In this document: positions 1 to 64,000 of the stretch, piece by piece
Layout: each line of letters begins with the position of its first letter
Numbering within the stretch: position 1 is the stretch's first letter
DNA from: Verrucomicrobiia bacterium
GTDB taxonomy: Bacteria > Verrucomicrobiota > Verrucomicrobiia > Limisphaerales > JAEYXS01
Assembly (NCBI GenBank): GCA_036405135.1
Contig: DASWYF010000035.1
Span: 62,001-126,000 of the forward strand
Length of the DNA: 64,000 nucleotides
Direction of reading: 5' to 3'
Position numbers and translations under genes: made by a program
Notes under the pieces: model-generated
Databases searched by the model: none
Told to the model about the DNA's origin: nothing
Seen by the model: the letters and a program-made list of their open reading frames with translations, nothing else

Positions 1-397
1 CCGCCACGGTCTGTGTAGCTGTAACGAGCGCAGCCTTGCCTGTGTAGCCCGGTAACTTCGCGGGGTTCAGCGTCGCCCGATATTTCAGCCCCGCGGTGAG
101 CGGATATTCCGGCGTGAAAATCACCGTGCCGTCTTTGACCTGATAACGCCCGAGCATAGGCGGCAATTCCATGCTGCTCACCAGGTCGCCCGTTTCCACC
201 GCCACGGGAAAAGCCTTACGCCAGTCTGCATCCGTCCACTTGGCATCGAGATGTTTTGTGTCCACGCCTTGCAGCACCACCACATCTTTCTCCGCCTGTT
301 TCTGCCAAGTGATGTTCTGCGCATGGCAACTCAGGGAGAAAAAAAGACTGGCTGCCGCGAGGGCGACAGCCAGTCCGTTGAAACTTTCTTTACGCAT
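1..397 (-). CDS. Exported protein of unknown function (3' part outside window)
   Basis: An ATG at 397 (minus strand) opens a frame that stays open to the window edge, so at least 132 residues are coded here and the C-terminus is missing. The N-terminus is a clear signal peptide: a charged MRKE start, a hydrophobic Ala/Leu/Phe core and a likely cut near CHAQ (residues 24-27). The visible mature part is beta-rich and has a segment (FTPEYPLTAGLKYRATL) resembling bacterial Ig-like domains. It begins 3 bp after the stop of the upstream gene at 401-1522 and is probably co-transcribed with it. I do not recognise a specific family. The signal peptide and reading frame are seen directly; the Ig-like reading is inference. 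Confidence 0.7.
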   Translation of the reverse strand, partial: MRKESFNGLAVALAAASLFFSLSCHAQNITWQKQAEKDVVVLQGVDTKHLDAKWTDADWRKAFPVAVETGDLVSSMELPPMLGRYQVKDGTVIFTPEYPLTAGLKYRATLNPAKLPGYTGKAALVTATQTVA

Positions 398-400
398 CGC

Positions 401-1522
401 TTAAGGCAGCGGCAGGGATTCCAAGTTCAGCGGAGCCGTCGCGCCTTCGCCATTGCGGCGCACCACCAGCGCGGTCTTGTCATCCAGGCGATCGAGCTGA
501 TCTACGCCCGTCCAGCTATCGATGGTTTGATAGGTCACGCCCTCTTTATCTGCGACCTTGGCTGTGATGCTACCCGCGCCTTCGATCTGCGTGGTATCGA
601 TTTTCATGATGCCACGGCTGCTATTGGCCATGAGCAGGTAATCTTTGCCGTCCTTCTGATACACGATCATGTCCAGTGGGCGATTGCGATTACCCAGTTC
701 CGCGATGGTCTTGCCCTTGATCTTCGCGCCGGGCGTCAAATCCTTAAGCGGGAACTGAACCAGTGGCGTGCAGGTGTAAGCAGCGAGAAGCTGCTGTTCC
801 TTGCCGACCTTGAAGGGGATGAACGTGCGGATCGGAGAGCGCGTCTCGAATTTGCCATGCGCACCATGATAGATCTCCACGCTAGTTCCATTTGCCACCG
901 TCTTGAACGGGAACGGAATGGCGCGGAGCGTTGAAGCGAACTCTTCGTTCGAGAGACCCGCGATGAGCACGCGGTCTTCGAGGAACGCGATGTCCGTGAT
1001 GCTTTCCGAGCGCGGATTGCTCTTACGATTGCCTTCACCTACCACGCCGTCTACCGGTGCATCGGGCAACTGCGCCTTGGCATGCTTCACATTATCCAGC
1101 GAGACAGTCTCGAGCTTGCCCGATTTGTCCACGCGGATGAGCACCGGTGTGGCATCGGCACTGCGGCCACGGTTCACGGCGATGTAGGCATTGCGAGAGA
1201 CCGGATTCACGGCCATGTCCGTGATGGCGATCTGGTCGGCACTGGTACCGAGCAGGGCGGCGATCTTTTGATTGATGCCTTCCACCTTCAAAGCTCCGGC
1301 CGAACCTGCCTTCGCATCGCCCGTATCGAGTGCGAAGACAGCGGCAGACTTGGAATCAGCCACGAAGAGGATGCCTTCCGGGCCGAACGCGAGCTGGCTT
1401 ACGGATTTGATCTCTGGTTTTCCAGCTTTCATGCCTTCCGTCCAATTGGCGGCGGAAGCGGTAGTGGCGGCGAGGCCGAGGGCACAGACCGCGGCGAGGG
1501 TACTACGGTTCAGTAATGTCAT
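401..1522 (-). CDS. Exported protein, possibly beta-propeller-like
   Basis: A 373-residue protein with a standard signal peptide (MTLLNRSTLAAVCALGLAAT, cleavage near ASA-AN at about residue 24), so it is exported. The mature part has propeller-like blades such as LAFGPEGILFVAD followed by VFALDTGD, and later segments of the type DMIVYQKDGKDYLLMAN. I see no catalytic motif and no lipobox. It is the first gene of an operon with the truncated exported protein that starts 4 bases after its stop. The propeller assignment rests only on the spacing of blade-like strands. The upstream region is shared with the divergent DUF3142 gene and holds three palindromic repeats. Confidence 0.7.
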   Translation of the reverse strand: MTLLNRSTLAAVCALGLAATTASAANWTEGMKAGKPEIKSVSQLAFGPEGILFVADSKSAAVFALDTGDAKAGSAGALKVEGINQKIAALLGTSADQIAITDMAVNPVSRNAYIAVNRGRSADATPVLIRVDKSGKLETVSLDNVKHAKAQLPDAPVDGVVGEGNRKSNPRSESITDIAFLEDRVLIAGLSNEEFASTLRAIPFPFKTVANGTSVEIYHGAHGKFETRSPIRTFIPFKVGKEQQLLAAYTCTPLVQFPLKDLTPGAKIKGKTIAELGNRNRPLDMIVYQKDGKDYLLMANSSRGIMKIDTTQIEGAGSITAKVADKEGVTYQTIDSWTGVDQLDRLDDKTALVVRRNGEGATAPLNLESLPLP

Positions 1523-1611
1523 GATAGATGCCTTTCGCTAGACTTGGTGGAACAGTGCCGTAATCGTTGGTCAATTGCCCGGTTCTGTCAACCTCCAGAA
1601 GCCAATACAAC

Positions 1612-1636
1612 GTGCTGCCGGATTCCAGCCGGCAGT
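1612..1636. repeat. 25-bp dispersed palindrome, copy 1
   Basis: An imperfect inverted repeat with arms CTGCCGG and CCGGCAG. It is the exact reverse complement (25 of 25) of 58864-58888, about 57 kb away. A related hairpin with the same CTGCCGGC/GCCGGCAG arms lies at 57326-57349. Confidence 0.75.
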
Positions 1637-1740
1637 AAGGGCACATGAACACGTAAAGCAGCCCCAAAAGTTCATGAGCTCTCAGCGACTGTAAATTTCG
1701 CCCGCCCGTGACTGCCAGATTCAGCCAGCAGGCGACAAAT

Positions 1741-1781
1741 GTTCTCCCTCTCCTCTTAATGAGGAGAGGGCAGGGGTGAGG
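1741..1781. repeat. CT/AG-rich palindromic repeat
   Basis: Palindromic arms CTCTCCTC and GAGGAGAG are followed by GGCAGGGGTGAGGAG. In reverse complement it matches the layout of the elements at 50798-50843 and 59956-60000 (CACCCCT, then a CTCTCC hairpin). The latter copy lies inside a coding frame. Confidence 0.65.
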
Positions 1782-1854
1782 AGTGAGAGCGCCAAAGGGT
1801 TTTCAAATTGGCGGCAGCGTAAGATAAACCAGTGCCCGTCTTCTTACTGCCGGC

Positions 1855-1872
1855 CCCGACACTTGTGTCGGG
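1855..1872. repeat. Hairpin of the variable-stem repeat family
   Basis: A perfect stem CCCGACAC/GTGTCGGG with a TT loop, flanked by CTGCCGGC and GCACGGGGCG. It resembles the hairpins at 5498, 35473, 41512, 55217 and 57326, whose stems differ in sequence but keep pairing. Confidence 0.5.
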
Positions 1873-1988
1873 CACGGGGCGACCGGCTTCGTCGTGCGCA
1901 CTTTATCCCGCATGGCTGTGAGATTTCCCCACTATAAAAATTCTTTGCGAAAAAGTTCTTCTGCGGCTGGACATTTCTGAGGGTGCGG

Positions 1989-3290
1989 ATGAGATTCGCG
2001 ACACACGCTCTCATGCGCTGTCGTTCCCCCATCTTTGTGCTCGGTCTCGGGCTGCTCGTCGGCCTTGCCGTCGCGTTTTGGCCTCAAGCCATGCCGCGTC
2101 AGGGCGGCGTCATGCCGCAGGAAGTCTATGTCTGGCAACGCGCTTGGAACGAACCGGTGAAACAGGCCGTGACCCAGGCAGCACCGGAGATGGAGCGCTT
2201 CACCGTGCTGACGGCAGAGGTGACTTGGGTGAAAGGCCAGCCGAAATGGACCCGCATGGAGCCGGACTGGGCGGCTTTGAAAGCGAGCGGTAAACCCATC
2301 GGCCTCGCCTTACGCATCGGTCCTTATGGCGGACCTTTTGACCGGGAAAGTGTCCCGACTAAGAAGCTCGTCGAACTGGCTCTCTCCACCCTCGCTCAAG
2401 CGGAAGCCCACGGCGTGAAAGCCGCTGAAGTGCAGCTCGATTTCGATTGTGCGGAGACGAAGCTCGCCGGGTATCGCGTGTGGGTGGAGGCCTTGCGTGA
2501 GCGGGTGAAGCCCGTGCCCCTGACCATCACCGCCTTGCCGAGCTGGCTGGATCAGCGGGAGTTCAAGGAATTGGTGCGCGTCACGGATGGCTTCGTCTTG
2601 CAGGTCCATGCCTTGCAACGTCCTGCGAGCGTGCGGGATGAGGTGAAACTGTGCGATCCCTTGAAAGCCCTTGCTGCCGTAGAGCTGGCCGCGCAAGCAG
2701 GGGTTCCCTTCAAAGTCGCCTTGCCTACCTATAGTTACGTCACCGCCTTCAATCGCGAGAGCCGTTTCATAGGTGCTTCAGCAGAAGGTCCGGCGAAGGA
2801 ATGGCCATCCGATGTCATCACCCGCGAACTGGCGGCAAATCCGCAAGAGCTGGCGATGCTCGTCCGCGACTGGACACAGCAACGTCCCGCCATGTTGCAG
2901 GGCATCATCTGGTATCGCCTGCCCGTGAGCACGGATCGGTGGAATTGGGATTGGCCGATGCTCGCGCAGGTGAAGCTGGGCAAGGTGCCAGAGGCGCAAT
3001 GGCAGGTGGTGACGCGTTCACCCGAGCCGGGCTTGGTAGAGGTGCTGCTGGCGAATGCAGGCACCACGAAAAGTGCGCCGCAACAAACCGTCCGCGTGCA
3101 ATGGCCTAAGGGCCGATTGGTGGCGGGCGATAGCCTAAGCGGCAATGAATTGAGCGAACCTTCGGCCTTGATGGCCGAGTTCAAACCGCAAAAGGACACC
3201 CGGACGATTGCTCCCGGTGAGACGCGGCTATTGGGTTGGCTAAGATTTGATTCCAGCGTGGAGGTACACAGTGAACTGGTGGCGAAATAA
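1989..3290 (+). CDS. DUF3142 domain protein
   Basis: Exported or membrane-anchored protein of about 433 residues. A hydrophobic N-terminal segment (IFVLGLGLLVGLAVAFW) is followed by the DUF3142 signature YVWQRAW and a barrel-like body with conserved patches (GLALRIGPYGG, VQLDFDCAE, LPTYSYV, GIIWYRLP). The function of DUF3142 is unknown; its fold prediction resembles glycoside hydrolase-type TIM barrels. I prefer the ATG at 1989 because GAGGG lies just upstream; a GTG at 1983 and an ATG at 2013 are alternatives. The next gene begins inside its 3' end, so the two are translationally coupled. Family identification is from motif recall and is moderately sure. Confidence 0.75.
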   Translation: MRFATHALMRCRSPIFVLGLGLLVGLAVAFWPQAMPRQGGVMPQEVYVWQRAWNEPVKQAVTQAAPEMERFTVLTAEVTWVKGQPKWTRMEPDWAALKASGKPIGLALRIGPYGGPFDRESVPTKKLVELALSTLAQAEAHGVKAAEVQLDFDCAETKLAGYRVWVEALRERVKPVPLTITALPSWLDQREFKELVRVTDGFVLQVHALQRPASVRDEVKLCDPLKALAAVELAAQAGVPFKVALPTYSYVTAFNRESRFIGASAEGPAKEWPSDVITRELAANPQELAMLVRDWTQQRPAMLQGIIWYRLPVSTDRWNWDWPMLAQVKLGKVPEAQWQVVTRSPEPGLVEVLLANAGTTKSAPQQTVRVQWPKGRLVAGDSLSGNELSEPSALMAEFKPQKDTRTIAPGETRLLGWLRFDSSVEVHSELVAK

Positions 3291-5496
3291 AGCAGACAAA
3301 CAGCGGTGGTGGCTACGGCTCGCGCTCATGACGTTGCTCATCGTGGCGATAACGGGTTATGCGTGCGGACCCTTCTTCCCGCGCTGGCTCTTGGGCAATT
3401 CCGATGCCGCCGTGCAGACCGTGCCCTTCGCCAGCTTCTTCAAGGAGATTGCCCTCTGGCGGAAAGGCACGACCAGCCGCTACAAAACCATTCCGCCCAA
3501 GGAAGAGCATTCCCAAGCCCAACAGGTATTGGATGCCGACCTGACGGAATTGCGCGCAGCCCTGCAAGCACGCGGCATCAATGCGGTAGAGTTGGAACAA
3601 ATACTCAAGGCGCATCAAGAATGCCGCGAGAAACTGGCCGTCCACGCCGGAGTCATGGCGGATTGGCTGGCGGAACCTTTTGACTGGGATAAAAATCTTT
3701 TGCGACCCATGCCGGAGATGGGCCCGCTGTCCATCGCCAAGGGCCTGCCGCCGGAGTTCGCGGACTATATGCGCGGCAGCATCGCATATCATCTGGCCAA
3801 GACGAACGACGCAGTGACGGCGTGGACGGAACTGCTGAAACGTCCCGCCGCCGAGCGGCCTTACCGGACGGTCTGGGCGGAGTATATGTTAGGCCGCGTG
3901 GCGGTGGAATCTGATCCGAAGGTGGCCATCCCGCATTTCCAGAAAGTGCGGGTACTAGTGCAAGAAGGTTTTGCGGATTCGACCGGTCTGGCGGCAGCGA
4001 GCCTCGGTTGGGAGGCGCGGGCATGGCTGAATTTGAAAGACTATCGCCGGGCCGTTGAGCTTTACAGTGAACAGGTATCCTCCGGTGATTCGCAGCTTGC
4101 GGTAGTGTCGCTTCGGATGGCGGCAGGTCTGGCTTTGAAGGAAGGGGAAGCGGCTTTACGGCCATTGTCCCAAGATGCGACGAGCCGCCGGGTGATCACC
4201 GTGAGTCTGATCTCGCAAGGGCTGTGGAATACAGCATTGGGAGATTCACCGGAAACAAAGTCGGCTGAAGTATGGTTGGGCCTGTTGGAGCAAAACCAGG
4301 CAACTGAGGTGGAACTGGCCGAGCAACTGGCACTGGCAGCATATCAGGCGGGCAAGTTTGACGTGGCCGAGCGTTGGGTGAAAAGGGCTTCGCAGAAATC
4401 CGCCACAGCGCGTTGGATTCAGGCAAAGCTGCTTCTGCGTAATGGCAAGATTGAAGCCGCAACGGGAATATTGGCCGGTCTGGCCAGAGAGTTCCCGGTT
4501 CAGCCGATGCCGGACCATGAGGATGCGGTGTCCAGCAACCTTTTGGACCGATTGGTCACCGGAGAGAATTACGCCTATGGTGAAACGTCACCTAGCCGTC
4601 AAAGCCTGCTCGGCGAATTAGGCGTTTTACATTTGCAACGCCGGGATTTCGTCACCTCATTGGATTGCCTGCTGAAAGGCGGTTACTGGATGGATGCCGC
4701 GTATGTGGCGGAGCGCGTGCTGACGCTGGAGGAGTTGAAGAAATACGTGGATCGCAACTGGTCCGATAACCAGCGGAAGGAAAAGAAGGAAACGGAAGTG
4801 ATTGAGTTCGATGCCAGCGGTTCCATCCGTTCCCTGCTGGCGAGGCGGTTGTGTCGCGAGAATCGTTTGAAGGAAGCGGCGGCGTATTACCCGGAGGAAC
4901 AGGCCCAGCAACACCAAGAGCGCACGAAGTGGCTCGCGATCGGGCGGGATGCGAAGCGTCCGGCGAAGGAACGTGCCAAGGCGCTGTGGGAAGCAGCCAA
5001 GATCACCCGTGCGCATGGCTTGGAGTTACTGGGCACAGAAGTGGAGCCGGATTGGGCGATCTATTGGGGTAATTTCGAGGTGGGTGTATCCGTCAGTGAC
5101 CGCTGGCAGCAACGGACGAATGTGGTGTTGAAGACGGGCAAGGAGGAATTGCAACGCGCGGCTCAAGCCGAGGTGGCTCCGAATGCTCGCTGGCACTATC
5201 GCTATCTCGCGGCAGACCTCGGCTGGCAGGCGGCACAACTCATGCCCGATCAAGCCCCTGAAACCGCCCGGATGCTCTATGACGCCGGCGGATGGTTGAA
5301 GGGAAACGATCCCAAGTCAGCCAATCGCTTCTACCGGGCGTTAGTCCTGCGCTGTAATAAGACCGAACTGGGCGCGCTGGCGGAAAAACTACGCTGGTTC
5401 CCGCCTTTGGATGAGAACGGTAAGCCGTTCATGCCCAAGCGCATCCCGCACGCAAAAGCCGCCCCGGAACCGGTGGATTCGTTCCCGGTATTCTGA
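3271..5496 (+). CDS. Putative lipoprotein with TPR-like helical repeats
   Basis: A protein of 741 residues. The start is taken as GTG 3271, with GTGGAGG directly upstream at good spacing; an in-frame TTG at 3247 has no such site. A hydrophobic stretch (LRLALMTLLIVAITGYAC) ends in a cysteine, so it is probably a lipoprotein, with the sequence CGPFFP directly after. The body is alpha-helical with tetratricopeptide-like pairs (for example LAYQAGKFDVAERWVKRA and LGRVAVESDPKVAIPHFQKV), as expected for a scaffold. It overlaps the DUF3142 gene by 20 bp, so the two probably work together at the cell surface. No enzymatic motif is visible. Confidence 0.75.
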   Translation: MNWWRNKADKQRWWLRLALMTLLIVAITGYACGPFFPRWLLGNSDAAVQTVPFASFFKEIALWRKGTTSRYKTIPPKEEHSQAQQVLDADLTELRAALQARGINAVELEQILKAHQECREKLAVHAGVMADWLAEPFDWDKNLLRPMPEMGPLSIAKGLPPEFADYMRGSIAYHLAKTNDAVTAWTELLKRPAAERPYRTVWAEYMLGRVAVESDPKVAIPHFQKVRVLVQEGFADSTGLAAASLGWEARAWLNLKDYRRAVELYSEQVSSGDSQLAVVSLRMAAGLALKEGEAALRPLSQDATSRRVITVSLISQGLWNTALGDSPETKSAEVWLGLLEQNQATEVELAEQLALAAYQAGKFDVAERWVKRASQKSATARWIQAKLLLRNGKIEAATGILAGLAREFPVQPMPDHEDAVSSNLLDRLVTGENYAYGETSPSRQSLLGELGVLHLQRRDFVTSLDCLLKGGYWMDAAYVAERVLTLEELKKYVDRNWSDNQRKEKKETEVIEFDASGSIRSLLARRLCRENRLKEAAAYYPEEQAQQHQERTKWLAIGRDAKRPAKERAKALWEAAKITRAHGLELLGTEVEPDWAIYWGNFEVGVSVSDRWQQRTNVVLKTGKEELQRAAQAEVAPNARWHYRYLAADLGWQAAQLMPDQAPETARMLYDAGGWLKGNDPKSANRFYRALVLRCNKTELGALAEKLRWFPPLDENGKPFMPKRIPHAKAAPEPVDSFPVF

Positions 5497-5497
5497 C

Positions 5498-5652
5498 GGA
5501 GCGTGCCCGTCCTCGGGCACAGCAACGTGAAATGCTGCAGGCAGCCTACAGAAGTTCGAGCAGCGGGTTAAAAGAGTCTTGGAGTAGGGCTTTTAGCGGA
5601 TTGAGCCTACCTTTGCTCAGGTGCCTTGCTGTGCCCGAGACTGGCACGCTCC
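5498..5652. repeat. 155-bp doublet of palindromic repeats
   Basis: Two hairpin units face each other across about 100 bp. The left unit reads GGAGCG, stem GTGCCCG/CGGGCAC, CAGCAAC. The right unit reads CTTGCTG, stem GTGCC/GGCAC, GCTCC. The right half is preceded by TTTGCTCAGGTG, which is also present in the second doublet at 35473-35620. It starts in the stop region of the upstream gene and could also act as a terminator-like structure. Confidence 0.65.
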
Positions 5653-5845
5653 AACTGCTTGCCTTCACGCGGGTTGACGGCGTTTACCGGTCGTAGATGA
5701 TCGGGAGGAAATCTTTTAACAATTCGTCTAAGGAATGGGCTCCGGGTGTGTCGTATAGGTGTGATGACACCTTTATTGACCGGTCGAACCGGAGCGGAAT
5801 GGAACCAACTGTGAACTGACACGCTGTTATGTCACCCCAACGCTC

Positions 5846-6415
5846 ATGACCGTGGTGCAGCCTGACGCCGCCAGCGCGGGAACGCCGCGTCCGGAAACGA
5901 TCGAGGAGCTGTTTGCAGCGCTCGAATCGCCGCTGCTCAGTTATGCCCTCAGGTTGGTGGGGGAACGCGCCCCGGCAGAGGATGTCGTCCAGGAAGCATT
6001 CATGAAGTTGCACGGACAATTCGCCGAAGTGAAAGAGCCCAGACGCTGGCTCTATCGCACGGTGCATAACCTTTCGCTGAACCACCGGCGGCAGGCGGCC
6101 AAGACGGTGCCTATGAACCCCGTCACCAGCCCCGATGGCGAAGATCACGCGGATAACAACCACAACGGCACGGACCCGGAACCCTTGCCGGATGAGCAGA
6201 TCATCCGCTGGGAAGGCATCGGCCTCGTGCGGCTGAGCTTGAGCACTTTGGATGAACGGAGCCGCGAGGTGGTGCGGTTGAAATTTGACGAAAACCTTTC
6301 TTATCAGGAGATCGCCCGGCGCACGGGGCTGAGCGCCAGTAATGTGGGTTATCTCCTGCACCATGCCCTTAAAGCGATCGCGGCAGAGCTCGCGCGGACG
6401 GGCCTCATACCATGA
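5846..6415 (+). CDS. ECF-type RNA polymerase sigma factor
   Basis: A 189-residue extracytoplasmic-function sigma factor. Region 2 is visible as YALRLVGERAPAEDVVQEAF with the following MKLHGQF. Region 4 is the helix-turn-helix stretch LDERSREVVRLKFDENLSY, then QEIARRTGLSASNVGYLLHHA. The linker is acidic and His/Asn-rich (EDHADNNHNG). Its stop overlaps the start of the next gene in an ATGA, the classic layout of a sigma factor with its anti-sigma partner. A GGAACC hexamer at 5801 could be part of an autoregulatory -35 box, but its -10 partner is unclear. It probably directs transcription of its own operon and of envelope genes elsewhere. Confidence 0.93.
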   Translation: MTVVQPDAASAGTPRPETIEELFAALESPLLSYALRLVGERAPAEDVVQEAFMKLHGQFAEVKEPRRWLYRTVHNLSLNHRRQAAKTVPMNPVTSPDGEDHADNNHNGTDPEPLPDEQIIRWEGIGLVRLSLSTLDERSREVVRLKFDENLSYQEIARRTGLSASNVGYLLHHALKAIAAELARTGLIP

Positions 6416-9400
6416 AACCCGAAGATTACGAGAACGACATGGAGGTGCGGATCACCGCACTGCTCCTGGGGGAACTCACCGCTGAGGAAGAGGCGGAAGT
6501 GCGCGCGGCGGTGGCGCAAGACGCCGAGCTGATGCGCCTGCATGACCGATTGAAAGTCGTGATGGGCTTGGTGCGCGACGCCGTGCCGACCACCGAGCTG
6601 CCCGCGAATGTCATCCCCGAACCGCTCACGCTCGCCAATGAACGTCGGGAAGAGTTATTGGCGGTGTTTCAAGGCAAAGCCCCGAAGGTGAAGGAAGAAG
6701 AGAAGATCGTTCAGGTATCATTCTGGCAGCGGTATCAGAAGGATTTGATGAAGTTGGCGGCGATGGTGGTGGCGTTGTTCGGCGTGACGTGGTTGATGCT
6801 TTTCAAGCGTGAGACGCAATTAGCTTATCTCGATACGACGACGCAGAAGGATGTGTTGGGGAGTGGGGATGAGTTCATGAGATTGCTCGCGGTTCAGGAT
6901 GCAATACCGACTCCGGCACCTGCCGCTCCAGCCCCTGTGGTAATGGCAGCTCCTATGGCTTCGAGTGATATGGCCTTGGTGCCGCTGGCAGATGTCTACT
7001 CTTTCACAAACACCATGGCGTTAGATAACGCGTCATCGGAGTTCAATACTACGTATACCATCAATTTATCGCAGGTGGAGCGCTTGAACGGCGTGACCGC
7101 TAACTCAGTTGCTGCTAGTGCAGTTCCAGATAGTTCACCTCGAGCCGAGATGTCCAGCCGCACACCGAGTCCGGCAGAGCGACCGCTTGATCGTGCGCGT
7201 AATACGCGAGAGATAACTCTCCGAAGACGGGGAGCGGAAGCGGGCGCAGCCGCTGCACCTTCGGCGGCTCCAGTTGAGAGCCGCGTGACCTTTAGCGCGG
7301 CCAAGGAAAATGCTGCCGCAGTGAGGTTTTCGTCTGCTAGCAAAGATTCTGTTCCTCAAGCGCAAAGTGTGGGCGGTGTGCTGATGGGGGCGCCTCAGAC
7401 AGCGTCACGCTCTTTCAGCATCGCCTTGCCTGAGCCGGAAATGGCGCAGGTCAAGGAGTTGAGTGACCTCACAGCGGACGGTGCGGTTCAGATGGGGCAA
7501 CGCGGGGATGCTTTCGGCCGAGGCGTTAATGTAACGACGGGTGGAGGATCGGGATCTGGTGAAGCGATGCTGAGCCAGACGAAAGCTAATAATAAGGCTT
7601 GGGGATTTACTGGCTCCACGGCTGATGCGCGTGGCCGACAAAGCGGCTTGAGCCCTGAGGCCAAGCCCAGTGCTCCTGTGGCAGGCGATCTCCCGATGTT
7701 GGGAACGTTGTTTGGCAACAATGGTATTGCGGCGGGAGCTAAAGCACCAAACCCATCGGGTAATTTTTCCGTTCAAGATTTGGATGAAAGCATCCATGCG
7801 AGCAACAGATTGGAAGTGAATCGTGGATTGGCAGATGGCAGTTCAGCGAAACCGGTGATGGGTGAACGTTTTTATCGTGAGACGGCATCTGCGCCGGTGC
7901 CGTCCCAAGCGGTTAGCACAAAGGCTGAGGACAAGGTGGATGCGTGGCGTCAACCACGTGAAGATTATCTGGGCGGGCTGGCAGCGAAGGGAAGGATGGA
8001 AAATGAATTCCGCGGCTATGCGGATGGCAGCCAGAATGGGTTGCCAGCCATTGCTGTCAATTCGCCGAAGCTGCCTGCCAGCCAATCAGCGCAAGATCGC
8101 CTGGCGCGCGTGGATGGATTGTCGGACCAGATGAGCATCGCCAATGGAACGGTGACGGGCGGTATCGCTCTACCCGCGACACCTGCACGGCCTATGCGAC
8201 CAGCGCTGGGCGGCACGACGCTGAATTTTACGACTTCTTCAGAGGGGCGAGCCAAGGCGGATGTAGTGACTCCGGGGGCCGTGGTGATGTCTGGACGAGT
8301 TGAGCCGGAGTTAAATGCCTATTACGCGACTGATCCGCAAAAAGGTCTGGCGGTAGTGAATGACAATGCACTGGGGGATGCGCAGAAGAATGTGTGGTAT
8401 GACACTTCTGCGGGAATTGGCGGAGAGGCGGAGCGGAAGAACAGAGTCGTGGGGCGTCATGCTTGGACGTTGCCCCAGGGAACTACATTGGACTTGGATA
8501 AGGTGATGGCGGAAGCCAAGGAGAAAGACGGTAGCTTTGTGGTGACGCGGACGAATGGTGGTAATGGTCAGGTAGAATTGAGTTATTCATTTGATGCACC
8601 GATGGCGGGGAAACCGGTCAGTGGTGTGGTTAATCGTGGAGGAGGCATCGCGGGTGGTGCGGGCATTAGTCCAGAATTGAGCGGGAATAATCTTCCGCCT
8701 GTGGCACTGCAAGGAGCCTATCGGGCGGCGCAGGATACGAATGCCCTCGCATCTGATTTCGGCGTGGTGGTCAACCGGTCACAGATGGGGCGAGAAGTGG
8801 ATGGAGATGTAGGTTACAACTACGCCAAGAAGCTTACTCCGGAAAGTTCGAATCAAGGGAGTGGAGATAAGGATCTGAAATTCGCAGCAATGCTGGGCAA
8901 TTTGAACACCAATGTCTGGGTGGGACAAAATGAGCGGACTACTAATTATTACAATGGGATGGACCGGTTCGGAACCTCAGTGCCTGATGGGAGGAAATTG
9001 AATGAACAGGCTCCGGTGAGAATGAGTTTGTTGGAAGACGTAGCACTTCCGTCGTTAGAAGAGGCGGCTAAGCGGCAAGCCACGGAAACATTGGTAGGCG
9101 AAACGTTGAAACGGGCGGAAGGTTTAAAAGAGTCGGGCAATCTGGCCGAAGCGGAAATGTTGCAAGGAGAAGCGGCAAAATTGCGCAAACGGATCACAGA
9201 CATAAAAGGAGAGAAGCAACAGTTTGCCCAAATTGAAAAGGCTTGGGAGATTCCAAGTTCAAGGGATGGGTTGCCGACGCCGAATCCGTATGCGCGGACG
9301 AATACTACGCAGAGCAGAAGTCCGGTTCTTGCTCAACTTAATCAGGAGCAATCACATGATGCATCCGACAAAGTGGAAGGTTGGCGCAAGGCACGTGAAG

Positions 9401-11358
9401 AGTATCTGAGTCAGGTGCGGGCGAAGGAGATGGTTGGGGGGCCGCTGGATAAGGAGCAGAAAGAAATTGATCGTCTTTCAGACCGCCGGGTGTTCTTGGA
9501 GCGCGAAGCGACGTTGGTGCTTTCCAAGGCTAAGGAAGCTGAGAAGCAATTGCAGGCGGCTAATGCGAATAAGTCCTCTGCGGAAATTGAGAAGTGGAAG
9601 AAGGAATCGGAAGCATGGAGCGGACGGGTCAAAGGAGTGGAGACGGAGACTGCGCAGGTGGATGCCCAGATCGAGGTGAAATTGACGGAGCTGCGCAAGC
9701 TGGCGGCTGAAGCCGGTCCTTGGGTATTGGCTGCGGGCGATCCGATTCAAGTCTTCGTGGTGGAGGATGAATCGCTGAACAGCTACTACGAGGTCCAAAA
9801 AGATGGCTATGTCGTCCTGCCGAAAATCGGACGCGTGCAGGTCGCGGGCAAGGATTTGCCGGATGCGGAGAAGGCGATCAAGGAAGCTCTGCAAGCATCC
9901 CAGTTGAGTCGAGCCACGGTGATGGTTGAGCGGCTTACTGAGAAAGAGGTCAAGGAGTTCAACGCCAAGAAGGCGAAGGAAGAGGAAGTGGCTAAGAAGC
10001 CTGTGCCTGCACCTCCCGGCATCCCGCAACCGGAAGTGAGCACGGCGGAGAATGCGTTCTCTACGTTCTCGCTGAATGTGAGTGATGTGTCGTTCAAGCT
10101 GGCGGCGGCGAGCCTGGAGAAGGGGTTGATGCCGGAGCTGGGTTCCGTGCGCACGGAGGAGTTTATCAATGCGTTCAATTATCATGATCCCGAGCCAGCA
10201 AGCGGTTCTCGCGTGTCCTTTGCTTGGGAGCGGGCGAGGTATCCCTTCGCGCATGATCGTGATCTGGTGCGGTTTTCGGTGCAGACGGCGGCGATCGGGC
10301 GTGAGCCGGGCAAGCCGTTGAATATCGTGCTGCTGTTGGATAACTCCGGCTCGATGGAGCGCGCGGACCGCATCCGCATCCGGCAGGAGTGTCTGCGTGT
10401 GCTGGGTTCGCAATTGCAACCGCAGGACAAGGTGAGCGTGGTGTCCTTCGCCCGGACAGCGCGCTTGTGGGTAGATGGTATGACCGGAGCGCATGCGAAG
10501 GAACTGCCTGAGCGCGTGGGGAATCTCTCGCCGGAGGGTGGCACAAATCTGGAGGAGGCGATGAACCTCGCGTATCAAACGGCACAACGCCATTTCGTGC
10601 CGAACGGCGTAAATCGCGTGGTGTTGCTGACAGATGGTGCGGCGAATTTGGGCGAGGTGCAGCCGGAATCGCTCAAGAAAAAAGTGGTGTCCTATCGCCA
10701 ACAAGGCGTGGCGCTGGATTGCTTCGGCATCGGTTGGGATGGTTATAACGATGATCTATTGGAAGCACTTTCGCGCAATGGCGATGGCCGTTATGGCTTC
10801 GTGAATTCGCCGGAAGCGGCCACGACGGAATTTGCTGCTCAGCTCTCAGGTGCGCTGAAAGTCGCGGCTTCGGATGTGAAAGTGCAAGTGGAGTGGAATC
10901 CGAAGCGGGTGAAGGTGTTCCGTCAGTTGGGTTACGCGATGCATCAGCTCAAGAAAGAGGAGTTCCGCGATAACACGGTGGATGCGGCGGAGATCGGCGC
11001 GGCGGAGGCGGGTAATGCGCTCTACACGGTGCAGGTGAATTCGGCGGGTGAAGGACCGCTCGGCGTGGTCCGCGTGCGGTATCGCCTGCCGGGCACGAAT
11101 GATTATCGCGAGCAGGAATGGCCGCTGGCGTATGACGGCGCATCGAAGTCCATGGAGCAGGCGAGTGTGCCGATACGTCTCGCAGGTACGGCGTCCGCGT
11201 TCAGCGAATGGCTGGTGTCGAGTCCGTATGCGGCGGAGGTGACGCCGGAGAAGTTGATCGCGCAGATGGCCGGTGTGCCGGAGGCGTATCCGGCGGACCC
11301 ACGGCCAAAACAACTTGAGTGGATGATACGACAGGCTAAGAGCCTGTCGGGGAGATAA
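6412..11358 (+). CDS. Anti-sigma-like / polysaccharide-export / vWA fusion protein
   Basis: A 1648-residue protein. Residues 1-100 are acidic and helical and resemble an anti-sigma N-terminus (LLLGELTAEEEAEVRAAVAQ). One membrane span follows at about 112-131. Residues 150-870 are low-complexity, Ala/Gly/Ser/Pro-rich. Coiled-coil segments lie at about 879-940 and 1014-1095. A Wza-type polysaccharide export domain is at about 1100-1190 (LAAGDPIQVF, DGYVVLPKIGRVQV). The end matches the YfbK-type vWA module: N-terminal part from about 1205, MIDAS motif LDNSGSM (Asp1310), and a C-terminal DUF3520-like part. The topology puts the vWA part outside the cytoplasm and the sigma-binding part inside. It overlaps the sigma gene by ATGA. 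An imperfect repeat KVxxWRxxREDYL/REEYL occurs twice. Confidence 0.85.
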   Translation: MKPEDYENDMEVRITALLLGELTAEEEAEVRAAVAQDAELMRLHDRLKVVMGLVRDAVPTTELPANVIPEPLTLANERREELLAVFQGKAPKVKEEEKIVQVSFWQRYQKDLMKLAAMVVALFGVTWLMLFKRETQLAYLDTTTQKDVLGSGDEFMRLLAVQDAIPTPAPAAPAPVVMAAPMASSDMALVPLADVYSFTNTMALDNASSEFNTTYTINLSQVERLNGVTANSVAASAVPDSSPRAEMSSRTPSPAERPLDRARNTREITLRRRGAEAGAAAAPSAAPVESRVTFSAAKENAAAVRFSSASKDSVPQAQSVGGVLMGAPQTASRSFSIALPEPEMAQVKELSDLTADGAVQMGQRGDAFGRGVNVTTGGGSGSGEAMLSQTKANNKAWGFTGSTADARGRQSGLSPEAKPSAPVAGDLPMLGTLFGNNGIAAGAKAPNPSGNFSVQDLDESIHASNRLEVNRGLADGSSAKPVMGERFYRETASAPVPSQAVSTKAEDKVDAWRQPREDYLGGLAAKGRMENEFRGYADGSQNGLPAIAVNSPKLPASQSAQDRLARVDGLSDQMSIANGTVTGGIALPATPARPMRPALGGTTLNFTTSSEGRAKADVVTPGAVVMSGRVEPELNAYYATDPQKGLAVVNDNALGDAQKNVWYDTSAGIGGEAERKNRVVGRHAWTLPQGTTLDLDKVMAEAKEKDGSFVVTRTNGGNGQVELSYSFDAPMAGKPVSGVVNRGGGIAGGAGISPELSGNNLPPVALQGAYRAAQDTNALASDFGVVVNRSQMGREVDGDVGYNYAKKLTPESSNQGSGDKDLKFAAMLGNLNTNVWVGQNERTTNYYNGMDRFGTSVPDGRKLNEQAPVRMSLLEDVALPSLEEAAKRQATETLVGETLKRAEGLKESGNLAEAEMLQGEAAKLRKRITDIKGEKQQFAQIEKAWEIPSSRDGLPTPNPYARTNTTQSRSPVLAQLNQEQSHDASDKVEGWRKAREEYLSQVRAKEMVGGPLDKEQKEIDRLSDRRVFLEREATLVLSKAKEAEKQLQAANANKSSAEIEKWKKESEAWSGRVKGVETETAQVDAQIEVKLTELRKLAAEAGPWVLAAGDPIQVFVVEDESLNSYYEVQKDGYVVLPKIGRVQVAGKDLPDAEKAIKEALQASQLSRATVMVERLTEKEVKEFNAKKAKEEEVAKKPVPAPPGIPQPEVSTAENAFSTFSLNVSDVSFKLAAASLEKGLMPELGSVRTEEFINAFNYHDPEPASGSRVSFAWERARYPFAHDRDLVRFSVQTAAIGREPGKPLNIVLLLDNSGSMERADRIRIRQECLRVLGSQLQPQDKVSVVSFARTARLWVDGMTGAHAKELPERVGNLSPEGGTNLEEAMNLAYQTAQRHFVPNGVNRVVLLTDGAANLGEVQPESLKKKVVSYRQQGVALDCFGIGWDGYNDDLLEALSRNGDGRYGFVNSPEAATTEFAAQLSGALKVAASDVKVQVEWNPKRVKVFRQLGYAMHQLKKEEFRDNTVDAAEIGAAEAGNALYTVQVNSAGEGPLGVVRVRYRLPGTNDYREQEWPLAYDGASKSMEQASVPIRLAGTASAFSEWLVSSPYAAEVTPEKLIAQMAGVPEAYPADPRPKQLEWMIRQAKSLSGR

Positions 11359-11378
11359 TTTTTAAAGGAGAGAATTTT

Positions 11379-14300
11379 ATGGGAAACATCGAACACCGGT
11401 TGCACCGGCTGGCCAATACATCGAACGTCCAACATCGAGAGGCGGAGACGATTTTGCCTGGTAGCCGCCGACGTCAGTCGGCGCTGGCCGATCTTCGAGA
11501 GGGTTTGCGCGGACTGACGTCCGCGGCTACGGGACTGGCCTTGGCCGCGTCGATCTGGTGCACGCCGTTTACTGTCTCTGCAGCGCAGGCGGAGGTGAAA
11601 GATGTTTCGATCAATGGCGGAGTGCAGGATGGGAAGGCGCGCATCGTGATTGAGGGGCAGTTCGGTCCGCTCACAAGCGAGAAGGAGAAGGTGCTGTTCT
11701 CGACATCGTTGCAGCACTCGCTCTTCATCGCGCGGGACAAGCACACGCATGTGATCCAGGCGACGTTTGATATCTTGCAGGGTGAAGCGCGGGAGATACC
11801 GCTGACGATCGGCGGCGCGGGCGAGATCAAGCAGGTGACGGGCGAGAATCTTCAGGATTGGAGCGTGCGGCAGGAAGCGAATGGCACGCGGGTGCTGGTG
11901 TTGCGTCCGCGCAAGACAGACAAACCACCTTCGCAATTCACGGTGACAATCCAGGCGGAACGGAACACGGTTTTGATCGGGTCGAGTTTGCAGACGTTGA
12001 CGCTGACACCACCGCAAGCAGCGTTGCTGAATGGTTACCTGAAGGTGGAAGCTGCGCCGGAACTGGATGTGCAGCCGATGAATGTCTCGGGCCTAGTGCC
12101 GCTGGAGGCGAAGCTGTTGCCGGAGTCTTTGCGGAACTCCACCAAGCCGGAAGCGGAAGAACCGATGGCGTTTCGTTTTCATGGCGGAGCTTACACGCTA
12201 CCTTTGACGGTGAGCATCGCCGATCCGGAGGCGCGTCGCGTTGTCTTGCGTGATTTCAAGCTGGATGGGCAACTGAGCGGTCGCACGGCGGCGTTCACGC
12301 TGACGGCGACAGCACGCGTGAAGAATCCGAAGGGCGGTTCGGTGCAATTGCTCTCGGGTGATGTGGCATTGGCGGAACTGGAACGCAATGCGGACTGGCG
12401 TTTGCGTTTGGTGGATGGCCGTTACGTGTTGGTCTTTGACAAGCCGGGTGAGTATCCGTTGTGCATCAAGTTCAACGCGGCGGTACGCGATGCGGCAGAC
12501 TGGAAACGGGTGGACTTCAAGGTGGCAACGGCCGCAATGCAGCCGGTGGCATTTCAAGGATTGGCAGCAGACACGCAGTTCGCTTTTGAAGGTGCGGCCC
12601 GTCCTGAACGCAAAGGGGAAGAGTTTCAAAGTTTTCTGCCGCCGGATGGCACGGTGAAGCTCGCGTGGAAAGAGGCCAAGACGGAGACTGAAGGCAGGCT
12701 TTTTTATTCAGCGGAGATGCTGTCACAGTTGAGCATCGGCTCGGGTATGATGCGGCAGGTGGCCTTGCTGGAGGGCAAGATCATGCAGGGTGAGATGCAC
12801 ATGCTGGCTTTAAACGTGCGTGGACAGGGGAATGTCACCGCGGTGCAAGGCGCAAGCGTGCTGTCATGGAAGGTGGAGCCGCGTCCCAATACAACGGATC
12901 GCACTCTGTGGGTGAAGTTCAATCAACCGCAGAAGGATGCGTTCCTGCTTCAGGTGCAGATGCAGACGGAATTGGGCGCATTCCCACAAGCGGTCGACGC
13001 GATGTTAGTACAGCCGGAAGGTGCGACACGTTTTGCGGGGCATATGCGGGTGGTGAATCAGGGGGCAGTGCGGCTCGAGGTGGTGCAAGCATCAGGGCTT
13101 TCGCAAATCTCTCCGGAGCAGTTTCCAGAGAATGATATGACGAAGTCAGTCTTCGGTACGCAAGGGGGACAACGTTTTGCGTTCCGGTTTTCGAGTGTCG
13201 ATTTCGCGCTGCGTGTGCAGGCGGACAATGTGCTGCCGGAACTGAGTGTATCGCAGGTGATCGCGTATCACTTGGGCGAGACGGAGCTGGGCATCGATGG
13301 TGAGTTTGAGTTGGACATCCGTGAGGCACCGTTGCGTGAAGTGATTCTGCGCGTGCCGAAAGGATATGCGATCGCCGGACTTTCAGCGGGTGGCCTGAGC
13401 GATTACTTCCTCACTGAGCCTGCTGGACAGGCGGATGCGGAATTGCGTCTGGTGTACGGCACGCCGATCACGGGACGGCAGATCGTGCAGCTGCGTCTGG
13501 AACGGAATGCGGCGCTGGGGCAACCTTCTTGGGCATTACCACGCATCGAAGTGTTGAAAGCAAAATCTACGCGTGGGCATGTGGCGGTTTCGGCAGATGC
13601 GGGCTTCCGGTTGACGCCGGAGAAGACAGTCTCGCTCACGGATATCGCGACAGCCTTTTTCCCACGCAAGATCGAAGGCATCCAAGCGGCTTTCCGTTTG
13701 AGCGAGCACAATTGGGAAGCGGTGATGCGCGTGGAGCGTTTGCCGCAGTCCATCCAGGCGGATGCGTTCCATCTGTTCTCTATCGGTGAAGGCATCGCGT
13801 ATGGCAGCAGCACGATCAACTTCGCCATCTCCGGTGCACCGGTGTCCTCGTTTCTCATCTCGCTCTCGGAAGAATATTCCAACGTGGAGTTCACCGGCAA
13901 AGACCTGCGCAGTAATTGGCAGAAGACGACGAATGGCTATGTGGTCACTTTAAACACGCCTGTCTCGGGTAATTACACATTGCTCGTGACGTATGAACGG
14001 GCCTTCAAGACGCAGGGAGATACGCTGACCTTCACGGGTGCGCGGCCGATGGATGCGCAGAATGAACAGGGGCATACGCTGGTGGTGAGTGCGTATCAAT
14101 TTCAAGTGAAACCCTCGAATGTGTCCGCAACTCTGCTGCCATTGGAGACGGCGGAAGTGCCGGCAGAGTATCGCCTGTTCTTCGATGCGCCGATCTTGGC
14201 GGCGTATCGTTACAATGCGCGTCCGTTCAATCTGCAACTTGGATTAAGTCCGCTCGCGCAAGGTGAAACGGTTAGCCTCATCGTGGATCGCGCGATCCTT

Positions 14301-17300
14301 TCCACCCGCATCTCACAGGATGGCGAGGTGCTGACGGATGTGCGGTATTTCGTGAAGAACCGCGGCAATCCGCATTTCCGCGTAAGCCTGCCGTCGGACA
14401 CGACCTTGTGGTCGGTGACGGTGAATGGTGCCACGGTCGTACCGGTGAAGGATGGCGATGCGAATCTGATCCCGCTGCCACAACGGGCTGATCCGAGCTC
14501 AGTGCAGACGGTGGATATGAAGCTGGCGTCGCGCTCCAAGACCCCGGGACGTATCACGGCGCAAGCGCCGACAGTGACAGTGCCCGTGCTGTTGGCTGAG
14601 TGGGCGATGTCACCGGATGAAGGACATCGGCTGATCTATCGCGGAGGGACGTTGGCTCCAGAAGCAGGCGTGACGGATATGTCCGGCTTCACGGGCATCG
14701 CACGCGTGCTGTTCAGTCATGAGCGGGGCATGGGCAAATTTTTAATGATGTTGATCTTCATCGGGTTTGGTGTGGCGGTCTGGCGCTGGGCGGGAGGTGA
14801 AGGTGCGTATCGTTTCGGACCAAGACACTTTGGGGGCACGTTAATAGGGGGCGTGGCCCTGTTCCTGGCGGTGGTGCAATTCGCTGCTTTGCTGAATGTG
14901 GCGGCAAGGCAGAAGCAGGCACCACCGCCAGCTCTTTCCTTCCTCGCACCGGTGCAACAGAGCCAGAGCATCTTGAGAGTGGAAGTGGCGAATGTGCCCG
15001 CAACGATGGCGACAACGACCAGCCTAACGCAAGCATGGCCGGTGGCGCTGGCCTTGGTGGTGTGGGGAGCGACATTGCTGATGTTCCAAGGGTTTCTGCG
15101 CGCAGCAGGCATCGCGTTGGGCTGGACGTTGATCGGGTGGACGGCACTGCGCTGGCCGAATGGAGCGGAGCTGTTCCTGTTCGTGTGTGCGCTGTTTCTT
15201 TTCGTGCATCTGGTGCTGCCGGCATTGCTGCGCCTGTTCAAGGTGCCGCAGCCGCCTGTTACGCCTCCGACTGCCGAGGGAGATTCTCCTGCGGCCACGA
15301 CCAAAGCGGCGTTGTTGCTCGGCGGGTTGCTTTTCATCAATGGATTTTCGCTGAATGCGGCAATACCTCCGGTGACGTTACCGGGAACAGTTACTCCCGA
15401 AGCGGGGATGGCGGAGTCCGTGCTGCAAATGATCCGCGTGGAGGATAAATTCGCTTTTTCCAATGTAAGAATCCACTGGGAGGGAGTTAAGGGGCAGACT
15501 TTGCCGCTTCTCTATGAGCCGGCTGTGCTGACCAAGCTGATGTATCCGACCAACCATCTGACGCTGGTGCAAAGCACGTTGAATGGAAAACGAGTGCATC
15601 AGTTGATCGCCAATGCCACTGGGCCGTATGACATCGAGGTGCAGTATCAGATGCAGGTGATAACGCGTGAGGGTTTGAATGGCATCGAGTTGCCGGCACA
15701 GCATGGGCTAATCAACCGTGTCACTCTGATCATGCCTCAGCTGGATGTGGATGTAGTGGCTCCTGCGGCAGTATCCATCACCAGGCGCCCTCAGAACGGT
15801 GCAGCATCTACGTTCACAGCGATAGTGCTGGCACCGACGGCGAATGCATGGATCGGGTGGAAGCCGCGCAGCCGTGATGTGAAGACAGAGAAGGCGGTGT
15901 TCTATGTGGAGACGCACCAGCTCTTCACGCCGGTGGCCGGAGTGATCGAAGGTGTGCATCGCGTGGAGGTGCGTCCAGCACAGGGTGAGCTGAATGAAAT
16001 CGTGATGGTGGTGCCGACGGGAGCGACGATCTCGGATGTCTATGATGCTTCTCCTGCGGGCAAGGCCTCGGTGGTTTCACTGTGGCGTTTTGATCCTGAC
16101 AAACGCGAGCTGCGGGTAGGGTTGAATCCGGCCCAATCCAAGCCGTTCGCATTGATCGTGCGGTCACAGGTGACGACAGGGCCGTTGCCGTTCGAGCAGA
16201 GCGCGGGCTTGCTGCGTGTGAATGGTGCGGCGGGACAGCTTGGTTCAGTGGGTGTCGCGACGGGTTCAGAAGTGCAACTGGATGATGTGAAGGCGGAGGC
16301 GTTGTCACCGCTGAACTTGGAGGATTTTCCGGGGCATGTGTTACAGCCGTTGCGCAATCAAGTCGCGGGTCTGACATTGCGACGCGCGTTCCGTTCGGCG
16401 GATGCCTTGGGAACAGTGACGGTGAAGGCATCGCCGGTGGAGCCAGATGTGCGCGTGGAGACGCAGGAGACGTTATCGTTGAGCGAAGATCGCACAGTGC
16501 TGGCGGTGAACGCTTCCATGGCGGTGACGCGTGCGGGCATCTTCCGCGTGAGCTTTGTGCTGCCGACGGGATTGGATGTGGAGTCGATCAATGGCGCGGC
16601 GATCTCGCACTGGACGGAGTTGAAGGCGGATGAAGGACGTATCATCACATTGCATCTGAAGGGGAAGACGGAGGGGCAGACGCAGTTCAGCGTGAATCTG
16701 GCTGGACCGGGAACGAAAGCGGCGAAAGGTGTCGTGGCACCGCGTGTCATGTTCCGTGAAGCGAGCAAGCAGCGCGGGCAACTGGTGATCGTACCAGAGC
16801 AAGGCATGCGCTTGCAGGTGGCCACACGCGATGGCGTGACACAGCTTGATCCGCAGAAATCGGGCATCCGGCAAAAGGGCGTGCTGGTGTTCCGTTTGCT
16901 ACAGCCGCAGTGGGCACTGGGTTTGGACATTGAGCAAGTGGATGCGTGGGTGCAGGTAACGGGCTTGCAGCATGTGACGGTGAGCGAGGCGCAGGTGAAG
17001 GTGGCGGCGAATCTGCAATACCAGATAGAGAACACGGGCCTGAAGGCGTTGCGCGTGCAGGTGCCGGTGAATGCGGAAGGCGTGCGATTCAAGGGCGAAC
17101 AGGTGGCGGATTTCCTCGTGGTGCCGAACTCGCAGACGAATAGCTGGCAGGTGTGGGAGGTGAAGCTGCATCGCCGCATCATCGGCAAATACATGCTGCA
17201 AGCGGGTTGGCAAACACCAGTAACCGAAGCGGCGACGAACACGGTGGTGCAGGGGATTCAGGCGTTGGATGCGAATCTGCAACGCGGATTCGTGACGGTG

Positions 17301-18572
17301 CAATCAAGCGGACGTTTGCAGGTGCAGGCGCAGCTGTTGTCGAATGCGTTGCAACCAGCGGAATGGCAGAGCATTCCGCGTGTGTTATTGCAGGATATTC
17401 CGGCGGCGACGGCGAATCTCACGTATCGACTGGTGGAGCCGGGTTATCAACTGGTGTTGCAACTCGAACGGCATGAAGCGACGAAGCTGTTACCTGCGCG
17501 GGTGAACAACGTGACGCTCAGTTCGGTGATCTCGGATGAGGGTGTGATGCTCACGCAGGTGAAGATGGACCTCGTGCCGGGTGATAAGCGGTTGTTGAAC
17601 TTCACCTTGCCTAAGGATGCGCAGTTCTGGTTTGCATTCGTGAACCAGAAAGGTGTGTGGCCGTGGCGTGATGCGGACAAGATTTTGCTGCCGCTGGAGC
17701 AGCAATCGAAGTCCGATCAGCCGACGACAGTGGAGCTGTTCTACTCCAGCCGCATCGGCAAGGCAGGCACGAGCAAGCTGGATTTGTCTTTGCATGGGCC
17801 GAAGTTTGATCTGCCGCTGGAGAACATCGTGTGGCAGGTATATCTGAATACGAAGTGGGAGTTGAAAGAGTGGGGCGGCACGATGCAGTTGCAGCAGAAT
17901 ACTTCCGTGGCACAACCGGTGGCGGTGGATGCGCAATCGTATCTGGCGAATGAGATGAGCCTGAATCGCGAGAAGACGCGGACGGCGGAGCAGATGCTGA
18001 GCCTTGGTAATCAGTGGTTGGAGAAGGGTGATCCGCAACAGGCGCGCCGGGCGTTCCAGAGCGCGTATGGCTTGAGCGGACATGACAATGCGTTCAACGA
18101 AGATGCGCGCGTGCAGTTGCATAACTTGAAATTGCAGCAGGCATTGGTGGGGTTGAATGTGCGTCAATCAGCAGCGGCTGGTGATGGTGCGGTGGTTCCG
18201 GGCAATATCAAGGAGTTGAGGAATCGCAAGGAACTCAACTACTCGCAACAGGAAGCGAAACAGATCATCGAGGCGAACACGGCGGATGATAACGCGGTGC
18301 TGATGCGGTTGGCAGAACGGATCGTGCAACAGCAAGACGCAGTGGTGCCGAATCCGGTGGAGATCCGCGCGACGATTCCACAGCAGGGACGCATGCTGAC
18401 TTTCCGCCGTTCCGTGCAGGTGGATACGTGGACGGACCTGACGGTGGAACTGGAGACGCGGGCGTTCAAGACGGCCTCGATGGGGTTACGGGCGGGGATG
18501 TTGGGGGCATCGTTTGTAGGGTTTATGCTGGTGGCTTGGGTGAGTGGCCGCAGGAGAATGACCAATGTCTAA
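11379..18572 (+). CDS. Giant membrane protein of unknown function
   Basis: A 2397-residue protein, 20 bp downstream of the vWA fusion gene with a strong AAAGGAGAG site. A long, charged N-terminal region precedes a signal-like segment (SAATGLALAASIWCTPFTVSA, about residues 45-65). Residues 70-1115 are beta-rich and extracytoplasmic in character. Five or six membrane spans cluster at about 1119-1328, a second beta-rich region follows (1330-2200), then a short TPR-like helical part (about 2205-2270) and a last span near 2368-2390. I recognise no named domain. The gene order suggests it is the effector or structural partner of the sigma/vWA pair, but this is inference. The first 30 codons and the last four (MTNV) lie within sequence that looks like dispersed intergenic repeat. 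Confidence 0.85.
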   Translation: MGNIEHRLHRLANTSNVQHREAETILPGSRRRQSALADLREGLRGLTSAATGLALAASIWCTPFTVSAAQAEVKDVSINGGVQDGKARIVIEGQFGPLTSEKEKVLFSTSLQHSLFIARDKHTHVIQATFDILQGEAREIPLTIGGAGEIKQVTGENLQDWSVRQEANGTRVLVLRPRKTDKPPSQFTVTIQAERNTVLIGSSLQTLTLTPPQAALLNGYLKVEAAPELDVQPMNVSGLVPLEAKLLPESLRNSTKPEAEEPMAFRFHGGAYTLPLTVSIADPEARRVVLRDFKLDGQLSGRTAAFTLTATARVKNPKGGSVQLLSGDVALAELERNADWRLRLVDGRYVLVFDKPGEYPLCIKFNAAVRDAADWKRVDFKVATAAMQPVAFQGLAADTQFAFEGAARPERKGEEFQSFLPPDGTVKLAWKEAKTETEGRLFYSAEMLSQLSIGSGMMRQVALLEGKIMQGEMHMLALNVRGQGNVTAVQGASVLSWKVEPRPNTTDRTLWVKFNQPQKDAFLLQVQMQTELGAFPQAVDAMLVQPEGATRFAGHMRVVNQGAVRLEVVQASGLSQISPEQFPENDMTKSVFGTQGGQRFAFRFSSVDFALRVQADNVLPELSVSQVIAYHLGETELGIDGEFELDIREAPLREVILRVPKGYAIAGLSAGGLSDYFLTEPAGQADAELRLVYGTPITGRQIVQLRLERNAALGQPSWALPRIEVLKAKSTRGHVAVSADAGFRLTPEKTVSLTDIATAFFPRKIEGIQAAFRLSEHNWEAVMRVERLPQSIQADAFHLFSIGEGIAYGSSTINFAISGAPVSSFLISLSEEYSNVEFTGKDLRSNWQKTTNGYVVTLNTPVSGNYTLLVTYERAFKTQGDTLTFTGARPMDAQNEQGHTLVVSAYQFQVKPSNVSATLLPLETAEVPAEYRLFFDAPILAAYRYNARPFNLQLGLSPLAQGETVSLIVDRAILSTRISQDGEVLTDVRYFVKNRGNPHFRVSLPSDTTLWSVTVNGATVVPVKDGDANLIPLPQRADPSSVQTVDMKLASRSKTPGRITAQAPTVTVPVLLAEWAMSPDEGHRLIYRGGTLAPEAGVTDMSGFTGIARVLFSHERGMGKFLMMLIFIGFGVAVWRWAGGEGAYRFGPRHFGGTLIGGVALFLAVVQFAALLNVAARQKQAPPPALSFLAPVQQSQSILRVEVANVPATMATTTSLTQAWPVALALVVWGATLLMFQGFLRAAGIALGWTLIGWTALRWPNGAELFLFVCALFLFVHLVLPALLRLFKVPQPPVTPPTAEGDSPAATTKAALLLGGLLFINGFSLNAAIPPVTLPGTVTPEAGMAESVLQMIRVEDKFAFSNVRIHWEGVKGQTLPLLYEPAVLTKLMYPTNHLTLVQSTLNGKRVHQLIANATGPYDIEVQYQMQVITREGLNGIELPAQHGLINRVTLIMPQLDVDVVAPAAVSITRRPQNGAASTFTAIVLAPTANAWIGWKPRSRDVKTEKAVFYVETHQLFTPVAGVIEGVHRVEVRPAQGELNEIVMVVPTGATISDVYDASPAGKASVVSLWRFDPDKRELRVGLNPAQSKPFALIVRSQVTTGPLPFEQSAGLLRVNGAAGQLGSVGVATGSEVQLDDVKAEALSPLNLEDFPGHVLQPLRNQVAGLTLRRAFRSADALGTVTVKASPVEPDVRVETQETLSLSEDRTVLAVNASMAVTRAGIFRVSFVLPTGLDVESINGAAISHWTELKADEGRIITLHLKGKTEGQTQFSVNLAGPGTKAAKGVVAPRVMFREASKQRGQLVIVPEQGMRLQVATRDGVTQLDPQKSGIRQKGVLVFRLLQPQWALGLDIEQVDAWVQVTGLQHVTVSEAQVKVAANLQYQIENTGLKALRVQVPVNAEGVRFKGEQVADFLVVPNSQTNSWQVWEVKLHRRIIGKYMLQAGWQTPVTEAATNTVVQGIQALDANLQRGFVTVQSSGRLQVQAQLLSNALQPAEWQSIPRVLLQDIPAATANLTYRLVEPGYQLVLQLERHEATKLLPARVNNVTLSSVISDEGVMLTQVKMDLVPGDKRLLNFTLPKDAQFWFAFVNQKGVWPWRDADKILLPLEQQSKSDQPTTVELFYSSRIGKAGTSKLDLSLHGPKFDLPLENIVWQVYLNTKWELKEWGGTMQLQQNTSVAQPVAVDAQSYLANEMSLNREKTRTAEQMLSLGNQWLEKGDPQQARRAFQSAYGLSGHDNAFNEDARVQLHNLKLQQALVGLNVRQSAAAGDGAVVPGNIKELRNRKELNYSQQEAKQIIEANTADDNAVLMRLAERIVQQQDAVVPNPVEIRATIPQQGRMLTFRRSVQVDTWTDLTVELETRAFKTASMGLRAGMLGASFVGFMLVAWVSGRRRMTNV

Positions 18573-18605
18573 ATCCTAATGATGAAGGAATGAACAAATG
18601 ACGAG
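18556..18605. repeat. AATGACGAA-type dispersed repeat, copy 1
   Basis: A tract built from AATGACC, AATGTC, AATGATGAAGGAATGA and AAATGACGA words. Close copies lie at 55115-55166 and 58663-58713. This copy begins within the last codons of the giant membrane protein gene. Confidence 0.6.
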
Positions 18606-18655
18606 GTGATTCGTTAAAGAGGTTGAATGGTTATAAGGGTGACGATGTAACCATT

Positions 18656-18832
18656 TAGAGCGGTTTAAAAAATCCTGTAGCCGAGTGGCTGAAGAATGAG
18701 AAGGGCGGTCTTTCTGGGTTCTGGCTTCGTTTCGGCTCAGTCACAGGGTCCTTGGAACTGCTCCTTCGCCAAAGCCTCGCCAGAACAAAAATCCTCGCTC
18801 CACCCGGCTACATCATTTTTTAAACCGTTCTA
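18656..18832. mobile_element. 177-bp MITE-like element with terminal inverted repeats
   Basis: The left end (18656-18685) and right end (18804-18832) are near-perfect inverted repeats sharing the core CGGTTTAAAAAAT and GTAGCC. Inside, GTTCTGGC and its partner GCCAGAAC extend a long imperfect hairpin. There is no ORF inside. It fits a miniature inverted-repeat element or a structured RNA; the sequence alone does not decide. It fills most of the gap between the giant-protein gene and fur. Confidence 0.55.
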
Positions 18833-18883
18833 ACGGGGGGAATCGAGGACGATTACGGTAGGTAGCTCGGTTTGCGAGGCTCG

Positions 18884-18911
18884 TTGACTTGAGGGCAGGG
18901 GAAAATATAGT
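18884..18911 (+). promoter_or_regulatory. Sigma-70-type promoter of the Fur-family gene
   Basis: TTGACT at 18884-18889 and TATAGT at 18906-18911 are separated by 16 bp. The predicted start of transcription falls at or next to the ATG at 18918, which would give a leaderless messenger unless translation begins at the internal ATG 18957. Confidence 0.6.
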
Positions 18912-18917
18912 AGGAGC

Positions 18918-19391
18918 ATGTCGGCACTCGATAAATCAGAAGCGAAACGTCGCTTCATGGATTTTCTGGCGAAGAAGAATCTGCGAATCACCTCGCAGCG
19001 CCAAGCTATTGTCGACACGGTTTTCAGCACGGACAAGCATTTCACCGCAGAGGAGTTGCTGGAGTGGTCACGGCAAAAGGATAAGTCGGTCTCTCGTGCC
19101 ACGGTGTATCGCACACTGCCTTTGCTGACGGAGAGCGGGCTGGTGCATGAGATGGATTTCGGGAAGGACTACAAGTTCTACGACCCGAATTACGCGGATC
19201 ATCCTCATCATAACCACCTAATTTGCCAGGATTGCGAACGGATCGTGGAATTCGAGAGTGACAAGATCGAGGAGATTGAGAGCGAGATCAGCCAGAAGCT
19301 GGGGTTTTCGATGAAGTCGCAGCGTTTGCAGATATCGGCATCGTGTGACCAGTTGAAGAAACTGGGAGCGTGCAAGAACAAGACGTGTTGA
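18918..19391 (+). CDS. Fur-family transcriptional regulator
   Basis: A 157-residue ferric-uptake-regulator-type repressor. The N-terminal winged helix is plain: LRITSQRQAIVDTVF, then SVSRATVYRTLPLLTESGLV. The metal-binding and dimerisation part carries the typical HPHHNHLICQDCERIVEFES, where the His cluster and the CxxC pair bind metal, and a Cys-rich tail (residues about 143-157). Length is normal for the family. Whether it senses iron, zinc or peroxide cannot be told from sequence. The promoter lies almost on top of the start codon, so a start at the internal ATG (18957) is possible, but residues 1-13 contain the helix usually found before the winged helix. It ends at a bidirectional terminator shared with the convergent kinase gene. 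Confidence 0.92.
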   Translation: MSALDKSEAKRRFMDFLAKKNLRITSQRQAIVDTVFSTDKHFTAEELLEWSRQKDKSVSRATVYRTLPLLTESGLVHEMDFGKDYKFYDPNYADHPHHNHLICQDCERIVEFESDKIEEIESEISQKLGFSMKSQRLQISASCDQLKKLGACKNKTC

Positions 19392-19484
19392 GAATGTAGA
19401 ATGCGGAATGGAGAGTGAAGAAGCCGAAGTTCGGACTCCAAAGGAGAGAATAGGAACTCGAAGCCACGACGAATTTGAAAAGGA

Positions 19485-19511
19485 AAAAGCCCCGCGAGTT
19501 GCGGGGCTTTT
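19485..19511. terminator. Bidirectional terminator between fur and the kinase gene
   Basis: Stem AAAAGCCCCGC/GCGGGGCTTTT with loop GAGTT. The A-tract on one side and T-tract on the other allow it to serve both convergent genes. Confidence 0.85.
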
Positions 19512-19541
19512 GATTTTTAACGATGTATCTGTGCTCCGGGC

Positions 19542-20906
19542 TTATTTGCTCAGGAAAAAGAACAGTAAGAACACGACTATGAGGACCACGGCGCAGATGA
19601 GGATGAGTTTCGTGTTGTCCTTGCCTGCCGGAGCAGGAGCGGGCGCAGGTGCAGCTTGCTGTGGTTGACGCACAGATGGAGCGGTGCGCGGGGCCGTGAC
19701 CGAAGACTTCGGCGCGTTGGAGCTGGACCAGGCAGGTGTCGGCGTGGGGGTGACGCTGAGACCACCGCCGGGCTTCGTTGCCGGAGCGGAGGTTGAAGCG
19801 GGTTTTGGAGTGGTCGCCGGTGTCGGTGCAGGGCGTGAACCGGTGACGGGCGTGGCTGGTCGTGAGCCGGTGGCCGGCCGACTGCCGAGCGGTTCGGAAT
19901 CTGGCGGTGTGCCGCCGGCCCACCATCCACCATCGGCTGCGCCAGCACCACCTGCAGCCGGAGCCGCCGCAGCAGCACCTGCGGGAATGGCGCTGATGAT
20001 GGTGTCCATCGTGCCATTGTCGAGGGCGACCATGACGTCTTCGTAAATGGGAACTTTGGAAACATCCGCCAGGCAGGCGCGTTCGAGCAATTCGGCGAGC
20101 TTTTTGACTTTGTCGTCCTTGTTTTCCTTGAGCCGCTTCAAGAGTTTTGACTGGCCGGGATTCTTGTAGTCCGAAGACAGGAACAAGAGGTTGTCTCCAG
20201 TGTAGAAATCCTTGAAGAGGGTTGGGTCGCTGGCTAGGCCGAGCAACGAGGTGTGTATGACCAAGGCGCCAAAGTTGTCCAGGTCTTCGTTGTAGAAATC
20301 CGAGGTGCGGCGCGGATGCTGGAAGTTCGCATGGCCCAATTCCGGGGCTTTGCCGCGGAAGGCCGGGGTGTACATGCCGTCGTAGTCTACGAGGCGGATC
20401 TCGTTATCGGGCGTGACCATGACGTTACCGTGCTGGAGATCGCCGTGGGCGAGCTGGTTGTCACGCAGGCCCTTCATGACGACGCGCAACTTCTGGGCGA
20501 GGTCGTTGAGGAGGTCGGGTTTGTCGAAGATCTCTTCGAGATGCTGGTTAAGGGGGAGACCTTCGACCCATTGCATCTTCACGACGGGATACCATTCGTT
20601 GCGGACCTTGATGCCGCGCAGGATGTATTCAAACCCGACGAGGCTGCTCAGGCCGAGGCCGAGGAGTTGCTGGCTCATGCGGGCGTAGCGGCCCTGCTGG
20701 CCAAGCACTTGACGGACGAAACAACGGATGGCGTAACGGCCTTGGGCGGATGTGACCGAATAAACGCTGGCGAAGTTACCAGACATGACCTTGGGGAGGC
20801 CGAGCATGTCGCATTTGACTTCGCTCTCCTTGAGTTCCGCATCCTCGAAGCAGATGTGGGGATTCTGGATGGAGTCTTGATAATCTGTGTGAGAAGGCCA
20901 GTTCAT
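19542..20906 (-). CDS. Membrane-anchored protein kinase of a TerY-P-type triad
   Basis: A 454-residue protein with an N-terminal kinase domain (about residues 35-300), a Pro/Thr/Ala-rich linker (about 305-420) and one C-terminal membrane span (LILICAVVLIVVFLLFFF). The glycine loop is SGNFASVYSV. The catalytic loop HGDLQHGN (Asp156, Asn161) and metal-binding DYDG (Asp174) are present. The usual VAIK lysine is replaced by arginine (YAIRCF, Arg61). It follows a PP2C-like phosphatase and a vWA protein on the same strand, the three-gene set that Anantharaman, Iyer and Aravind described as the TerY-P triad linked to tellurium-resistance stress systems. No ter genes are in this window. Confidence 0.87.
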   Translation of the reverse strand: MNWPSHTDYQDSIQNPHICFEDAELKESEVKCDMLGLPKVMSGNFASVYSVTSAQGRYAIRCFVRQVLGQQGRYARMSQQLLGLGLSSLVGFEYILRGIKVRNEWYPVVKMQWVEGLPLNQHLEEIFDKPDLLNDLAQKLRVVMKGLRDNQLAHGDLQHGNVMVTPDNEIRLVDYDGMYTPAFRGKAPELGHANFQHPRRTSDFYNEDLDNFGALVIHTSLLGLASDPTLFKDFYTGDNLLFLSSDYKNPGQSKLLKRLKENKDDKVKKLAELLERACLADVSKVPIYEDVMVALDNGTMDTIISAIPAGAAAAAPAAGGAGAADGGWWAGGTPPDSEPLGSRPATGSRPATPVTGSRPAPTPATTPKPASTSAPATKPGGGLSVTPTPTPAWSSSNAPKSSVTAPRTAPSVRQPQQAAPAPAPAPAGKDNTKLILICAVVLIVVFLLFFFLSK

Positions 20907-20937
20907 GGTGGTGGCGGGTTGGCGGCGATGGCGTGTC

Positions 20938-21753
20938 TCAGGATTGCGGCGGTTTCGACGCTTTCCATTTGAAAAGGATTACGGTTGTGTCGTCATTGCG
21001 CATGCCGAAATCTTTGCGCAGTTTGGCGACGAATTTGGCGTAGTCGGCCTCATCTTTTATCTCCTGCAGCTGTTGCCAGGGCTTGGAGCCGGCTTCGTAG
21101 CGTTGGAGGAACCATTTGGCGATGGCGTCAGTGGCCAGAATGAAAACATCGTTCTCCTGATAATCTCCCTGTAAGTGCTGGACTTGCGCCCAGACGGGTT
21201 GGTTGCGGTTGGGATTGCTGGAGAGGAGGCAGGGGCGGCTGTCAAACTGGGCGGCTTTTTCAATGGGCCAGGTTTTGATCAGCGTGTTGTTGCGTATGTG
21301 AAAGAGATTGCTGTCACCGACTGTTATGGCGCGCCACTGGGGAAGCTGCGGGCCTTTATCGCCACCACCGAAGAGCCGTTGGAAGAAAGACGGTTTCTCG
21401 GGCGGCTTGGGCGGTTCAAAGCGGATGCCGAGCAGGGTGGCGAAGGCGCCGGTGCGGGCTTTTTCCTCAGCGTACCAAGGCAAGCGGTCCCAAGCGATGC
21501 TGGAGTGCCACTCTTTTTGCAGCGGGCTTAACCACTGAACGAGAGCACTGGCATCAGGCGGGTTGCCGGGCGGCGGAGACGCGGTGAAGCGCTGGACGAG
21601 GCATTGAGCCCAAAGGTCTGCGAATGAAGACTCGGTGGCGCCATCCGCGATGGCAAAATGGCCTTTCTCGGGGGCACAACTGAAGGCGTCTTCGTATTCG
21701 TCCGGGCTATAGCCCTCCTTGGGCACCCAGAATACTTTCTCAGTGGCTTCCAC
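20938..21753 (-). CDS. PP2C-like (PPM) serine/threonine phosphatase
   Basis: A 271-residue protein. Metal-binding motifs of PPM phosphatases are visible: IADGATES (Asp37, Gly38), AITVGDSNLF, VFILATDAI and the terminal NDDTTVILF. A Pro-rich insert with FFQRLFGGGD (around residues 115-135) interrupts the core. It probably reverses phosphorylation by the neighbouring kinase, whose gene starts 31 bp downstream. The vWA gene ends 13 bp upstream. No signal peptide or membrane span is seen, so it should be cytoplasmic, like the kinase domain. Confidence 0.85.
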   Translation of the reverse strand: MEATEKVFWVPKEGYSPDEYEDAFSCAPEKGHFAIADGATESSFADLWAQCLVQRFTASPPPGNPPDASALVQWLSPLQKEWHSSIAWDRLPWYAEEKARTGAFATLLGIRFEPPKPPEKPSFFQRLFGGGDKGPQLPQWRAITVGDSNLFHIRNNTLIKTWPIEKAAQFDSRPCLLSSNPNRNQPVWAQVQHLQGDYQENDVFILATDAIAKWFLQRYEAGSKPWQQLQEIKDEADYAKFVAKLRKDFGMRNDDTTVILFKWKASKPPQS

Positions 21754-21766
21754 GGGCTTTTTTTTA

Positions 21767-22603
21767 TTAGCGCAAATTGCTGGCGCGGGTACCGATGTCC
21801 AAGAACCGGATCAATTCTACGAGGTCCGCATTGAAAGCGAATCCGCGTGAGTTCTCGCCGAGCATGATATTTTCATTGCGGGCGAGGTTACGCATGCTGG
21901 CTGGAAGGGTGCTGGACACCTGGAAGAGTGTCCGGGCGAATTCATCCGGCAAATCGTTGTCTGTCTCGGGGAAAATGATGGGTTGCACCGGCTGGCTGGA
22001 GATATGGCAGTTCAGCAGCAGTACATTGCCATCCACCGTGGTGAGGCTGGTCAAAGCCTCTGCCTGCGGGACGGGGCCGAAGTCCGTGGCTTCACCGTCA
22101 GAGATGTTGATGACGATGGGTGGATAGGAATACTGGTGGTTGGAAACCCAGCTTGAAAGGATGTGGTGGGCCAAGTCCAAAGCGGCGCCCATGGGGGTGG
22201 TGCCTTTGGCCTGCGGCTCGAACCAGACGGGGAACTTCACTTTCTGGGTGATCACGCCACCTGCGCCATCATCAATCTGTTTCACGCGTTCTTCCACGCG
22301 GGCGGGGGAATTGGCCACTTCGCTCAGAGGGACGATGTCACGACCGGCGAGCGGACCGCTGAAAGCGGGACCGACTTGCGAGCCGTAACCGATCACGCAG
22401 ACTTCGTAGAAGTTGCGGATGCCTTCGCCGCGGGCGCATTTGATGATGAGGTTATGCAGCAGGCGGTTGATGGCGTCCGCCACGCTGTCGCATTTGCGCT
22501 TGCCATCGCTGCCAGCAATGGGCTCGACCATGGAGCCCGACTGGTCAACGAGGAAGACAAACGCGCTGGGGTTCGTCCGGCTGATCTCCGCTGTATAAGC
22601 CAT
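21767..22603 (-). CDS. vWA domain protein (TerY-like)
   Basis: A 278-residue von Willebrand factor A protein that is nearly all vWA domain. The MIDAS is complete: FLVDQSGSM (Asp20), the threonine in KGTTPMGAAL and the aspartate in NISDGEATD. The start is taken at 22603 (MAYTAEIS), because the fold begins there and the longer in-frame extension to 22678 has no homologous character. It is the first gene of the vWA-PP2C-kinase operon and would act as the metal-dependent protein-binding subunit. The promoter must lie in 22604-22961, shared with the divergent pilus operon. Confidence 0.87.
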   Translation of the reverse strand: MAYTAEISRTNPSAFVFLVDQSGSMVEPIAGSDGKRKCDSVADAINRLLHNLIIKCARGEGIRNFYEVCVIGYGSQVGPAFSGPLAGRDIVPLSEVANSPARVEERVKQIDDGAGGVITQKVKFPVWFEPQAKGTTPMGAALDLAHHILSSWVSNHQYSYPPIVINISDGEATDFGPVPQAEALTSLTTVDGNVLLLNCHISSQPVQPIIFPETDNDLPDEFARTLFQVSSTLPASMRNLARNENIMLGENSRGFAFNADLVELIRFLDIGTRASNLR

Positions 22604-22961
22604 ATAAAAACTCTTTTCTGATAAACCCGGGAAGGGGTGCTGACTCCGGGTGCAAAATGGAGTGCTGGCACCGCACACGCGATTTCATACTAAGTGTTTC
22701 ATGGTAAATCAATGTTATTTCTGCGAGAGTTGAATCGAAGGGATGGGAGGGGTGGAGGTCGGGATTATCGCATTTTGGCCTGAAAATGTGAATTTGAGCA
22801 AAATCAGGGCAGTTGTCCTGCGTGGGTGTACGAAAAATCTTCAGTGCCAATTGGGTGAAACTACGCATAGACGGGTAAAGAAAGTATGGTAGGATATCTT
22901 TTTCACATTCAGCAGATTGTGACTTGCATTTAAACTGGCGACCCGTTACAAAGCGGTCGTC
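22604..22961. other. Divergent intergenic region, no gene seen
   Basis: 358 bp between the vWA triad (leftward) and pilM (rightward). I see no ORF, repeat or strong hairpin. Promoters for both operons must be here, but none stands out; TTGCAT near 22924 with TACAAA 17 bp on is only a weak candidate for the pil operon. Confidence 0.5.
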
Positions 22962-24041
22962 ATGGCGCTACCATTTCTAAGTAATTCGGGCAAGCGGCGG
23001 GACCAGGCGGTGGTGGTTGATTTGGGGACGCGAGTAACCAAGGCAGCTTCCATTCAACGCAAAGGCGAAGCCTATGTATTGACGGGTTTTGCGATGGTTG
23101 ACGCTCCTGTTTACGACCGCGGAATCTCCCCTGACATCCTTGCTGAGCATCTCAAAGCTGTTATGCAGCAGTTGGGTGTGCGCACTAAGCATATCGTGGT
23201 GGTTCTGGGGGTTGGTGACAGTATTTTGCGCACGGCGGAGCTGCCGATGGTGGGGGTGAATGACATGCGAATGATGCTGCGTTTAAATTCCAAGAATTAT
23301 CTGCAGCAGGATTTTCCGGATTATCTTTTTGATTGCCATATCTTGCTGGGGGGTGGTCCGCTGGATGCTAGCAAGGCGGGTGCTGATGGCGGGGTTAAAA
23401 CTCAGGTCAAGGTGAAGGCTTTGGTGGGGGGTGCCAAGCGGCAGTTGACGGAGGATGTGAAGCTGGCGGGCAAGAATGCTGGTTTTACGGTTGATGTGGT
23501 CACTTCTGGTCTGATTGGTCCGGCAAATGCTTTCGAGATGGCGATGCCGGATGTGTTCTCGAAAGAGGTGGTGGCGCTGGTTGATTTTGGTTACAAGAAT
23601 TCCACCATCAGTATTCTGATGATGGGTGAGTTGATGTTGACCCGTGTGGTGGGTTTCGGTGCGGCGAAGCTGACGACTGGTATCGCTGAATCTTTGGGGA
23701 TCAGCAATGCTGAAGCGGAAGGCATCAAGGTGGGGATGCCGCAGGAGGTGGAGTCGACTATTCAGCCGTTGTTGACTCCATTGGGTCGCGAGTTGCGTGC
23801 TTCGATTGACTTTTTTGAGCATCAGCAGGACAAAACGGTGAGTCAGGTGTTTTTCTCGGGCGGTTCTGCTCGTTCAGAATATATCATCAATGCGCTTCAA
23901 TCGGAGTTGATGGTTCCATGCAAGGCGTGGAATCCGACGGTTTTCATGACGCCGGGATTGCCTCCGGCTCAGTTGGGTGAACTGGAGCAGGTCGCGCCGC
24001 AGTTGGTGGTGGCGATCGGTGGCGCCATGGCTGCATTCTAA
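22962..24041 (+). CDS. pilM: Type IV pilus assembly protein PilM-like (actin-like ATPase)
   Basis: A 359-residue member of the PilM/FtsA actin-like superfamily. The phosphate-1 motif is VVVDLGTRVTKAASI near residue 18, with a second nucleotide motif VVALVDFGYKNSTISIL near 205 and FSGGSARSEYI near 300 (adenosine motif). PilM is the cytoplasmic platform that binds the N-terminus of PilN and passes on signals from the pilus ATPases. It heads a run of five genes with gaps of only a few bases. In Akkermansia the equivalent gene is Amuc_1101. The classical N-terminal FGLDIG is replaced by a longer lead, as in other Verrucomicrobiota. Confidence 0.87.
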   Translation: MALPFLSNSGKRRDQAVVVDLGTRVTKAASIQRKGEAYVLTGFAMVDAPVYDRGISPDILAEHLKAVMQQLGVRTKHIVVVLGVGDSILRTAELPMVGVNDMRMMLRLNSKNYLQQDFPDYLFDCHILLGGGPLDASKAGADGGVKTQVKVKALVGGAKRQLTEDVKLAGKNAGFTVDVVTSGLIGPANAFEMAMPDVFSKEVVALVDFGYKNSTISILMMGELMLTRVVGFGAAKLTTGIAESLGISNAEAEGIKVGMPQEVESTIQPLLTPLGRELRASIDFFEHQQDKTVSQVFFSGGSARSEYIINALQSELMVPCKAWNPTVFMTPGLPPAQLGELEQVAPQLVVAIGGAMAAF

Positions 24042-24044
24042 AGT

Positions 24045-24701
24045 ATGCCAATCAAAATCAATTTGCTGGCTGAGGAGCAGCTTACTGAGGAGCTGCGCAG
24101 GAAAGATCCTGTCAAGCGGGGTGTCTATGTCGCGGTCGCGCTGCTGGTGTTGATGCTCCTTTGGGCGGGGGTGAGCTGGTTGGGACTCTCTAAAGAGAAG
24201 GCTAGGCTGGTGGATGTCAATGCCACACTGGCCAGTCTGGAGAAGGATGCCAAGCTGGCTGAGGGCAATCAGAAAAAGATAAAGGACAACCAGTATAAGA
24301 TGGACATGCTGAAGAAGATGTCTGCGGTGCGGCCTTTGTGGGCGCCGGTGCTGGATACTTTGCAGCGTGTTTCGGTTGAGGATGTGCATGTGTTGAGGAT
24401 TCGCGTGGAGCAGGTTTACCATGTGACGCCAGCGATCGTTCCGGCGCGCGGCTCGGGTGGGAAGCCTAAGCCAGCCTCGGCCCGTCAGGTCATGTTGATG
24501 ATCATCGAGGCGCAGGATAACAGTGAGCGCCTGGACAGTTACAGCAAGTTGCGCGAGCAGCTCTCTGTGGCACTGAAAGAACATTTGGGAACCAATGGGA
24601 CGGTTTCCTTGAAAACTTTGAATCAAGCCCGTGAGAATGCTGACGGAAAGAAGTATCTGACCTTCACGCTGGAATGCGGCTTCACGGAGGTCAACCGCTA
24701 A
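24045..24701 (+). CDS. pilN: PilN-like inner-membrane protein
   Basis: A 218-residue bitopic protein. It opens with MPIKINLLAEEQ, close to the conserved INLLP motif by which PilN binds PilM. One membrane span follows (VAVALLVLMLLWAGVSWLGL, about 28-47), then a coiled coil and a periplasmic ferredoxin-like domain. It starts 3 bp after pilM. Together with the next gene product it should form the PilN/PilO alignment complex linking the cytoplasmic platform to the outer-membrane secretin. Confidence 0.82.
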   Translation: MPIKINLLAEEQLTEELRRKDPVKRGVYVAVALLVLMLLWAGVSWLGLSKEKARLVDVNATLASLEKDAKLAEGNQKKIKDNQYKMDMLKKMSAVRPLWAPVLDTLQRVSVEDVHVLRIRVEQVYHVTPAIVPARGSGGKPKPASARQVMLMIIEAQDNSERLDSYSKLREQLSVALKEHLGTNGTVSLKTLNQARENADGKKYLTFTLECGFTEVNR

Positions 24702-24702
24702 C

Positions 24703-25296
24703 ATGAACAAGATTTCCAAAGAAAAGAGGGATCAGTTGATCGCCCTGGCAGGTGGCACTCTGGTTGTCTTGGGGTTGGTTTACTGGCTGGTGATAGGTGC
24801 TATGGCCAAGTCGACGGGGGGAGTCCGGGCGGCGGCTGATGGTGTCCAGGAGTCGGTGGATAAAGCCGCCAAATTAAAAGCAGATTCGCCCAAGATACAA
24901 GCAGAGCTGGATGATTCGCGCGCTGCACTGGAAGCGTTGGAAAAGGACATGGCCACTGGTGACCTGTATTCATGGGTGATCATGACGCTGAACAAGTTCA
25001 AGCAGGATAACGCTCACGCGGTGGACATCCAGAACATCAGCCGTGAGGAGCGTGTGCCCATCGGCTTTTTCGGTGAATACCCGTATGATGCAGTGAAATA
25101 TCAGGTGAAAGGTGCTGCATATTATCATGACTTCGGCAAGTTTCTTGCTAACCTCGAAAATGCGTTTCCGTTCGCGCGGGTGCAAAACATGGATTTAAGT
25201 CCAGAAGGCGGGGTCCTCACGGGGCCTGAAGCAGAAAAACTCGCTTTCAGATTTGAGCTGGTTGTGCCGCTCAAGCCAAAGGAAACTAGCAAATGA
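24703..25296 (+). CDS. pilO: PilO-like inner-membrane protein
   Basis: A 197-residue protein with a single N-terminal membrane span (LIALAGGTLVVLGLVYWLVI), a coiled-coil stretch (about 45-90) and a small alpha/beta periplasmic domain. Size, topology and position right after pilN and before a short Pro-rich exported protein fit PilO. In the Akkermansia cluster the gene at this place is Amuc_1100, known as a surface-exposed TLR2-activating protein; the present protein is shorter, so I only note that the position matches. Confidence 0.7.
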   Translation: MNKISKEKRDQLIALAGGTLVVLGLVYWLVIGAMAKSTGGVRAAADGVQESVDKAAKLKADSPKIQAELDDSRAALEALEKDMATGDLYSWVIMTLNKFKQDNAHAVDIQNISREERVPIGFFGEYPYDAVKYQVKGAAYYHDFGKFLANLENAFPFARVQNMDLSPEGGVLTGPEAEKLAFRFELVVPLKPKETSK

Positions 25297-25802
25297 AATC
25301 AAATCTTTTGCAAACTGCTTGGAAGCTGGCGGCCATTGTGGCTGTAATCAGTGCGCCTTTGGTGGCGGGGGCGGCGGCGGCTCCGGCCAAGCCAGCGCCT
25401 GCCAAGGATCCTGAACCTAAGAAATCTGTTTTCGCAACGGATCCCAAAGCGGGCAAGGATCCTTTCTTTCCCAAGTCGGAACGCTGGAATCCTCCGCCGA
25501 AAGTGGTTGCTCCGGTGGTGACTCCGACTCCGGGTGGTACGTCCCCCGTTCCTCCTCCTGTGGTCAAGAAAGATCCTTATAAGAACTTTGAATTGAAAGG
25601 CTTTGTCGGGGTGGGGAACAACCGTGTGGTGACGATTTCTTCCGGGCTGAAAAATTACATTGTGGGGTTGGGGGAAAGCAAACTTGCGAGCACCCCTGAT
25701 GGTCCGGTCCGTTTCAAGGTCGTGCGTTTCTCTGACACCGGTGTTTTCATTTTGGTGGAAGGGGAGAAACAGGAGAAGGAACTCTCACTTCCGACTCCTT
25801 GA
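25293..25802 (+). CDS. PilP-like exported protein of the pilus cluster
   Basis: A 169-residue protein with a signal peptide (LAAIVAVISAPLVAGAAAAP), a Pro/Lys-rich linker and a small C-terminal beta domain (about residues 90-165: KGFVGVGNNRVVTISSGLKN and FKVVRFSDTGVFILVEGEKQ). This is the layout of PilP, the periplasmic link between PilN/O and the secretin PilQ, although it lacks a lipobox. It overlaps the upstream gene by ATGA and precedes the secretin gene directly. It would be the counterpart of Amuc_1099 by position. Assignment rests on architecture and place more than on motif identity. Confidence 0.65.
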   Translation: MKSNLLQTAWKLAAIVAVISAPLVAGAAAAPAKPAPAKDPEPKKSVFATDPKAGKDPFFPKSERWNPPPKVVAPVVTPTPGGTSPVPPPVVKKDPYKNFELKGFVGVGNNRVVTISSGLKNYIVGLGESKLASTPDGPVRFKVVRFSDTGVFILVEGEKQEKELSLPTP

Positions 25803-25849
25803 TGCAGGGTGCAATAATTAGGAAAAATAAATTTAAAACACAGCAGGCA

Positions 25850-27439
25850 ATGAAAATCAAAGCGTTGACGATCATCACGGCGGGGCTTATCGCCATCAGC
25901 ATGGGGGTGTCTGCCCAGACCACACCGACGACAGCCAAAGCGGAAGAGGCACAGGAATCCCGCGGAGAGGTGGTGCCGTTGATCACCTTCGACGATACCC
26001 CGCTCACCGATGTCATTACGACGCTGGCCCGGCAGGCCGGCATCAACTTCCAGTTCGACCCGCGTGTCACCACGACGCAAGTGGGTCCAAACGGTGCTCC
26101 GCTGCCGCCGCCGACGATTTCCATCCGCTTTGAGAATGTCACGGCCTTGGATGCCTTTGAAGCCGTTCTTGAAAACCATGGTTTGCAGTTCGTGCCAAAT
26201 GTGAAGACCAAAATAGGTCGCGTGGCGCCGAAGGATCCCAAGGCGCTCGAGCCGCTGGTCAGCCAGATCTTCCAGCTCCGCTATACGAGTCCTACGAACA
26301 TCGTGCCTGCGGTGCAGGCTACCTTCAGTGACACTCGCGCCAAGGTGTTGGCGGATGTTCGTTCCAGCAAGGTGCTGGTGACTGCGGTGGAGCGTGATTT
26401 GAAGAATGTGGAAAAGATCATCTCAGAGCTGGATACGGCCACGAAGCAAGTGCTCATTGAGGCTCGTATCGTAGAGACGGCCCGCAACCCAAGCACGATC
26501 AAGGGTATCGACTGGGGTGGTACTCTCCGCGCCCAGAACTTCACTTTCGGCAATGGTATCACGACGGGCAATACGACGACTACGTTCCCGGGGACAACGA
26601 CTTCTACGACCCAGCAGACTCCGTTGGGCCCTGTGACCACTACGACCACATCTCCGGCTTCTTCAACGACGTCGTTAGATACGATTTTGGGTGGTGGCGG
26701 GTTCACGGCTAACACGAAGAACGGTGTCTTCCCTGGCATCGGCTTCCTGAATGCGGATGGCGTTTCCGGCGTGCTTTCCTTCTTCAATGAAGATTCGGAC
26801 AGTGAAGTGGTGGCCACTCCACGCACGGTGACGATGGACAACCAGCTGGCGACCCTGTCAGTGACGCGCGCTTTTCCGATCTTTGAGGTGACGCCCGGTT
26901 CGGCGAACACGCCTGCTGCTGCCCAAGTGACTTATACCAACGTCGGCACCATCCTGCAAGTGACGCCGCGAATCACAGCGGACAGCAATGTGTTCCTGCA
27001 TGTCATCCCGGAAGTCTCCAACATCGATGGCAAAGACACACAGACCATCAGCAGCGAGACGTTTGAAGCGAACATCTACGCCCTGCGCAAGATGGAAACC
27101 CAAGTGCTGATTCCGAGCGGTAACACGCTGGTGATGGGCGGTTTGGTGAGTGACAACACGACCAAGTCCTATGCCAAGGTGCCGGTGCTGGGGGATGCCC
27201 CAGTCTTCAGCCGCCTGTTTCGCAGGGATTCCAAGTCCCGCATCAAGGTGAACCTGATCATCTTTGTGACTCCGACGATCGTTCAGGAGTATGACTATCA
27301 CTATACGCCGACAGATTACCTGCGTAACAATGTGCAGGACCAGAATGCGCCTAAGACTTGGGTGGCGCCTGGTGATGAGGACTGGTCGGCTTGGGATTCC
27401 GGCAAGCCCAAGGATTGGAAGAAGAGCACGAAGAAATGA
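25850..27439 (+). CDS. pilQ: Outer-membrane secretin (PilQ/GspD family)
   Basis: A protein of 530 residues from ATG 25850, chosen because a signal peptide (MKIKALTIITAGLIAISMGV) begins there; an in-frame ATG at 25802 would overlap the previous stop. It has an STN-like N-terminal domain (ITFDDTPLTDVITTLARQAG), an N1-type domain (NIVPAVQATFSDTRAKVLAD, KVLVTAVERDLKNVEKII), and the secretin core ending in VPVLGDAPVFSRLFR and VNLIIFVTPTIV. A Thr/Ser-rich insert (about residues 235-285) interrupts the core entry and may be a flexible gate or surface loop. It forms the outer-membrane pore for the pilus system coded upstream. Confidence 0.88.
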   Translation: MKIKALTIITAGLIAISMGVSAQTTPTTAKAEEAQESRGEVVPLITFDDTPLTDVITTLARQAGINFQFDPRVTTTQVGPNGAPLPPPTISIRFENVTALDAFEAVLENHGLQFVPNVKTKIGRVAPKDPKALEPLVSQIFQLRYTSPTNIVPAVQATFSDTRAKVLADVRSSKVLVTAVERDLKNVEKIISELDTATKQVLIEARIVETARNPSTIKGIDWGGTLRAQNFTFGNGITTGNTTTTFPGTTTSTTQQTPLGPVTTTTTSPASSTTSLDTILGGGGFTANTKNGVFPGIGFLNADGVSGVLSFFNEDSDSEVVATPRTVTMDNQLATLSVTRAFPIFEVTPGSANTPAAAQVTYTNVGTILQVTPRITADSNVFLHVIPEVSNIDGKDTQTISSETFEANIYALRKMETQVLIPSGNTLVMGGLVSDNTTKSYAKVPVLGDAPVFSRLFRRDSKSRIKVNLIIFVTPTIVQEYDYHYTPTDYLRNNVQDQNAPKTWVAPGDEDWSAWDSGKPKDWKKSTKK

Positions 27440-27478
27440 GTTGGCGCCTAATCTGCTAACTTCAATTCGTTGAAAAAA

Positions 27479-30400
27479 ATGAATATCTTAACCAGCTTGC
27501 AAAAGTTGGCAGGTGCGTGGCAACCGAAAGGGTTGCGGCTTCTGGCAACTGGTATGGTGTCGGCCTTGGCAGTATGCTCGGCGACGAGTGTGCTGGGACA
27601 AACCAATGTGGCCAATGTGCTCACGTTGGCTGGTGGACTTCAAGGTAGTGATGTGGGACCCACGCCTGGCAGTTGGGTGATCACGTTTACGGGACCCAAC
27701 AGCAGTGGAGCATTTCAGGCCGGCATTAAGCTCGATTCTCCTTTGGGCATGGCCATGGACGGTGACGGGTTTCTCTATATCGCCGAAAGTGATCAAGGAA
27801 ACTTGCTTAAAGTCACCAATCCCGGAAACCGGGAGACGAGTTTCACATATTTGTTCGCCAGTGGCTTTCAAAAACCCGTGGCAGTCGCTGTCAATCGGTC
27901 AAATAACGACATTTTTGTCCTGACAGAAACGGACGGTTTGATTTGGCGCTATACCTCGGAAGGTGTCTTGGTCGGAGGGGCTGCTGTCAATGCGGGTACG
28001 CCATTGGTATTGCCCTCCGCGCTTACCATTGATGGTGCTGGGAATCTATTTGTCACCCAGCAAAACGGTGCCGTATTGCGGGTTACCCAAGCCGGTGTAG
28101 TGACACCGATTGTGCCGGCAGCGACATTTAGCGGTCCAAGCGGTATCGCCGCTTATCAGACAAATGTGGTGGCCGTCAGTGATACGGGTAACAATTCGAT
28201 CAAATTGCTGAACGTGGTTGATTTCAGTATCACTACGCTGGCGGGCAGTGCGGGAGCAGGCTTCACGAACGGACCTGGTTCTGGTGCCAAGTTTAACATG
28301 CCACGCAGTATTGCGCTCGCACCAAATGGGTCGTTGATTGTTGCCGATCAAAGCAACCACCGTGTGCGCATCGTGACAGCAGAGGGAACGGTTGAGACTC
28401 TTTACGGTGTGTCCACCAATAAATGGCCTGATAGCAGCTTTTATCCCGCTTTTCCGGGATTGTTGGACGGTACGAATGCTCATGCCAACCAGCCGTGGGG
28501 CGTGACGGTTTCGCCATCGGGCACCAATATCTTCATCACAGAGATCGGTCACACCTACGATGTCCTTCGCACTGTGGGCAACCTGAGTTTCGCAGCGGCA
28601 TCTGGCGGAAATCCTGGCGGAAGCGGTGTGGGCAATGTTTCTCTGACGGGCAACATCTTGACGTTCGGTTTTGCTTCGGGTGAAGGATCTGCAAGTTTCC
28701 AAGCCAAGGCGGGCCAGCAGTATTTCATTCCAGTGACCTTGACACTGCCGCCGGTTCAAGATTTGTATTCTTTTGGTTTCTCCCTTGCGGCCACAAATAT
28801 GCCCGCTAGCGGTGCTCCTCCTATTCCGTTAGGCGGGTTAAGTTTCGATACTATGTTGAAGAAGCCGGTTCCGGGAATTTCAGGCGCAACGATTTATACG
28901 GATATCACACCGGGTGCTTGGATCGGAGTTTATACGAATTTGGTGCGCATCGATACCACCACCGGTCAGCCTTACACCAATTTGATCCCCGTGATCACGA
29001 ACACGGTGTATGCCAGCACGTTGCAAAATCTGCTGGGTGTGAGCTGGTTGGAAATCCCCGGCGAGACAAACTTATATGATACCACCAGCCAGGATTTGAT
29101 CTCTTTCTCCCAGGCTCACATCAACACATTGGAAGCCCACGCAAGCGGTAAAGCCATTGTGGGATCATTTGGATTCACGATTCCGGCAGGCGCTCCGGTA
29201 GGCAGCAAGTATCGCGTGCAAGTATTTAATGCCAGCGGCAGTTCCAATCTGAATGGAGGCGTCAGCTTCGTTACACCTGTGAATGGGTCGCTTACTAACG
29301 GTTCCATCAATTCCATCAAGGAGATCACGGTTGTCGGATCGCTCCGTTATTTAGTGGGTGATTTGGAGGAATTCAGGTGGATCAATGCGGGTGATTTCGG
29401 TGATGGCAGCATCAATATCATTGATGCCCAAGAGACGTTCATGAGTGCCATCTATCGTTATAATTTGCCAACGCCAGGCAGCGATTTCTTCGGTGCCATG
29501 GATTCCTATGATAATGGTTCCGGCATTGATCCTTCCACTGGAAATATCGATGCGGTATTGACGGGTGATGGGGAAATCACAATCGGTGACGTACAGGTCA
29601 CTTTGCGTCGTTCTCAAGATCCTTATGTTGGTTGGGTGACCCGTGAAGCAGGCGGCACGGCACCGTTGCTGGTGCCCAGCGGTCTGACGCAGCCTACATT
29701 TGCTCCCTCATCTGCTTTGTTGGCTACCACAGCACCGATGAACTCGGCTGATTTGAGTAACCTCAAACTTGTGGCAGGGGAAGTGCAGGCGACGGGTGCT
29801 GGTCAAGTATCTATCCCAATTAAAGCTATCGTTTATGGTAACACAGCCATCAAGTCCTTGATGGTATCTTTGGAGATTGAACCGTTGGGGACAACACCGA
29901 AGTTGCAACAGCCGGTTCAATTCCAGATGGTCACTGCCAATCTGGGAGTGCCGAGATTCACCACCAGCCAAGGTAACACGTTTGGTGCGGCTTGGATGAA
30001 CACCTTCAATCCAGGCAGCCAATGGGGTGTGCCTGGCTTGGCCTCGGGTGAACACGTGATCGGTAACCTGCTGGTGACCATACCGGCTGGCACTACTGCT
30101 TACAGTGCTTACGTGATTCGTGTGGCGCACGTATCTGCCATCGGCACCAAGCGCACAACCAGCGCGAATGGTTTGGTCACCTTCTCCAACCGCACTGCCT
30201 CAACCGCAGGCGATCAAATCTCTGATGCCTGGCGGTTGCGCTATTTCGGCGGCAGTTTGAACATGCTGGCTTCGGCCAATGCGGATGCGGATGGTGATGG
30301 AATCCCGAACTGGTCGGAATACCTCGCTGGCACGGATCCGACGGACCCGAACTCCGGTCTCCGCGTTGGGGGCGGGGCGAGCGTGAACGGTGCAGGCATC

Positions 30401-30592
30401 ACGATCAGCTGGCCAACTGAAGCGGGTCTCAATTACGTGCTGGAGTACAGCACTACATTGGCGTCTGATAATTGGATTCAACTGGGTGGTGTCCGGGTCG
30501 GCACTGGTGGCGACTTGACTGCCACGGATACGGCCACCTCAACTAACGGTCGCTTCTATCGCGTTCGTCTGGTGAGCGGCTCCAGCCAATAA
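27479..30592 (+). CDS. Large exported NHL-repeat / dockerin-like protein
   Basis: About 1037 residues. After a signal peptide (LLATGMVSALAVCSATSVLGQ) come NHL propeller repeats (LGMAMDGDGFLYIAESDQG, LTIDGAGNLFVTQQNGAVLR, IALAPNGSLIVADQSNHRVR; about residues 80-320). A middle part is followed by dockerin-like calcium loops (FGDGSINIIDAQE, GDGEITIGDVQVTL; about 640-720), a DADGDGIPNWSEYLAGTDP calcium motif near 945 and a short beta domain at the end typical of exported Verrucomicrobiota proteins. It starts 39 bp after the secretin gene, so the secretin or pilus system might export or anchor it. An in-frame TTG at 27470 is a second possible start. No catalytic site is visible. Confidence 0.8.
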   Translation: MNILTSLQKLAGAWQPKGLRLLATGMVSALAVCSATSVLGQTNVANVLTLAGGLQGSDVGPTPGSWVITFTGPNSSGAFQAGIKLDSPLGMAMDGDGFLYIAESDQGNLLKVTNPGNRETSFTYLFASGFQKPVAVAVNRSNNDIFVLTETDGLIWRYTSEGVLVGGAAVNAGTPLVLPSALTIDGAGNLFVTQQNGAVLRVTQAGVVTPIVPAATFSGPSGIAAYQTNVVAVSDTGNNSIKLLNVVDFSITTLAGSAGAGFTNGPGSGAKFNMPRSIALAPNGSLIVADQSNHRVRIVTAEGTVETLYGVSTNKWPDSSFYPAFPGLLDGTNAHANQPWGVTVSPSGTNIFITEIGHTYDVLRTVGNLSFAAASGGNPGGSGVGNVSLTGNILTFGFASGEGSASFQAKAGQQYFIPVTLTLPPVQDLYSFGFSLAATNMPASGAPPIPLGGLSFDTMLKKPVPGISGATIYTDITPGAWIGVYTNLVRIDTTTGQPYTNLIPVITNTVYASTLQNLLGVSWLEIPGETNLYDTTSQDLISFSQAHINTLEAHASGKAIVGSFGFTIPAGAPVGSKYRVQVFNASGSSNLNGGVSFVTPVNGSLTNGSINSIKEITVVGSLRYLVGDLEEFRWINAGDFGDGSINIIDAQETFMSAIYRYNLPTPGSDFFGAMDSYDNGSGIDPSTGNIDAVLTGDGEITIGDVQVTLRRSQDPYVGWVTREAGGTAPLLVPSGLTQPTFAPSSALLATTAPMNSADLSNLKLVAGEVQATGAGQVSIPIKAIVYGNTAIKSLMVSLEIEPLGTTPKLQQPVQFQMVTANLGVPRFTTSQGNTFGAAWMNTFNPGSQWGVPGLASGEHVIGNLLVTIPAGTTAYSAYVIRVAHVSAIGTKRTTSANGLVTFSNRTASTAGDQISDAWRLRYFGGSLNMLASANADADGDGIPNWSEYLAGTDPTDPNSGLRVGGGASVNGAGITISWPTEAGLNYVLEYSTTLASDNWIQLGGVRVGTGGDLTATDTATSTNGRFYRVRLVSGSSQ

Positions 30593-30613
30593 GAGAATTG
30601 ATCAACAAAGAAG

Positions 30614-30641
30614 AAGGCGCATCGCAAGATGCGCCTTTTTG
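30614..30641 (+). terminator. Rho-independent terminator after the pilus/NHL genes
   Basis: Stem AAGGCGCATC/GATGCGCCTT with loop GCAA, followed by TTT. It lies 21 bp after the stop of the NHL-repeat gene and may also serve the convergent sigma-54 activator gene. Confidence 0.85.
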
Positions 30642-30691
30642 CTTTATCAAACCAATGGATCAGATAAACCCGCCAGTCGAGGGCATCAAGT

Positions 30692-32188
30692 TCAGTTGAT
30701 GGTGAGCTGTTGCTTGATCTTAAACTTCTCGATGCGTTTACGGAGCGTGGCGCGGGTGATGCCGAGCAGTTTGGAGGCGCGCACCTGGTTGCCGCCAGTT
30801 TCTGCCAAGGCATGGATGATCAATTCACGTTCCACTGTGGGGATCAACTTTTGATCACCACGGGAGCGTGCCCAGTCGAAGAGGCGGCGGATGAGCGCAG
30901 TGGTGTCATCGCCTGTTTGAGGTGTCCCCGTGGCGGAAGGAGCAGGCGCGGGTGCTGTTTGCGGCGCAAATGCCGGGATTGGGGGAGCCACCACTGGAAC
31001 GATTGGAGTTCCTGCCCGGCTGTTTAGGAGTTCTGCCGGCAGGTCGGATTCCAAGATGGCATCGCCTTTGGCCACCACAAGAGCGCGCTGGATGGAGTTT
31101 TCCAGTTCACGGACATTTCCTGGCCAATGATAGGCCTGCATGGTGTTGACAGCGTCATTCGTGATCGCCTTGAGCGCCCCTTTTTGCTGCTGACCGTATT
31201 TCTTCAGGAAATAATTCACCAGCAAGGGAATATCGCTCGGACGCTCGCGCAGAGCGGGCATCTTTATACGGACTACATTCAGGCGATAGAAAAGGTCTTC
31301 GCGGAACTGCTTGGCGGCGACCGCTTCTTCCAAGTTCTTGTTCGTTGCGGCGATGACGCGCACGTTCACCTTAATGGACTGATTACCGCCGACCCTTTCA
31401 AAGATGCCGGACTGCAGCACGCGGAGGATCTTCGTCTGCGTGGGCAGGCTCATATCACCGATTTCGTCCAAGAATATCGTGCCATTATTGCACTGCTCGA
31501 ACTTGCCGATGCGTTGCACGGCGGCACCGGTGAAGGCGCCTTTTTCATGGCCGAACAGTTCGCTTTCCAGGAGGTTTTCCGGGATGGCGGCGCAGTTGAT
31601 GGCAAGAAAGGGTTGGCTGCTTCGCTGACTATGGTGATAGACGGCGCGGGCCACCAGTTCCTTGCCGGTACCGCTTTCGCCCGTGATGAGGGCGGTGGCG
31701 TCCGACATGGCGAGCTGGCCGATGAGCTTGAAGACGTTCTGCATCGGCTCGCTGCGGCCGATGATGCCCATTTCGTAATCCTCAGTCTCCAAGACAGGCT
31801 GGTAACTCACCACCTGCTTCATATCGCGCGACGCCTTCAGGGCATTGCCGACGATCTGTTTCAGCTTAGGGACGTCAAAAGGCTTTAGCAGGTAATCGAA
31901 GGCCCCGAGCTTCATGGCCTCAATGGCCGTCTGGGTGGTGCCGTAGGCGGTCATCATGATGACCGGCAGCTTGGCGTCCACCTGGCGCAGACGCCGGAGC
32001 GCCTCCAGACCGGTGATGCCGCCCATGCGGACGTCCATGATGACGAGGTCAGGCTTGACCTTGGCCAAGAGTTTTAAACCTTCCTCGCCACTGTTGGCAG
32101 TGGTGAGTTCGATTTCCGGGGAGTCGAAGATTCGGCGGAAAGAGTACTGAACATCCGCCTCGTCATCGATGAGCAGGAGTTTGTCCAT
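30692..32188 (-). CDS. NtrC-family sigma-54-dependent response regulator
   Basis: A 498-residue regulator. The receiver domain (1-120) has the acidic pair Asp8/Asp9, the phospho-acceptor Asp52 in LVIMDVRM and a lysine in YLLKPFD. The AAA+ domain (about 140-380) has GESGTGKE (Walker A), GAFTGA for sigma-54 contact, FLDEIGDM (Walker B) and the arginine-finger region YRLNVVRI. A Pro/Ala-rich linker leads to a Fis-type helix-turn-helix (GNQVRASKLLGITRATLRKR). It activates sigma-54 promoters after phosphorylation. No partner histidine kinase gene is adjacent. Sigma-54 activators of this type often control pilus genes (PilR), and the pilus cluster is the next unit upstream, so a PilR-like role is possible but not shown. 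Confidence 0.93.
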   Translation of the reverse strand: MDKLLLIDDEADVQYSFRRIFDSPEIELTTANSGEEGLKLLAKVKPDLVIMDVRMGGITGLEALRRLRQVDAKLPVIMMTAYGTTQTAIEAMKLGAFDYLLKPFDVPKLKQIVGNALKASRDMKQVVSYQPVLETEDYEMGIIGRSEPMQNVFKLIGQLAMSDATALITGESGTGKELVARAVYHHSQRSSQPFLAINCAAIPENLLESELFGHEKGAFTGAAVQRIGKFEQCNNGTIFLDEIGDMSLPTQTKILRVLQSGIFERVGGNQSIKVNVRVIAATNKNLEEAVAAKQFREDLFYRLNVVRIKMPALRERPSDIPLLVNYFLKKYGQQQKGALKAITNDAVNTMQAYHWPGNVRELENSIQRALVVAKGDAILESDLPAELLNSRAGTPIVPVVAPPIPAFAPQTAPAPAPSATGTPQTGDDTTALIRRLFDWARSRGDQKLIPTVERELIIHALAETGGNQVRASKLLGITRATLRKRIEKFKIKQQLTIN

Positions 32189-32301
32189 CGTTACTTAGCC
32201 GCGTGGGTCGCAGCGGTCAAAAAGTAACACCCCCTCCGAGATTTGCACGACATTCTGTAAAATAATGATGAAAAATACTGTGGCAACGGTAGTTATGCCG
32301 C

Positions 32302-33399
32302 TCATTCTGTTTCTACGAGCTGATGTTCATTGCGGAAAGATACGTAGACAGCACCGCCGATCAGGCTCCAAATGAGGCTTCCGGCGTAAGTTAACAAGGA
32401 AAGCGTAAGGGCTTGGGTGCTGGGCACATTGAAAAGCGGAGTAGCAAGCAACAGGACGAATAGGTTCTCCCGCACCCCCAGCCCGGATGGTGTGATGGGT
32501 ATGGCTGAGAGGCAGATGATGGATGGCACGATGAACATCAACGCCTGCAGATCGATGGTGATGGAGAGCCCTTGAGCTACGGCATACACCTGAAATACGC
32601 AGAACGCATTCAACGCCATGGAATAGAGCAGGGCGATGATCAGGTCCTTCGGGCTTTCGCCAAAGCGCCGGCAGGAGTTGAGTGAACGTTCCAAGACATC
32701 GGCTTTCGGCAAGCGCTTCAAAAACTCACGTATCTGCGGAAACCGTTTCGAGACGCCGCCAAAGAATGCCAGGAAACAGAACACCGCAGAGCCCACAAAC
32801 AAAGCGGCGATCAATCCGCCGAAACTCACTAGCGTGGGGTTGTCCAACCACGAACCGATATTCAGCAACAGCATGAGTGCTGCAAAAAGAAGCATGGAAA
32901 ACAGGCCGATGATGCGATCGGCAAAGACCGTCGTGACTGCTTCTGTCTTCTGATGCTTCGTCTCACGGGCCGCGTAATACGCCTTGAACAAATCGCCCCC
33001 CGTTGAGCCCAACAGGAAGGAGTTGAAGAAATGCGCCACCAGTGAGATTTCTAAAGTGCGAGCCAAGGGCAGGCGAATATCCTGAGTCTGTAACAACCGT
33101 TGCCAGCGTAAGACACCGAGCAACAGTGTTGCTCCCATGAAAACCAAGGAGATAAAAAAGGCGGCGGGAGACACCACGCGCACCGCGTCCCAAAGTTCTG
33201 CGGGACCATGTCGCCATGCTTGCTGCCATTGTTCAGAGCGGGAGAGGGAGCTCCAATCACCGCCACCGGCCGTGACGGACTGCTTGCCCTCCTGCATGAA
33301 GATGCCGTGGAAAATCCACAACATCAGGGCGGCGCAAATCAGCAGCCGCCACCAGAGCTTGCTCCATTTGCCACTGCCTTTGTTCAATTCGGTCCCCAC
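32302..33399 (-). CDS. Flippase-like membrane protein (LPG synthase TM / UPF0104 family)
   Basis: A 365-residue protein with about eight predicted membrane spans and the family patches ARTLEISLVAHFFNSFLLGS, GGDLFKAYYAARE, ADRIIGLFSML and LSAIPITPSGLGVRENLFV. This family (lysylphosphatidylglycerol synthetase transmembrane region, UPF0104) includes proteins that move or modify lipids and isoprenoid-linked sugars. The start is a GTG at 33399 that overlaps the upstream isomerase gene by 16 bp, so the two are co-transcribed. The substrate is unknown. The 113 bp to the sigma-54 activator gene hold no further gene. Confidence 0.82.
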   Translation of the reverse strand: MGTELNKGSGKWSKLWWRLLICAALMLWIFHGIFMQEGKQSVTAGGGDWSSLSRSEQWQQAWRHGPAELWDAVRVVSPAAFFISLVFMGATLLLGVLRWQRLLQTQDIRLPLARTLEISLVAHFFNSFLLGSTGGDLFKAYYAARETKHQKTEAVTTVFADRIIGLFSMLLFAALMLLLNIGSWLDNPTLVSFGGLIAALFVGSAVFCFLAFFGGVSKRFPQIREFLKRLPKADVLERSLNSCRRFGESPKDLIIALLYSMALNAFCVFQVYAVAQGLSITIDLQALMFIVPSIICLSAIPITPSGLGVRENLFVLLLATPLFNVPSTQALTLSLLTYAGSLIWSLIGGAVYVSFRNEHQLVETE

Positions 33400-34295
33400 A
33401 CTGATTTCAAAAACTCAAACCCTTGCTTCACTTCATCCACGGTCACAGAGGGATTCAGCTCCATCACCTTGATCTTGTTTCCCGCAGCGTAACTGGCCAG
33501 TCCCTTGAAGTCTATGCTGCCGGTGCCGGGTGCGCGATGATCTTGATCCGGAAAAATGACATCGTGGATGTGGAATCCGAACAAGCGCGGAGCCACGGTA
33601 TCCAAGTGCGCCCGATGATGGATGAGGCCAAGATTCGCCTTGATCTGCGCATGTCCGATGTCATGCCAGTAACCGACTGTATCCGGCGGGAACTCGTTCA
33701 AAATGGCCGGGTAATCCCCCTCCAGCGGGATCTCATCCACCGCCTCGCGGATCTCCAAGCCCAGCTTGATATCCATCTCCGCCGCCTTCACAGCCAGTTC
33801 TTTCACGAGTTTGATGGCGCGAGATTGAGGGGCTTCCTTCACCCGCTCACGCTCGATCATCATCGCTTCCAGAATGTCTCCATGCTTGGCAGCGTCATCG
33901 GCCTTGATGGCTTCACTGAGCATGTCCGTGACTTCATCCGAGATGGGGAGCCGGCCGAAATGCAGGACCATGGCTACGGCCTTCACCTTGGCGGCCGTCT
34001 CAAGTGATTTGATTGAATACTTCAACGCATTAGACCATTCCGTCTCTTTCTGGGCGCTGAACTTAAAGATGTTCGGGTTCGGATGATTGTAGCCGAGGGG
34101 CAGGGGACAGAAATTGTGGACGCTGGAAATCTTGATCACACCTTTGGCCACTGCTTCAAAGATACCGGGCAGGAGACTGATGCGGATACCGTGACTTAAC
34201 TCCGCATACTCGAAGCCGAGATCGCGAATCTCTTCAAGCATGGCGCGACCGTCCGTGTGACGGTTCGAGTTCCAGCAGGTGGACAGGGAGTACAT
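33384..34295 (-). CDS. Sugar phosphate isomerase/epimerase-like TIM-barrel protein
   Basis: A 303-residue protein of the AP endonuclease 2 / xylose-isomerase-like TIM-barrel family. It opens with LSTCWNSNRHTDGRAMLEEI, then YAELSHGIR. Likely metal ligands lie in GLEIREAVDEIP (Glu), YWHDIGHAQIK (His/Asp/His), HIHDVIFPDQDHRA and KVMELNPS (Glu). These proteins isomerise or epimerise sugars; the substrate here is unknown. The start codon directly abuts the T-tract of the rpsU terminator, leaving no room for a ribosome binding site unless transcription reads through from rpsU. It is coupled to the flippase-like gene downstream, which suggests a lipid- or glycan-related role. Confidence 0.82.
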   Translation of the reverse strand: MYSLSTCWNSNRHTDGRAMLEEIRDLGFEYAELSHGIRISLLPGIFEAVAKGVIKISSVHNFCPLPLGYNHPNPNIFKFSAQKETEWSNALKYSIKSLETAAKVKAVAMVLHFGRLPISDEVTDMLSEAIKADDAAKHGDILEAMMIERERVKEAPQSRAIKLVKELAVKAAEMDIKLGLEIREAVDEIPLEGDYPAILNEFPPDTVGYWHDIGHAQIKANLGLIHHRAHLDTVAPRLFGFHIHDVIFPDQDHRAPGTGSIDFKGLASYAAGNKIKVMELNPSVTVDEVKQGFEFLKSVWGPN

Positions 34296-34330
34296 AAAAA
34301 AGCCGGGTGCTATGATTCATAGCACCCGGC
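34296..34330 (-). terminator. rpsU terminator abutting the next start codon
   Basis: A 14-bp stem GCCGGGTGCTATGA/TCATAGCACCCGGC is followed on the minus strand by six Ts. The Ts end exactly at the ATG (34295) of the downstream isomerase gene. Confidence 0.8.
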
Positions 34331-34349
34331 CATTGGAAAAGCCTAAATC

Positions 34350-34547
34350 TTACAGATCGGCATAACGAGCGCTTAGCATCGCCGAGAAGCGCGCGACCTT
34401 CATCTTGCGACGACGGCGTTCGCTGGGCTTCTCATAGTGACGGTGATTGCGCACCTCCTTGAGGGTACCCTCGCGGTCGATCTTCTTCTTCAAACGGCGC
34501 AGTGCCTTTTCAACGGACTCGCCTTTCTTGAGCTTAATCTCAGTCAA
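34350..34547 (-). CDS. rpsU: 30S ribosomal protein S21
   Basis: A 65-residue, strongly basic protein with the S21 hallmarks: KLKKGESVEKALRRLKKKID, then RNHRHYEKPSERRRRKMKVA. It binds the 30S platform near the anti-Shine-Dalgarno region and takes part in initiation. The start is a TTG at 34547; no in-frame ATG or GTG fits. A good sigma-70-type promoter lies at 34619-34647 and a strong terminator follows, so it is probably transcribed on its own. Confidence 0.95.
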   Translation of the reverse strand: MTEIKLKKGESVEKALRRLKKKIDREGTLKEVRNHRHYEKPSERRRRKMKVARFSAMLSARYADL

Positions 34548-34618
34548 CTTAACTCACATCCTCTCTAGCAGGCATGCCCGGTATGTTCACAATGGGCGTG
34601 CCAAAAAATTGGAGCCGA

Positions 34619-34647
34619 AGATTAGATTTCGAAAGAATGAGTGTCAA
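34619..34647 (-). promoter_or_regulatory. Sigma-70-type promoter of rpsU
   Basis: On the minus strand TTGACA (34647-34642) and TAATCT (34624-34619) are separated by exactly 17 bp. The predicted leader to the TTG start is about 65 nt. Confidence 0.7.
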
Positions 34648-34793
34648 ACGACAAAAAGAGGAGGTGGAGTGCCTCTTTTGTAAGATTCTCATGGATAGCG
34701 GTTTATATATGAAAAATATGTTGTTTAAAGCTGCTCATTTCTTGCGGGTCTCCGCTTGATTTACGGACAGACTCTGTAATCATCAAATTCGTC

Positions 34794-35048
34794 ATGGGGT
34801 TGCCGTCCGAACCACAAACGCTTACGCCGGAGCAGGTTGCTGAATTGAACAGCAAGCTGTCGGAGATGCGTCATAACATCAATAACTACCTCTCGATGAT
34901 CATCGCGGCGACCGAGCTGGTGAAGCGCAAGCCGGAATCGGCTGAACGCTTTCTGGACATGATCGCCCTCCAACCTCCGCGCGTGACTGCCGACATGCAG
35001 GCGTTTACTAACGCCTTCGAGAAGATGCTCAAGATTGAGCGGGAATAG
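34794..35048 (+). CDS. Small protein resembling an isolated histidine-kinase dimerisation domain
   Basis: An 84-residue helical protein. The stretch MRHNINNYLSMIIAATELV (His27) looks like the H-box of a histidine kinase (compare HEINNPL), but the acidic residue after the histidine is asparagine and there is no ATPase domain. It could be a phosphotransfer or adaptor protein, or only a helical hairpin of similar look. No clear ribosome binding site precedes the ATG. It converges with, and overlaps by 20 bp, the YkgJ-type gene. Coding status is supported by the amphipathic helices and codon use; function is unknown. Confidence 0.65.
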   Translation: MGLPSEPQTLTPEQVAELNSKLSEMRHNINNYLSMIIAATELVKRKPESAERFLDMIALQPPRVTADMQAFTNAFEKMLKIERE

Positions 35049-35427
35049 GGATCGTCTCTTCCGGTCGCCCCGTGGCCGCGCTGACTCTGCGACGGAATTC
35101 TTCCACTGAGACATTTATCGGCTTGGCCTGGCATATCTGTTCTGCGCCCGGGTAATTCCACAGGTTAGGGAAATCGCGGCATTGCTGCGGCTTCACCGGC
35201 TGCACATCGCAGTTGGAACCGTTCAGGAAAATGCACTCACCATTCGGCTTGTCCATGAGGGCTAGGCCTTGGCGGTCTGGACGCAATCTCGTGTAACGCT
35301 GGATGAAGTCGTGCTCCGCCAGTTCGAGATGTGCCGCCATGCGGCTGATCTCGGCATCCGTGATACGCACCTGCCCCGGCCAACGGCAACAGGCGGTGCA
35401 GCGCTGGCATTCCAAAAACACTGGCAT
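35029..35427 (-). CDS. YkgJ-family cysteine-cluster protein
   Basis: A 132-residue protein of the zinc- or iron-chelating YkgJ/UPF0153 family. Cysteines come in the expected order: CQRCTACCRWPG at the N-terminus, CIFLNGSNCDVQPVKPQQCR in the middle and a final Cys in EQICQAKP. The Cys cluster probably binds a metal; cellular function is unknown. It ends within the 3' end of the convergent small gene at 34794. The upstream side is a 148-bp repeat doublet, so its promoter must lie close to or within that repeat. Confidence 0.87.
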   Translation of the reverse strand: MPVFLECQRCTACCRWPGQVRITDAEISRMAAHLELAEHDFIQRYTRLRPDRQGLALMDKPNGECIFLNGSNCDVQPVKPQQCRDFPNLWNYPGAEQICQAKPINVSVEEFRRRVSAATGRPEETIPIPAQS

Positions 35428-35472
35428 GAGCAGCAGGGTAGGGGAAATTTAATGGCGGGCAAGTGCGGTAGT

Positions 35473-35620
35473 GGAGCGCGACTCTCCGGGTCGCAGCAAT
35501 ATCCAAATGGCTTACGGCGGGGAAACTATCAGAGGCACCGAACTTCCCTGCTTGAAACTCCAAAAGTATTACGCTGCCTTTTGCTCAGGTGAGTTGCTGC
35601 GACTCGGAGAGTCGCGCTCC
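35473..35620. repeat. 148-bp doublet of palindromic repeats
   Basis: The left unit reads GGAGCG, stem GCGAC/GTCGC, CAGCAAT. The right unit reads GTTGCTG, stem GCGACT/AGTCGC, GCTCC. As in the doublet at 5498-5652, the right half is preceded by TTTGCTCAGGTG. The flanks are conserved between the two elements while stem sequences differ and remain paired. Confidence 0.65.
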
Positions 35621-35679
35621 ATCACATAGTGCTTGCGTGATTTTCTTGAAACAGCAGAGTCTCTTTCATCAATCAACCT

Positions 35680-35985
35680 ATGGAGACGAGCGGACAAGAG
35701 GACACGAAAACACCACAGCGGCTTGGCGGTATATTCAAGCGTGCGGTCTTTCTTTTGGCATCTGCGTGCTGGGTGTTGATCGGTTTGGGTTTCGGCATGT
35801 GTCTTATCCAATACATGTTCCATCGAGGAGCGGGCATACACATTCTCGGCATCCCCATATCCTCCGCCAGCGTGCTGATCGGCGTGATTCATTTCACCGG
35901 ATTCTCCATGGGCATGCTGTTCAGTCTGGCATTGGGGATTTGGTTGGGTGCGCTAGGGGTGAGTGGTGATCATCATCAGAAGTGA
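35680..35985 (+). CDS. Small membrane protein of unknown function
   Basis: A 101-residue protein with a short polar N-terminus (METSGQEDTKTPQR) and two or three hydrophobic helices: AVFLLASACWVLIGLGFGMC, then SASVLIGVIHFTGFSMGMLF and ALGIWLGALGV. No family is recognised. The start ATG is the only one that keeps the whole polar head. It stands alone between a repeat doublet and the exported coiled-coil gene. Confidence 0.6.
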   Translation: METSGQEDTKTPQRLGGIFKRAVFLLASACWVLIGLGFGMCLIQYMFHRGAGIHILGIPISSASVLIGVIHFTGFSMGMLFSLALGIWLGALGVSGDHHQK

Positions 35986-36063
35986 CCTAACAGCCTGTAA
36001 CCATTCCCCATTTCGAACGTCATTCCTTCCAGACAGTCAAAGTAACCACTCACGATGTATCCT

Positions 36064-36582
36064 ATGAAACGAGTTTTACTGGCGGTGTTGGGCGGCAGTG
36101 TATTGATGGCTTCTGCCGTGATGGCGCAGGAAGCACCGCAGAAACCGCGTGAAGAAGTGCCCAAGGAGGTCAAACCGGAAGCAGCCCCCTTCCGCGAGCA
36201 GTTCCGCAAAGAGTATGAAAATCTTACGCCGGAGCAGCGTCAGGCTAAGATGAAGGAGATGCGCGAGAAGATGCAGAACAATCCCGAACTGCAGAAGCAG
36301 CGCGAGGAGTTTAAGAAACTGACCCCTGAACAACGTGAAGCCAGGATGAAGCAGTTTCGCGAACGTGCCGGCAAAGCCCAAGCCGACACGCCAGAGCAGC
36401 GCGAGGCCAGGATGAAGGAATTCAAAGAGAGGGTGGAGGCCCGCCGCTCGGAACTGGAAAAGAAGAAGAAAGTCGGCACAATCACGGCAGAAGAGGAAAA
36501 ACAGCTCGAGCGCATGAACGCAGCCGCCAAACGGGCGACGGAAGATAAGGCCGCTCCCAAGGAAAAGCCAAAAGCGGAATAA
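36064..36582 (+). CDS. Exported Glu/Lys/Arg-rich coiled-coil protein with LTPEQR repeats
   Basis: About 172 residues. After a signal peptide (MKRVLLAVLGGSVLMASAVM, cut after AQ) the protein is almost wholly charged helix, with three repeats around LTPEQRQAKMKEMR, LTPEQREARMKQFR and TPEQREARMKEFKER. The LTPEQR motif is typical of Spy/CpxP-like periplasmic helical proteins, and the gene at 37742 has a related LTSEQRTRIEQI. A chaperone-like or metal-responsive role is therefore possible but is inference. An ATG at 36055 is a second start candidate; 36064 gives a better signal peptide. A terminator follows at 36607. Confidence 0.75.
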   Translation: MKRVLLAVLGGSVLMASAVMAQEAPQKPREEVPKEVKPEAAPFREQFRKEYENLTPEQRQAKMKEMREKMQNNPELQKQREEFKKLTPEQREARMKQFRERAGKAQADTPEQREARMKEFKERVEARRSELEKKKKVGTITAEEEKQLERMNAAAKRATEDKAAPKEKPKAE

Positions 36583-36606
36583 CAAAGACCGGCATGACCG
36601 ATTTCC

Positions 36607-36641
36607 AACGGCGGCTTTTTTCGAGCCGCCGTTTCCTTTTT
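36607..36641 (+). terminator. Rho-independent terminator
   Basis: Stem AACGGCGGCT/AGCCGCCGTT followed by TCCTTTTT, 24 bp after the stop of the exported coiled-coil gene. Confidence 0.8.
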
Positions 36642-36746
36642 GCACTGTTCGGCGACTAGGCATGTCTCTTAATCAGACCTTTTTATTGTTGTGCCCCAAG
36701 CCTTCCTACTTCAAGGATGACGCATGCACTGGCGGTTCTTTCTATT

Positions 36747-36774
36747 GAACTCTTCCATGTGCAGGCTCGTCTGA
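36747..36774 (+). promoter_or_regulatory. ECF-type promoter upstream of the second sigma factor gene
   Basis: GAACTC at 36747-36752 and GTCTGA at 36769-36774 with a 16-bp spacer match the RpoE-like pattern GAACTT-N16-TCTGA. This suggests the sigma factor transcribes its own operon. Confidence 0.6.
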
Positions 36775-36817
36775 ATGTAAAACAGAGCAGCCTTTTCGAC
36801 TCACCCTGACGACCAGC

Positions 36818-37402
36818 GTGGCACCGAACGAACCCACAGATTCGCAGTTGATAGCCGCTGTATTGCGAGGCGATACGGCGAGCTTCGAGCAATTGGTGGT
36901 GAAGTATCAGCCGCGTGTCTTTGCTACGGCACGGCGTTATGCGCGTCGCGAGGATGAGGTGGAGGACATCGTTCAAGAGGTGTTCCTGAAGGCGTTTCAA
37001 AAGCTCTCCAGCTTCCGAGGGGAAGCGCCGTTTGAACACTGGTTGATGCGGTTGGCAGTGAGGACTTGCTACGATTTTTTGCGTGAACATCAACGGAACC
37101 GCGAGACGACTTTCACGCAGATATCCGATGACGAGCAGGATTGGCTGGAGCGTCATGCGGAAGATCCAGATGGTTCCAATGAGAAGGCGACGGAGGCCAA
37201 AGAACTCATCGGCAAGGTATTGGAGCAGCTTTCGCCCCCGGCACGATTGGTCATCACCTTGCTGGAGATCGAGGACCGGTCGGTGAAAGAGATCGCGGAC
37301 CTGACTGGGTGGTCAGTGCCGCTGGTGAAGGTGCGGGCCTTCCGGGCACGTGCTGAGATGAAAAAGTTGCTGACAAAGTTGATGAAGGACAAGAAATTGT
37401 AA
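36818..37402 (+). CDS. ECF-type RNA polymerase sigma factor (RpoE-like)
   Basis: A 194-residue sigma factor starting at GTG 36818. Region 2: FEQLVVKYQPRVFATARRYA, then EDIVQEVFLKAFQKLSSFRG and EHWLMRLAVRTCYDFLR. Region 4: LSPPARLVITLLEIEDRSVK, then EIADLTGWSVPLVKVRAFRA. Length and motif order are standard. A matching ECF-type promoter lies 44 bp upstream of the start, so positive autoregulation is likely. The next two genes code a small bitopic membrane protein and a Spy-like periplasmic protein, which together look like a sensor/anti-sigma module. Confidence 0.93.
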   Translation: MAPNEPTDSQLIAAVLRGDTASFEQLVVKYQPRVFATARRYARREDEVEDIVQEVFLKAFQKLSSFRGEAPFEHWLMRLAVRTCYDFLREHQRNRETTFTQISDDEQDWLERHAEDPDGSNEKATEAKELIGKVLEQLSPPARLVITLLEIEDRSVKEIADLTGWSVPLVKVRAFRARAEMKKLLTKLMKDKKL

Positions 37403-37442
37403 CCAATCGGCACTAAGGTGCGTCTGACTGGTTGGCAGGCTT

Positions 37443-37745
37443 ATGGATACGGCCAAACTAAATAATAAATTGATCGCGGCGGCCCGGCACAACCGGACAT
37501 CCGATCAGGTGCCTTATGCGTTTGAGAAGCGCATCATGGCGAATATCAAGGACTTGCGTCCGGTGGATGTGTGGGCTCTTTGGGGCCATGCGCTTTGGCG
37601 GGCAGCGGCGCCTTGTGTGGCCGTCATGCTGGTGATCGGCGTCTGGTCCCTCCAGAAGCACGATCAGCAGGTCGCGCAATTGCAGTCCTCGGACCTGGAG
37701 CAGACCGTCCTCGCGCCTTTGGATAACGTGGGAGATATTTGGTGA
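37443..37745 (+). CDS. Small bitopic membrane protein, candidate anti-sigma factor
   Basis: A 100-residue protein: about 55 cytoplasmic residues with two short helices (LNNKLIAAARHN, YAFEKRIMANIKDL), one membrane span (AAAPCVAVMLVIGVWSL, about 57-74) and a short outer tail. The place after an ECF sigma gene and the topology fit an anti-sigma factor, although no ZAS-type zinc motif (HxxxCxxC) is present. Its stop overlaps the start of the Spy-like gene. The anti-sigma role is inferred from context only. Confidence 0.7.
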   Translation: MDTAKLNNKLIAAARHNRTSDQVPYAFEKRIMANIKDLRPVDVWALWGHALWRAAAPCVAVMLVIGVWSLQKHDQQVAQLQSSDLEQTVLAPLDNVGDIW

Positions 37746-38218
37746 GCATTTGGAAGGTCATTTTGGCGACCTTGGTGATCTTTGGAGCCGGAGTCATCAC
37801 GGGAGGCCTGTTCGTCAATCGCATGCACGTCACTGCACCTGTGGTGGCAGCACCTGCGGATGATTCGAATCGCCATCCCCTGAGCACCTGGGTTCCACCT
37901 CAAGCCAATACCAACAACCCTCCACCCGCTGCCGTGGGCAAGGCGAAAGATTTTGTAGCACGTTTCGGAGCACAGTTGGAACTGACCAGCGAACAGCGCA
38001 CTCGCATCGAGCAGATCATGAGTGACAGCCAGAAGCGCACGAAGGGAATCTCCGACAGTGTTGCTCCGTATGTGCGGGAGGAAGTGCGTCACACCCGCGA
38101 ACTCATCCGCAATGAACTGACCGCTCAGCAGCTTCAGAAGTACGACGAGATCCTCCGTCCTAAGAAAAAGAACGATCCTTCCAAGAAGAACGCCAAGATG
38201 GTCATCGAAGGGGAGTAG
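37742..38218 (+). CDS. Spy/CpxP-like periplasmic heavy-metal-sensor-type protein
   Basis: A protein of 158 residues starting at GTG 37742, which overlaps the previous stop (GTGA) and has GGAG 8-9 bp upstream. An N-terminal anchor (VILATLVIFGAGVITGGLFV) is followed by a Pro/Asn-rich linker and a helical domain with LELTSEQRTRIEQIMSDSQK, the signature of the Spy/CpxP/ZraP-like group. It probably senses envelope stress or metals and passes the signal to the membrane protein and sigma factor coded upstream. The basic tail ends in the 3' end of the convergent histidine kinase gene (17-bp overlap). Confidence 0.78.
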   Translation: MSIWKVILATLVIFGAGVITGGLFVNRMHVTAPVVAAPADDSNRHPLSTWVPPQANTNNPPPAAVGKAKDFVARFGAQLELTSEQRTRIEQIMSDSQKRTKGISDSVAPYVREEVRHTRELIRNELTAQQLQKYDEILRPKKKNDPSKKNAKMVIEGE

Positions 38219-40253
38219 GCGCCATTTCTTCTTCGCCGTTCTCGGCCAGTTCACGGCAATGTTCCACGAGATGGGAAATGCCGAAAGGCTTCTTCAAGAC
38301 CGGCGCTCCGAGACGTTCCAATTCTTCCGTCAGTTCACGACTGCCCGCATCTCCGGTGATGAACAGGAATGATTTTGTCTGCGAGGGACTGTTCTCTTTC
38401 AACCAACGATAGATACCCAAGCCATCCACCAAGGGCATCCTTACATCGGATATGATGAGGTCGTAACCGCGCACTTGCAGACGTTCGATGGCTTCCTTGC
38501 CATTGGCGGCGCGGTCCACATTGTAGCCCAGCATGCTCGTAAGGGTTGCCTCCACCATTTGCGCGACCGATTCTTCATCATCGGCGAGCAGTACTCGACG
38601 GACAGTATTTTCTTCTGTGGGCTGTTCCGTGGCAAAGGGCACTAAGGGCAACGCTGCCGCCATGGGTTCCAAGGCCAGAGGCAAGGTGAAGGAAAAGGTG
38701 GTGCCACGCCCGATCATGCTGGCCACCTGAATCTCACCGCCATGCTGACGGATGATGCTATCGCAAACGCTGAGGCCAAGGCCGGTGCCTTTATCAGGGC
38801 CTTTCGTGGTGAAGAAAGGATCGAAGATGCGCGCGAGATGCTCTTGAGCGATGCCATGGCCGCAATCATTCACTGAGAAACGCACGAGTGAACCTTCGAG
38901 CTTGGCTTGAAAGGTGAGCACGGCTGGACGCTGCTTTTCCATCGCATCCAGCGCGTTCAGTCCCAGATTCATCACCACCTGTTTGATTTGTCCAGGCTCG
39001 GCGTAAACCATGACTGGACGCGGGGGGAAATCCCAGCGCACTTGGCACTCAAGCTGGCGGATACGAAAGCCCAACATCGTCAGGGCTTCCTGACAGATCT
39101 GCCGCAAGTCAGCTGAGGCTCGTTCGATAGGAGCGGGACGTGAGAGTTGCAACAACTGGCGGATGATCTGGGCGGATTCCACCGCGCTGTCATGCACCAT
39201 CTGGCAATAACGCACCAATTGCACGGGCGCAGAATGACGGTAGAGTTCACGCTGGATCAACTCGGTGAAGCCGACGATGGGCACGAGCTTATTGTTGATC
39301 TCATGTGCGACACCGCCTGCCAGATTTTCCATGAGCGCAGATTTTTCCTGCTGAATCATGCGCCGTTCAAAAAGACGCTGTTCGGTGACGTCATCTACCA
39401 GCAAGCAAACCTGCGCCGTTTCTTTGATCCAGCTTAGGAACAACAGCAGACGGCGTTGGCCGCGATTGGGAGTATCAATCGTCACTTCGATCTCGGCTTT
39501 TTGATCCAGCTCTTGCGAGCGAGCCAGAGCAGTCATCACGCGTAGGAAACTTAAACGATCCTGTTCCAGCATCCGTTTCAGCAAACGACCGGGTTCTGGA
39601 TTTTCCGATGAATCAGCAAAGAGGTCCCAAAGCCGATGATTGCCCGCCGTCACTTTGCCGTCCGGAGTGAGCAAGGCGACTGCCAAGGCACTGTTCTCGA
39701 AGAGAATGTCGAATTGTCCACGGGATTCACGCAAAGCAGACAGACTTTCTTCCAGTGCGAGATTCTTTTGACCCAGCTCCAATTGTCGTTTTTCTGCGAG
39801 TGCCGTTCTTTCTTCGACGAGCTGGTATTGCAGCCGCACCAAGGTCTGCATGGAGATCATGCCGTGATAAGCGCCATCTGCCGTCACGAGGGCGACGTCA
39901 TCGTAGAAGCTGTCGCCAGAGCGGGCCAAGGCTGCCCGTAGCACTTCTTCCAAAGGCGTTCCGATGCAGAATTTAAGCGCATCCGGCATCGCGTGTTGAA
40001 GCACGGCATTGCGTCCGTAAACGGCGAAGCCGAAACGTGCGCCCAGAAGGAAGCCCAACCTGCTGCGGGAAATCACGCCTTCAAGCTGTCCGCTGGCATC
40101 GACTACACCGGCATACTCATGCGGTTGGCGCCTGAAAAGATGGTAGGCCGATTCCAGCGTGGCATGGCTGGATACCTTAAAATCATGGTTGATCAGGGTT
40201 TCCAGGCAGGTTCCTGCGACACCGATCACCATTTCTTGTCTGTCTGCTGTCAT
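38202..40253 (-). CDS. Hybrid histidine kinase with CBS pair, PAS, HisKA, ATPase and receiver
   Basis: A 683-residue soluble kinase. Residues 1-150 form a CBS pair (YAGVVDASGQLEGVISRSRL; VALVTADGAYHGMISMQTL). A coiled coil and a PAS domain (FDILFENSALAVALLTPDGK, about 180-300) follow. The H-box is GGVAHEINNKL with His317. ATPase motifs are NLGLNALDAM (N box), VNDCGHGIA (G1) and TTKGPDKGTGLGLSVC (F/G2). The C-terminal receiver has phospho-acceptor Asp603 in LIISDVRMPL. With no membrane span it must sense a cytoplasmic signal; CBS pairs usually bind adenine nucleotides or similar ligands. No separate response regulator gene is adjacent. Its 3' end overlaps the convergent Spy-like gene by 17 bp. 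Confidence 0.92.
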   Translation of the reverse strand: MTADRQEMVIGVAGTCLETLINHDFKVSSHATLESAYHLFRRQPHEYAGVVDASGQLEGVISRSRLGFLLGARFGFAVYGRNAVLQHAMPDALKFCIGTPLEEVLRAALARSGDSFYDDVALVTADGAYHGMISMQTLVRLQYQLVEERTALAEKRQLELGQKNLALEESLSALRESRGQFDILFENSALAVALLTPDGKVTAGNHRLWDLFADSSENPEPGRLLKRMLEQDRLSFLRVMTALARSQELDQKAEIEVTIDTPNRGQRRLLLFLSWIKETAQVCLLVDDVTEQRLFERRMIQQEKSALMENLAGGVAHEINNKLVPIVGFTELIQRELYRHSAPVQLVRYCQMVHDSAVESAQIIRQLLQLSRPAPIERASADLRQICQEALTMLGFRIRQLECQVRWDFPPRPVMVYAEPGQIKQVVMNLGLNALDAMEKQRPAVLTFQAKLEGSLVRFSVNDCGHGIAQEHLARIFDPFFTTKGPDKGTGLGLSVCDSIIRQHGGEIQVASMIGRGTTFSFTLPLALEPMAAALPLVPFATEQPTEENTVRRVLLADDEESVAQMVEATLTSMLGYNVDRAANGKEAIERLQVRGYDLIISDVRMPLVDGLGIYRWLKENSPSQTKSFLFITGDAGSRELTEELERLGAPVLKKPFGISHLVEHCRELAENGEEEMAPTPLR

Positions 40254-40388
40254 GAACGTAACCGATAATCGGCTTCAGAAATGGCGGATTTGCCGCGCTG
40301 GGGTGACGATTGGGTGACAAACCGGATGGAAAAGTGTCCTCAAATTTTCACTTCCCCGCGCCAGCCGCGCTTACTAGTCTCCCGCCCC

Positions 40389-41501
40389 ATGACTTTACAG
40401 ACATTCAAGATCGCGGCTTTGGCAGGTGACGGCATCGGACCGGAAGTGATGAAGGAGGCCATCAAGGTCCTTCGCGCAGTGGAGAAGAAATTTCCCGTGG
40501 CGTTCCAGATCACGGAAGCGCCCGTCGGCTGGGCCGGCATCGATGCCGCCGGCAAGGCGTTGCCGGATGCGACGTTGGCTCTTTGCAAAGAATCGGATTG
40601 TATCCTGTTCGGCTCCGTCGGTCTGCCGGATCGTGATCCGACGATTCCGAAGGAAGAACGTCCGGAGCGCGCGGCCCTCTTGCGTTTGCGCAAGGAATTC
40701 GGTCTCTTCGCGAACCTGCGTCCGGTGAAATTGCCGAAGGAACTTTCTCACGCGTGCCCGTTAAGCAAGGAACGTCAGGGTGACGGCCTCGATATCATGG
40801 TGGTGCGTGAATTGACGGGCGGCATGTATTTCGGTCAGCCGAAGAAAACGGAAGACATCGGCAACGGCCAGCAACGTGCGATCGACACGATGGTTTACAC
40901 GACGCCTGAGATCGAGCGTATCGCGCATGTCGCGTTCCGCACGGCGGCATTGCGTCGCAAGAAGGTAACGAGCATCGACAAGGCGAACGTGCTGGAAAAC
41001 GGCGTGCTCTGGCGCGATGTGGTGACGAAAGTGAGCAAGAGCTATCCTGATGTGGCCCTCGAGCACATGTTCGTGGATAACGGCGCGATGCAGCTCATGC
41101 TCAAGCCCACGCAGTTCGACGTGATGCTGTGCGAGAACATGTTCGGCGACATCCTGAGCGATGAAGCGGCGGCTCTCGCCGGTTCCCTTGGCATGCTCCC
41201 GAGCGCAAGTCTCGGTGCGACGGCTGGTGACAAGACCTTCGGCTTCTACGAACCCGCGGGTGGCACGGCTCCGGACATCGCGGGCAAGAATCTGGCGAAT
41301 CCGATCGCGCAAATCCTTTCCACCGCGCTCATGCTGCGTCACTCGTTCAAGCAGAACGAAGCGGCAGCGGCGATCGAGAATGCGGTGGGCAAGGCGATCG
41401 CGGCGGGTTATCGCACGGGCGATATTTACACGTCTGCCGATCCGAATGCGAAAAAGGTCGGTACCACGCAGATGGGTGACGCGATCGCGGCGAACATCTA
41501 A
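40389..41501 (+). CDS. leuB: 3-isopropylmalate dehydrogenase
   Basis: A 370-residue enzyme that oxidatively decarboxylates 3-isopropylmalate with NAD in leucine synthesis. Visible family features: GDGIGPEVM near the N-terminus, LLRLRKEFGLFANLRPVKL with the substrate-binding arginines, VRELTGGMYFG, MLCENMFGDILSDEAAALAG with the metal-binding aspartates, and FGFYEPAGGTAPDIAGKNLANP, the NAD-binding region. The start is the ATG at 40389; an upstream in-frame extension to 40281 lacks homology. It is followed by ridA after a palindromic repeat. No other leu genes are in this window. Confidence 0.96.
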   Translation: MTLQTFKIAALAGDGIGPEVMKEAIKVLRAVEKKFPVAFQITEAPVGWAGIDAAGKALPDATLALCKESDCILFGSVGLPDRDPTIPKEERPERAALLRLRKEFGLFANLRPVKLPKELSHACPLSKERQGDGLDIMVVRELTGGMYFGQPKKTEDIGNGQQRAIDTMVYTTPEIERIAHVAFRTAALRRKKVTSIDKANVLENGVLWRDVVTKVSKSYPDVALEHMFVDNGAMQLMLKPTQFDVMLCENMFGDILSDEAAALAGSLGMLPSASLGATAGDKTFGFYEPAGGTAPDIAGKNLANPIAQILSTALMLRHSFKQNEAAAAIENAVGKAIAAGYRTGDIYTSADPNAKKVGTTQMGDAIAANI

Positions 41502-41511
41502 GAGAGACTGG

Positions 41512-41529
41512 ACAGGCGATGGCGCCTGT
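41512..41529. repeat. Palindromic hairpin between leuB and ridA
   Basis: A perfect 7-bp stem ACAGGCG/CGCCTGT with loop ATGG. It belongs to the group of hairpins with variable stems found at several intergenic sites in this window. It could also dampen read-through from leuB into ridA. Confidence 0.55.
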
Positions 41530-41560
41530 CCCACTACAGAAAAGCGAACGCTTAATATTT

Positions 41561-41944
41561 ATGGCTACGAAACAAATCATCAAACCGGCCAAGTCCGCTC
41601 CGGCGGTGGGCCCTTATAATCATGCTGTCCGCGTCGGTGACTTGCTGTTCTGCGCGGGCCAAATCCCGATCGACCCGGCTACGGGCAATCTCGTGGAAGG
41701 CGACATCAAGGCGCAGACTGAGCGCGTGCTGCAAAACGTGAAGGCGATCCTGGATGACCAGGGCCTGACGTTCAGCAACGTGGTGAAGAGCACCGTGTTC
41801 CTCACGAACCTCGCGGACTTCGCGGGCATGAACGAGATCTACGCGAAGTATTTCACGAGCGATTTCCCGGCGCGTTCCACGATACAGGTGGCGGCCTTGC
41901 CGCGTGCGGCGAGCGTGGAGATCGAAGTGATCGCGCACTTCTAA
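41561..41944 (+). CDS. ridA: RidA-family reactive intermediate deaminase
   Basis: A 127-residue RidA/YjgF protein from ATG 41561. Typical patches: GPYNHAVRVGDLLFCAGQIP, VVKSTVFLTNLADFAGMNEI, YFTSDFPARSTIQVAALPRA with the arginine that binds the carboxylate, and the final EIEVIAHF. RidA hydrolyses 2-aminoacrylate and other enamine/imine by-products of amino-acid enzymes and so protects branched-chain amino-acid synthesis. Its position behind leuB agrees with this link. A terminator follows. Confidence 0.95.
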   Translation: MATKQIIKPAKSAPAVGPYNHAVRVGDLLFCAGQIPIDPATGNLVEGDIKAQTERVLQNVKAILDDQGLTFSNVVKSTVFLTNLADFAGMNEIYAKYFTSDFPARSTIQVAALPRAASVEIEVIAHF

Positions 41945-41964
41945 AAATCGATTAACGGTTTTCG

Positions 41965-42008
41965 AGCCGGTGCTGGTTCTGGAATAACAGAAACAGCGCC
42001 GGCTTTTC
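41965..42008 (+). terminator. Terminator after ridA
   Basis: Stem AGCCGGTGCTG pairs with CAGCGCCGGCT (one G-T pair) across a loop of about 20 nt and is followed by TTTTCATTTTG. Confidence 0.6.
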
Positions 42009-42053
42009 ATTTTGTTCTGTGAATTAGGAGGCGGGATTCTACCATCCCTTACC

Positions 42054-42431
42054 ATGGGCAAGCCGGTGATAAATCTGATGGTTTTAAGAGTTGCGGATTT
42101 GGTGTCGGCTCGTGCGTTTTATGAAGTGTTGGGGTTGGCTTTTGTGCAAGAACAGCATGGTTCAGGGCCGATCCACTTCAGTTGCGAACGTGGTGGCATG
42201 GTGTTGGAGTTGTATCCTGGTAAACCGGGGCAAGCTCCTGAACGTTTGAATGCCGGAGCAACGATGTTGGGTTTCAGTGTCGAATCAGTGGAGACGACGC
42301 TGGTGAAGTTGAATGCGCTGAATGTAACAGTGGTGACGGAGCCGAAAGAATCGCCATGGGGCAAACGCATGGTGGTTTTGGACCCGGATGGCCGGACGAT
42401 TGAGATTTCAGAACCACCGCGTAAAACGTAA
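42054..42431 (+). CDS. VOC-family (glyoxalase-like) protein
   Basis: A 125-residue vicinal-oxygen-chelate fold protein. The two beta-alpha-beta-beta-beta modules start with LMVLRVADLVSARAFYEVLG and TMLGFSVESVETTLVKLNAL; the end VLDPDGRTIEISEP holds the usual Glu ligand. Members are dioxygenases, isomerases or resistance proteins, and the substrate cannot be told. The ATG at 42054 is chosen; an in-frame TTG at 42012 gives a tail without homologous character. It stands between ridA and rmuC, 24 bp before the latter. Confidence 0.85.
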   Translation: MGKPVINLMVLRVADLVSARAFYEVLGLAFVQEQHGSGPIHFSCERGGMVLELYPGKPGQAPERLNAGATMLGFSVESVETTLVKLNALNVTVVTEPKESPWGKRMVVLDPDGRTIEISEPPRKT

Positions 42432-42455
42432 ATATAAAAATCGAAAGATTTCAGG

Positions 42456-43814
42456 ATGGAGTTTGTATTTTTATTCATTGGTGTCGGTCTTGGAGTGTTC
42501 ATCGGCTGGCTGCTGGGAACTCGCAAGGTTGATGCTGCCCCGGTGGCGGACAATCGCCTTGAAGGGGAGTTGCGTCAGCAGATGGCGCAGAAGGATATTG
42601 AACTTATCCAGCTCCGCACACAGCAGACGCAATCCGCCAGTGCCTTGGCGGGTGCGGAAGCGAAGCATCAGGCCGCAGAGCGGTTGCTGGCAGAGCAGAA
42701 AGAATTGCACGCGCAGGCTATGGCCGAAGCGAAAGCCGCACAGGAGAAGGCGTTGCTCGATCTGAGGGATACGTTCAAAGCCTTGAGTGCGGATGCGTTG
42801 AAGGCGACGCAGCCGGAGTTCTTGCGCTTGGCCACGGAGACTTTGGGTAAATTTCAAGAGACGGCGAAGGGCGATCTGGCTCAGCGTCAGGAGTCCATCA
42901 AGACTTTGGTGGAGCCGCTCAAACAGCAGCTCGACGTTTATCAACAGCGTTTGCAGCAGAGCGAGACGAACCAATCGCAGGCGCTCGGTGAGGTGAAGAA
43001 GCACTTGGAGCAATTGGCGCAACAAAGCCAGTCGCTCTCCACGGAGACGTTGCAGTTACGCCGAGTGTTGAGCTCGAATCAAGCGCGTGGGCGTTGGGGT
43101 GAGGAGACGTTGCGGCGCGTGGTGGAGGCGGCGGGGATGAGCGCACATTGTGATTTCACGGAGCAGACGCAATCCGGTGACAGCAAGCCGGACATGATCG
43201 TGCGCCTGCCGGGTGAGCGGGTGATCATCGTGGATGCGAAGGTGCCGGACTTGGAATTCCTCAACGCGACGGATGAGGCCGATGTAGTGAAGCGAGCAGA
43301 AGCCTTGGCGATCCACGCTAAGAAGCTCAAGGACACTATCAAGCAACTAGCCGATCGCGATTATCCCAAAACGTTCTCGAACTCATTGGATTACGTGGTG
43401 CTGTTTGTGCCCGCAGAATCGTTGTTCAGCGCGGCTTTGGAAGGGGATCATGAACTGATCGTGTGGGCGGCGCAGAAACGCATTCTGCTCGCGACACCTA
43501 CGTCCCTCATCGCATTATTGCGCTCGGTCTCGGTGAGCTGGCAACAGCATGCCCAGACGCAGAATGCGAAGGATATCAACGAAGCTGCGCAAGAGCTCTT
43601 CACCCGCGTGGTGAAGTTCACGGAGCATTTCGAGCGGATACGTGTTGGCCTTGAGCGGGCGAACAATGCTTACAACGATGCGGTTGGAAGCTACGAACGC
43701 ATGGTTCGGCCTAGTGGTGAACGCCTGCAAAAGCTGGCTGGCACGGAAGGTGCCAAACCATTGGCCGAGGCTGGTCCGCTGGATGCGACCTTGCGTCTGC
43801 CGCCCAGCCAATAA
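42456..43814 (+). CDS. rmuC: DNA recombination protein RmuC
   Basis: A 452-residue protein with an N-terminal membrane anchor (FVFLFIGVGLGVFIGWLLG), a long coiled coil (about 40-200) and the conserved nuclease-like RmuC core: RGRWGEETLRRVVEAAGM, then KPDMIVRLPGERVIIVDAKV and YVVLFVPAESLFSAALE. RmuC limits recombination at inverted repeats in E. coli, which is noteworthy in a region so rich in palindromes, though that link is only thematic. Length is typical. Confidence 0.94.
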   Translation: MEFVFLFIGVGLGVFIGWLLGTRKVDAAPVADNRLEGELRQQMAQKDIELIQLRTQQTQSASALAGAEAKHQAAERLLAEQKELHAQAMAEAKAAQEKALLDLRDTFKALSADALKATQPEFLRLATETLGKFQETAKGDLAQRQESIKTLVEPLKQQLDVYQQRLQQSETNQSQALGEVKKHLEQLAQQSQSLSTETLQLRRVLSSNQARGRWGEETLRRVVEAAGMSAHCDFTEQTQSGDSKPDMIVRLPGERVIIVDAKVPDLEFLNATDEADVVKRAEALAIHAKKLKDTIKQLADRDYPKTFSNSLDYVVLFVPAESLFSAALEGDHELIVWAAQKRILLATPTSLIALLRSVSVSWQQHAQTQNAKDINEAAQELFTRVVKFTEHFERIRVGLERANNAYNDAVGSYERMVRPSGERLQKLAGTEGAKPLAEAGPLDATLRLPPSQ

Positions 43815-43868
43815 CTTCCGCCACCGCTTTTCCTTTCCACAGGGCGGAAAATTCGTTAACAGGATGCC

Positions 43869-44684
43869 GTGTATTTGGAATTCTACCGGCTGAAGGAACC
43901 GCCCTTCACCATCACCCCAAATCCGCGATTTGTGTTTTATAGCGCCAAGCATCGCGAGGCGTTCAATCACTTGCTTTACGGCATTCGCGAGCGCAAGGGT
44001 TTCGTCCAGCTCACCGGTGAGGTGGGTGCGGGCAAGACGACGATTTGCCGCGCCATGCTGGAGCAGCTTGGCGAGAACTACGCCACAGCGCTCATCCTGA
44101 ACCCAATCCTGGATGCAGATGGCCTGATGAAAGCCATCGCGATGGAGTTTGGCCTAGACGTAAAGGGCAAGGATCGTCTGGAGACCGTTTCGGCGATCAA
44201 CCACTTCCTTCTGAGCCAGGTGGAGAAGAACAAGGATGCGGTGCTCATCATTGATGAGGCGCAAGATCTGACGGATGATTTGCTGGAACAGGTGCGCTTG
44301 CTCTCCAACTTGGAGACGGATGATCGCAAGCTCTTGCAGATCGTGCTGATGGGGCAGCCGGAATTGCGGGATCGTCTGAATGCGCATCGCCTGCGGCAAT
44401 TGCGCCAGCGCATCACAGTGCGGTATCACATCAATCCTCTGACGCGCGCGGAGCTGGCCTCGTATATCCAGCACCGCATCCATGTGAGCGGTGGGAATGG
44501 AGCACCGTATTTCACGGCTGGTGCGGTGTGGCGGATTCATTATTACAGCAAGGGCATTCCGCGTCTGGTGAATGCCGTGTGTGACAAGTGCTTGCTGGCT
44601 GGTTACGTGCAGCAAAGTGATCGGATTGATTTTTCCACGGTGGGTCTTGCCATCCGTGAACTGGAAGGGAACGTCCCCGCATGA
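43869..44684 (+). CDS. ExeA/GspA-type AAA ATPase
   Basis: A 271-residue AAA ATPase of the ExeA/MshM group. It starts MYLEFYRLKEPPFTITPNPR, a sequence typical for this family, with Walker A GEVGAGKTT (about residues 50-58) and Walker B VLIIDEAQDL, sensor region QIVLMGQPELRD and QRITVRYHINPL. ExeA works with ExeB to place the type II secretion secretin; MshM is a pilus relative. The GTG start at 43869 has AGGA 5 bp upstream. It overlaps the GspB-like gene by ATGA. It lacks the C-terminal membrane span and peptidoglycan-binding part of Aeromonas ExeA, so it corresponds to the ATPase part only. Confidence 0.88.
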   Translation: MYLEFYRLKEPPFTITPNPRFVFYSAKHREAFNHLLYGIRERKGFVQLTGEVGAGKTTICRAMLEQLGENYATALILNPILDADGLMKAIAMEFGLDVKGKDRLETVSAINHFLLSQVEKNKDAVLIIDEAQDLTDDLLEQVRLLSNLETDDRKLLQIVLMGQPELRDRLNAHRLRQLRQRITVRYHINPLTRAELASYIQHRIHVSGGNGAPYFTAGAVWRIHYYSKGIPRLVNAVCDKCLLAGYVQQSDRIDFSTVGLAIRELEGNVPA

Positions 44685-45451
44685 GCCTCATCAATGATGC
44701 CTTGAAGCGCGCCAATGAGGCGCAAAAGAATCAGCCAGTCGCCGGGCCGCTCGGTGCGCCATTGCAACCTGCGGATGCGCCGATGCGACGCGGGAGTGGT
44801 GGCGGTGGCTCCAATTGGTCGCCTGTTTTGGTGCCAGCCATTGTGGTTGTGTTGTTGGCGCTGGGATTCTGGTTCATCCGCAGCGGACTGCAGAACAAGC
44901 CGTCGACGCAGCCTGTCGTAGCGGTCACAGCGCCGGTTCCACCTCCGTTCCCAGTAGCACCGCCCGCTCCAGTCGCGCCTGTACCGGCTCCCGCACATGT
45001 GGCGAAGGCTCCAGAAAAATCAGCGCCTTACGTCTCCAAGTCGGGTATCAAGGTGAGCACGGAAGTGGTGACACGGGAGTTGCCGCCGGAACCTGCTTTT
45101 GAACCCACACCGGTAAAGATCGAAGTGCCGACGCCAGCGCCTGCTCCGGTAGTTGCGGCGGCAGTCGAGCCCAAGATGGAAGCGAAGGCGGAACCTGTCG
45201 TGGCTGTCACTACAACGCCGCAACCGCCGGTGACCAAGACCGAGCCGGTAGCTCCGGTCAAACCGGCTTTTCCTGAGCTGAAACTGCAGGGCATATTTTA
45301 TCGTCCGAACAATCCTTCCGCCTTGGTCAGTGGCAAGAATGTGCGTATCGGCGAACTGGTCCAAGGGGCCAAGGTAGTCGCCATCGAGCGCAACAAAGTG
45401 GTGCTCGAGTTCAAAGGTGAGCGGCGTGAGATGACACTCGATGTGCAGTGA
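44681..45451 (+). CDS. GspB/ExeB-like inner-membrane protein
   Basis: A 256-residue bitopic protein. MSLINDALKRANEAQ is the usual GspB-type cytoplasmic head; a membrane span follows (LVPAIVVVLLALGFWFI), then a long Pro/Ala/Val-rich periplasmic linker and a small C-terminal GspB domain (LKLQGIFYRPNNPSALVSGK, then GAKVVAIERNKVVLEF). Together with the overlapping ExeA-like ATPase gene it forms a GspAB pair that helps a secretin reach or pass the cell wall. No type II secretion genes are adjacent; the nearest secretin is at 25850-27439. Its end overlaps the next gene by 11 bp. Confidence 0.85.
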   Translation: MSLINDALKRANEAQKNQPVAGPLGAPLQPADAPMRRGSGGGGSNWSPVLVPAIVVVLLALGFWFIRSGLQNKPSTQPVVAVTAPVPPPFPVAPPAPVAPVPAPAHVAKAPEKSAPYVSKSGIKVSTEVVTRELPPEPAFEPTPVKIEVPTPAPAPVVAAAVEPKMEAKAEPVVAVTTTPQPPVTKTEPVAPVKPAFPELKLQGIFYRPNNPSALVSGKNVRIGELVQGAKVVAIERNKVVLEFKGERREMTLDVQ

Positions 45452-47063
45452 TCTGCCACTTTTCACGAACGTGACCGGCAGCCTGATCATCCATGAAGAC
45501 GACGACCTACTGGTCGTCAATAAGCCTGCCAACTGGAACACGCACGCGCCTACGCCTTATTCTGGTGAGGGCATTTACGAATGGTTACGGCAGCGTGAAC
45601 CGCGCTGGGCGCAACTCGCCATCATCCATCGGTTGGACAAGGAAACCTCTGGTGTGATGGTCTTCACGAAGACCAAGGCGGCCGCAAAATCTCTCACGGA
45701 ACAGTTCACCGAGCGTGAAGTGCAGAAGCGTTATGTGCTGCTGACAGATCGAGCGGTGAAGGCAGAGAAGCTGCACGCGCGCTCGCACATGAGCAAGGTG
45801 GGGAGTGAGTTTGTGAGCCGTCCGGTGACGAATGCGGGGGAGTTGGCGGAGACGTTTTTTTATCGCGGTGAAAGCAAGAGTGGTAGAACTCAAGTGAGCG
45901 CCGAGCCGAAGACGGGGCGCACGCATCAGATACGGTTGCACGCGCAGGACTTGGGCTTTCCGATTTTAGGTGATGTACGTTATGGCGGTTCGCCTCATGC
46001 GCGACTTTGCCTGCATGCGGCGGAGATTGAGTTTGAGCATCCGACCACGGGCAAGCTGGTGAAGTATTCGGCTCCGGTGGATTTTGAACGCGATGCTTCA
46101 TCGGCTTTACGCGAAGCGGTGGTGGATAAAGCGCTGACGGATTCGTTCCGGGTGGTCCATGGTGCTGCGGATGGTCGGCCGGGTTGGTATGTGGAGAAGC
46201 TGGGGGATTATCTGATTTCGCAATCCTCTGGGGATTTGAGTGGTGAGCAGCGGGCGCGATTGGAAGAGCTGGTGAAAATGTTCGCGAGCAAGGCAGCGTA
46301 TCACAAGGTGCTGAACCGGCATGTGCGGCAAAGCTCGGTAGAGACGGCGGGGCCGCAACTCGTGTTTGGTGAGGCGGTGAATGAAGAGTTTGGTATCCGT
46401 GAGAATGGCGTGCGGTATCAAATGAGTTTTCAGGAGGGGTATAGCGTGGGGCTGTTCCTGGATCAGCGGGATAACCGGCGGCGGTTGCTGACGAATTATA
46501 TCGGGCCGGATTTCGTTGTGCGTGATGGGGGGCTGCAAGGTGCGGAAGTGTTGAACACGTTTGCTTATACGTGTGGTTTTTCGGTTGCGGCAGGTATGGC
46601 GGGAGCGCGGGCTACTAGTCTTGATCTCTCTAAGAAATACTTGGATTGGGGACGACGTAACTTCACGGCAAATGGGATGGACCCGGCAGCGCATGATTTC
46701 ATTTTCGGTGATGTGTTCGACTGGTTGAAGCGCTTGGGCAAAAAGCAGCGGCAGTTCGATGTGGTCATCCTTGATCCGCCGACGTTCTCGCAATCGAAAC
46801 AGAGCGGGGTGTTTCGCGTGGAGCGGGATTATGGTCGCCTGGTGGGGGATGCCTTGAAGGTTTTAAAGAGTGGCGGCACATTGCTGGCCTCCACGAATGC
46901 GGCGGGCTTGGAACCAGAAGTGTTTATCGCCACGGTGAAAGCGGCGATCACTGCGGCGGGACGTAAAGTGGAGCGGGAACGGTTCATTCCGCAGCCGCCG
47001 GATTTTCCGGTGACGCGAGAGGAGCCGGGATATTTGAAGACGTTTTGGGTGAGGGTAAAATAA
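45441..47063 (+). CDS. Pseudouridine synthase - SAM methyltransferase fusion
   Basis: A 540-residue protein of two enzyme domains. Residues 1-220 form an RluA-type pseudouridine synthase with catalytic Asp66 in IIHRLDKETSGVMVF and the later GRTHQIRLHAQDLGFPILGD. Residues 230-540 form an RlmI/RlmK-like class I methyltransferase: VLNTFAYTCGFSVAAGMAGA (motif I), DLSKKYLDWGRRNF and the catalytic VILDPPTFSQSK (Asp445). Both domains keep their key residues, so a bifunctional RNA-modifying enzyme is likely, probably acting on rRNA. The join is uninterrupted, with no internal start needed. It overlaps the GspB-like gene by 11 bp. Confidence 0.88.
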   Translation: MCSDLPLFTNVTGSLIIHEDDDLLVVNKPANWNTHAPTPYSGEGIYEWLRQREPRWAQLAIIHRLDKETSGVMVFTKTKAAAKSLTEQFTEREVQKRYVLLTDRAVKAEKLHARSHMSKVGSEFVSRPVTNAGELAETFFYRGESKSGRTQVSAEPKTGRTHQIRLHAQDLGFPILGDVRYGGSPHARLCLHAAEIEFEHPTTGKLVKYSAPVDFERDASSALREAVVDKALTDSFRVVHGAADGRPGWYVEKLGDYLISQSSGDLSGEQRARLEELVKMFASKAAYHKVLNRHVRQSSVETAGPQLVFGEAVNEEFGIRENGVRYQMSFQEGYSVGLFLDQRDNRRRLLTNYIGPDFVVRDGGLQGAEVLNTFAYTCGFSVAAGMAGARATSLDLSKKYLDWGRRNFTANGMDPAAHDFIFGDVFDWLKRLGKKQRQFDVVILDPPTFSQSKQSGVFRVERDYGRLVGDALKVLKSGGTLLASTNAAGLEPEVFIATVKAAITAAGRKVERERFIPQPPDFPVTREEPGYLKTFWVRVK

Positions 47064-47070
47064 CTAATTT

Positions 47071-47104
47071 TAACCACAGATGGACACAGATAAACACAGA
47101 TTGG
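47071..47104. repeat. ACCACAGATGGACACAGAT-type dispersed repeat
   Basis: A short tract built from ACACAGAT words, a sequence known to recur before genes in many Planctomycetes and Verrucomicrobiota genomes. It contains the ATG (47080) used for the next gene, so that start may be spurious. Confidence 0.5.
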
Positions 47105-49251
47105 AAAAGGTGAGATTGAGTTCTCTGTTTGCACCTTTGGCAACCATAGTGGTTGTGACTGCCCTTCTAGCTGGCTGTGCCAGTAATTCCAACATGACGA
47201 CGAAAATGATTTATCCCCGGACGGTGAAGACGAATGTGGTGGAGACGTTGAACGGGGTCAGTGTGGCGGATCCGTATCGCTGGCTGGAGGATGACAATTC
47301 CGCGGCGACGAAGGCGTGGGTGGAGGCGCAGAACAAGGTGACGTTCGAGTATCTCGAGAAGCTGCCTGCACGGCAGAAGTTGAAGGAACGTCTGACGGAG
47401 TTGTGGAATTACGAGCGCTATGGCGTGCCATTTAAGGAGGGCAATCGCTACTTCTACACGCGCAATGACGGGTTGCAGAACCAGAGTGTGCTTTACGTGG
47501 CGGAGACGTTGGAGGCCGAGCCGCGGGTGTTGCTGGACCCGAATACGCTCTCGAAGGATGGCACGGTTTCGCTCAGCGGCTACACTATAAGTGATGATGG
47601 GAACTTGATGGCGTATGGGCTTTCATCCGGCGGTTCGGACTGGCAGGAGTGGAAGGTGCGCGATGTGCGAACGGGCAAGGACCTGGAGGATGAATTAAAG
47701 TGGGTGAAGTTCTCTGGTGCTTCATGGACGAAGGATGGCAAAGGCTTTTTCTACAGTCGCTACGATGCGCCGAAGGAAGGGGAGCAGCTCAAGGGTGTGA
47801 ATTATTTCCAGAAGCTTTATTTTCATCGTATCGGGACGAAGCAGTCGGAGGACACGCTGGTGTACGATCGGCCGGATGAGAAGGAGTGGGGCTTCGGTGG
47901 CTCGGTGACGGAGGATGATCGCTATCTCGCCATTCATGTCTGGCAAGGGACGAGCCCGAAGAACCGGTTCTTTTATCAGGACTTGCAGGCAAAAGGCAGC
48001 AAGGTGGTGGAGTTGCTGAAGGAGAATGATGCATCGTATGACTTCATCGGAAATGTCGGCACGGTCTTTTATTTCCTCACGGATCTGAATGCTTCGCGTG
48101 GCCGATTGATCGCGATTGATATCACGAAACCGGAGCGCGCGAACTGGCAGGAGGTCATTCCGCAGGCATGGGATACGTTGCGCAGTGTGTCGTTCGTGAA
48201 TAACCAATTCGTCGCGCAGTATCTGAAAGATGCGCGTAGCGTGGTGAAGGTGTTCAGTCGTGAAGGCAAGCAGGAGCGCGAAGTGGAGTTGCCGGGCATT
48301 GGGACGGCGGGCGGTTTCGGTGGTGAGCGTGGGGATACGGAGACGTTCTATTTCTTCAGCGGCTACACGATGCCGGGGACGATTTATCGCTATGACTTGA
48401 AGACGGGCAATAGCACGGTGTTTCGCGAGCCGAAGGTGAAGTTCAATCCGGCGGAGTTCGAGACGAAGCAGGTGTTTTTCACGAGTAAGGATGGCACGCG
48501 CGTGCCGATGTTCATCACACATAAGAAGGGGTTGAAGCTGGATGGTGCGAACCCGACGTACCTTTATGGGTATGGTGGATTCAACATTAGCCTCACGCCG
48601 TCATTCGCGCTCACGATGATCGCGTGGATGGAGCGGGGCGGAGTTTATGCGGTGGCGAATCTGCGTGGCGGTGGTGAGTACGGTGAGGACTGGCATCAGG
48701 CGGGTACGAAGCTGAAGAAGCAGAATGTGTTCGATGATTTCATCGGCGCAGCGGAATGGCTTGTCGCGAACAAATACACGCGGCCGGACAAGTTAGCGAT
48801 CGCCGGTGGCAGCAATGGCGGTCTGCTGGTGGGTGCGTGCATGACGCAGCGGCCTGATCTCTTTGGCGTGGCGCTGCCAGCAGTGGGAGTGCTGGATATG
48901 TTGCGCTTCCACAAATTCACCATCGGCTGGGCGTGGCAGAGTGATTACGGCTCGCCGGACAAGGCGGAGGAATTTCAGGCGCTTTATGCCTACTCGCCTT
49001 ATCACAATCTCCGGCAAGGGACGAAGTATCCAAGCACGCTGATCACGACGGGTGATCATGATGACCGCGTGGTGCCGGCGCACAGTTTTAAATTTGCCGC
49101 ACGTTTGCAGGAGTATCATCGCGGCGATAGCCCGGTCCTCATTCGTGTGGAGACCAAGGCGGGACATGGAGCAGGGAAGCCAACGGCGATGCTTATTGAG
49201 GAGGCGGCGGATCGGTTGGCGTTTGCTTTGAAGGAATTGGAGGTAAAATAA
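47080..49251 (+). CDS. Prolyl oligopeptidase family serine peptidase (lipoprotein)
   Basis: A 723-residue S9A peptidase. The lipobox LLAGC at about residue 33 makes it a probable lipoprotein. The N-terminal part (YPRTVKTNVVETLNGVSVAD, DPYRWLEDD) and propeller precede the hydrolase domain with catalytic Ser578 in AGGSNGGLLVG, the acid in GDHDDRVVPAHS and His696 in KAGHGAGK. It cleaves short peptides after proline outside the cytoplasm. The ATG at 47080 lies inside a dispersed repeat; TTG 47101 or GTG 47110 just downstream would give a more usual signal peptide. A terminator follows at once. Confidence 0.94.
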   Translation: MDTDKHRLEKVRLSSLFAPLATIVVVTALLAGCASNSNMTTKMIYPRTVKTNVVETLNGVSVADPYRWLEDDNSAATKAWVEAQNKVTFEYLEKLPARQKLKERLTELWNYERYGVPFKEGNRYFYTRNDGLQNQSVLYVAETLEAEPRVLLDPNTLSKDGTVSLSGYTISDDGNLMAYGLSSGGSDWQEWKVRDVRTGKDLEDELKWVKFSGASWTKDGKGFFYSRYDAPKEGEQLKGVNYFQKLYFHRIGTKQSEDTLVYDRPDEKEWGFGGSVTEDDRYLAIHVWQGTSPKNRFFYQDLQAKGSKVVELLKENDASYDFIGNVGTVFYFLTDLNASRGRLIAIDITKPERANWQEVIPQAWDTLRSVSFVNNQFVAQYLKDARSVVKVFSREGKQEREVELPGIGTAGGFGGERGDTETFYFFSGYTMPGTIYRYDLKTGNSTVFREPKVKFNPAEFETKQVFFTSKDGTRVPMFITHKKGLKLDGANPTYLYGYGGFNISLTPSFALTMIAWMERGGVYAVANLRGGGEYGEDWHQAGTKLKKQNVFDDFIGAAEWLVANKYTRPDKLAIAGGSNGGLLVGACMTQRPDLFGVALPAVGVLDMLRFHKFTIGWAWQSDYGSPDKAEEFQALYAYSPYHNLRQGTKYPSTLITTGDHDDRVVPAHSFKFAARLQEYHRGDSPVLIRVETKAGHGAGKPTAMLIEEAADRLAFALKELEVK

Positions 49252-49275
49252 AAAGTTCCCAAAATGGGAACTTTT
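49251..49275 (+). terminator. Terminator after the prolyl oligopeptidase gene
   Basis: Stem AAAAGTTCCC/GGGAACTTTT with loop AAAAT, beginning at the last base of the stop codon. Its symmetry would allow it to work in both directions. Confidence 0.75.
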
Positions 49276-49307
49276 CTGTTGCGCTGGGATGAAAAGAGGG
49301 TAAGCTG

Positions 49308-49601
49308 ATGAGAGTAATAGCACGAAAGACGTTGCGAGATTTTTGGGAAGAACACGCAGATGCGGAGCAGCAGCTAAAGGCGTGGTTCCATGAAGCAGAA
49401 GCGGCCGAGTGGAAGTCATTTGCAGATATCAAGGCGCGCTATCGCTCCGCAGATGTGCTGCCGGGGAACCGGGTGGTGTTTGATATCAAGGGCAATAATT
49501 ATCGGCTCGTGGTGAAGGTGCATTACAATCGCAGCTTGGTGTTCATCCGGTTTGTGGGGACACATGCGGAGTATGACCGGATAAATGCAGAAACAATTTA
49601 A
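49308..49601 (+). CDS. higB: HigB-family mRNA interferase toxin
   Basis: A 97-residue toxin of the HigB type. It reads MRVIARKTLRDFWEEHADAE near the start and shows FDIKGNNYRLVVKVHYNRSL and VFIRFVGTHAEYDRI, patches usual for this family. HigB cuts ribosome-bound mRNA. The gene precedes its antitoxin by 15 bp, the reversed toxin-first order typical of higBA. A GAGGG ribosome site lies upstream. Residues His and Tyr of the C-terminal THAEYD motif are kept, so the toxin is probably active. Confidence 0.92.
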   Translation: MRVIARKTLRDFWEEHADAEQQLKAWFHEAEAAEWKSFADIKARYRSADVLPGNRVVFDIKGNNYRLVVKVHYNRSLVFIRFVGTHAEYDRINAETI

Positions 49602-49616
49602 ACGGAAAGGTGAACT

Positions 49617-50036
49617 ATGAAGGCCAAAGTCATTCAAACTGAGCAAGAGTATGAGGCAGCACTGGCGCATGTGGAGAAGCTGATGGATGCTGCGCCGGGT
49701 TCGCCGAAGGAGGATGAACTCGAGCTTTGGTCTTTGCTGGTGGAGAAGTACGAGGAAGAGCACTTTCCTATCGAGTCACCTGATCCGATTGAGGCTATTC
49801 GTTTTCGCATGGAACAGGAGGGATTGCGTCCGGCGGATTTGCAGCAATATGTTTCCAGCAAGAGCAAGATCTCCGAAGTGCTGAGTTACAAGCGTCCGCT
49901 GAGTCTATCCATGATCCGGGCTTTTAACACCGGGTTGCAGATTCCAGCGGAGGTTTTGCTGCAAGAAACACCTCTGCCCTACCGCGTGGCTGAACCGAAG
50001 AAAAAAGCTGCAAAGAAAAAGCCATCTAAGGGCTAA
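49617..50036 (+). CDS. higA: HigA-type antitoxin with helix-turn-helix
   Basis: A 139-residue antitoxin. The N-terminal half is acidic (EEYEAALAHVEKLMDAAPGS, EDELELWSLLVEKYE), and the middle holds a Xre-like helix-turn-helix (LRPADLQQYVSSKSKISEVL, then KRPLSLSMIRAF). It would neutralise the upstream HigB and repress the shared promoter. A lysine-rich tail (KKKAAKKKPSKG) is an addition not always present in the family. Confidence 0.92.
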   Translation: MKAKVIQTEQEYEAALAHVEKLMDAAPGSPKEDELELWSLLVEKYEEEHFPIESPDPIEAIRFRMEQEGLRPADLQQYVSSKSKISEVLSYKRPLSLSMIRAFNTGLQIPAEVLLQETPLPYRVAEPKKKAAKKKPSKG

Positions 50037-50095
50037 CCCTTAATTGCTCCAATTTGCTTGCACCTTGGCCCTTCTCGCGAAGACTAGGGGGCGAA

Positions 50096-50785
50096 ATGAA
50101 CCCCCGGTGTCCGGTGCATACGGTGACGTTTGACGTAGGCGGGACTTTGATCAGTCCCACGCCTTCGGTGGGGCATGTCTATGCGGAGATGGCGGGGCGG
50201 TTCGGGGTGAAGGCGGATGGAACGGCGCTGACCGAGGGCTTCAAACAGGCTTGGAAGGCCAAGACAGCTTTCGATTACTCGGAAGAGGCTTGGTATGGGC
50301 TGGTGCGGAATACGTTTGGTCCGCTGGCGGCCAAGCTGCCGGATGCCTTCTTTCCGGCGCTTTACCGGCGATTCATTGATGCCGAGGTTTGGCAGATCCA
50401 TGATGATGCGTTGGAGGTGCTGGATGAACTGGCCAGCCGGGATTTCAATCTGGGTGTGATCTCCAACTGGGATGAGCGGCTGCGGCCTTTGCTTAAGAAT
50501 CTCAAATTAACCCCTTATTTTCAGGCCATCACGGTGTCGTGTGAGGTGCAGTTTCCGAAGCCGGAAGGGGTTATCTTTGAGCAGGCCCTCAGGAGTTTAG
50601 GGGCGGCGCCGGGTGCGGTTCTGCATGTGGGAGATAGCCGGTTGGAGGATGCGGAGGGGGCGCGGAGTGCAGGGTTGCATGGGTTGCATCTGGACCGCAA
50701 GGGCGGGGGAGACATCCGGGCGCTCACCGAGGTGCCAGGTTGGCTGGAGCGGTTGAGAGTGGAAGTGGAGATGGGCGGGAGTTAG
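50096..50785 (+). CDS. HAD-superfamily hydrolase
   Basis: A 229-residue haloacid dehalogenase-like phosphatase starting at ATG 50096, which has a G-rich site (AGGGGG) upstream. Motif I is VTFDVGGTL, where the second Asp of the usual DxDGT is Gly, as in the HDHD3-like group. Motif II is VISNWDERL, motif III lysine is in FPKPEGVIF, and motif IV is LHVGDSRLEDAEGA. The cap is helical (subfamily IA). The substrate is unknown. It is followed by a palindromic repeat. Confidence 0.88.
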   Translation: MNPRCPVHTVTFDVGGTLISPTPSVGHVYAEMAGRFGVKADGTALTEGFKQAWKAKTAFDYSEEAWYGLVRNTFGPLAAKLPDAFFPALYRRFIDAEVWQIHDDALEVLDELASRDFNLGVISNWDERLRPLLKNLKLTPYFQAITVSCEVQFPKPEGVIFEQALRSLGAAPGAVLHVGDSRLEDAEGARSAGLHGLHLDRKGGGDIRALTEVPGWLERLRVEVEMGGS

Positions 50786-50797
50786 GGCTTTTTACCG

Positions 50798-50843
50798 GCA
50801 CCCCTCATCCTCAATCCTTCTCCCCTCCGAGGGGAGAAGGAGG
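50798..50843. repeat. CACCCCTCA / CTCCCCTCC palindromic repeat, intergenic copy
   Basis: GCACCCCTCATCC leads into the hairpin TTCTCCCCT/AGGGGAGAA. It is the intergenic relative of 59956-60000, where the same element is translated within the M56 gene. Confidence 0.7.
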
Positions 50844-50930
50844 AAAACACGCTGGCCTTATCAGGGTGCGCTATTGGCATTAGTCAGGGTTACTCATGGC
50901 CAAGGGTGGCTTATACTTTAGCTGTCCTCA

Positions 50931-50959
50931 TTGACGCTGGTGAAAATTCCCTTTTAGAT
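50931..50959 (+). promoter_or_regulatory. Candidate promoter of the sdh operon
   Basis: TTGACG at 50931-50936 and TTAGAT at 50954-50959 with a 17-bp spacer. The leader to the sdhC start would be about 80 nt. Confidence 0.4.
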
Positions 50960-51042
50960 TCAGTGAGTTTGTAAAGCCGAGGCCCCATACTCTGCGGACG
51001 AATAATGCCCGCAAACCAAAGGCCACGACGGAAACAACGTTC

Positions 51043-51840
51043 ATGAAGATAATTGACCGCCTTTTCAATTCATCGCTGGGTAAGAAATACCTGATGGCGA
51101 TATCCGGCGTGGCTCTGCTCGGATTTGTCATAGGTCACCTAGTCGGAAATCTCCAAGTCTTCGGCCCGCCGGAACTTATCAACGGCTACGCCCACTTCCT
51201 CAAGAGCAAGCCCGGTCTGATCTGGGGCGCGCGCTTGGGTCTGCTGGCGATGGTGGCCATCCACATCGTGACCGCAGTGCGGTTGACGATGGAGAACAAG
51301 GCCGCCCGCCCGGTGCAGTATGCCAAGTGGAAGGAGAACGGTGCCTCCAAGTCCTCCCAGTATATGATCTGGAGCGGTTCGGTGATCCTCGCTTTCATCG
51401 TGTATCATCTGGCGCACTTCACGGTGCTGCTGCCAATCAATGGTACACATGACTTCACCAAACTCACTACGGTGTTAAATGGCGAAACGATCCCCGATGT
51501 TTACGCGATGATGGTGCTGGGCTTCCAAGTGTGGTGGGTGACACTCTTCTACCTTATCGCACAAGCTCTGCTCTTCATGCATTTGAATCATGGTGTGGCG
51601 AGCATGTTCCAATCTCTCGGTCTGCGGACGTATGCCTGGTGGCCAGTGGTGACGAAGTTCGCGAAGGTGCTGAGCATCGCGATCTTGGTGGGTTATTCCA
51701 TCATTCCGATCGCGATCTTCGCACGGGTGATCGGCAGTGATTACGCCGAGAAGGTAAGATTGAAGGCAGAGTCTGCGTCCGTTCAGCAAATCGAAACCGT
51801 CAATATCGCTGCTGTTTCCGGAAAGGAGGCTGTGAAGTAA
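51043..51840 (+). CDS. sdhC: Succinate dehydrogenase cytochrome b558 subunit
   Basis: A 265-residue membrane anchor of the b558 type found in Bacillus, Bacteroidetes and epsilon-proteobacteria, with five predicted spans. Histidines suited to di-heme ligation lie in [40 protein letters not shown] and [15 protein letters not shown]. It carries electrons between quinone and the flavoprotein/iron-sulfur subunits. One base separates its stop from the sdhA start. Confidence 0.93.
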
Positions 51841-51841
51841 C

Positions 51842-53832
<1,991 letters not shown>

Positions 53833-53836
<4 letters not shown>

Positions 53837-53867
53837 TTTACGATTTTGGAATGACGATTTACGAGCC
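53833..53867. repeat. 35-bp inverted repeat, left end of the four-helix-bundle cassette
   Basis: It matches the reverse complement of 54239-54273 at 30 of 35 positions, with cores ATTTACGATTT and ACGATTTACGAGCC. It overlaps the sdhA stop codon. Confidence 0.8.
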
Positions 53868-53887
53868 TGCTTTTACGCAGTGCGTCT

Positions 53888-54247
53888 ATGGACAAGATTG
53901 AGCTTAAACAGCGCACGAAAAACTACGCTTTGAGGGTTATCAAAGCGGTAGAAGCTCTTCCTCATGAAAGAGTTGCCAATGTGCTGGGGAAGCAACTGTT
54001 GCGGTCAGGCACTTCAGTGGGTGCCAATTATCGCGCAGCTTGCCGGGCAAAGTCTTCTGCGGATTTCGTCAACAAGTTGAAGATCGTCGAAGAAGAGTGT
54101 GATGAATCGCTTTATTGGATGGAGTTGATGGTGGAAGCGGGTGTGATGCCCGAAAATAAACTTGGACAGTTGATGATAGAAGGGGACGAGTTGCTGGCTA
54201 TCACGGTTGCCTCAATCAAGAGGAGCCGAAGTGCTGGTGGCTCGTAA
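53888..54247 (+). CDS. Four-helix-bundle protein of the 23S rRNA intervening-sequence (IVP) family
   Basis: A 119-residue all-helical protein with the family patches [20 protein letters not shown], then [20 protein letters not shown] and [17 protein letters not shown]. Proteins of this family were first met inside 23S rRNA intervening sequences and are scattered through bacterial genomes; their function is unknown. Here the gene sits between sdhA and sdhB, where such operons normally have no gene, and is flanked by 35-bp inverted repeats. The basic helical surface suggests RNA or nucleic-acid binding. Confidence 0.92.
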
Positions 54248-54273
54248 ATCGTAAATCCCAAATCGTAAATTCC
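54239..54273. repeat. 35-bp inverted repeat, right end of the four-helix-bundle cassette
   Basis: Partner of 53833-53867. It covers the last codons of the four-helix-bundle gene and ends at the base before the sdhB start codon, so sdhB has no visible Shine-Dalgarno site of its own. Confidence 0.8.
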
Positions 54274-55047
54274 ATGAAAGTTACATTGAAAGTTTGGCGT
54301 CAGAAGAACGCGAGCACGCCCGGTGAGTTCAAGACTTACCAGACGCCGGTGCTGAACGCGAATATGTCGTTCCTCGAGATGCTCGACGTGGTGAACGAAG
54401 AGCTGGCGAACAAGGGCGAGGAGCCGATCGCGTTCGATCACGACTGCCGTGAGGGTATCTGCGGCACGTGCTCACTGGTGATCGATGGCAAGCCGCACGG
54501 CCCGCATCAGGGCATCGCGACGTGCCAGACATACATGCGCAGCTTCCAGGACGGCGACGAAATCTACGTGGAGCCGTTCCGCGCGAAGCCGTTTGAGATC
54601 ATCAAAGATTTGGTTTGCGACCGTAAGCCGTTTGATCGCATCCAGCAGGCCGGTGGCTTCATCACGGTGCGCACGGGTGCGGCGCCGGATGCGAACTCCA
54701 TTCCGGTGCCGAAAGATGATTCCGATATGGCGATGGATGCGGCGCAATGCATCGGTTGCGGTGCGTGCGTGGCCGCGTGCAAGAACGCGAGCGCGATGCT
54801 GTTCGTGGCGGCCAAGGTGTCGCATCTCGGTCTGCTGCCGCAAGGCCAGCCGGAACGTTTCAAGCGCGTGAAGGCGATGGTGGATCAGATGGACAAGGAA
54901 GGCTTCGGCAGTTGCTCGGTGACGGGTTCCTGCGAGGCCGTTTGCCCGAAGAGCATCACCTTGGATTTCATCGCGATGATGAATCGCGATTACGCGGTCG
55001 CTTTGTTGAAGGGTGATCCGAAACCGATCGCGGGCGGCGGAGCTTAA
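54274..55047 (+). CDS. sdhB: Succinate dehydrogenase iron-sulfur subunit
   Basis: A 257-residue protein with all three cluster motifs: the 2Fe-2S ligands in [15 protein letters not shown] (Cys58, 63, 66), the 4Fe-4S ligands in [12 protein letters not shown], and the last group in [15 protein letters not shown]. It passes electrons from the flavoprotein to the cytochrome. It is separated from sdhA by the four-helix-bundle cassette and lacks a clear ribosome site. A strong terminator follows. Confidence 0.96.
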
Positions 55048-55076
55048 GCAGTTTTATCCTCAAGCGAGATACGGAA

Positions 55077-55106
55077 AGCGCCAGCATGCACGCTGGCGCT
55101 TTTTTG
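55077..55106 (+). terminator. Terminator of the sdh operon
   Basis: Stem AGCGCCAGC/GCTGGCGCT followed by TTTTTG, 29 bp after the sdhB stop. Confidence 0.85.
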
Positions 55107-55114
55107 CTGTCGCA

Positions 55115-55166
55115 AAATGACGAATGACCAAATCTCAATGACGAAGGAATGAGGAAATGACGAATG
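55115..55166. repeat. AATGACGAA-type dispersed repeat, copy 2
   Basis: AAATGACGAATGACCAAA and AATGACGAAGGAATGAGG in tandem order, matching 58663-58713 almost word for word and 18556-18605 more loosely. Confidence 0.65.
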
Positions 55167-55216
55167 AGAGTGGGCGCCGTTGTGAGATAAGGACCGGCTG
55201 AGTTGCGAATGTTGAA

Positions 55217-55237
55217 GCGGCTTGAAAGCCGCGCTCC
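55217..55237. repeat. Single hairpin unit of the GGAGCG family
   Basis: Stem GCGGCTT/AAGCCGC with a GA loop, then GCTCC. In reverse complement it starts GGAGCG like the halves of the doublets at 5498 and 35473. Confidence 0.55.
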
Positions 55238-55242
55238 TCTGG

Positions 55243-56274
55243 TTAGGCCATTCGGCGGTAGCTTAGGCCCAGGGTGATGAGCTTTTGGAGGACTTCTTCG
55301 TAGTGGATGCCGCAGTGCTCGGCGGCTTCGGTGAAGTCTTCGCCGAAGGAGATGTTCGGATTTGGATTGGCTTCCAGCAGATAGAATTCGCCTTCCGGAG
55401 TCATGCGAAAGTCGAGGCGGGCGCAGCCGCTGAGATAGAGCAGGCGGTAGATACGTTTGGAGAGGTGCTCCACTTTCTTGCGCAACTCAGGTGTGAGTTC
55501 AGCGGCGGCAGTCTTCACGCCGACTTTTTCCTGATAGCGATAATCCCACTTGAGCTTGCTGGTGGCGATGACGGGCGCGCCTTCCGGCAATCGCTCGATG
55601 AGCAGTTCCCAAGGGGTGAATGATTGCAGGCGTTCGTTGCCCATCATGGCGATGTAGAGTTCACGACCTTCGATGAATTCTTCCACGATCGCGGGGTTCT
55701 TCGTCTTCTCATGGATGAAGGTGACGCGTTCGGCGAGCTTGGCGTCGTCATGCACGATGGAGGCTTGGGAGATGCCGACGGAGCCTTCATCCACCAGCGA
55801 CTTCACGAAGAGGGGGAACTTAAGTCGCTTGGGGCGATGTGGCTTGCGGTTCACGGGCACCACGATGAATTGCGGCACCGGGATGCGGTGATAGGCGAGA
55901 ATCTTTTTCGAGAGCGCCTTATCATGAGCGAGCGTGAGGCCGCGCGGATTGCAGCCGGTGTAGGGGAGCTGGCGCAGTTCGAGATAGCTGACGACATGCT
56001 GATCGAAGAGGGCATCGCCGTGAAATTCTTCGAGCAGGTTGAAAGCGATGTGCGGTTGATGTGCTTCGATGGCCTGGCGGATGACGTTCAGATCGCTGTA
56101 GAGGCCGATGGGGAAAACTTCATGGCCCATGGTGCGCAACGCGTGGATCACATCATACTCCGTTTTCCACGGCTGGATTTCCTTATCACTCAGGCCCTCG
56201 ATGGAATCAGGCGGCACCAGGTCCTCGTGGCAGAGGACCAGCACGCGTAACGGTTTTTTGACCGTGAAACTCAT
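55243..56274 (-). CDS. ATP-grasp ligase related to D-alanine-D-alanine ligase
   Basis: A protein of 343 residues starting at ATG 56274, which overlaps the stop of the metallopeptidase gene (ATGA). The ATP-grasp fold shows TLAHDKALSKKILAYHRIPV (entry helix), KFPLFVKSLVDEGSVGIS (ATP-binding lysine and glycine loop), IVEEFIEGRELYIAMMGNE and the metal-binding ARLDFRMTPEGEFYLLEANP followed by NPNISF. It resembles D-Ala-D-Ala ligases but has an unusual head (RVLVLCHEDLVPPDSIEGLS). It should join two amino-acid or peptide units; the substrate is unknown. Confidence 0.87.
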   Translation of the reverse strand: MSFTVKKPLRVLVLCHEDLVPPDSIEGLSDKEIQPWKTEYDVIHALRTMGHEVFPIGLYSDLNVIRQAIEAHQPHIAFNLLEEFHGDALFDQHVVSYLELRQLPYTGCNPRGLTLAHDKALSKKILAYHRIPVPQFIVVPVNRKPHRPKRLKFPLFVKSLVDEGSVGISQASIVHDDAKLAERVTFIHEKTKNPAIVEEFIEGRELYIAMMGNERLQSFTPWELLIERLPEGAPVIATSKLKWDYRYQEKVGVKTAAAELTPELRKKVEHLSKRIYRLLYLSGCARLDFRMTPEGEFYLLEANPNPNISFGEDFTEAAEHCGIHYEEVLQKLITLGLSYRRMA

Positions 56275-57290
56275 ACGGCAAAACGATAGTGACCTGTGTG
56301 CAAAGCGTTCATGGACTGCGTGGTGAGCATGACGAGGGAGTTCATCCACGCACGGCGATGCGAGCCTGCTACACGCAGTTTTAACTCCTGACAGCGACGA
56401 ATCAACTGCAAGACGACATGGCGGATGGTGTAGGCATGAACGCCTGTACCGTGTGAGACTAAGGGCACGAGTTCCTTCTGAATGCGGCGTAAGTAAGCGG
56501 AGGCGGCTTCATTGCCGTGATAGCGTTCGTGATTGGAGAAGACACGCAGCAGAATGCGATCGTAGCGAGAGCTGCCTTCCGTCTGATAATACTCGGTCTT
56601 ATGGCGGTAATGTTCGCGCAAGGTGGTCTTGCATTCCTTGAGCGGTTCGACGGGCTTGCGTTTGCGATTTGCAGGCGCAGCTCCGGAGATGTCTTCCATC
56701 AGTTCATCCACGAACTCGAGTTTCTCCAGGGCGTCCCAACCGGCGTAACGCGTACGCCAGCGGGAATTGGGTGTGAGCCAGACGGCGAAGGTCTCGGCGA
56801 AATCTTCGGCGGGATGCGCCTGGGCATACCAGGCATCCAAGTGCAGCACGTAGCGGCGGCTATTGGGGCGTGGTTGGTAGCTGTTCGGATACGGTGTGGC
56901 GAAGGAGCCGAACATCTCCCGCCATTCTTTGCGGCGGTGCAGGCGATAGGCGGTGTCGAGCGCATGCCCGGCTTCATGGCGCAGGATGCGCATGCATTGG
57001 TGATCAGTGCCGCCTTCTACCTCGAGCATGAATTTCTTTTCCAGCGCAGCGAGGCGCGGATGGGCGAGGAAGAAGGGGATGGCGATGCCGGGAACGGCAT
57101 CGGGCGAGAACCATTCTTCCGCAAGCCAGCAGGGCGGTTGGAAATCGATGCCGCGTTCAGCGAGCTCGGCGTAGAGGCGATCAATCAGGACCGCGAGGGG
57201 TGAGCCGGTGATGCGCAGGGGCAGATCACAGAGGCGCAGGTCGAGGAGTTGTTCCTCGTTCAGGCGGTTGAGATTGATGACGGGTTTCAA
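56271..57290 (-). CDS. Putative zinc-binding metallopeptidase
   Basis: About 340 residues. The zinc motif HEAGH lies in ILRHEAGHALDTAYRLHRR, and a likely third ligand is in HPAEDFAETFAVWLTP. Family patches LHLDAWYAQAHPAEDF and HYRHKTEYYQTEGSSRYDRI fit the group usually annotated as putative zinc-binding metallopeptidase. The start is uncertain: the longest frame begins with a TTG at 57335 inside a palindromic repeat, whereas a TTG at 57290 gives LKPVINLNRLNEEQ, a more natural beginning. Translation is coupled to the ATP-grasp gene, so the two probably act on one substrate. Confidence 0.82.
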   Translation of the reverse strand: MKPVINLNRLNEEQLLDLRLCDLPLRITGSPLAVLIDRLYAELAERGIDFQPPCWLAEEWFSPDAVPGIAIPFFLAHPRLAALEKKFMLEVEGGTDHQCMRILRHEAGHALDTAYRLHRRKEWREMFGSFATPYPNSYQPRPNSRRYVLHLDAWYAQAHPAEDFAETFAVWLTPNSRWRTRYAGWDALEKLEFVDELMEDISGAAPANRKRKPVEPLKECKTTLREHYRHKTEYYQTEGSSRYDRILLRVFSNHERYHGNEAASAYLRRIQKELVPLVSHGTGVHAYTIRHVVLQLIRRCQELKLRVAGSHRRAWMNSLVMLTTQSMNALHTGHYRFAV

Positions 57291-57325
57291 TCGAAGGGTT
57301 TTGTGATTCGTCGTGCGCGCTTGTC

Positions 57326-57349
57326 CTGCCGGCAAGATGCCGGCAGCAC
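57326..57349. repeat. CTGCCGGC/GCCGGCAG hairpin
   Basis: Stem CTGCCGGC/GCCGGCAG with a short AAGAT-type loop, followed by CAC. It shares arms with 1612-1636 and 58864-58888. It lies between the metallopeptidase and PHP-type genes and overlaps the longest reading frame of the former. Confidence 0.6.
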
Positions 57350-57369
57350 GGGCATCGTGTTTCGTCGGG

Positions 57370-58638
57370 TTATTTGGTGTTCACGAGGGGTTGGGTCCAG
57401 GCTTGTTCGAATTCTCCGGCGCGATAGGGGTTGGCTTTTACTTTTGTGGAGGTGATGCGGGCGCGGACGTAGATCTCATCACCTTTCAGTTTGTAGGTGG
57501 CTTTGGTGCCTTTGACGGTGGAGAGGACCTGGCCGATGTCATCGCTGTAACGGCGGGTTACGCGGATGGCTTCGCCATTTGGTGCCAGAACGGGTTCGCT
57601 CTTGGCATTGAAGCCGCGTTTGGTGCCGATGAATTCGATGGTGTATTCGATGCCGGACTGCGGGGCAATCTCGAGGCTGAGTTCATCGCCTTTGCGTTGA
57701 ACGTCTTTCAAGGTGACGCCGCTGGAGGCGTAGAAATCACCGGCTTCAAGAGCGGCGATGAGGGAGTTGATGCTGAGATCCTTGGAGCGGACCATGACCC
57801 AACCGCGACCGCTGTTGCTCTTGCCTACGGCCATGTCTTGATAATTGTGCGAGTCATCGGTACCGAGACCGTAGAGGACGCCGAGATTCAAGGAGGTGAG
57901 GCGATGGGCGAGGCAGATGTCCCAGACCTTTTCTACACCAGCATGGATGCTATCACCTTCATTGTAAACTGAGGGATGGCCGTTATAGACCTCGAAGAAT
58001 TTCATGCCACGCACGGGCATCATCTCCTCGGCGGTCACGCCCCAGCGGAAGTTCGGATGATTAAGATGCGTGTACATCGGCTGGCCGGTCTCAGCGCGCT
58101 GGGCGGCGGCGGCATCGAAGTTGCGCTGGATGACTTCCAACACGCTATCACCGCCTTGAGGCTGGATGACTTTACGAGGGTTGGTGAAGTTGATGTGGAT
58201 GGGGGCGGTCTTGTATTTATCGCTGATCTCCTCGCCAGGGATCATGATGAATTTGCCGGATTCATTGAGCTTCTTGCTGAATTCTTCGAATGTTTTGAGG
58301 CGGACTTCGGGCTGGTTTTTGTCATTGGTGCGCTGGTTCACCCAATCTTTGCCGTAAGCAGCGATGTATTTATCCAGCACCTTGCCGCCACCGCGATTGG
58401 TGGCCACGAGCCAGCGTTCGCCTTGGGCGAGGACGTTATGGTCCGTGAGCATGAGGAAGTTCCAGCCATTGGTCTTGTACCAGGAGCCGACCATCTCGGG
58501 ATAGTCATCGCCATCACTCCAGAGGGTGTGGGTGTGGAGGTTGCCTTTCCACCAGCGGGCTTCCTGGGCGGAGGCAACGGATGTGCTCAACAGAGACGTG
58601 AGCGCAAAAGCGAGGGAGAGAATATGGCTCGATTTCAT
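57370..58638 (-). CDS. Exported PHP-type metal-dependent phosphoesterase-like protein
   Basis: About 422 residues from ATG 58638, where a signal peptide begins (MKSSHILSLAFALTSLLSTS, cut near ASAQ). The PHP fold shows NLHTHTLWSDGDD, FLMLTDHNVL, MIPGEEISD, YTHLNHPNF and YGLGTDDSHNY, which supply the usual His/Asp/Glu metal ligands. A C-terminal beta domain follows (from about 340). The in-frame extension to 58746 is repeat DNA and is left out. Substrate is unknown; exported PHP proteins of this kind are common in Verrucomicrobiota and Planctomycetes. Confidence 0.87.
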   Translation of the reverse strand: MKSSHILSLAFALTSLLSTSVASAQEARWWKGNLHTHTLWSDGDDYPEMVGSWYKTNGWNFLMLTDHNVLAQGERWLVATNRGGGKVLDKYIAAYGKDWVNQRTNDKNQPEVRLKTFEEFSKKLNESGKFIMIPGEEISDKYKTAPIHINFTNPRKVIQPQGGDSVLEVIQRNFDAAAAQRAETGQPMYTHLNHPNFRWGVTAEEMMPVRGMKFFEVYNGHPSVYNEGDSIHAGVEKVWDICLAHRLTSLNLGVLYGLGTDDSHNYQDMAVGKSNSGRGWVMVRSKDLSINSLIAALEAGDFYASSGVTLKDVQRKGDELSLEIAPQSGIEYTIEFIGTKRGFNAKSEPVLAPNGEAIRVTRRYSDDIGQVLSTVKGTKATYKLKGDEIYVRARITSTKVKANPYRAGEFEQAWTQPLVNTK

Positions 58639-58662
58639 GGGCTGGAGGATTGATAGCAGGGG

Positions 58663-58713
58663 AATGACGAATGACCAAGCCTGAATGACGAAGGAATGAG
58701 CAATGACTAATGT
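58663..58713. repeat. AATGACGAA-type dispersed repeat, copy 3
   Basis: AATGACGAATGACCAAGC and GAATGACGAAGGAATGAGC in series, matching copy 2 at 55115-55166. Next to it, GGGAAACATCGAAC (about 58720) recurs exactly at the 5' end of the giant membrane protein gene (11381-11394). Confidence 0.65.
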
Positions 58714-58863
58714 CCAAGAGGGAAACATCGAACTCTGAACATCCAAATGGGAAAACGAATCAACCGAATGGGGTCAAACGAATGGCCGGTTGCAACGGCG
58801 GGCCATTGATGGTGGGACATCGGGCATGGAAGGTTGGCGGCGGAGGTGTCCGCCGGGGAAGGG

Positions 58864-58888
58864 ACTGCCGGCTGGAATCCGGCAGCAC
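58864..58888. repeat. 25-bp dispersed palindrome, copy 2
   Basis: Exact reverse complement of 1612-1636. It lies 13 bp upstream of the -35 box of the blaI-like promoter. Confidence 0.75.
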
Positions 58889-58901
58889 ATTATTGGAGGG
58901 C

Positions 58902-58930
58902 TTGACTTATTACTACCTTGGTAGTATTAC
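58902..58930 (+). promoter_or_regulatory. Promoter of the BlaI/M56 operon
   Basis: TTGACT at 58902-58907 and TATTAC at 58925-58930 are spaced by exactly 17 bp. The leader to the ATG (58958) would be about 20 nt. Confidence 0.75.
58911..58926. promoter_or_regulatory. BlaI-type operator
   Basis: An inverted repeat TACTACC-TT-GGTAGTA lies between the -35 and -10 boxes. It resembles BlaI/MecI operators (TACTA...TAGTA), so the repressor would block its own promoter. Confidence 0.75.
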
Positions 58931-58957
58931 TGTGGTCGTTAACCCGAGATTTTTACC

Positions 58958-59344
58958 ATGAAGACGGCCAAGGTGCATCGGTTAGGGGAGCTTCAACTGC
59001 GGATCCTGAAAGTGCTTTGGGGGAAGCGCGAAGGGACGGTTGGAGAGGTTCACGAGGCGTTGAGTGCGGAGGATGATTTTGCCTATACGACCATCGCCAC
59101 CATGTTGAGAAAGATGGAGGCGCGGGGGTTGGTGAAACATCGGACGGAGGGGAGGACGTTCATTTACGCGGCGATGGTCGCGGAGCATGAAGTTACGAAA
59201 GGCGCGCTCAATGACCTCGTGGACCGTTTTTTTGAAGGGAGCCTGGCGGAGGCGATGAACCATCTGCTGACCTCCCGTGAGGTGAGCAAGGAGGAACTGG
59301 CGCGGATGCAAAAGCTCATCGAGGAAAGGAAGAAGAAACTATGA
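58958..59344 (+). CDS. BlaI/MecI/CopY-family repressor
   Basis: A 128-residue winged-helix repressor. HRLGELQLRILKVLWGKREG, TVGEVHEALSA and FAYTTIATMLRKMEARGLVK form the DNA-binding head; HRTEGRTFIYAAMVAEHEVT is the wing and the start of the dimer domain. In the bla and mec systems the repressor is cut or inactivated after the membrane metallopeptidase BlaR1 senses a signal. The next gene, an M56 protein, overlaps its stop by ATGA. A well-placed operator upstream indicates self-repression. Confidence 0.94.
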   Translation: MKTAKVHRLGELQLRILKVLWGKREGTVGEVHEALSAEDDFAYTTIATMLRKMEARGLVKHRTEGRTFIYAAMVAEHEVTKGALNDLVDRFFEGSLAEAMNHLLTSREVSKEELARMQKLIEERKKKL

Positions 59345-62300
59345 GCGCGCCGTGGCATATGGTGGGGTGGCTGGCGGTGGAGGTGGCGCTGGTGGTTGTG
59401 CTCTCACTGCTGGTGACGTGGCGGATGCGGTCGGTCATCTGGCAGCGGACGTTGTGGCAGGCGGGGTTGATCGCGCTGACGGGGGTGTTGGTGGTGGAGT
59501 TCGCGGCGTTGACGCCGGTGTTCGCTCGTAAAGAAGTTCGAGTGGATGCGCCTGTAGTGGAGGTGAAACCGGAAGTGGTGGAGTCCGGAACGCCTTTTCA
59601 TGCGCCCATAGAAATCACTGCGACGGAGTTGAGTGTTCCTGTGCCGACAGAGCCTTTGCCTGCGGTGAACTTGGTGGAGCCGGTGGCGACTGCTCCAAGG
59701 GTTGAAGATTTGGCGGTGAAGGTGGATACGATCGCGGAGGTTTCGGCGGCCAAGGTGGAGGAGCAGGTTGATTCGGCAAGGAAGTTTCCTTTGGTGCTGG
59801 CGTTGGTGCTTTTGGTTTGGGTGGTGGGGACGTTGGTGCTGGGGGCGCGTTTGTTAGTGGGGAGGTTTTTGTTGCTGCGGTTTTGTGCGCGGAGCCGGGT
59901 GGTGGCGGGTGAAGGGGATGGAGATTGGGGGCGGGAAAGCAAAACTGGCAGGCGGGCACCCCTCACCCCGTCCCTCTCCCCTCCGAGGGGCGAGGGAGAT
60001 GAAGCGTTGCGGTGCTCTCCTCAGCTCCTGGCGATCGGGGGCAGCGCCCGCATGCGCCCGTCAATATTCGACAGGCAGTTGTTTGAGCGCGTGCAGGGGA
60101 TCGCGCGGAAGCTGGGTTTGAAGCAGTCAGTGCAGGTGTTGGAGACGGGGCGCATCCAGACGCCGGTGGTGTTCGGCTTGGTCCGGTTGACGATCGCGTT
60201 GCCGTCGGGATTTGCGGAGAAGTTTGGGCGGAAGCAGCAGGAGGCGATCTTGGCGCATGAACTAGCGCATCTGGCGGCGCGTGATCCATTGTGGTATCTG
60301 CTGGCGGATGCGCTGGTATCAGTGCTGTGGTGGCATCCGCTGGTGTGGGTGGCACGGGCGCGCTTGCAGGTGGCGAGCGAGATGGCGGCGGATGAGGCGT
60401 GTGTACTGGCGAAGCACGGACCGGAGACGCTGGCGGAGTGCCTGGTGACGATCGCGCAGGAGATGACAGGGAAGGGATCGCTGGAGTCCATCGGCATTGA
60501 GGGGAGCGGTTTTCGTTCGCGGTTGGGACAACGAGTGGAGCGGTTGTTGGAGCTTTCTGCGGAGATGGTGTCACGTCCAGCGGCTTGGCGGACGCGGATG
60601 GTGAAGGTGGGGATGCCTGTTTTGTTGGTGGGGGTGTTGCTCGTTGGGTCGGGGTGGGTGAGGCGGGATCAGAGTGCGCCGTGGTCGGGGTTGATTAGTG
60701 GGGCGTGGAACATGATGTCGGGGATTCTGAAGACTGAGGAGGCGGATATCAGGCGGGAACCGAGACCAGTGTTAGTGGTTGCTCAGGCAGAGAAATCGAC
60801 GGTTGAGAGCGATGGACGCGCGGAGAAGGCTTTGGAGCCGCTGGTCACCAAGGTGTTCAATCTGAAAATTGCATTGCCGACGGAAATCGTTACTGCGGTG
60901 GGGACTGCCATAACGGATTCGCGGGGGAAAATAGTGGCGGATGACCGGGCGAAGAAGTTGCTGGTCTCTGTGGTGAAGGGTGACATGGGAAATGTGGAGG
61001 ATGTGATCGCCAAGTTGGATGTGAGCGGAGGAAAAATTGAAGGGGCAGTGCAAGCAACGAACACTGCCTTCAGCTATGATAAAGATGGAAAACTATCGAG
61101 GCATGAGGGAGATATTAAAAGATTGGATCGAATGCGTGAGGTGGAGCGTGAAAGATTGGATCGAATGGTTGAAGCCGAAGAAAGAGAGTCTCGTTTGGAT
61201 GGCATCAGGTTTTCCAAGGTGTCGCTCAAAAATGTGACGCTGGAGGAGGCGGTAAAACGGTTGATCAGCAGTACTCCATTCAAGGGTTTAAAGGTGGAGA
61301 TGGAGGGCAAGATGGCGACGACGATGGGGAATATTGAGCTTGGGTTAGTTATGTGCAGTGCTGAAATTGAGCATGGGGATTCTTTGCGGCAGGCGTTGGA
61401 TGCGGTGTGCAAAGGGGCGGTGTATCCGTTGCAGTACCAGTATCAATCGCAGGGAAACAAGGTGGTATTTCAGGCCAAGACAGTGGCGAAGCCAGTTGAG
61501 GCGGAGGTGGCGGCATTGATCCAGAGCGGGAGAGTATGGTACGAGCAGCAACGGCTGGCAGAAGCGGAGATAAAGTTCAAGGAAGCTATCAAATTCGATC
61601 CCGCCAACACGGTCGCGTTTTATTACCTGAATCTGATACAAGAGGCGCGATATGGGGATCTGGCGAAGAAGCGGGATGAGGAGCAACGGGCACGCATTGT
61701 TCAGGTAGAAAAGAGTTGGGATATACCGGCCGGGACGAATCGATTGCCGATGCCGAATCCGTATGTGCGGACGAATGGATCACAAACGATGACAAAAGCG
61801 CGGCAACGTAAGCTGGCTCTGCTGGATCAGATGGTGATGAAGGAGGTTTTCTTTGACGGATGGCCTTTGGTGGAGGTGGTGAGGATTTTACAGGAGGAAT
61901 CGGTGAAGCTGGATCCGGAGAAGATGGGTGTCAATTTTATCATCAATTCGAATCTGGATGACCAGCCAGCAAATCGAGGGCTGAATACGGAGGGCAAGTC
62001 TGAACTGAAGGCGCAGGCATCACCCAAGGCGGTGGATTTGGAGAAGATGATTATCAGGATCAATCCGGCGTTGAAGAATCTGCGGATGATCGATGCTTTG
62101 GATGCGATCACGAAGGTGGCGACGCCGATCGATGGGGTTGGTTTGACCTTCATGGTGGAGGATTATGCGGTGGTGTTCCGGCAGCGGGTGAATGAGCCGA
62201 AGCAGTTGTTCACGCGGATTTTCAAGGTGGACAAAGAAAAATTGATTAAAGGTTTAGAAGCGCAAACGGGGCAGAAACTTGTGCCGCTGACGACGAATCT

Positions 62301-64000
62301 GACGGTTGCGAGTCCGACCAATCTGCTTCAAAGCCCGACGGCTTCAAGTGGGATGGTGGTGACGACAAATAATTCGGTGGCTCGTACGCAACAGCTTCAA
62401 ACCATGGCCCGCCAGTTCTTCGCGAAATGTGGTGTGAACGTGAGCTCTAATGAGTCGCCCGAAACACAGATTTTCTTCAATGATCGGACTGGTGCGCTAA
62501 TGGTGCGGGCTTCTTTGCTGGATTTGGAGATCATCGCCAGCGCATTGGAGGTGCTGGCGGCTTTTCCTGATACGGTAGCTTCTGCGGCGGTATCAGCGAC
62601 ATCGTCAACGTCAGCTGTTTGGAGCTATAAATTTGATGGGGCGGATTATGTGATGGGAGTGGAAAAGTTGACCGGGAAAAAAGTGGAGGAGATGTCGGCG
62701 GTGGATTTGGCTGCGCAGGTGAATGGCGGGAGAGGCATGACGAACAAGCATCAGGTGCAATGGCATCAGATAGAGCTGCTCACGCGGGAGTTCTTGAAGT
62801 CTCAAGGGGCTGATTTATCGGCAGGTAATTTCGGGTTGATCGCACCCCAGAAGCCGGGGGATGAGGCGAAATGGGCGGTCGCTTGGGCAACGGCGGCGGA
62901 GTTGGACGTTTTTCGCAAGAGCAGCCAGAAGATCGTGGAAGCTGGAAAACTTGCCGAAATGGTCTTGCTTTTGGGCCGGGCGACTAACCAAGTGACGGCC
63001 AAGACTGTGCCACCCCAAACAGCGGCAGTAACGGAAACGATTGCGGTAAAGGAGGAGATATCCATTCTCGTGCAGGATGCGAAGCTGCTTTATGAACTGC
63101 GGCGGCTGGATGAGGCGGAGAAGAAGTTGCAGGAAGCCATCAAGCGTGATCCGAAGAATCCTGCTGCATATTACTATATGAACTTGGTGCAGGAGGCGCG
63201 GAATGGGGAATTGGCACGCAAGCGGGATATTGCGCAACGTTCTGACGTTGTGTTTCCAGGTGGGGTGCCGAAGGCTAGAGATGGATTGCCTACGCCGAAT
63301 CCTTATGTGCGGACGAATTCTTCCCTAACCATTACAAAAGCCAGACAGCGGATCGAGGAGAAGCTGGATAAGATGGTGGTGAAGGAGGTGTTCTTTGACG
63401 GGTTGCCGCTTTCTGAGGTTGTAAGGTATCTACGCAATGAGTCGGTCAAATTGGATGCGGAGCAGTTGGGTATCAACTTCATGATGAACTCCCGTCTGGA
63501 TGAGCAGTCGGGTTTACAAGGGAATGTGGGCAAGAATTTGACTGACCCGTTGGGTGCTCCTTTGGCACCAGCACCAGCTGCGTTGGACCTGAGCGTGGTG
63601 TTGGTGAAGATCAATCCACCACTGAAGAATCTGACGATGCGGGAGATGTTGAACGCGATCACGAATGTGACGGCGCACGTGGGCAAGCATGGGCTGGACT
63701 ACAAGGTGGAGGATTATGCGGTGGTGTTCCGGGAACGGGTGATCGAGCCGCCGCAGTTGTTCACGCGGATTTTCAAGGTGGAGCCGAATACTTTTAATCA
63801 TGGGTTGCAGCAGGTGTGGGCGAGCAGTGGGATGCCGGCGAATTCATCCACGAATCTACAGGATCTGTGGCGGGAGTTCATCCGGCACGCAGGGGTGAAG
63901 ACGGATACAAATAGCACTCCGGCCAGTCAGGTTTTTTATAATGAAAAAACAGGAGTGTTGATGGTGCGAGCATCGTTGAGAGATCTGGAGGTGATCCAGT
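59341..64000 (+). CDS. Giant BlaR1-like M56 metallopeptidase with tandem secretin-like repeats (3' end outside window)
   Basis: The frame is open from ATG 59341 to the window edge, at least 1553 residues, without a stop. Membrane spans lie at about 8-25, 36-55, 149-170 and 422-438. The M56 site is HELAH (His306, Glu307, His310) with Glu347 in SEMAADEA. BlaR1 has a penicillin-binding sensor of about 250 residues; here a far longer C-terminal region follows. It holds two units of about 520 residues (from about 727 and 1246), each with a TPR-like pair (AEAEIKFKEAIKFDPAN; EAEKKLQEAIKRDPKN), an LPxPNPYVRTN segment, EVFFDGxPLxEVVR resembling STN/secretin N-domains, and LFTRIFKV. A hairpin repeat is translated in frame at 59956-60000. 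Sensing and repressor cleavage are inferred from BlaR1. Confidence 0.87.
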   Translation, partial: MSAPWHMVGWLAVEVALVVVLSLLVTWRMRSVIWQRTLWQAGLIALTGVLVVEFAALTPVFARKEVRVDAPVVEVKPEVVESGTPFHAPIEITATELSVPVPTEPLPAVNLVEPVATAPRVEDLAVKVDTIAEVSAAKVEEQVDSARKFPLVLALVLLVWVVGTLVLGARLLVGRFLLLRFCARSRVVAGEGDGDWGRESKTGRRAPLTPSLSPPRGEGDEALRCSPQLLAIGGSARMRPSIFDRQLFERVQGIARKLGLKQSVQVLETGRIQTPVVFGLVRLTIALPSGFAEKFGRKQQEAILAHELAHLAARDPLWYLLADALVSVLWWHPLVWVARARLQVASEMAADEACVLAKHGPETLAECLVTIAQEMTGKGSLESIGIEGSGFRSRLGQRVERLLELSAEMVSRPAAWRTRMVKVGMPVLLVGVLLVGSGWVRRDQSAPWSGLISGAWNMMSGILKTEEADIRREPRPVLVVAQAEKSTVESDGRAEKALEPLVTKVFNLKIALPTEIVTAVGTAITDSRGKIVADDRAKKLLVSVVKGDMGNVEDVIAKLDVSGGKIEGAVQATNTAFSYDKDGKLSRHEGDIKRLDRMREVERERLDRMVEAEERESRLDGIRFSKVSLKNVTLEEAVKRLISSTPFKGLKVEMEGKMATTMGNIELGLVMCSAEIEHGDSLRQALDAVCKGAVYPLQYQYQSQGNKVVFQAKTVAKPVEAEVAALIQSGRVWYEQQRLAEAEIKFKEAIKFDPANTVAFYYLNLIQEARYGDLAKKRDEEQRARIVQVEKSWDIPAGTNRLPMPNPYVRTNGSQTMTKARQRKLALLDQMVMKEVFFDGWPLVEVVRILQEESVKLDPEKMGVNFIINSNLDDQPANRGLNTEGKSELKAQASPKAVDLEKMIIRINPALKNLRMIDALDAITKVATPIDGVGLTFMVEDYAVVFRQRVNEPKQLFTRIFKVDKEKLIKGLEAQTGQKLVPLTTNLTVASPTNLLQSPTASSGMVVTTNNSVARTQQLQTMARQFFAKCGVNVSSNESPETQIFFNDRTGALMVRASLLDLEIIASALEVLAAFPDTVASAAVSATSSTSAVWSYKFDGADYVMGVEKLTGKKVEEMSAVDLAAQVNGGRGMTNKHQVQWHQIELLTREFLKSQGADLSAGNFGLIAPQKPGDEAKWAVAWATAAELDVFRKSSQKIVEAGKLAEMVLLLGRATNQVTAKTVPPQTAAVTETIAVKEEISILVQDAKLLYELRRLDEAEKKLQEAIKRDPKNPAAYYYMNLVQEARNGELARKRDIAQRSDVVFPGGVPKARDGLPTPNPYVRTNSSLTITKARQRIEEKLDKMVVKEVFFDGLPLSEVVRYLRNESVKLDAEQLGINFMMNSRLDEQSGLQGNVGKNLTDPLGAPLAPAPAALDLSVVLVKINPPLKNLTMREMLNAITNVTAHVGKHGLDYKVEDYAVVFRERVIEPPQLFTRIFKVEPNTFNHGLQQVWASSGMPANSSTNLQDLWREFIRHAGVKTDTNSTPASQVFYNEKTGVLMVRASLRDLEVIQ
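59956..60000. repeat. Palindromic repeat translated within the M56 gene
   Basis: The element GCACCCCTCACC plus hairpin CTCCCCT/AGGGGCG is read as APLTPSLSPPRGEG (residues about 206-219), between the third membrane span and the peptidase domain. Its relatives at 1741-1781 and 50798-50843 are intergenic. Confidence 0.75.

What the first reader, a model, noticed from the sequence alone, without database searches (positions are those of the whole stretch)
19542..22603. Stand-alone vWA / PP2C / membrane-anchored kinase triad
Three adjacent minus-strand genes with 13- and 31-bp gaps code a minimal vWA protein with intact MIDAS, a PPM phosphatase with its metal motifs and a kinase ending in a membrane span. 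This matches the TerY-P triad described by Anantharaman, Iyer and Aravind, there linked to tellurium-resistance proteins. Here no ter genes are near and the kinase is tied to the membrane, which points to a separate signalling role at the envelope.
Basis: partly seen in the sequence, partly recalled or inferred. Interest (0 to 1): 0.65.

Follow-up and report, generated by a model that had tools for sequence, protein, structure and literature searches.

The report
Membrane-anchored TerY-P kinase-phosphatase triad
Three neighbouring bacterial genes encode a kinase anchored in the inner membrane, a phosphatase that could reverse its work and a metal-site adaptor; this is a known type of switch, shown elsewhere to protect cells from viruses, here in an unusual form that in some relatives sits beside genes for a pilus or secretion machine.

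Summary
The three minus-strand genes form a TerY-P triad: all three match PADLOC's TerY-P models, catalytic and metal residues are conserved, and kinase and PP2C folds are predicted with confidence. The kinase ends in a disordered Pro/Ala linker and one C-terminal helix instead of an OB-fold. No TerD gene exists in the genome.

The interpretation needs correcting. Stand-alone TerY-P triads protect bacteria from T7-like phages (PMC7699616, PMC10889362, PMC11090510). Membrane anchoring is not peculiar to this locus: all 14 complete kinases of its clade have a span after the kinase domain, as do OB-fold kinases in three Bacteroidota loci.

New here: within the clade the kinase tail is a swappable membrane module (single anchor, multi-span, span plus WD40 propeller). 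The triad abuts a pilM-N-O-secretin operon in 3 of 13 genera, in two orientations, the only orthologous neighbourhood recurring between genera. No defence-gene enrichment was seen nearby.

Verdict: new variant of a known kind. Its output (phage/stress defence, or control of the pilus/secretion platform) is unresolved.

The parts
21767..22603 (-). vWA protein (TerY-like), 278 aa, MIDAS D20-x-S22-x-S24 / T136 / D169
   Evidence: PADLOC TerY 4.8e-100 over profile 1-277 of 277; MIDAS conserved in relatives
20938..21753 (-). PP2C/PPM phosphatase, 271 aa, GTG start, metal-site Asp residues intact
   Evidence: PADLOC PP2C 8.6e-41; AlphaFold2 pLDDT 92.5; Foldseek best match PppA 6jkv 8.3e-11, then tPphA, PstP; conserved residues
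19989..20906 (-). kinase catalytic domain (residues about 1-306); H154-x-D156 ... N161 and D174-Y-D176-G; Arg61 at the usual ATP-binding lysine position
   Evidence: PADLOC STK_OB 3.5e-75 profile 1-296/562; model pLDDT mostly above 85; VIA-align Z 16.9 to PKR, 16.5 to PknB
19542..19958 (-). kinase tail: Pro/Ala/Ser-rich linker predicted disordered (about 317-429) and C-terminal membrane helix (432-453)
   Evidence: pLDDT under 50 over 317-360 and 362-429, helix 432-453; hydropathy 3.61
22604..22723 (-). 5' leader of the vWA gene, highly conserved within the genus; promoter position not settled
   Evidence: alignment with L055 and L053; not recognisably conserved outside the genus
19485..19511 (.). 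bidirectional terminator-like hairpin closing the triad operon (convergent with a FUR-family gene)
   Evidence: 12-pair stem with T tail, both strands
22962..27439 (+). divergent neighbour operon: PilM (22962-24041), PilN-position protein (24045-24701), PilO/GspM-position protein (24703-25296), small protein (25293-25802), secretin (25799-27439); candidate functional partner, not part of the triad
   Evidence: PilM_2 9.5e-26, Secretin 6.9e-40, T2SSM 0.005 below cut-off; PilN/PilO named by position only; recurs beside the triad in three genera

Best explanation
The locus is a stand-alone TerY-P phospho-switch held at the inner membrane. The tail-anchored kinase faces the cytoplasm and phosphorylates Ser/Thr targets, and probably itself; the PP2C protein removes these phosphates; the vWA protein, through its metal site, holds the complex or a target and sets which activity wins. 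The most likely output is a protective stress or antiphage response triggered at the membrane, as for TerY-P triads tested elsewhere, with the kinase's variable tail (anchor, multi-span or propeller) deciding what is sensed. Shown here: gene order, family membership, intact active sites, predicted folds, predicted anchor, tail swapping, patchy distribution. Inferred: enzyme activities, topology, mutual action of the three proteins, trigger and output.
For: All three proteins match the PADLOC TerY-P models. The triad is accessory: 19 of 320 genomes of the order, 3 of 240 of a phylum sample including the window's own genome. Phage protection is reported for TerY-P in other bacteria (PMC7699616; PMC10889362; PMC11090510; passages only). 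Catalytic residues conserved; folds predicted. 14 of 14 complete clade kinases carry a span after the kinase domain.
Against: Neighbours are not enriched in defence genes: among 99 order neighbours, 11 PADLOC families that look like about four proteins; among 40 of 45 window genes, 6 families; among 100 control genes, 24 families. The OB-fold of the described antiphage form is absent. Within the order the triad tree broadly follows pilM, more vertical than expected of a defence gene. The usual ATP-site lysine is Arg here, as in 24 of 34 kinases.
Confidence: 0.5

Rival explanations
1. The triad regulates the adjacent PilMNO-secretin platform (type IV pilus or type II secretion): the anchored kinase and PP2C control assembly by phosphorylating PilM or a membrane partner, with the vWA protein bridging to it.
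For: Triad adjacent to pilM in 3 of 13 clade genera, divergent in the window's genus (window, L055) and co-directional in G294 and G397. These are the only orthologous neighbours recurring between genera. Upstream of pilM is otherwise variable: none of 32 other pilM loci read has a triad there. Under random insertion a triple recurrence of any gene has probability about 1e-4. The adjacent forms are not one clade.
Against: 10 of 13 genera, including the closest relative G243, lack the adjacency. In the window the operons are divergent. The null treats genera as independent, but the triad looks largely vertically inherited, so one ancestral adjacency followed by losses is possible. In G294 the vWA frame has an in-frame stop and one PP2C motif Gly is Arg, so that copy may be decayed or mis-assembled.
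Confidence: 0.25
2. A house-keeping phospho-switch of unknown target, with neighbours that are there by chance.
For: Several triads lie among unrelated housekeeping genes: chorismate synthase, RNase E/G, DsbD, adenylate kinase, a DinG-type helicase.
Against: Present in only 19 of 320 order genomes; recurrent pil adjacency.
Confidence: 0.2
3. Part of a tellurite/Ter metal-stress system.
For: TerY family match; TerY-P is described as involved in tellurite resistance (PMC11090510 passage).
Against: No TerD in the genome; TerB only 2 weak matches on other contigs. TerC was not searched.
Confidence: 0.05

Closest known systems
TerY-P triad in the broad sense (Anantharaman, Iyer and Aravind 2012; paper not held, known through PMC11090510 and PMC4978471 passages)
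   Same: TerY-like vWA, PP2C and protein kinase, adjacent and in the same order
   Different: No ter, McrBC-like or nuclease genes found beside it; kinase tail is linker plus single anchor instead of zinc ribbon or OB-fold
Stand-alone antiphage TerY-P with OB-fold kinase (Gao 2020, seen only through PMC7699616 and PMC11090510 passages; PADLOC STK_OB)
   Same: Three genes, kinase domain of the same family; three Bacteroidota OB-type relatives (L034, L038, L041) also end in a predicted span
   Different: OB-fold absent: only profile 1-296 of 562 is matched, whereas four OB-type kinases match to profile position 490-540
PpkA/PppA phosphorylation pathway of type VI secretion (recalled, apart from the fold match)
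   Same: Membrane kinase and PP2C working as an antagonistic pair on an envelope machine; PppA is the best fold match of the phosphatase (6jkv)
   Different: No sequence family link shown; T6SS genes not searched for
TerY-P inside CoCoNuT type II/III-A systems (PMC11090510 passages)
   Same: Triad composition
   Different: Kinase there carries a C-terminal zinc ribbon; no CxxC pair in the window's kinase tail

Membership tests
TerY-P triad (broad) | TerY-like vWA with intact MIDAS | tested here: met
   PADLOC TerY 4.8e-100 full length; MIDAS
TerY-P triad (broad) | adjacent PP2C phosphatase with metal residues | tested here: met
   PADLOC 8.6e-41, fold, residues; Pfam alone misses it
TerY-P triad (broad) | adjacent protein kinase with catalytic Asp and metal Asp | tested here: met
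   the ATP-site Lys is Arg, as in 24 of 34 kinases
TerY-P triad (broad) | antagonistic phosphorylation and dephosphorylation | not testable with these tools
   needs biochemistry
Stand-alone OB-fold antiphage TerY-P (STK_OB) | C-terminal OB-fold on the kinase | tested here: not met
   match ends at profile 296 of 562; residues 317-429 predicted disordered
Stand-alone OB-fold antiphage TerY-P (STK_OB) | protection from phage | not testable with these tools
   needs plating assay
Stand-alone OB-fold antiphage TerY-P (STK_OB) | found among defence genes | tested here: not met
   no enrichment against control
CoCoNuT-associated TerY-P | zinc ribbon on the kinase | tested here: not met
   no CxxC in the tail
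CoCoNuT-associated TerY-P | McrB/CnuH/CnuE genes nearby | tested here: inconclusive
   no such hit in the Pfam and PADLOC scans of neighbours, but not every gene was scanned with Pfam
Ter (tellurite) system | TerD-family proteins | tested here: not met
   0 matches in the own genome
Type IV pilus/secretion regulator | adjacency to pilM-N-O-secretin conserved across lineages | tested here: inconclusive
   3 of 13 genera; not one clade

The most novel reading that the evidence does not exclude
A TerY-P triad, so far known from tellurite and phage defence, serves here as a membrane-anchored phospho-switch on the PilMNO-secretin envelope machine. In this clade the kinase tail (anchor, multi-span or span plus WD40 propeller) is an exchangeable module that ties one conserved vWA-PP2C-kinase core to different membrane inputs, possibly coupling phage defence to a pilus or secretion platform.
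Probability: 0.22. Interest if true: 0.7.

Novelty: new variant of a known kind. Interest (0 to 1): 0.42.

Why it matters
TerY-P triads protect bacteria from phages by a mechanism that the papers seen here do not explain. If the kinase of many such triads works from the membrane, trigger and target should be sought there. The recurrent pilM neighbour offers one concrete candidate, open to a simple deletion test.

Tried and rejected
Chance ORFs: rejected, the triad order is conserved across phyla. Ter system: TerD absent. Defence island: no enrichment over control. Prophage or mobile element: no relative of the vWA confirmed in viral contigs; the kinase is found on only 2 of 72,556 plasmid records, and so is an OB-type kinase. 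A leader RNA shared across the clade: upstream sequence is conserved only within the genus. A relocated ATP-site lysine: K110 is Lys in 31 of 34 rows, but by recalled kinase anatomy it sits next to the gatekeeper and faces away from ATP; not pursued. Hot spot upstream of pilM: upstream genes vary, the commonest being a LysR-type regulator cluster in 10 loci, so a hot spot is not excluded. pilM was called in 32 of the 40 fetched regions; the 8 without a call were dropped from that comparison. Four paper searches showed no paper linking TerY to pili: 7 papers hold TerY-P, and none of the 15 listed holds TerY; I did not read those 7 for pili, so this is not proof that the link is unpublished. The 2012 and 2020 source papers are not held and are cited through other papers or recall.

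Full report
WHAT IS THERE. Three minus-strand genes occupy 19542-22603: a vWA protein (278 aa), a PP2C-like protein (271 aa, GTG start) and a kinase (454 aa), with gaps of 13 and 31 bp. A strong bidirectional terminator-like hairpin at 19485-19511 closes the operon towards a convergent FUR-family gene at 18918-19391. Upstream, 358 bp separate the vWA gene from a divergent pilM gene. The 120 bp before the vWA start are almost unchanged within the genus but not recognisable outside it.

FAMILY. Pfam alone is nearly blind here: the kinase is under cut-off and the PP2C unseen. PADLOC identifies TerY (4.8e-100, full length), PP2C (8.6e-41) and STK_OB (3.5e-75), the last only over profile 1-296 of 562. 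Structure supports this. The kinase model is confident for residues 1-306, disordered over 317-429 and helical at 432-453; the domain matches protein kinases (Foldseek best E 4.2e-8; VIA-align Z 16.9 to PKR, rmsd 3.7, 252 aligned; Z 16.5 to PknB, rmsd 3.6, 246 aligned). The PP2C model (pLDDT 92.5) matches PppA of T6SS, tPphA and PstP. Across relatives the MIDAS, the PP2C aspartates and the kinase HxD....N and DYDG residues are invariant wherever a residue is aligned (34 kinase, 39 vWA and 24 PP2C rows, the best match of each locus; matches of 150 residues or fewer were dropped). The usual ATP-binding lysine (naming recalled) is Arg in 24 of 34 kinases and Lys in 10; Arg also occurs outside this clade, so it is a family trait and not decay of this copy.

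DISTRIBUTION. TerY occurs in 19 of 320 genomes of the order, in 13 of 97 near relatives and, with the window's vWA as query, in 3 of 240 genomes of a phylum sample, the own genome included. A genome-contig scan gave 26 loci from Verrucomicrobiota, Chloroflexota, Actinomycetota, Myxococcota, Bacteroidota, Cyanobacteriota, Planctomycetota and others; the three genes keep their order in almost all. In the vWA tree 16 of the 19 order genomes form one clade (98/99); G507, G509 and G543 fall outside it. The sister of the window's genus is G243 (combined tree 100/99). A pilM tree shows the same close pairs, W with G243 (100/99) and G246 with G303 (96/90), so within the order the triad looks mostly inherited with many losses.

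THE KINASE TAIL IS A SWAPPABLE MEMBRANE MODULE. Of 15 clade kinases on hand, one (L054) is cut by its contig end; all 14 complete ones have at least one predicted span after the kinase domain. Single terminal anchor: W, L053, L058, L062. Two or three spans: L050, L051, L060, L063. Span plus propeller: L049, L052, L057, L061 (Pfam on what appear to be the same contigs, L018, L022, L023, L020) and L056, L059 (by a crude motif count only). Outside the clade, tails include zinc ribbons (L026, Pfam DZR), OB-type tails matched by the STK_OB model (L034, L035, L041, L067), spans plus coiled coil with a helix-hairpin-helix-like motif (L028, L030, L032, L048, by eye and motif only), and propeller proteins of about 1,800 residues (L037, L040). 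Three Bacteroidota OB-type kinases (L034, L038, L041) also end in a span (L038 is called OB-type by likeness only). Kinases without a span include L026, L035, L036, L065, L067 and two of three in L033. So a membrane tether is common in TerY-P kinases and is not evidence for a separate system; the passages I read describe only OB-fold and zinc-ribbon tails.

NEIGHBOURHOOD. No TerD anywhere in the genome; TerB two weak matches elsewhere. PADLOC scans at E 1e-10 show no defence enrichment: 40 of 45 complete window genes gave 6 families, 99 neighbours (the nearest nine or fewer of at least 100 aa around 14 triads) gave 11 families, 100 control genes upstream of pilM gave 24 families. Triads lie beside chorismate synthase, RNase E/G, DsbD, adenylate kinase or a DinG-type helicase in different genera. 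The one orthologous neighbourhood that recurs between genera is a pilM-N-O-secretin operon; one other recurring cluster, of proteins of about 500 aa in three groups, is at different places and was not identified. The pil operon is divergent from the triad in the window and in G241 (L055), and co-directional and directly downstream of the kinase in G294 (L061) and G397 (L062). This is 3 of 13 genera. G240 (L053) and G303 (L054) have contig ends at the relevant side; for G303 pilM lies on another contig with a different upstream gene. None of 32 other pilM loci has a triad upstream, six of these being in genomes that carry a triad elsewhere. A random-insertion model gives about 1e-4 for any gene recurring three times, but it assumes independence, which vertical descent weakens. 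The adjacent forms are not one clade (AU p 4.5e-83); at least three changes are needed, but gain and loss cannot be told apart. Against the link: 10 genera lack it, the closest relative among them, and the G294 copy has an in-frame stop in its vWA gene and an altered PP2C motif Gly, through decay or assembly error. The genome encodes many T2SSE-family ATPases elsewhere (12 matches), so a pilus or secretion machine is plausible; which one is not settled.

MECHANISM. Best supported: a kinase-phosphatase switch held at the inner membrane by the kinase tail, with the vWA protein as metal-dependent adaptor. Biochemistry is inferred. For output, the literature passages give phage protection for TerY-P triads in other bacteria: against T7-like phages (PMC7699616) and against Autographiviridae in PAO1, where most cells survive (PMC10889362). 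I put a protective response first (0.5), control of the neighbouring pil/secretion platform second (0.25) and an unlinked house-keeping switch third (0.2).

VERDICT. A real, correctly described TerY-P triad; a new variant by its kinase tail; not a member of the OB-fold antiphage subtype, since that feature was tested and not met, though it may well work like one. The pilM adjacency is the most interesting new fact and is still weak.

Noticed in passing
window 6412-11358: A 1648-aa protein with a YfbK-type vWA domain and a polysaccharide-export (Poly_export) domain, followed by a 2397-aa protein (11379-18572) without any Pfam match: a second, unrelated vWA protein close to the triad.
   Followed up: no
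L022:6454-8745, L018:9659-11827, L020:2016-4487, L023:9823-12261: TerY-P kinases fused through a membrane span to a WD40 beta-propeller; the propeller's side of the membrane is unknown.
   Followed up: partly
L037 and L040 (Singulisphaera contig): TerY-P kinases of up to 1806 aa with a span and a very long propeller-like region, and a 688-aa protein with the vWA match.
   Followed up: no
L033:9595-14439: Three TerY-P kinase genes in tandem behind one vWA-PP2C pair; the middle one has lost the catalytic HGD motif (reads HGT) and may be a pseudokinase.
   Followed up: no
L061:278-1165: vWA gene of G294 interrupted by an in-frame TGA, and Gly of the PP2C DG motif replaced by Arg: decay or assembly error.
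   Followed up: partly
L065:3797-5662: Divergent TerY-P kinase whose tail resembles a formylglycine-generating/sulfatase-modifying domain (by eye).
   Followed up: no
window 30692-32188: Response regulator with a sigma-54 activation domain directly after the pil and NHL-repeat genes, on the opposite strand; could control the pil operon.
   Followed up: no

Follow-up and report, generated by a model that had tools for sequence, protein, structure and literature searches.

What does a BlaR1-like receptor sense when, in place of the penicillin-binding domain, it carries a C-terminal region of more than 1300 residues that consists mostly of secretin modules? To our knowledge, the ligands of most M56/BlaI receptors beyond beta-lactam resistance are not known. 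The question is raised by a gene pair at the end of our window, by which we mean the whole stretch of 64,000 nucleotides analysed (positions 62001-126000 of contig C35 in the source genome, G000). An earlier note, made from the letters of the window, had suggested that the M56 protein senses something other than beta-lactams, perhaps secretin or envelope assembly. The features of the pair are as follows.

58902..58930, plus strand: sigma70-type blaI promoter, TTGACT, 17-bp spacer and TATTAC (sequence reading)
58912..58939, plus strand: predicted tandem BlaI operator, ACTACCTTGGTAGTATTACTGTGGTCGT (same site upstream of blaI elsewhere)
58958..59344, plus strand: BlaI-type repressor, 128 aa (Pfam PF03965, E 6.6e-31)
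59341..64000, plus strand, continuing to 64749 past the window end: M56-secretin fusion, 1802 aa (frame read in the parent contig)
59359..59847, plus strand: first three predicted transmembrane helices, residues 7-25, 43-61 and 151-169 (hydropathy)
59947..60060, plus strand: dispersed genomic repeat, one copy in frame within the linker that precedes the protease domain (45 genome matches)
60061..60414, plus strand: M56 protease core, residues 241-358, with HELAH at 60256-60270 (PF05569 Peptidase_M56)
60598..60654, plus strand: fourth predicted transmembrane helix, residues 420-438, followed by the C-terminal part (hydropathy)
60847..61026, plus strand: first Secretin_N domain, residues 503-562 (PF03958, best stretch)
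61186..61485, plus strand: putative STN/N0-like segment, residues 616-715 (pattern read by eye, without a profile match)
61510..62580, plus strand: unit 1, with TPR (724-756), N0 (about 795-982) and N1 (about 1004-1080) (Pfam, secretin comparison)
63082..64000, plus strand: unit 2, with TPR (1248-1280), N0 (1310-1492) and the start of N1 (Pfam, NCBIfam, secretin comparison)

The blaI and M56 genes overlap by 4 nt (58958-59344 and from 59341), as in beta-lactam sensing operons, which is what the earlier note had seen. That note had also found no stop before the window end and had proposed extending the sequence; indeed, the M56 frame stays open for another 749 nt and closes at would-be window position 64749, giving an intact protein. 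Codon-position (three-base) composition is even along the entire frame, and thus there is no hidden frameshift of the kind that would have split it. The uninterrupted frame likewise excludes an assembly artefact, and a relative in the same genus (L083, genome G001) carries the fusion too, with one unit. The M56-secretin fusion is neither an artefact nor a lone oddity.

The pair shares its receptor half with BlaR1/BlaI and MecR1/MecI of staphylococci and bacilli, in which a BlaI repressor gene also overlaps that of a four-helix M56 gluzincin with the catalytic residues HExxH...E, D and R, and in which dyad operators cover the promoter. The HExxH, E, D and R of the M56 core are invariant in 12 aligned sequences (the window protein and 11 relatives), and H306, H310, E347, D351 and R398 of the window protein occupy the positions of BlaR1 H201, H205, E242, D246 and R294, which bind zinc or shape the active site (PMC9834060). 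Sequence matches in the PDB for residues 260-366 are BlaR1 (8exs/8exp), and NCBIfam finds the protease part BlaR1-like, with a blaR1_generic match of 66 bits that covers the M56 part only and compares with a cut-off of 400. Hydropathy peaks place the protease between helices three and four, which fits the BlaR1 topology; we therefore infer that the long C-terminal part lies in the periplasm. The dispersed repeat in the linker has no counterpart in the orthologous protein of G001. The genome's other M56 protein (L004:4697-9484, contig C18; 1595 aa) resembles the window protein in having its own BlaI (9481-9864) and a giant C-terminal region instead of a penicillin-binding domain, but that region consists of seven carboxypeptidase-regulatory-like stretches (CarboxypepD_reg) with no secretin, and the M56 parts are only about 30% identical.

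The sensor half is where the window protein departs from BlaR1 and MecR1. None of the 13 Pfam families listed for it is a penicillin-binding domain, which excludes a hidden one and bears out the earlier note on this point. That note had described TPR-like helices in each of two repeated units, together with STN/secretin-like folds. Pfam places a TPR in each unit, and the Secretin_N, N0 and N1 domains confirm the folds; past the window end, there follow the rest of the unit 2 N1 and a Secretin domain (PF00263, residues 1647-1762). The full C-terminal secretin module (N0, N1 and core) had been overlooked; its secretin domain lies beyond position 64000 and could not be seen in the window. NCBIfam matches the sensor part to Amuc_1098_fam (E 2.9e-56, 191 bits), below the 750-bit equivalog cut-off, and residues 1521-1751 match a Deinococcus pilus secretin in the PDB. 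A structure search, of the sort suggested in the note, used a model predicted for the C-terminal part of L083, the protein of the closest relative (mean pLDDT 68.7, from only 13 sequences). Residues 40-173 of this model align with the N0 domains of PilQ, EscC, XcpQ and GspD (PilQ N0, 4av2: Z 9.1, rmsd 2.6), and residues 368-612 align with the cores of GspD, pIV, PilQ and InvG. Matches to secretin cores reach Z 10.1 with rmsd 4.1 (9k8v) and Z 10.0 with rmsd 3.8 (7ofh), and the whole-chain rmsd is large because the placement of the domains is unsure.

The same genome also encodes a standalone secretin of 959 aa (L059, contig C38), which sits behind a PilM/Amuc_1101-like gene, an Amuc_1100-like gene and a third small gene. 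The Akkermansia pilus locus has this arrangement, and its secretin, Amuc_1098, is abundant in the outer membrane (PMC4960237). The standalone secretin, too, falls under the 750-bit Amuc_1098 cut-off, at 339 bits. The two repeated units are real: unit 1 (715-986) is 62% identical to the matching stretch of the standalone secretin, and the segment that holds unit 2 and its flank (1175-1492) is 55% identical, while the same comparison with the G047 fusion, from a different family within the order, gives 31-34%. The unit 1 N0 alone is 69% identical to the secretin of its own genome, and the N0 regions of the window protein lie at 63-69%. These comparisons place the sensor half among the Amuc_1098-type (PilQ-like) type IV pilus secretins, a source that had escaped the earlier note along with the recurrence of the fusion as a family and its private operator. 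The fusion has TPR, N0, N1 and core in the identical order to the Amuc_1098/PilQ secretin of Akkermansia; it differs in that an M56 receptor replaces the signal peptide at the N-terminus, the TPR-N0-N1 unit is duplicated and the VPxLG motif is lost, and in that its gene lies outside the pilus operon, whereas the standalone copy lies inside one. Contig C23 of this genome also encodes an orphan protein of 363 aa (L060:2695-3786), with a signal-peptide-like start and N1-like and degenerate secretin-core sequence, which has no Pfam match and shares 32% identity with the last part of the window protein.

When the order is searched with a profile of the M56 part, 50 of 245 sampled genomes, in 34 of 115 genera, have the subfamily. 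N0, N1 or secretin-core pieces are present in frame in 41 of the 46 inspected genes; of the other five, three are truncated by contig ends, one is split so that the pieces fall in the following frame, and one, of 542 aa, has none. The records of the relatives name Verrucomicrobiota, including Pedosphaera and Limisphaerales. In the M56 tree, the verrucomicrobial fusions and planctomycete relatives together form one well-supported side of a branch, and the 12 planctomycete relatives have no secretin pieces, their tails being charged or proline-rich. Secretin parts also occur in a second M56 clade of the order, a distant one whose BlaI is only 25-28% identical. One record titled Klebsiella pneumoniae (L130:6434-12720), in which the fusion is divided into two overlapping frames, is almost certainly a verrucomicrobial MAG under the wrong name, and its M56 part is sister to that of L106.

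If the secretin parts had been acquired once, the fused N0 domains should group together. Instead, fused and standalone copies are intermixed in the N0 tree, and one common origin for the fused N0 is rejected (AU p = 2.65e-57), the constraint costing 188 log units. The fused N0 is closest to the secretin of its own genome in 7 of 14 testable genomes, among 44 standalone candidates (permutation P 5e-5). Such own-genome pairs are well supported in G027, G049 and G121, and both G000/G001 and G119 group with standalone secretins of their genus. The N0 domain was also acquired by the second M56 clade (G027), which has a different BlaI and operator. The two units of the window protein fall apart in the tree: unit 2 clusters with the one unit of the G001 fusion, and unit 1 joins the standalone secretins found in the genus. 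This suggests that the units are separate captures; origin of unit 1 by tandem duplication of unit 2 is not favoured by the tree, though not rejected either (AU p 0.312). Thus, bacteria of this order appear to have swapped the penicillin-binding part for pieces of a pilus secretin several separate times. Gene conversion could leave the same own-genome trace as fresh capture with no function needed, and the fused and standalone copies might then be kept alike by recombination while the fusion senses something unrelated. We consider this last reading quite improbable, as two M56 clades acquired the domain and secretin pieces persist in nearly all the genes inspected; moreover, G000 has an additional unit 1 that G001 lacks, which points to a fresh insertion rather than conversion.

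The modules retained differ widely among members, and protein lengths within the order range from 542 to more than 2400 residues. Some members have N0-N1 only (L084 and L088 end after N1), others have the core only, and LysM (G040) or SLBB (G047) domains are added in some. One Limisphaerales fusion (L131:3-7283), truncated on both sides but still 2427 aa or longer, has five N0 matches of usable length, and a separate secretin-core-like protein of 331 aa (L091:2699-3694) is encoded directly downstream of another M56-secretin fusion. Two second-clade M56 proteins (L057:2746-6387 and L052:3479-5845) have an ExbD/TolR-like domain (PF02472) in the sensor part. This variety argues for contact with some part of a secretin, and not a pore, as what matters; the other option is that the modules are a generic platform. 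According to the second option, the main rival to sensing of secretin state, the N0 and N1 folds would never touch the real secretin; they would serve to oligomerise or to bind ligands in response to a signal from the envelope, cell-wall fragments for example. The LysM, SLBB and ExbD domains and the highly variable module set would fit such a platform, but it leaves the repeated uptake of N0 from the cell's own secretin unexplained, and we think it somewhat unlikely.

The fusion might instead form a tethered channel of its own, the M56-BlaI half merely setting its amount. The topology would suit such an inducible private secretin, with N0 adjoining the inner membrane, and the VPxLGDxPxxGxLF motif is retained in several members. 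However, VPxLGxxPxxGxLF near the C-terminus, kept in L092, L100, L106, L108, L113, L119 and L127, is absent from the window protein sequence and from L083, and the members that end after N1 cannot form a pore; this explanation is therefore improbable in our judgement, even though the operator is found only at the fusion's own promoter.

That operator has the pattern ACTACC-NN-GGTAGT-ATTACC-NN-GGTNGT, unlike those of BlaR1 and MecR1 systems; the first dyad lies within the 17-bp promoter spacer, the second overlaps the -10 box, and TTGAC precedes the operator in most upstream regions compared. The second-clade BlaIs have TACA-TGTA dyads instead. The earlier note had proposed looking for BlaI operators elsewhere in the genome, and we searched 27 genomes for the tandem site, allowing up to 3 mismatches, and G000 and G001 for the single dyad, allowing up to 2. 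In the 5.8 Mb of G000, the tandem site occurs at this one place, and the single dyad at just one other (C11:7489, with 2 mismatches), which has no counterpart among the G001 matches. The tandem site is present in 22 of the 27 genomes, in both phyla, at one place each and always upstream of blaI; in none of the 22 does it precede a beta-lactamase or PBP2a gene. A wider BlaI regulon is not supported, only the blaI promoter standing out in either search. The only promoter found under the repressor is therefore its own, and, in contrast to BlaR1 and MecR1 systems, the pair has no separate target gene that bears the operator. The pilus operon has no operator, and thus there is no visible feedback on the pilus itself. 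With one operator per genome, always upstream of blaI, the circuit looks private, although additional targets with weaker sites are possible.

Neighbouring genes also offer no candidate output: none conserved outside the genus points to function, and the signal therefore most likely acts via the pair itself. The surroundings bear as well on whether the fusion is a guard, its secretin copy serving as bait for some phage or toxin whose real target is the pilus secretin, and its protease triggering a response. In plant NLRs, integrated decoys are cellular targets copied onto the receptor, and by analogy the repeated re-copying seen here is the pattern expected of such decoys. The fusion has no PADLOC match, though, conserved defence neighbours are lacking and the operon contains no effector, which makes a guard very improbable. 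Weak PADLOC matches of BlaI to CARF-linked families cover the winged-helix part, and we rejected assignment of the pair to a defence system.

The reading we favour, at a little short of an even chance, is that this M56-BlaI receptor reports on the assembly of the cell's own secretin or pilus through a mimic of that secretin. It is argued for by the own-genome matching of N0, the rejected single origin, the Amuc_1098_fam match, the invariant catalytic residues, the structure matches of L083 and the uptake of the domain by a second M56 clade, and it makes the earlier suggestion of secretin or envelope assembly the best-supported one. The M56 protein would have four passes through the inner membrane and a cytosolic zinc protease, and its periplasmic TPR, N0, N1 and core would be the parts that meet the inner-membrane pilus platform and fellow secretin subunits. 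Secretin N0 domains dock on an inner-membrane platform, as in GspC-GspD, of which PDB 3oss, among our structure matches, is an example. A membrane-held N0 mimic that follows the N0 sequence of its own cell could compete for, or join, the contacts of the real secretin. Its binding, either to subunits of the secretin or to the platform protein that partners N0, would depend on whether the real ring is assembled and occupied. The state of the ring would be relayed across the membrane, the protease would cleave BlaI, as in BlaR1, and the promoter under the tandem operator would open. The direct output would be more sensor, the pair's own promoter being the sole one found with the operator. Against this reading, secretin cores show the own-genome effect only weakly (3 of 11 genomes, P 0.028); moreover, some members have N0-N1 only and others core only, so that one common contact surface is not obvious. 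The lack of visible feedback on the pilus, and gene conversion as a possible source of the own-genome pattern, weigh against it as well.

The pair is of the BlaR1/BlaI kind, and what is new is a sensor of unexpected and repeated origin; in a search of openly available journal papers, we found none that joins BlaR1, secretins and Verrucomicrobia, or M56 with secretins, in a relevant way. The repeated swap suggests a previously undescribed way of watching the cell's own secretion machinery. More tentatively still, the pair may be a self-contained surveillance circuit for the type IV pilus secretin of the cell, in which the receptor carries an integrated copy of the part it watches, re-copied as the secretin diverges, a bacterial counterpart of integrated decoys that acts by regulated proteolysis of a private repressor. 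The ancestry of the sensor gives a concrete and testable ligand candidate, the cell's own pilus secretin. If this is true, these bacteria would keep watch over the assembly of a secretion channel in the outer membrane via a membrane protease and a dedicated repressor, with a receptor rebuilt repeatedly out of the machine being watched.
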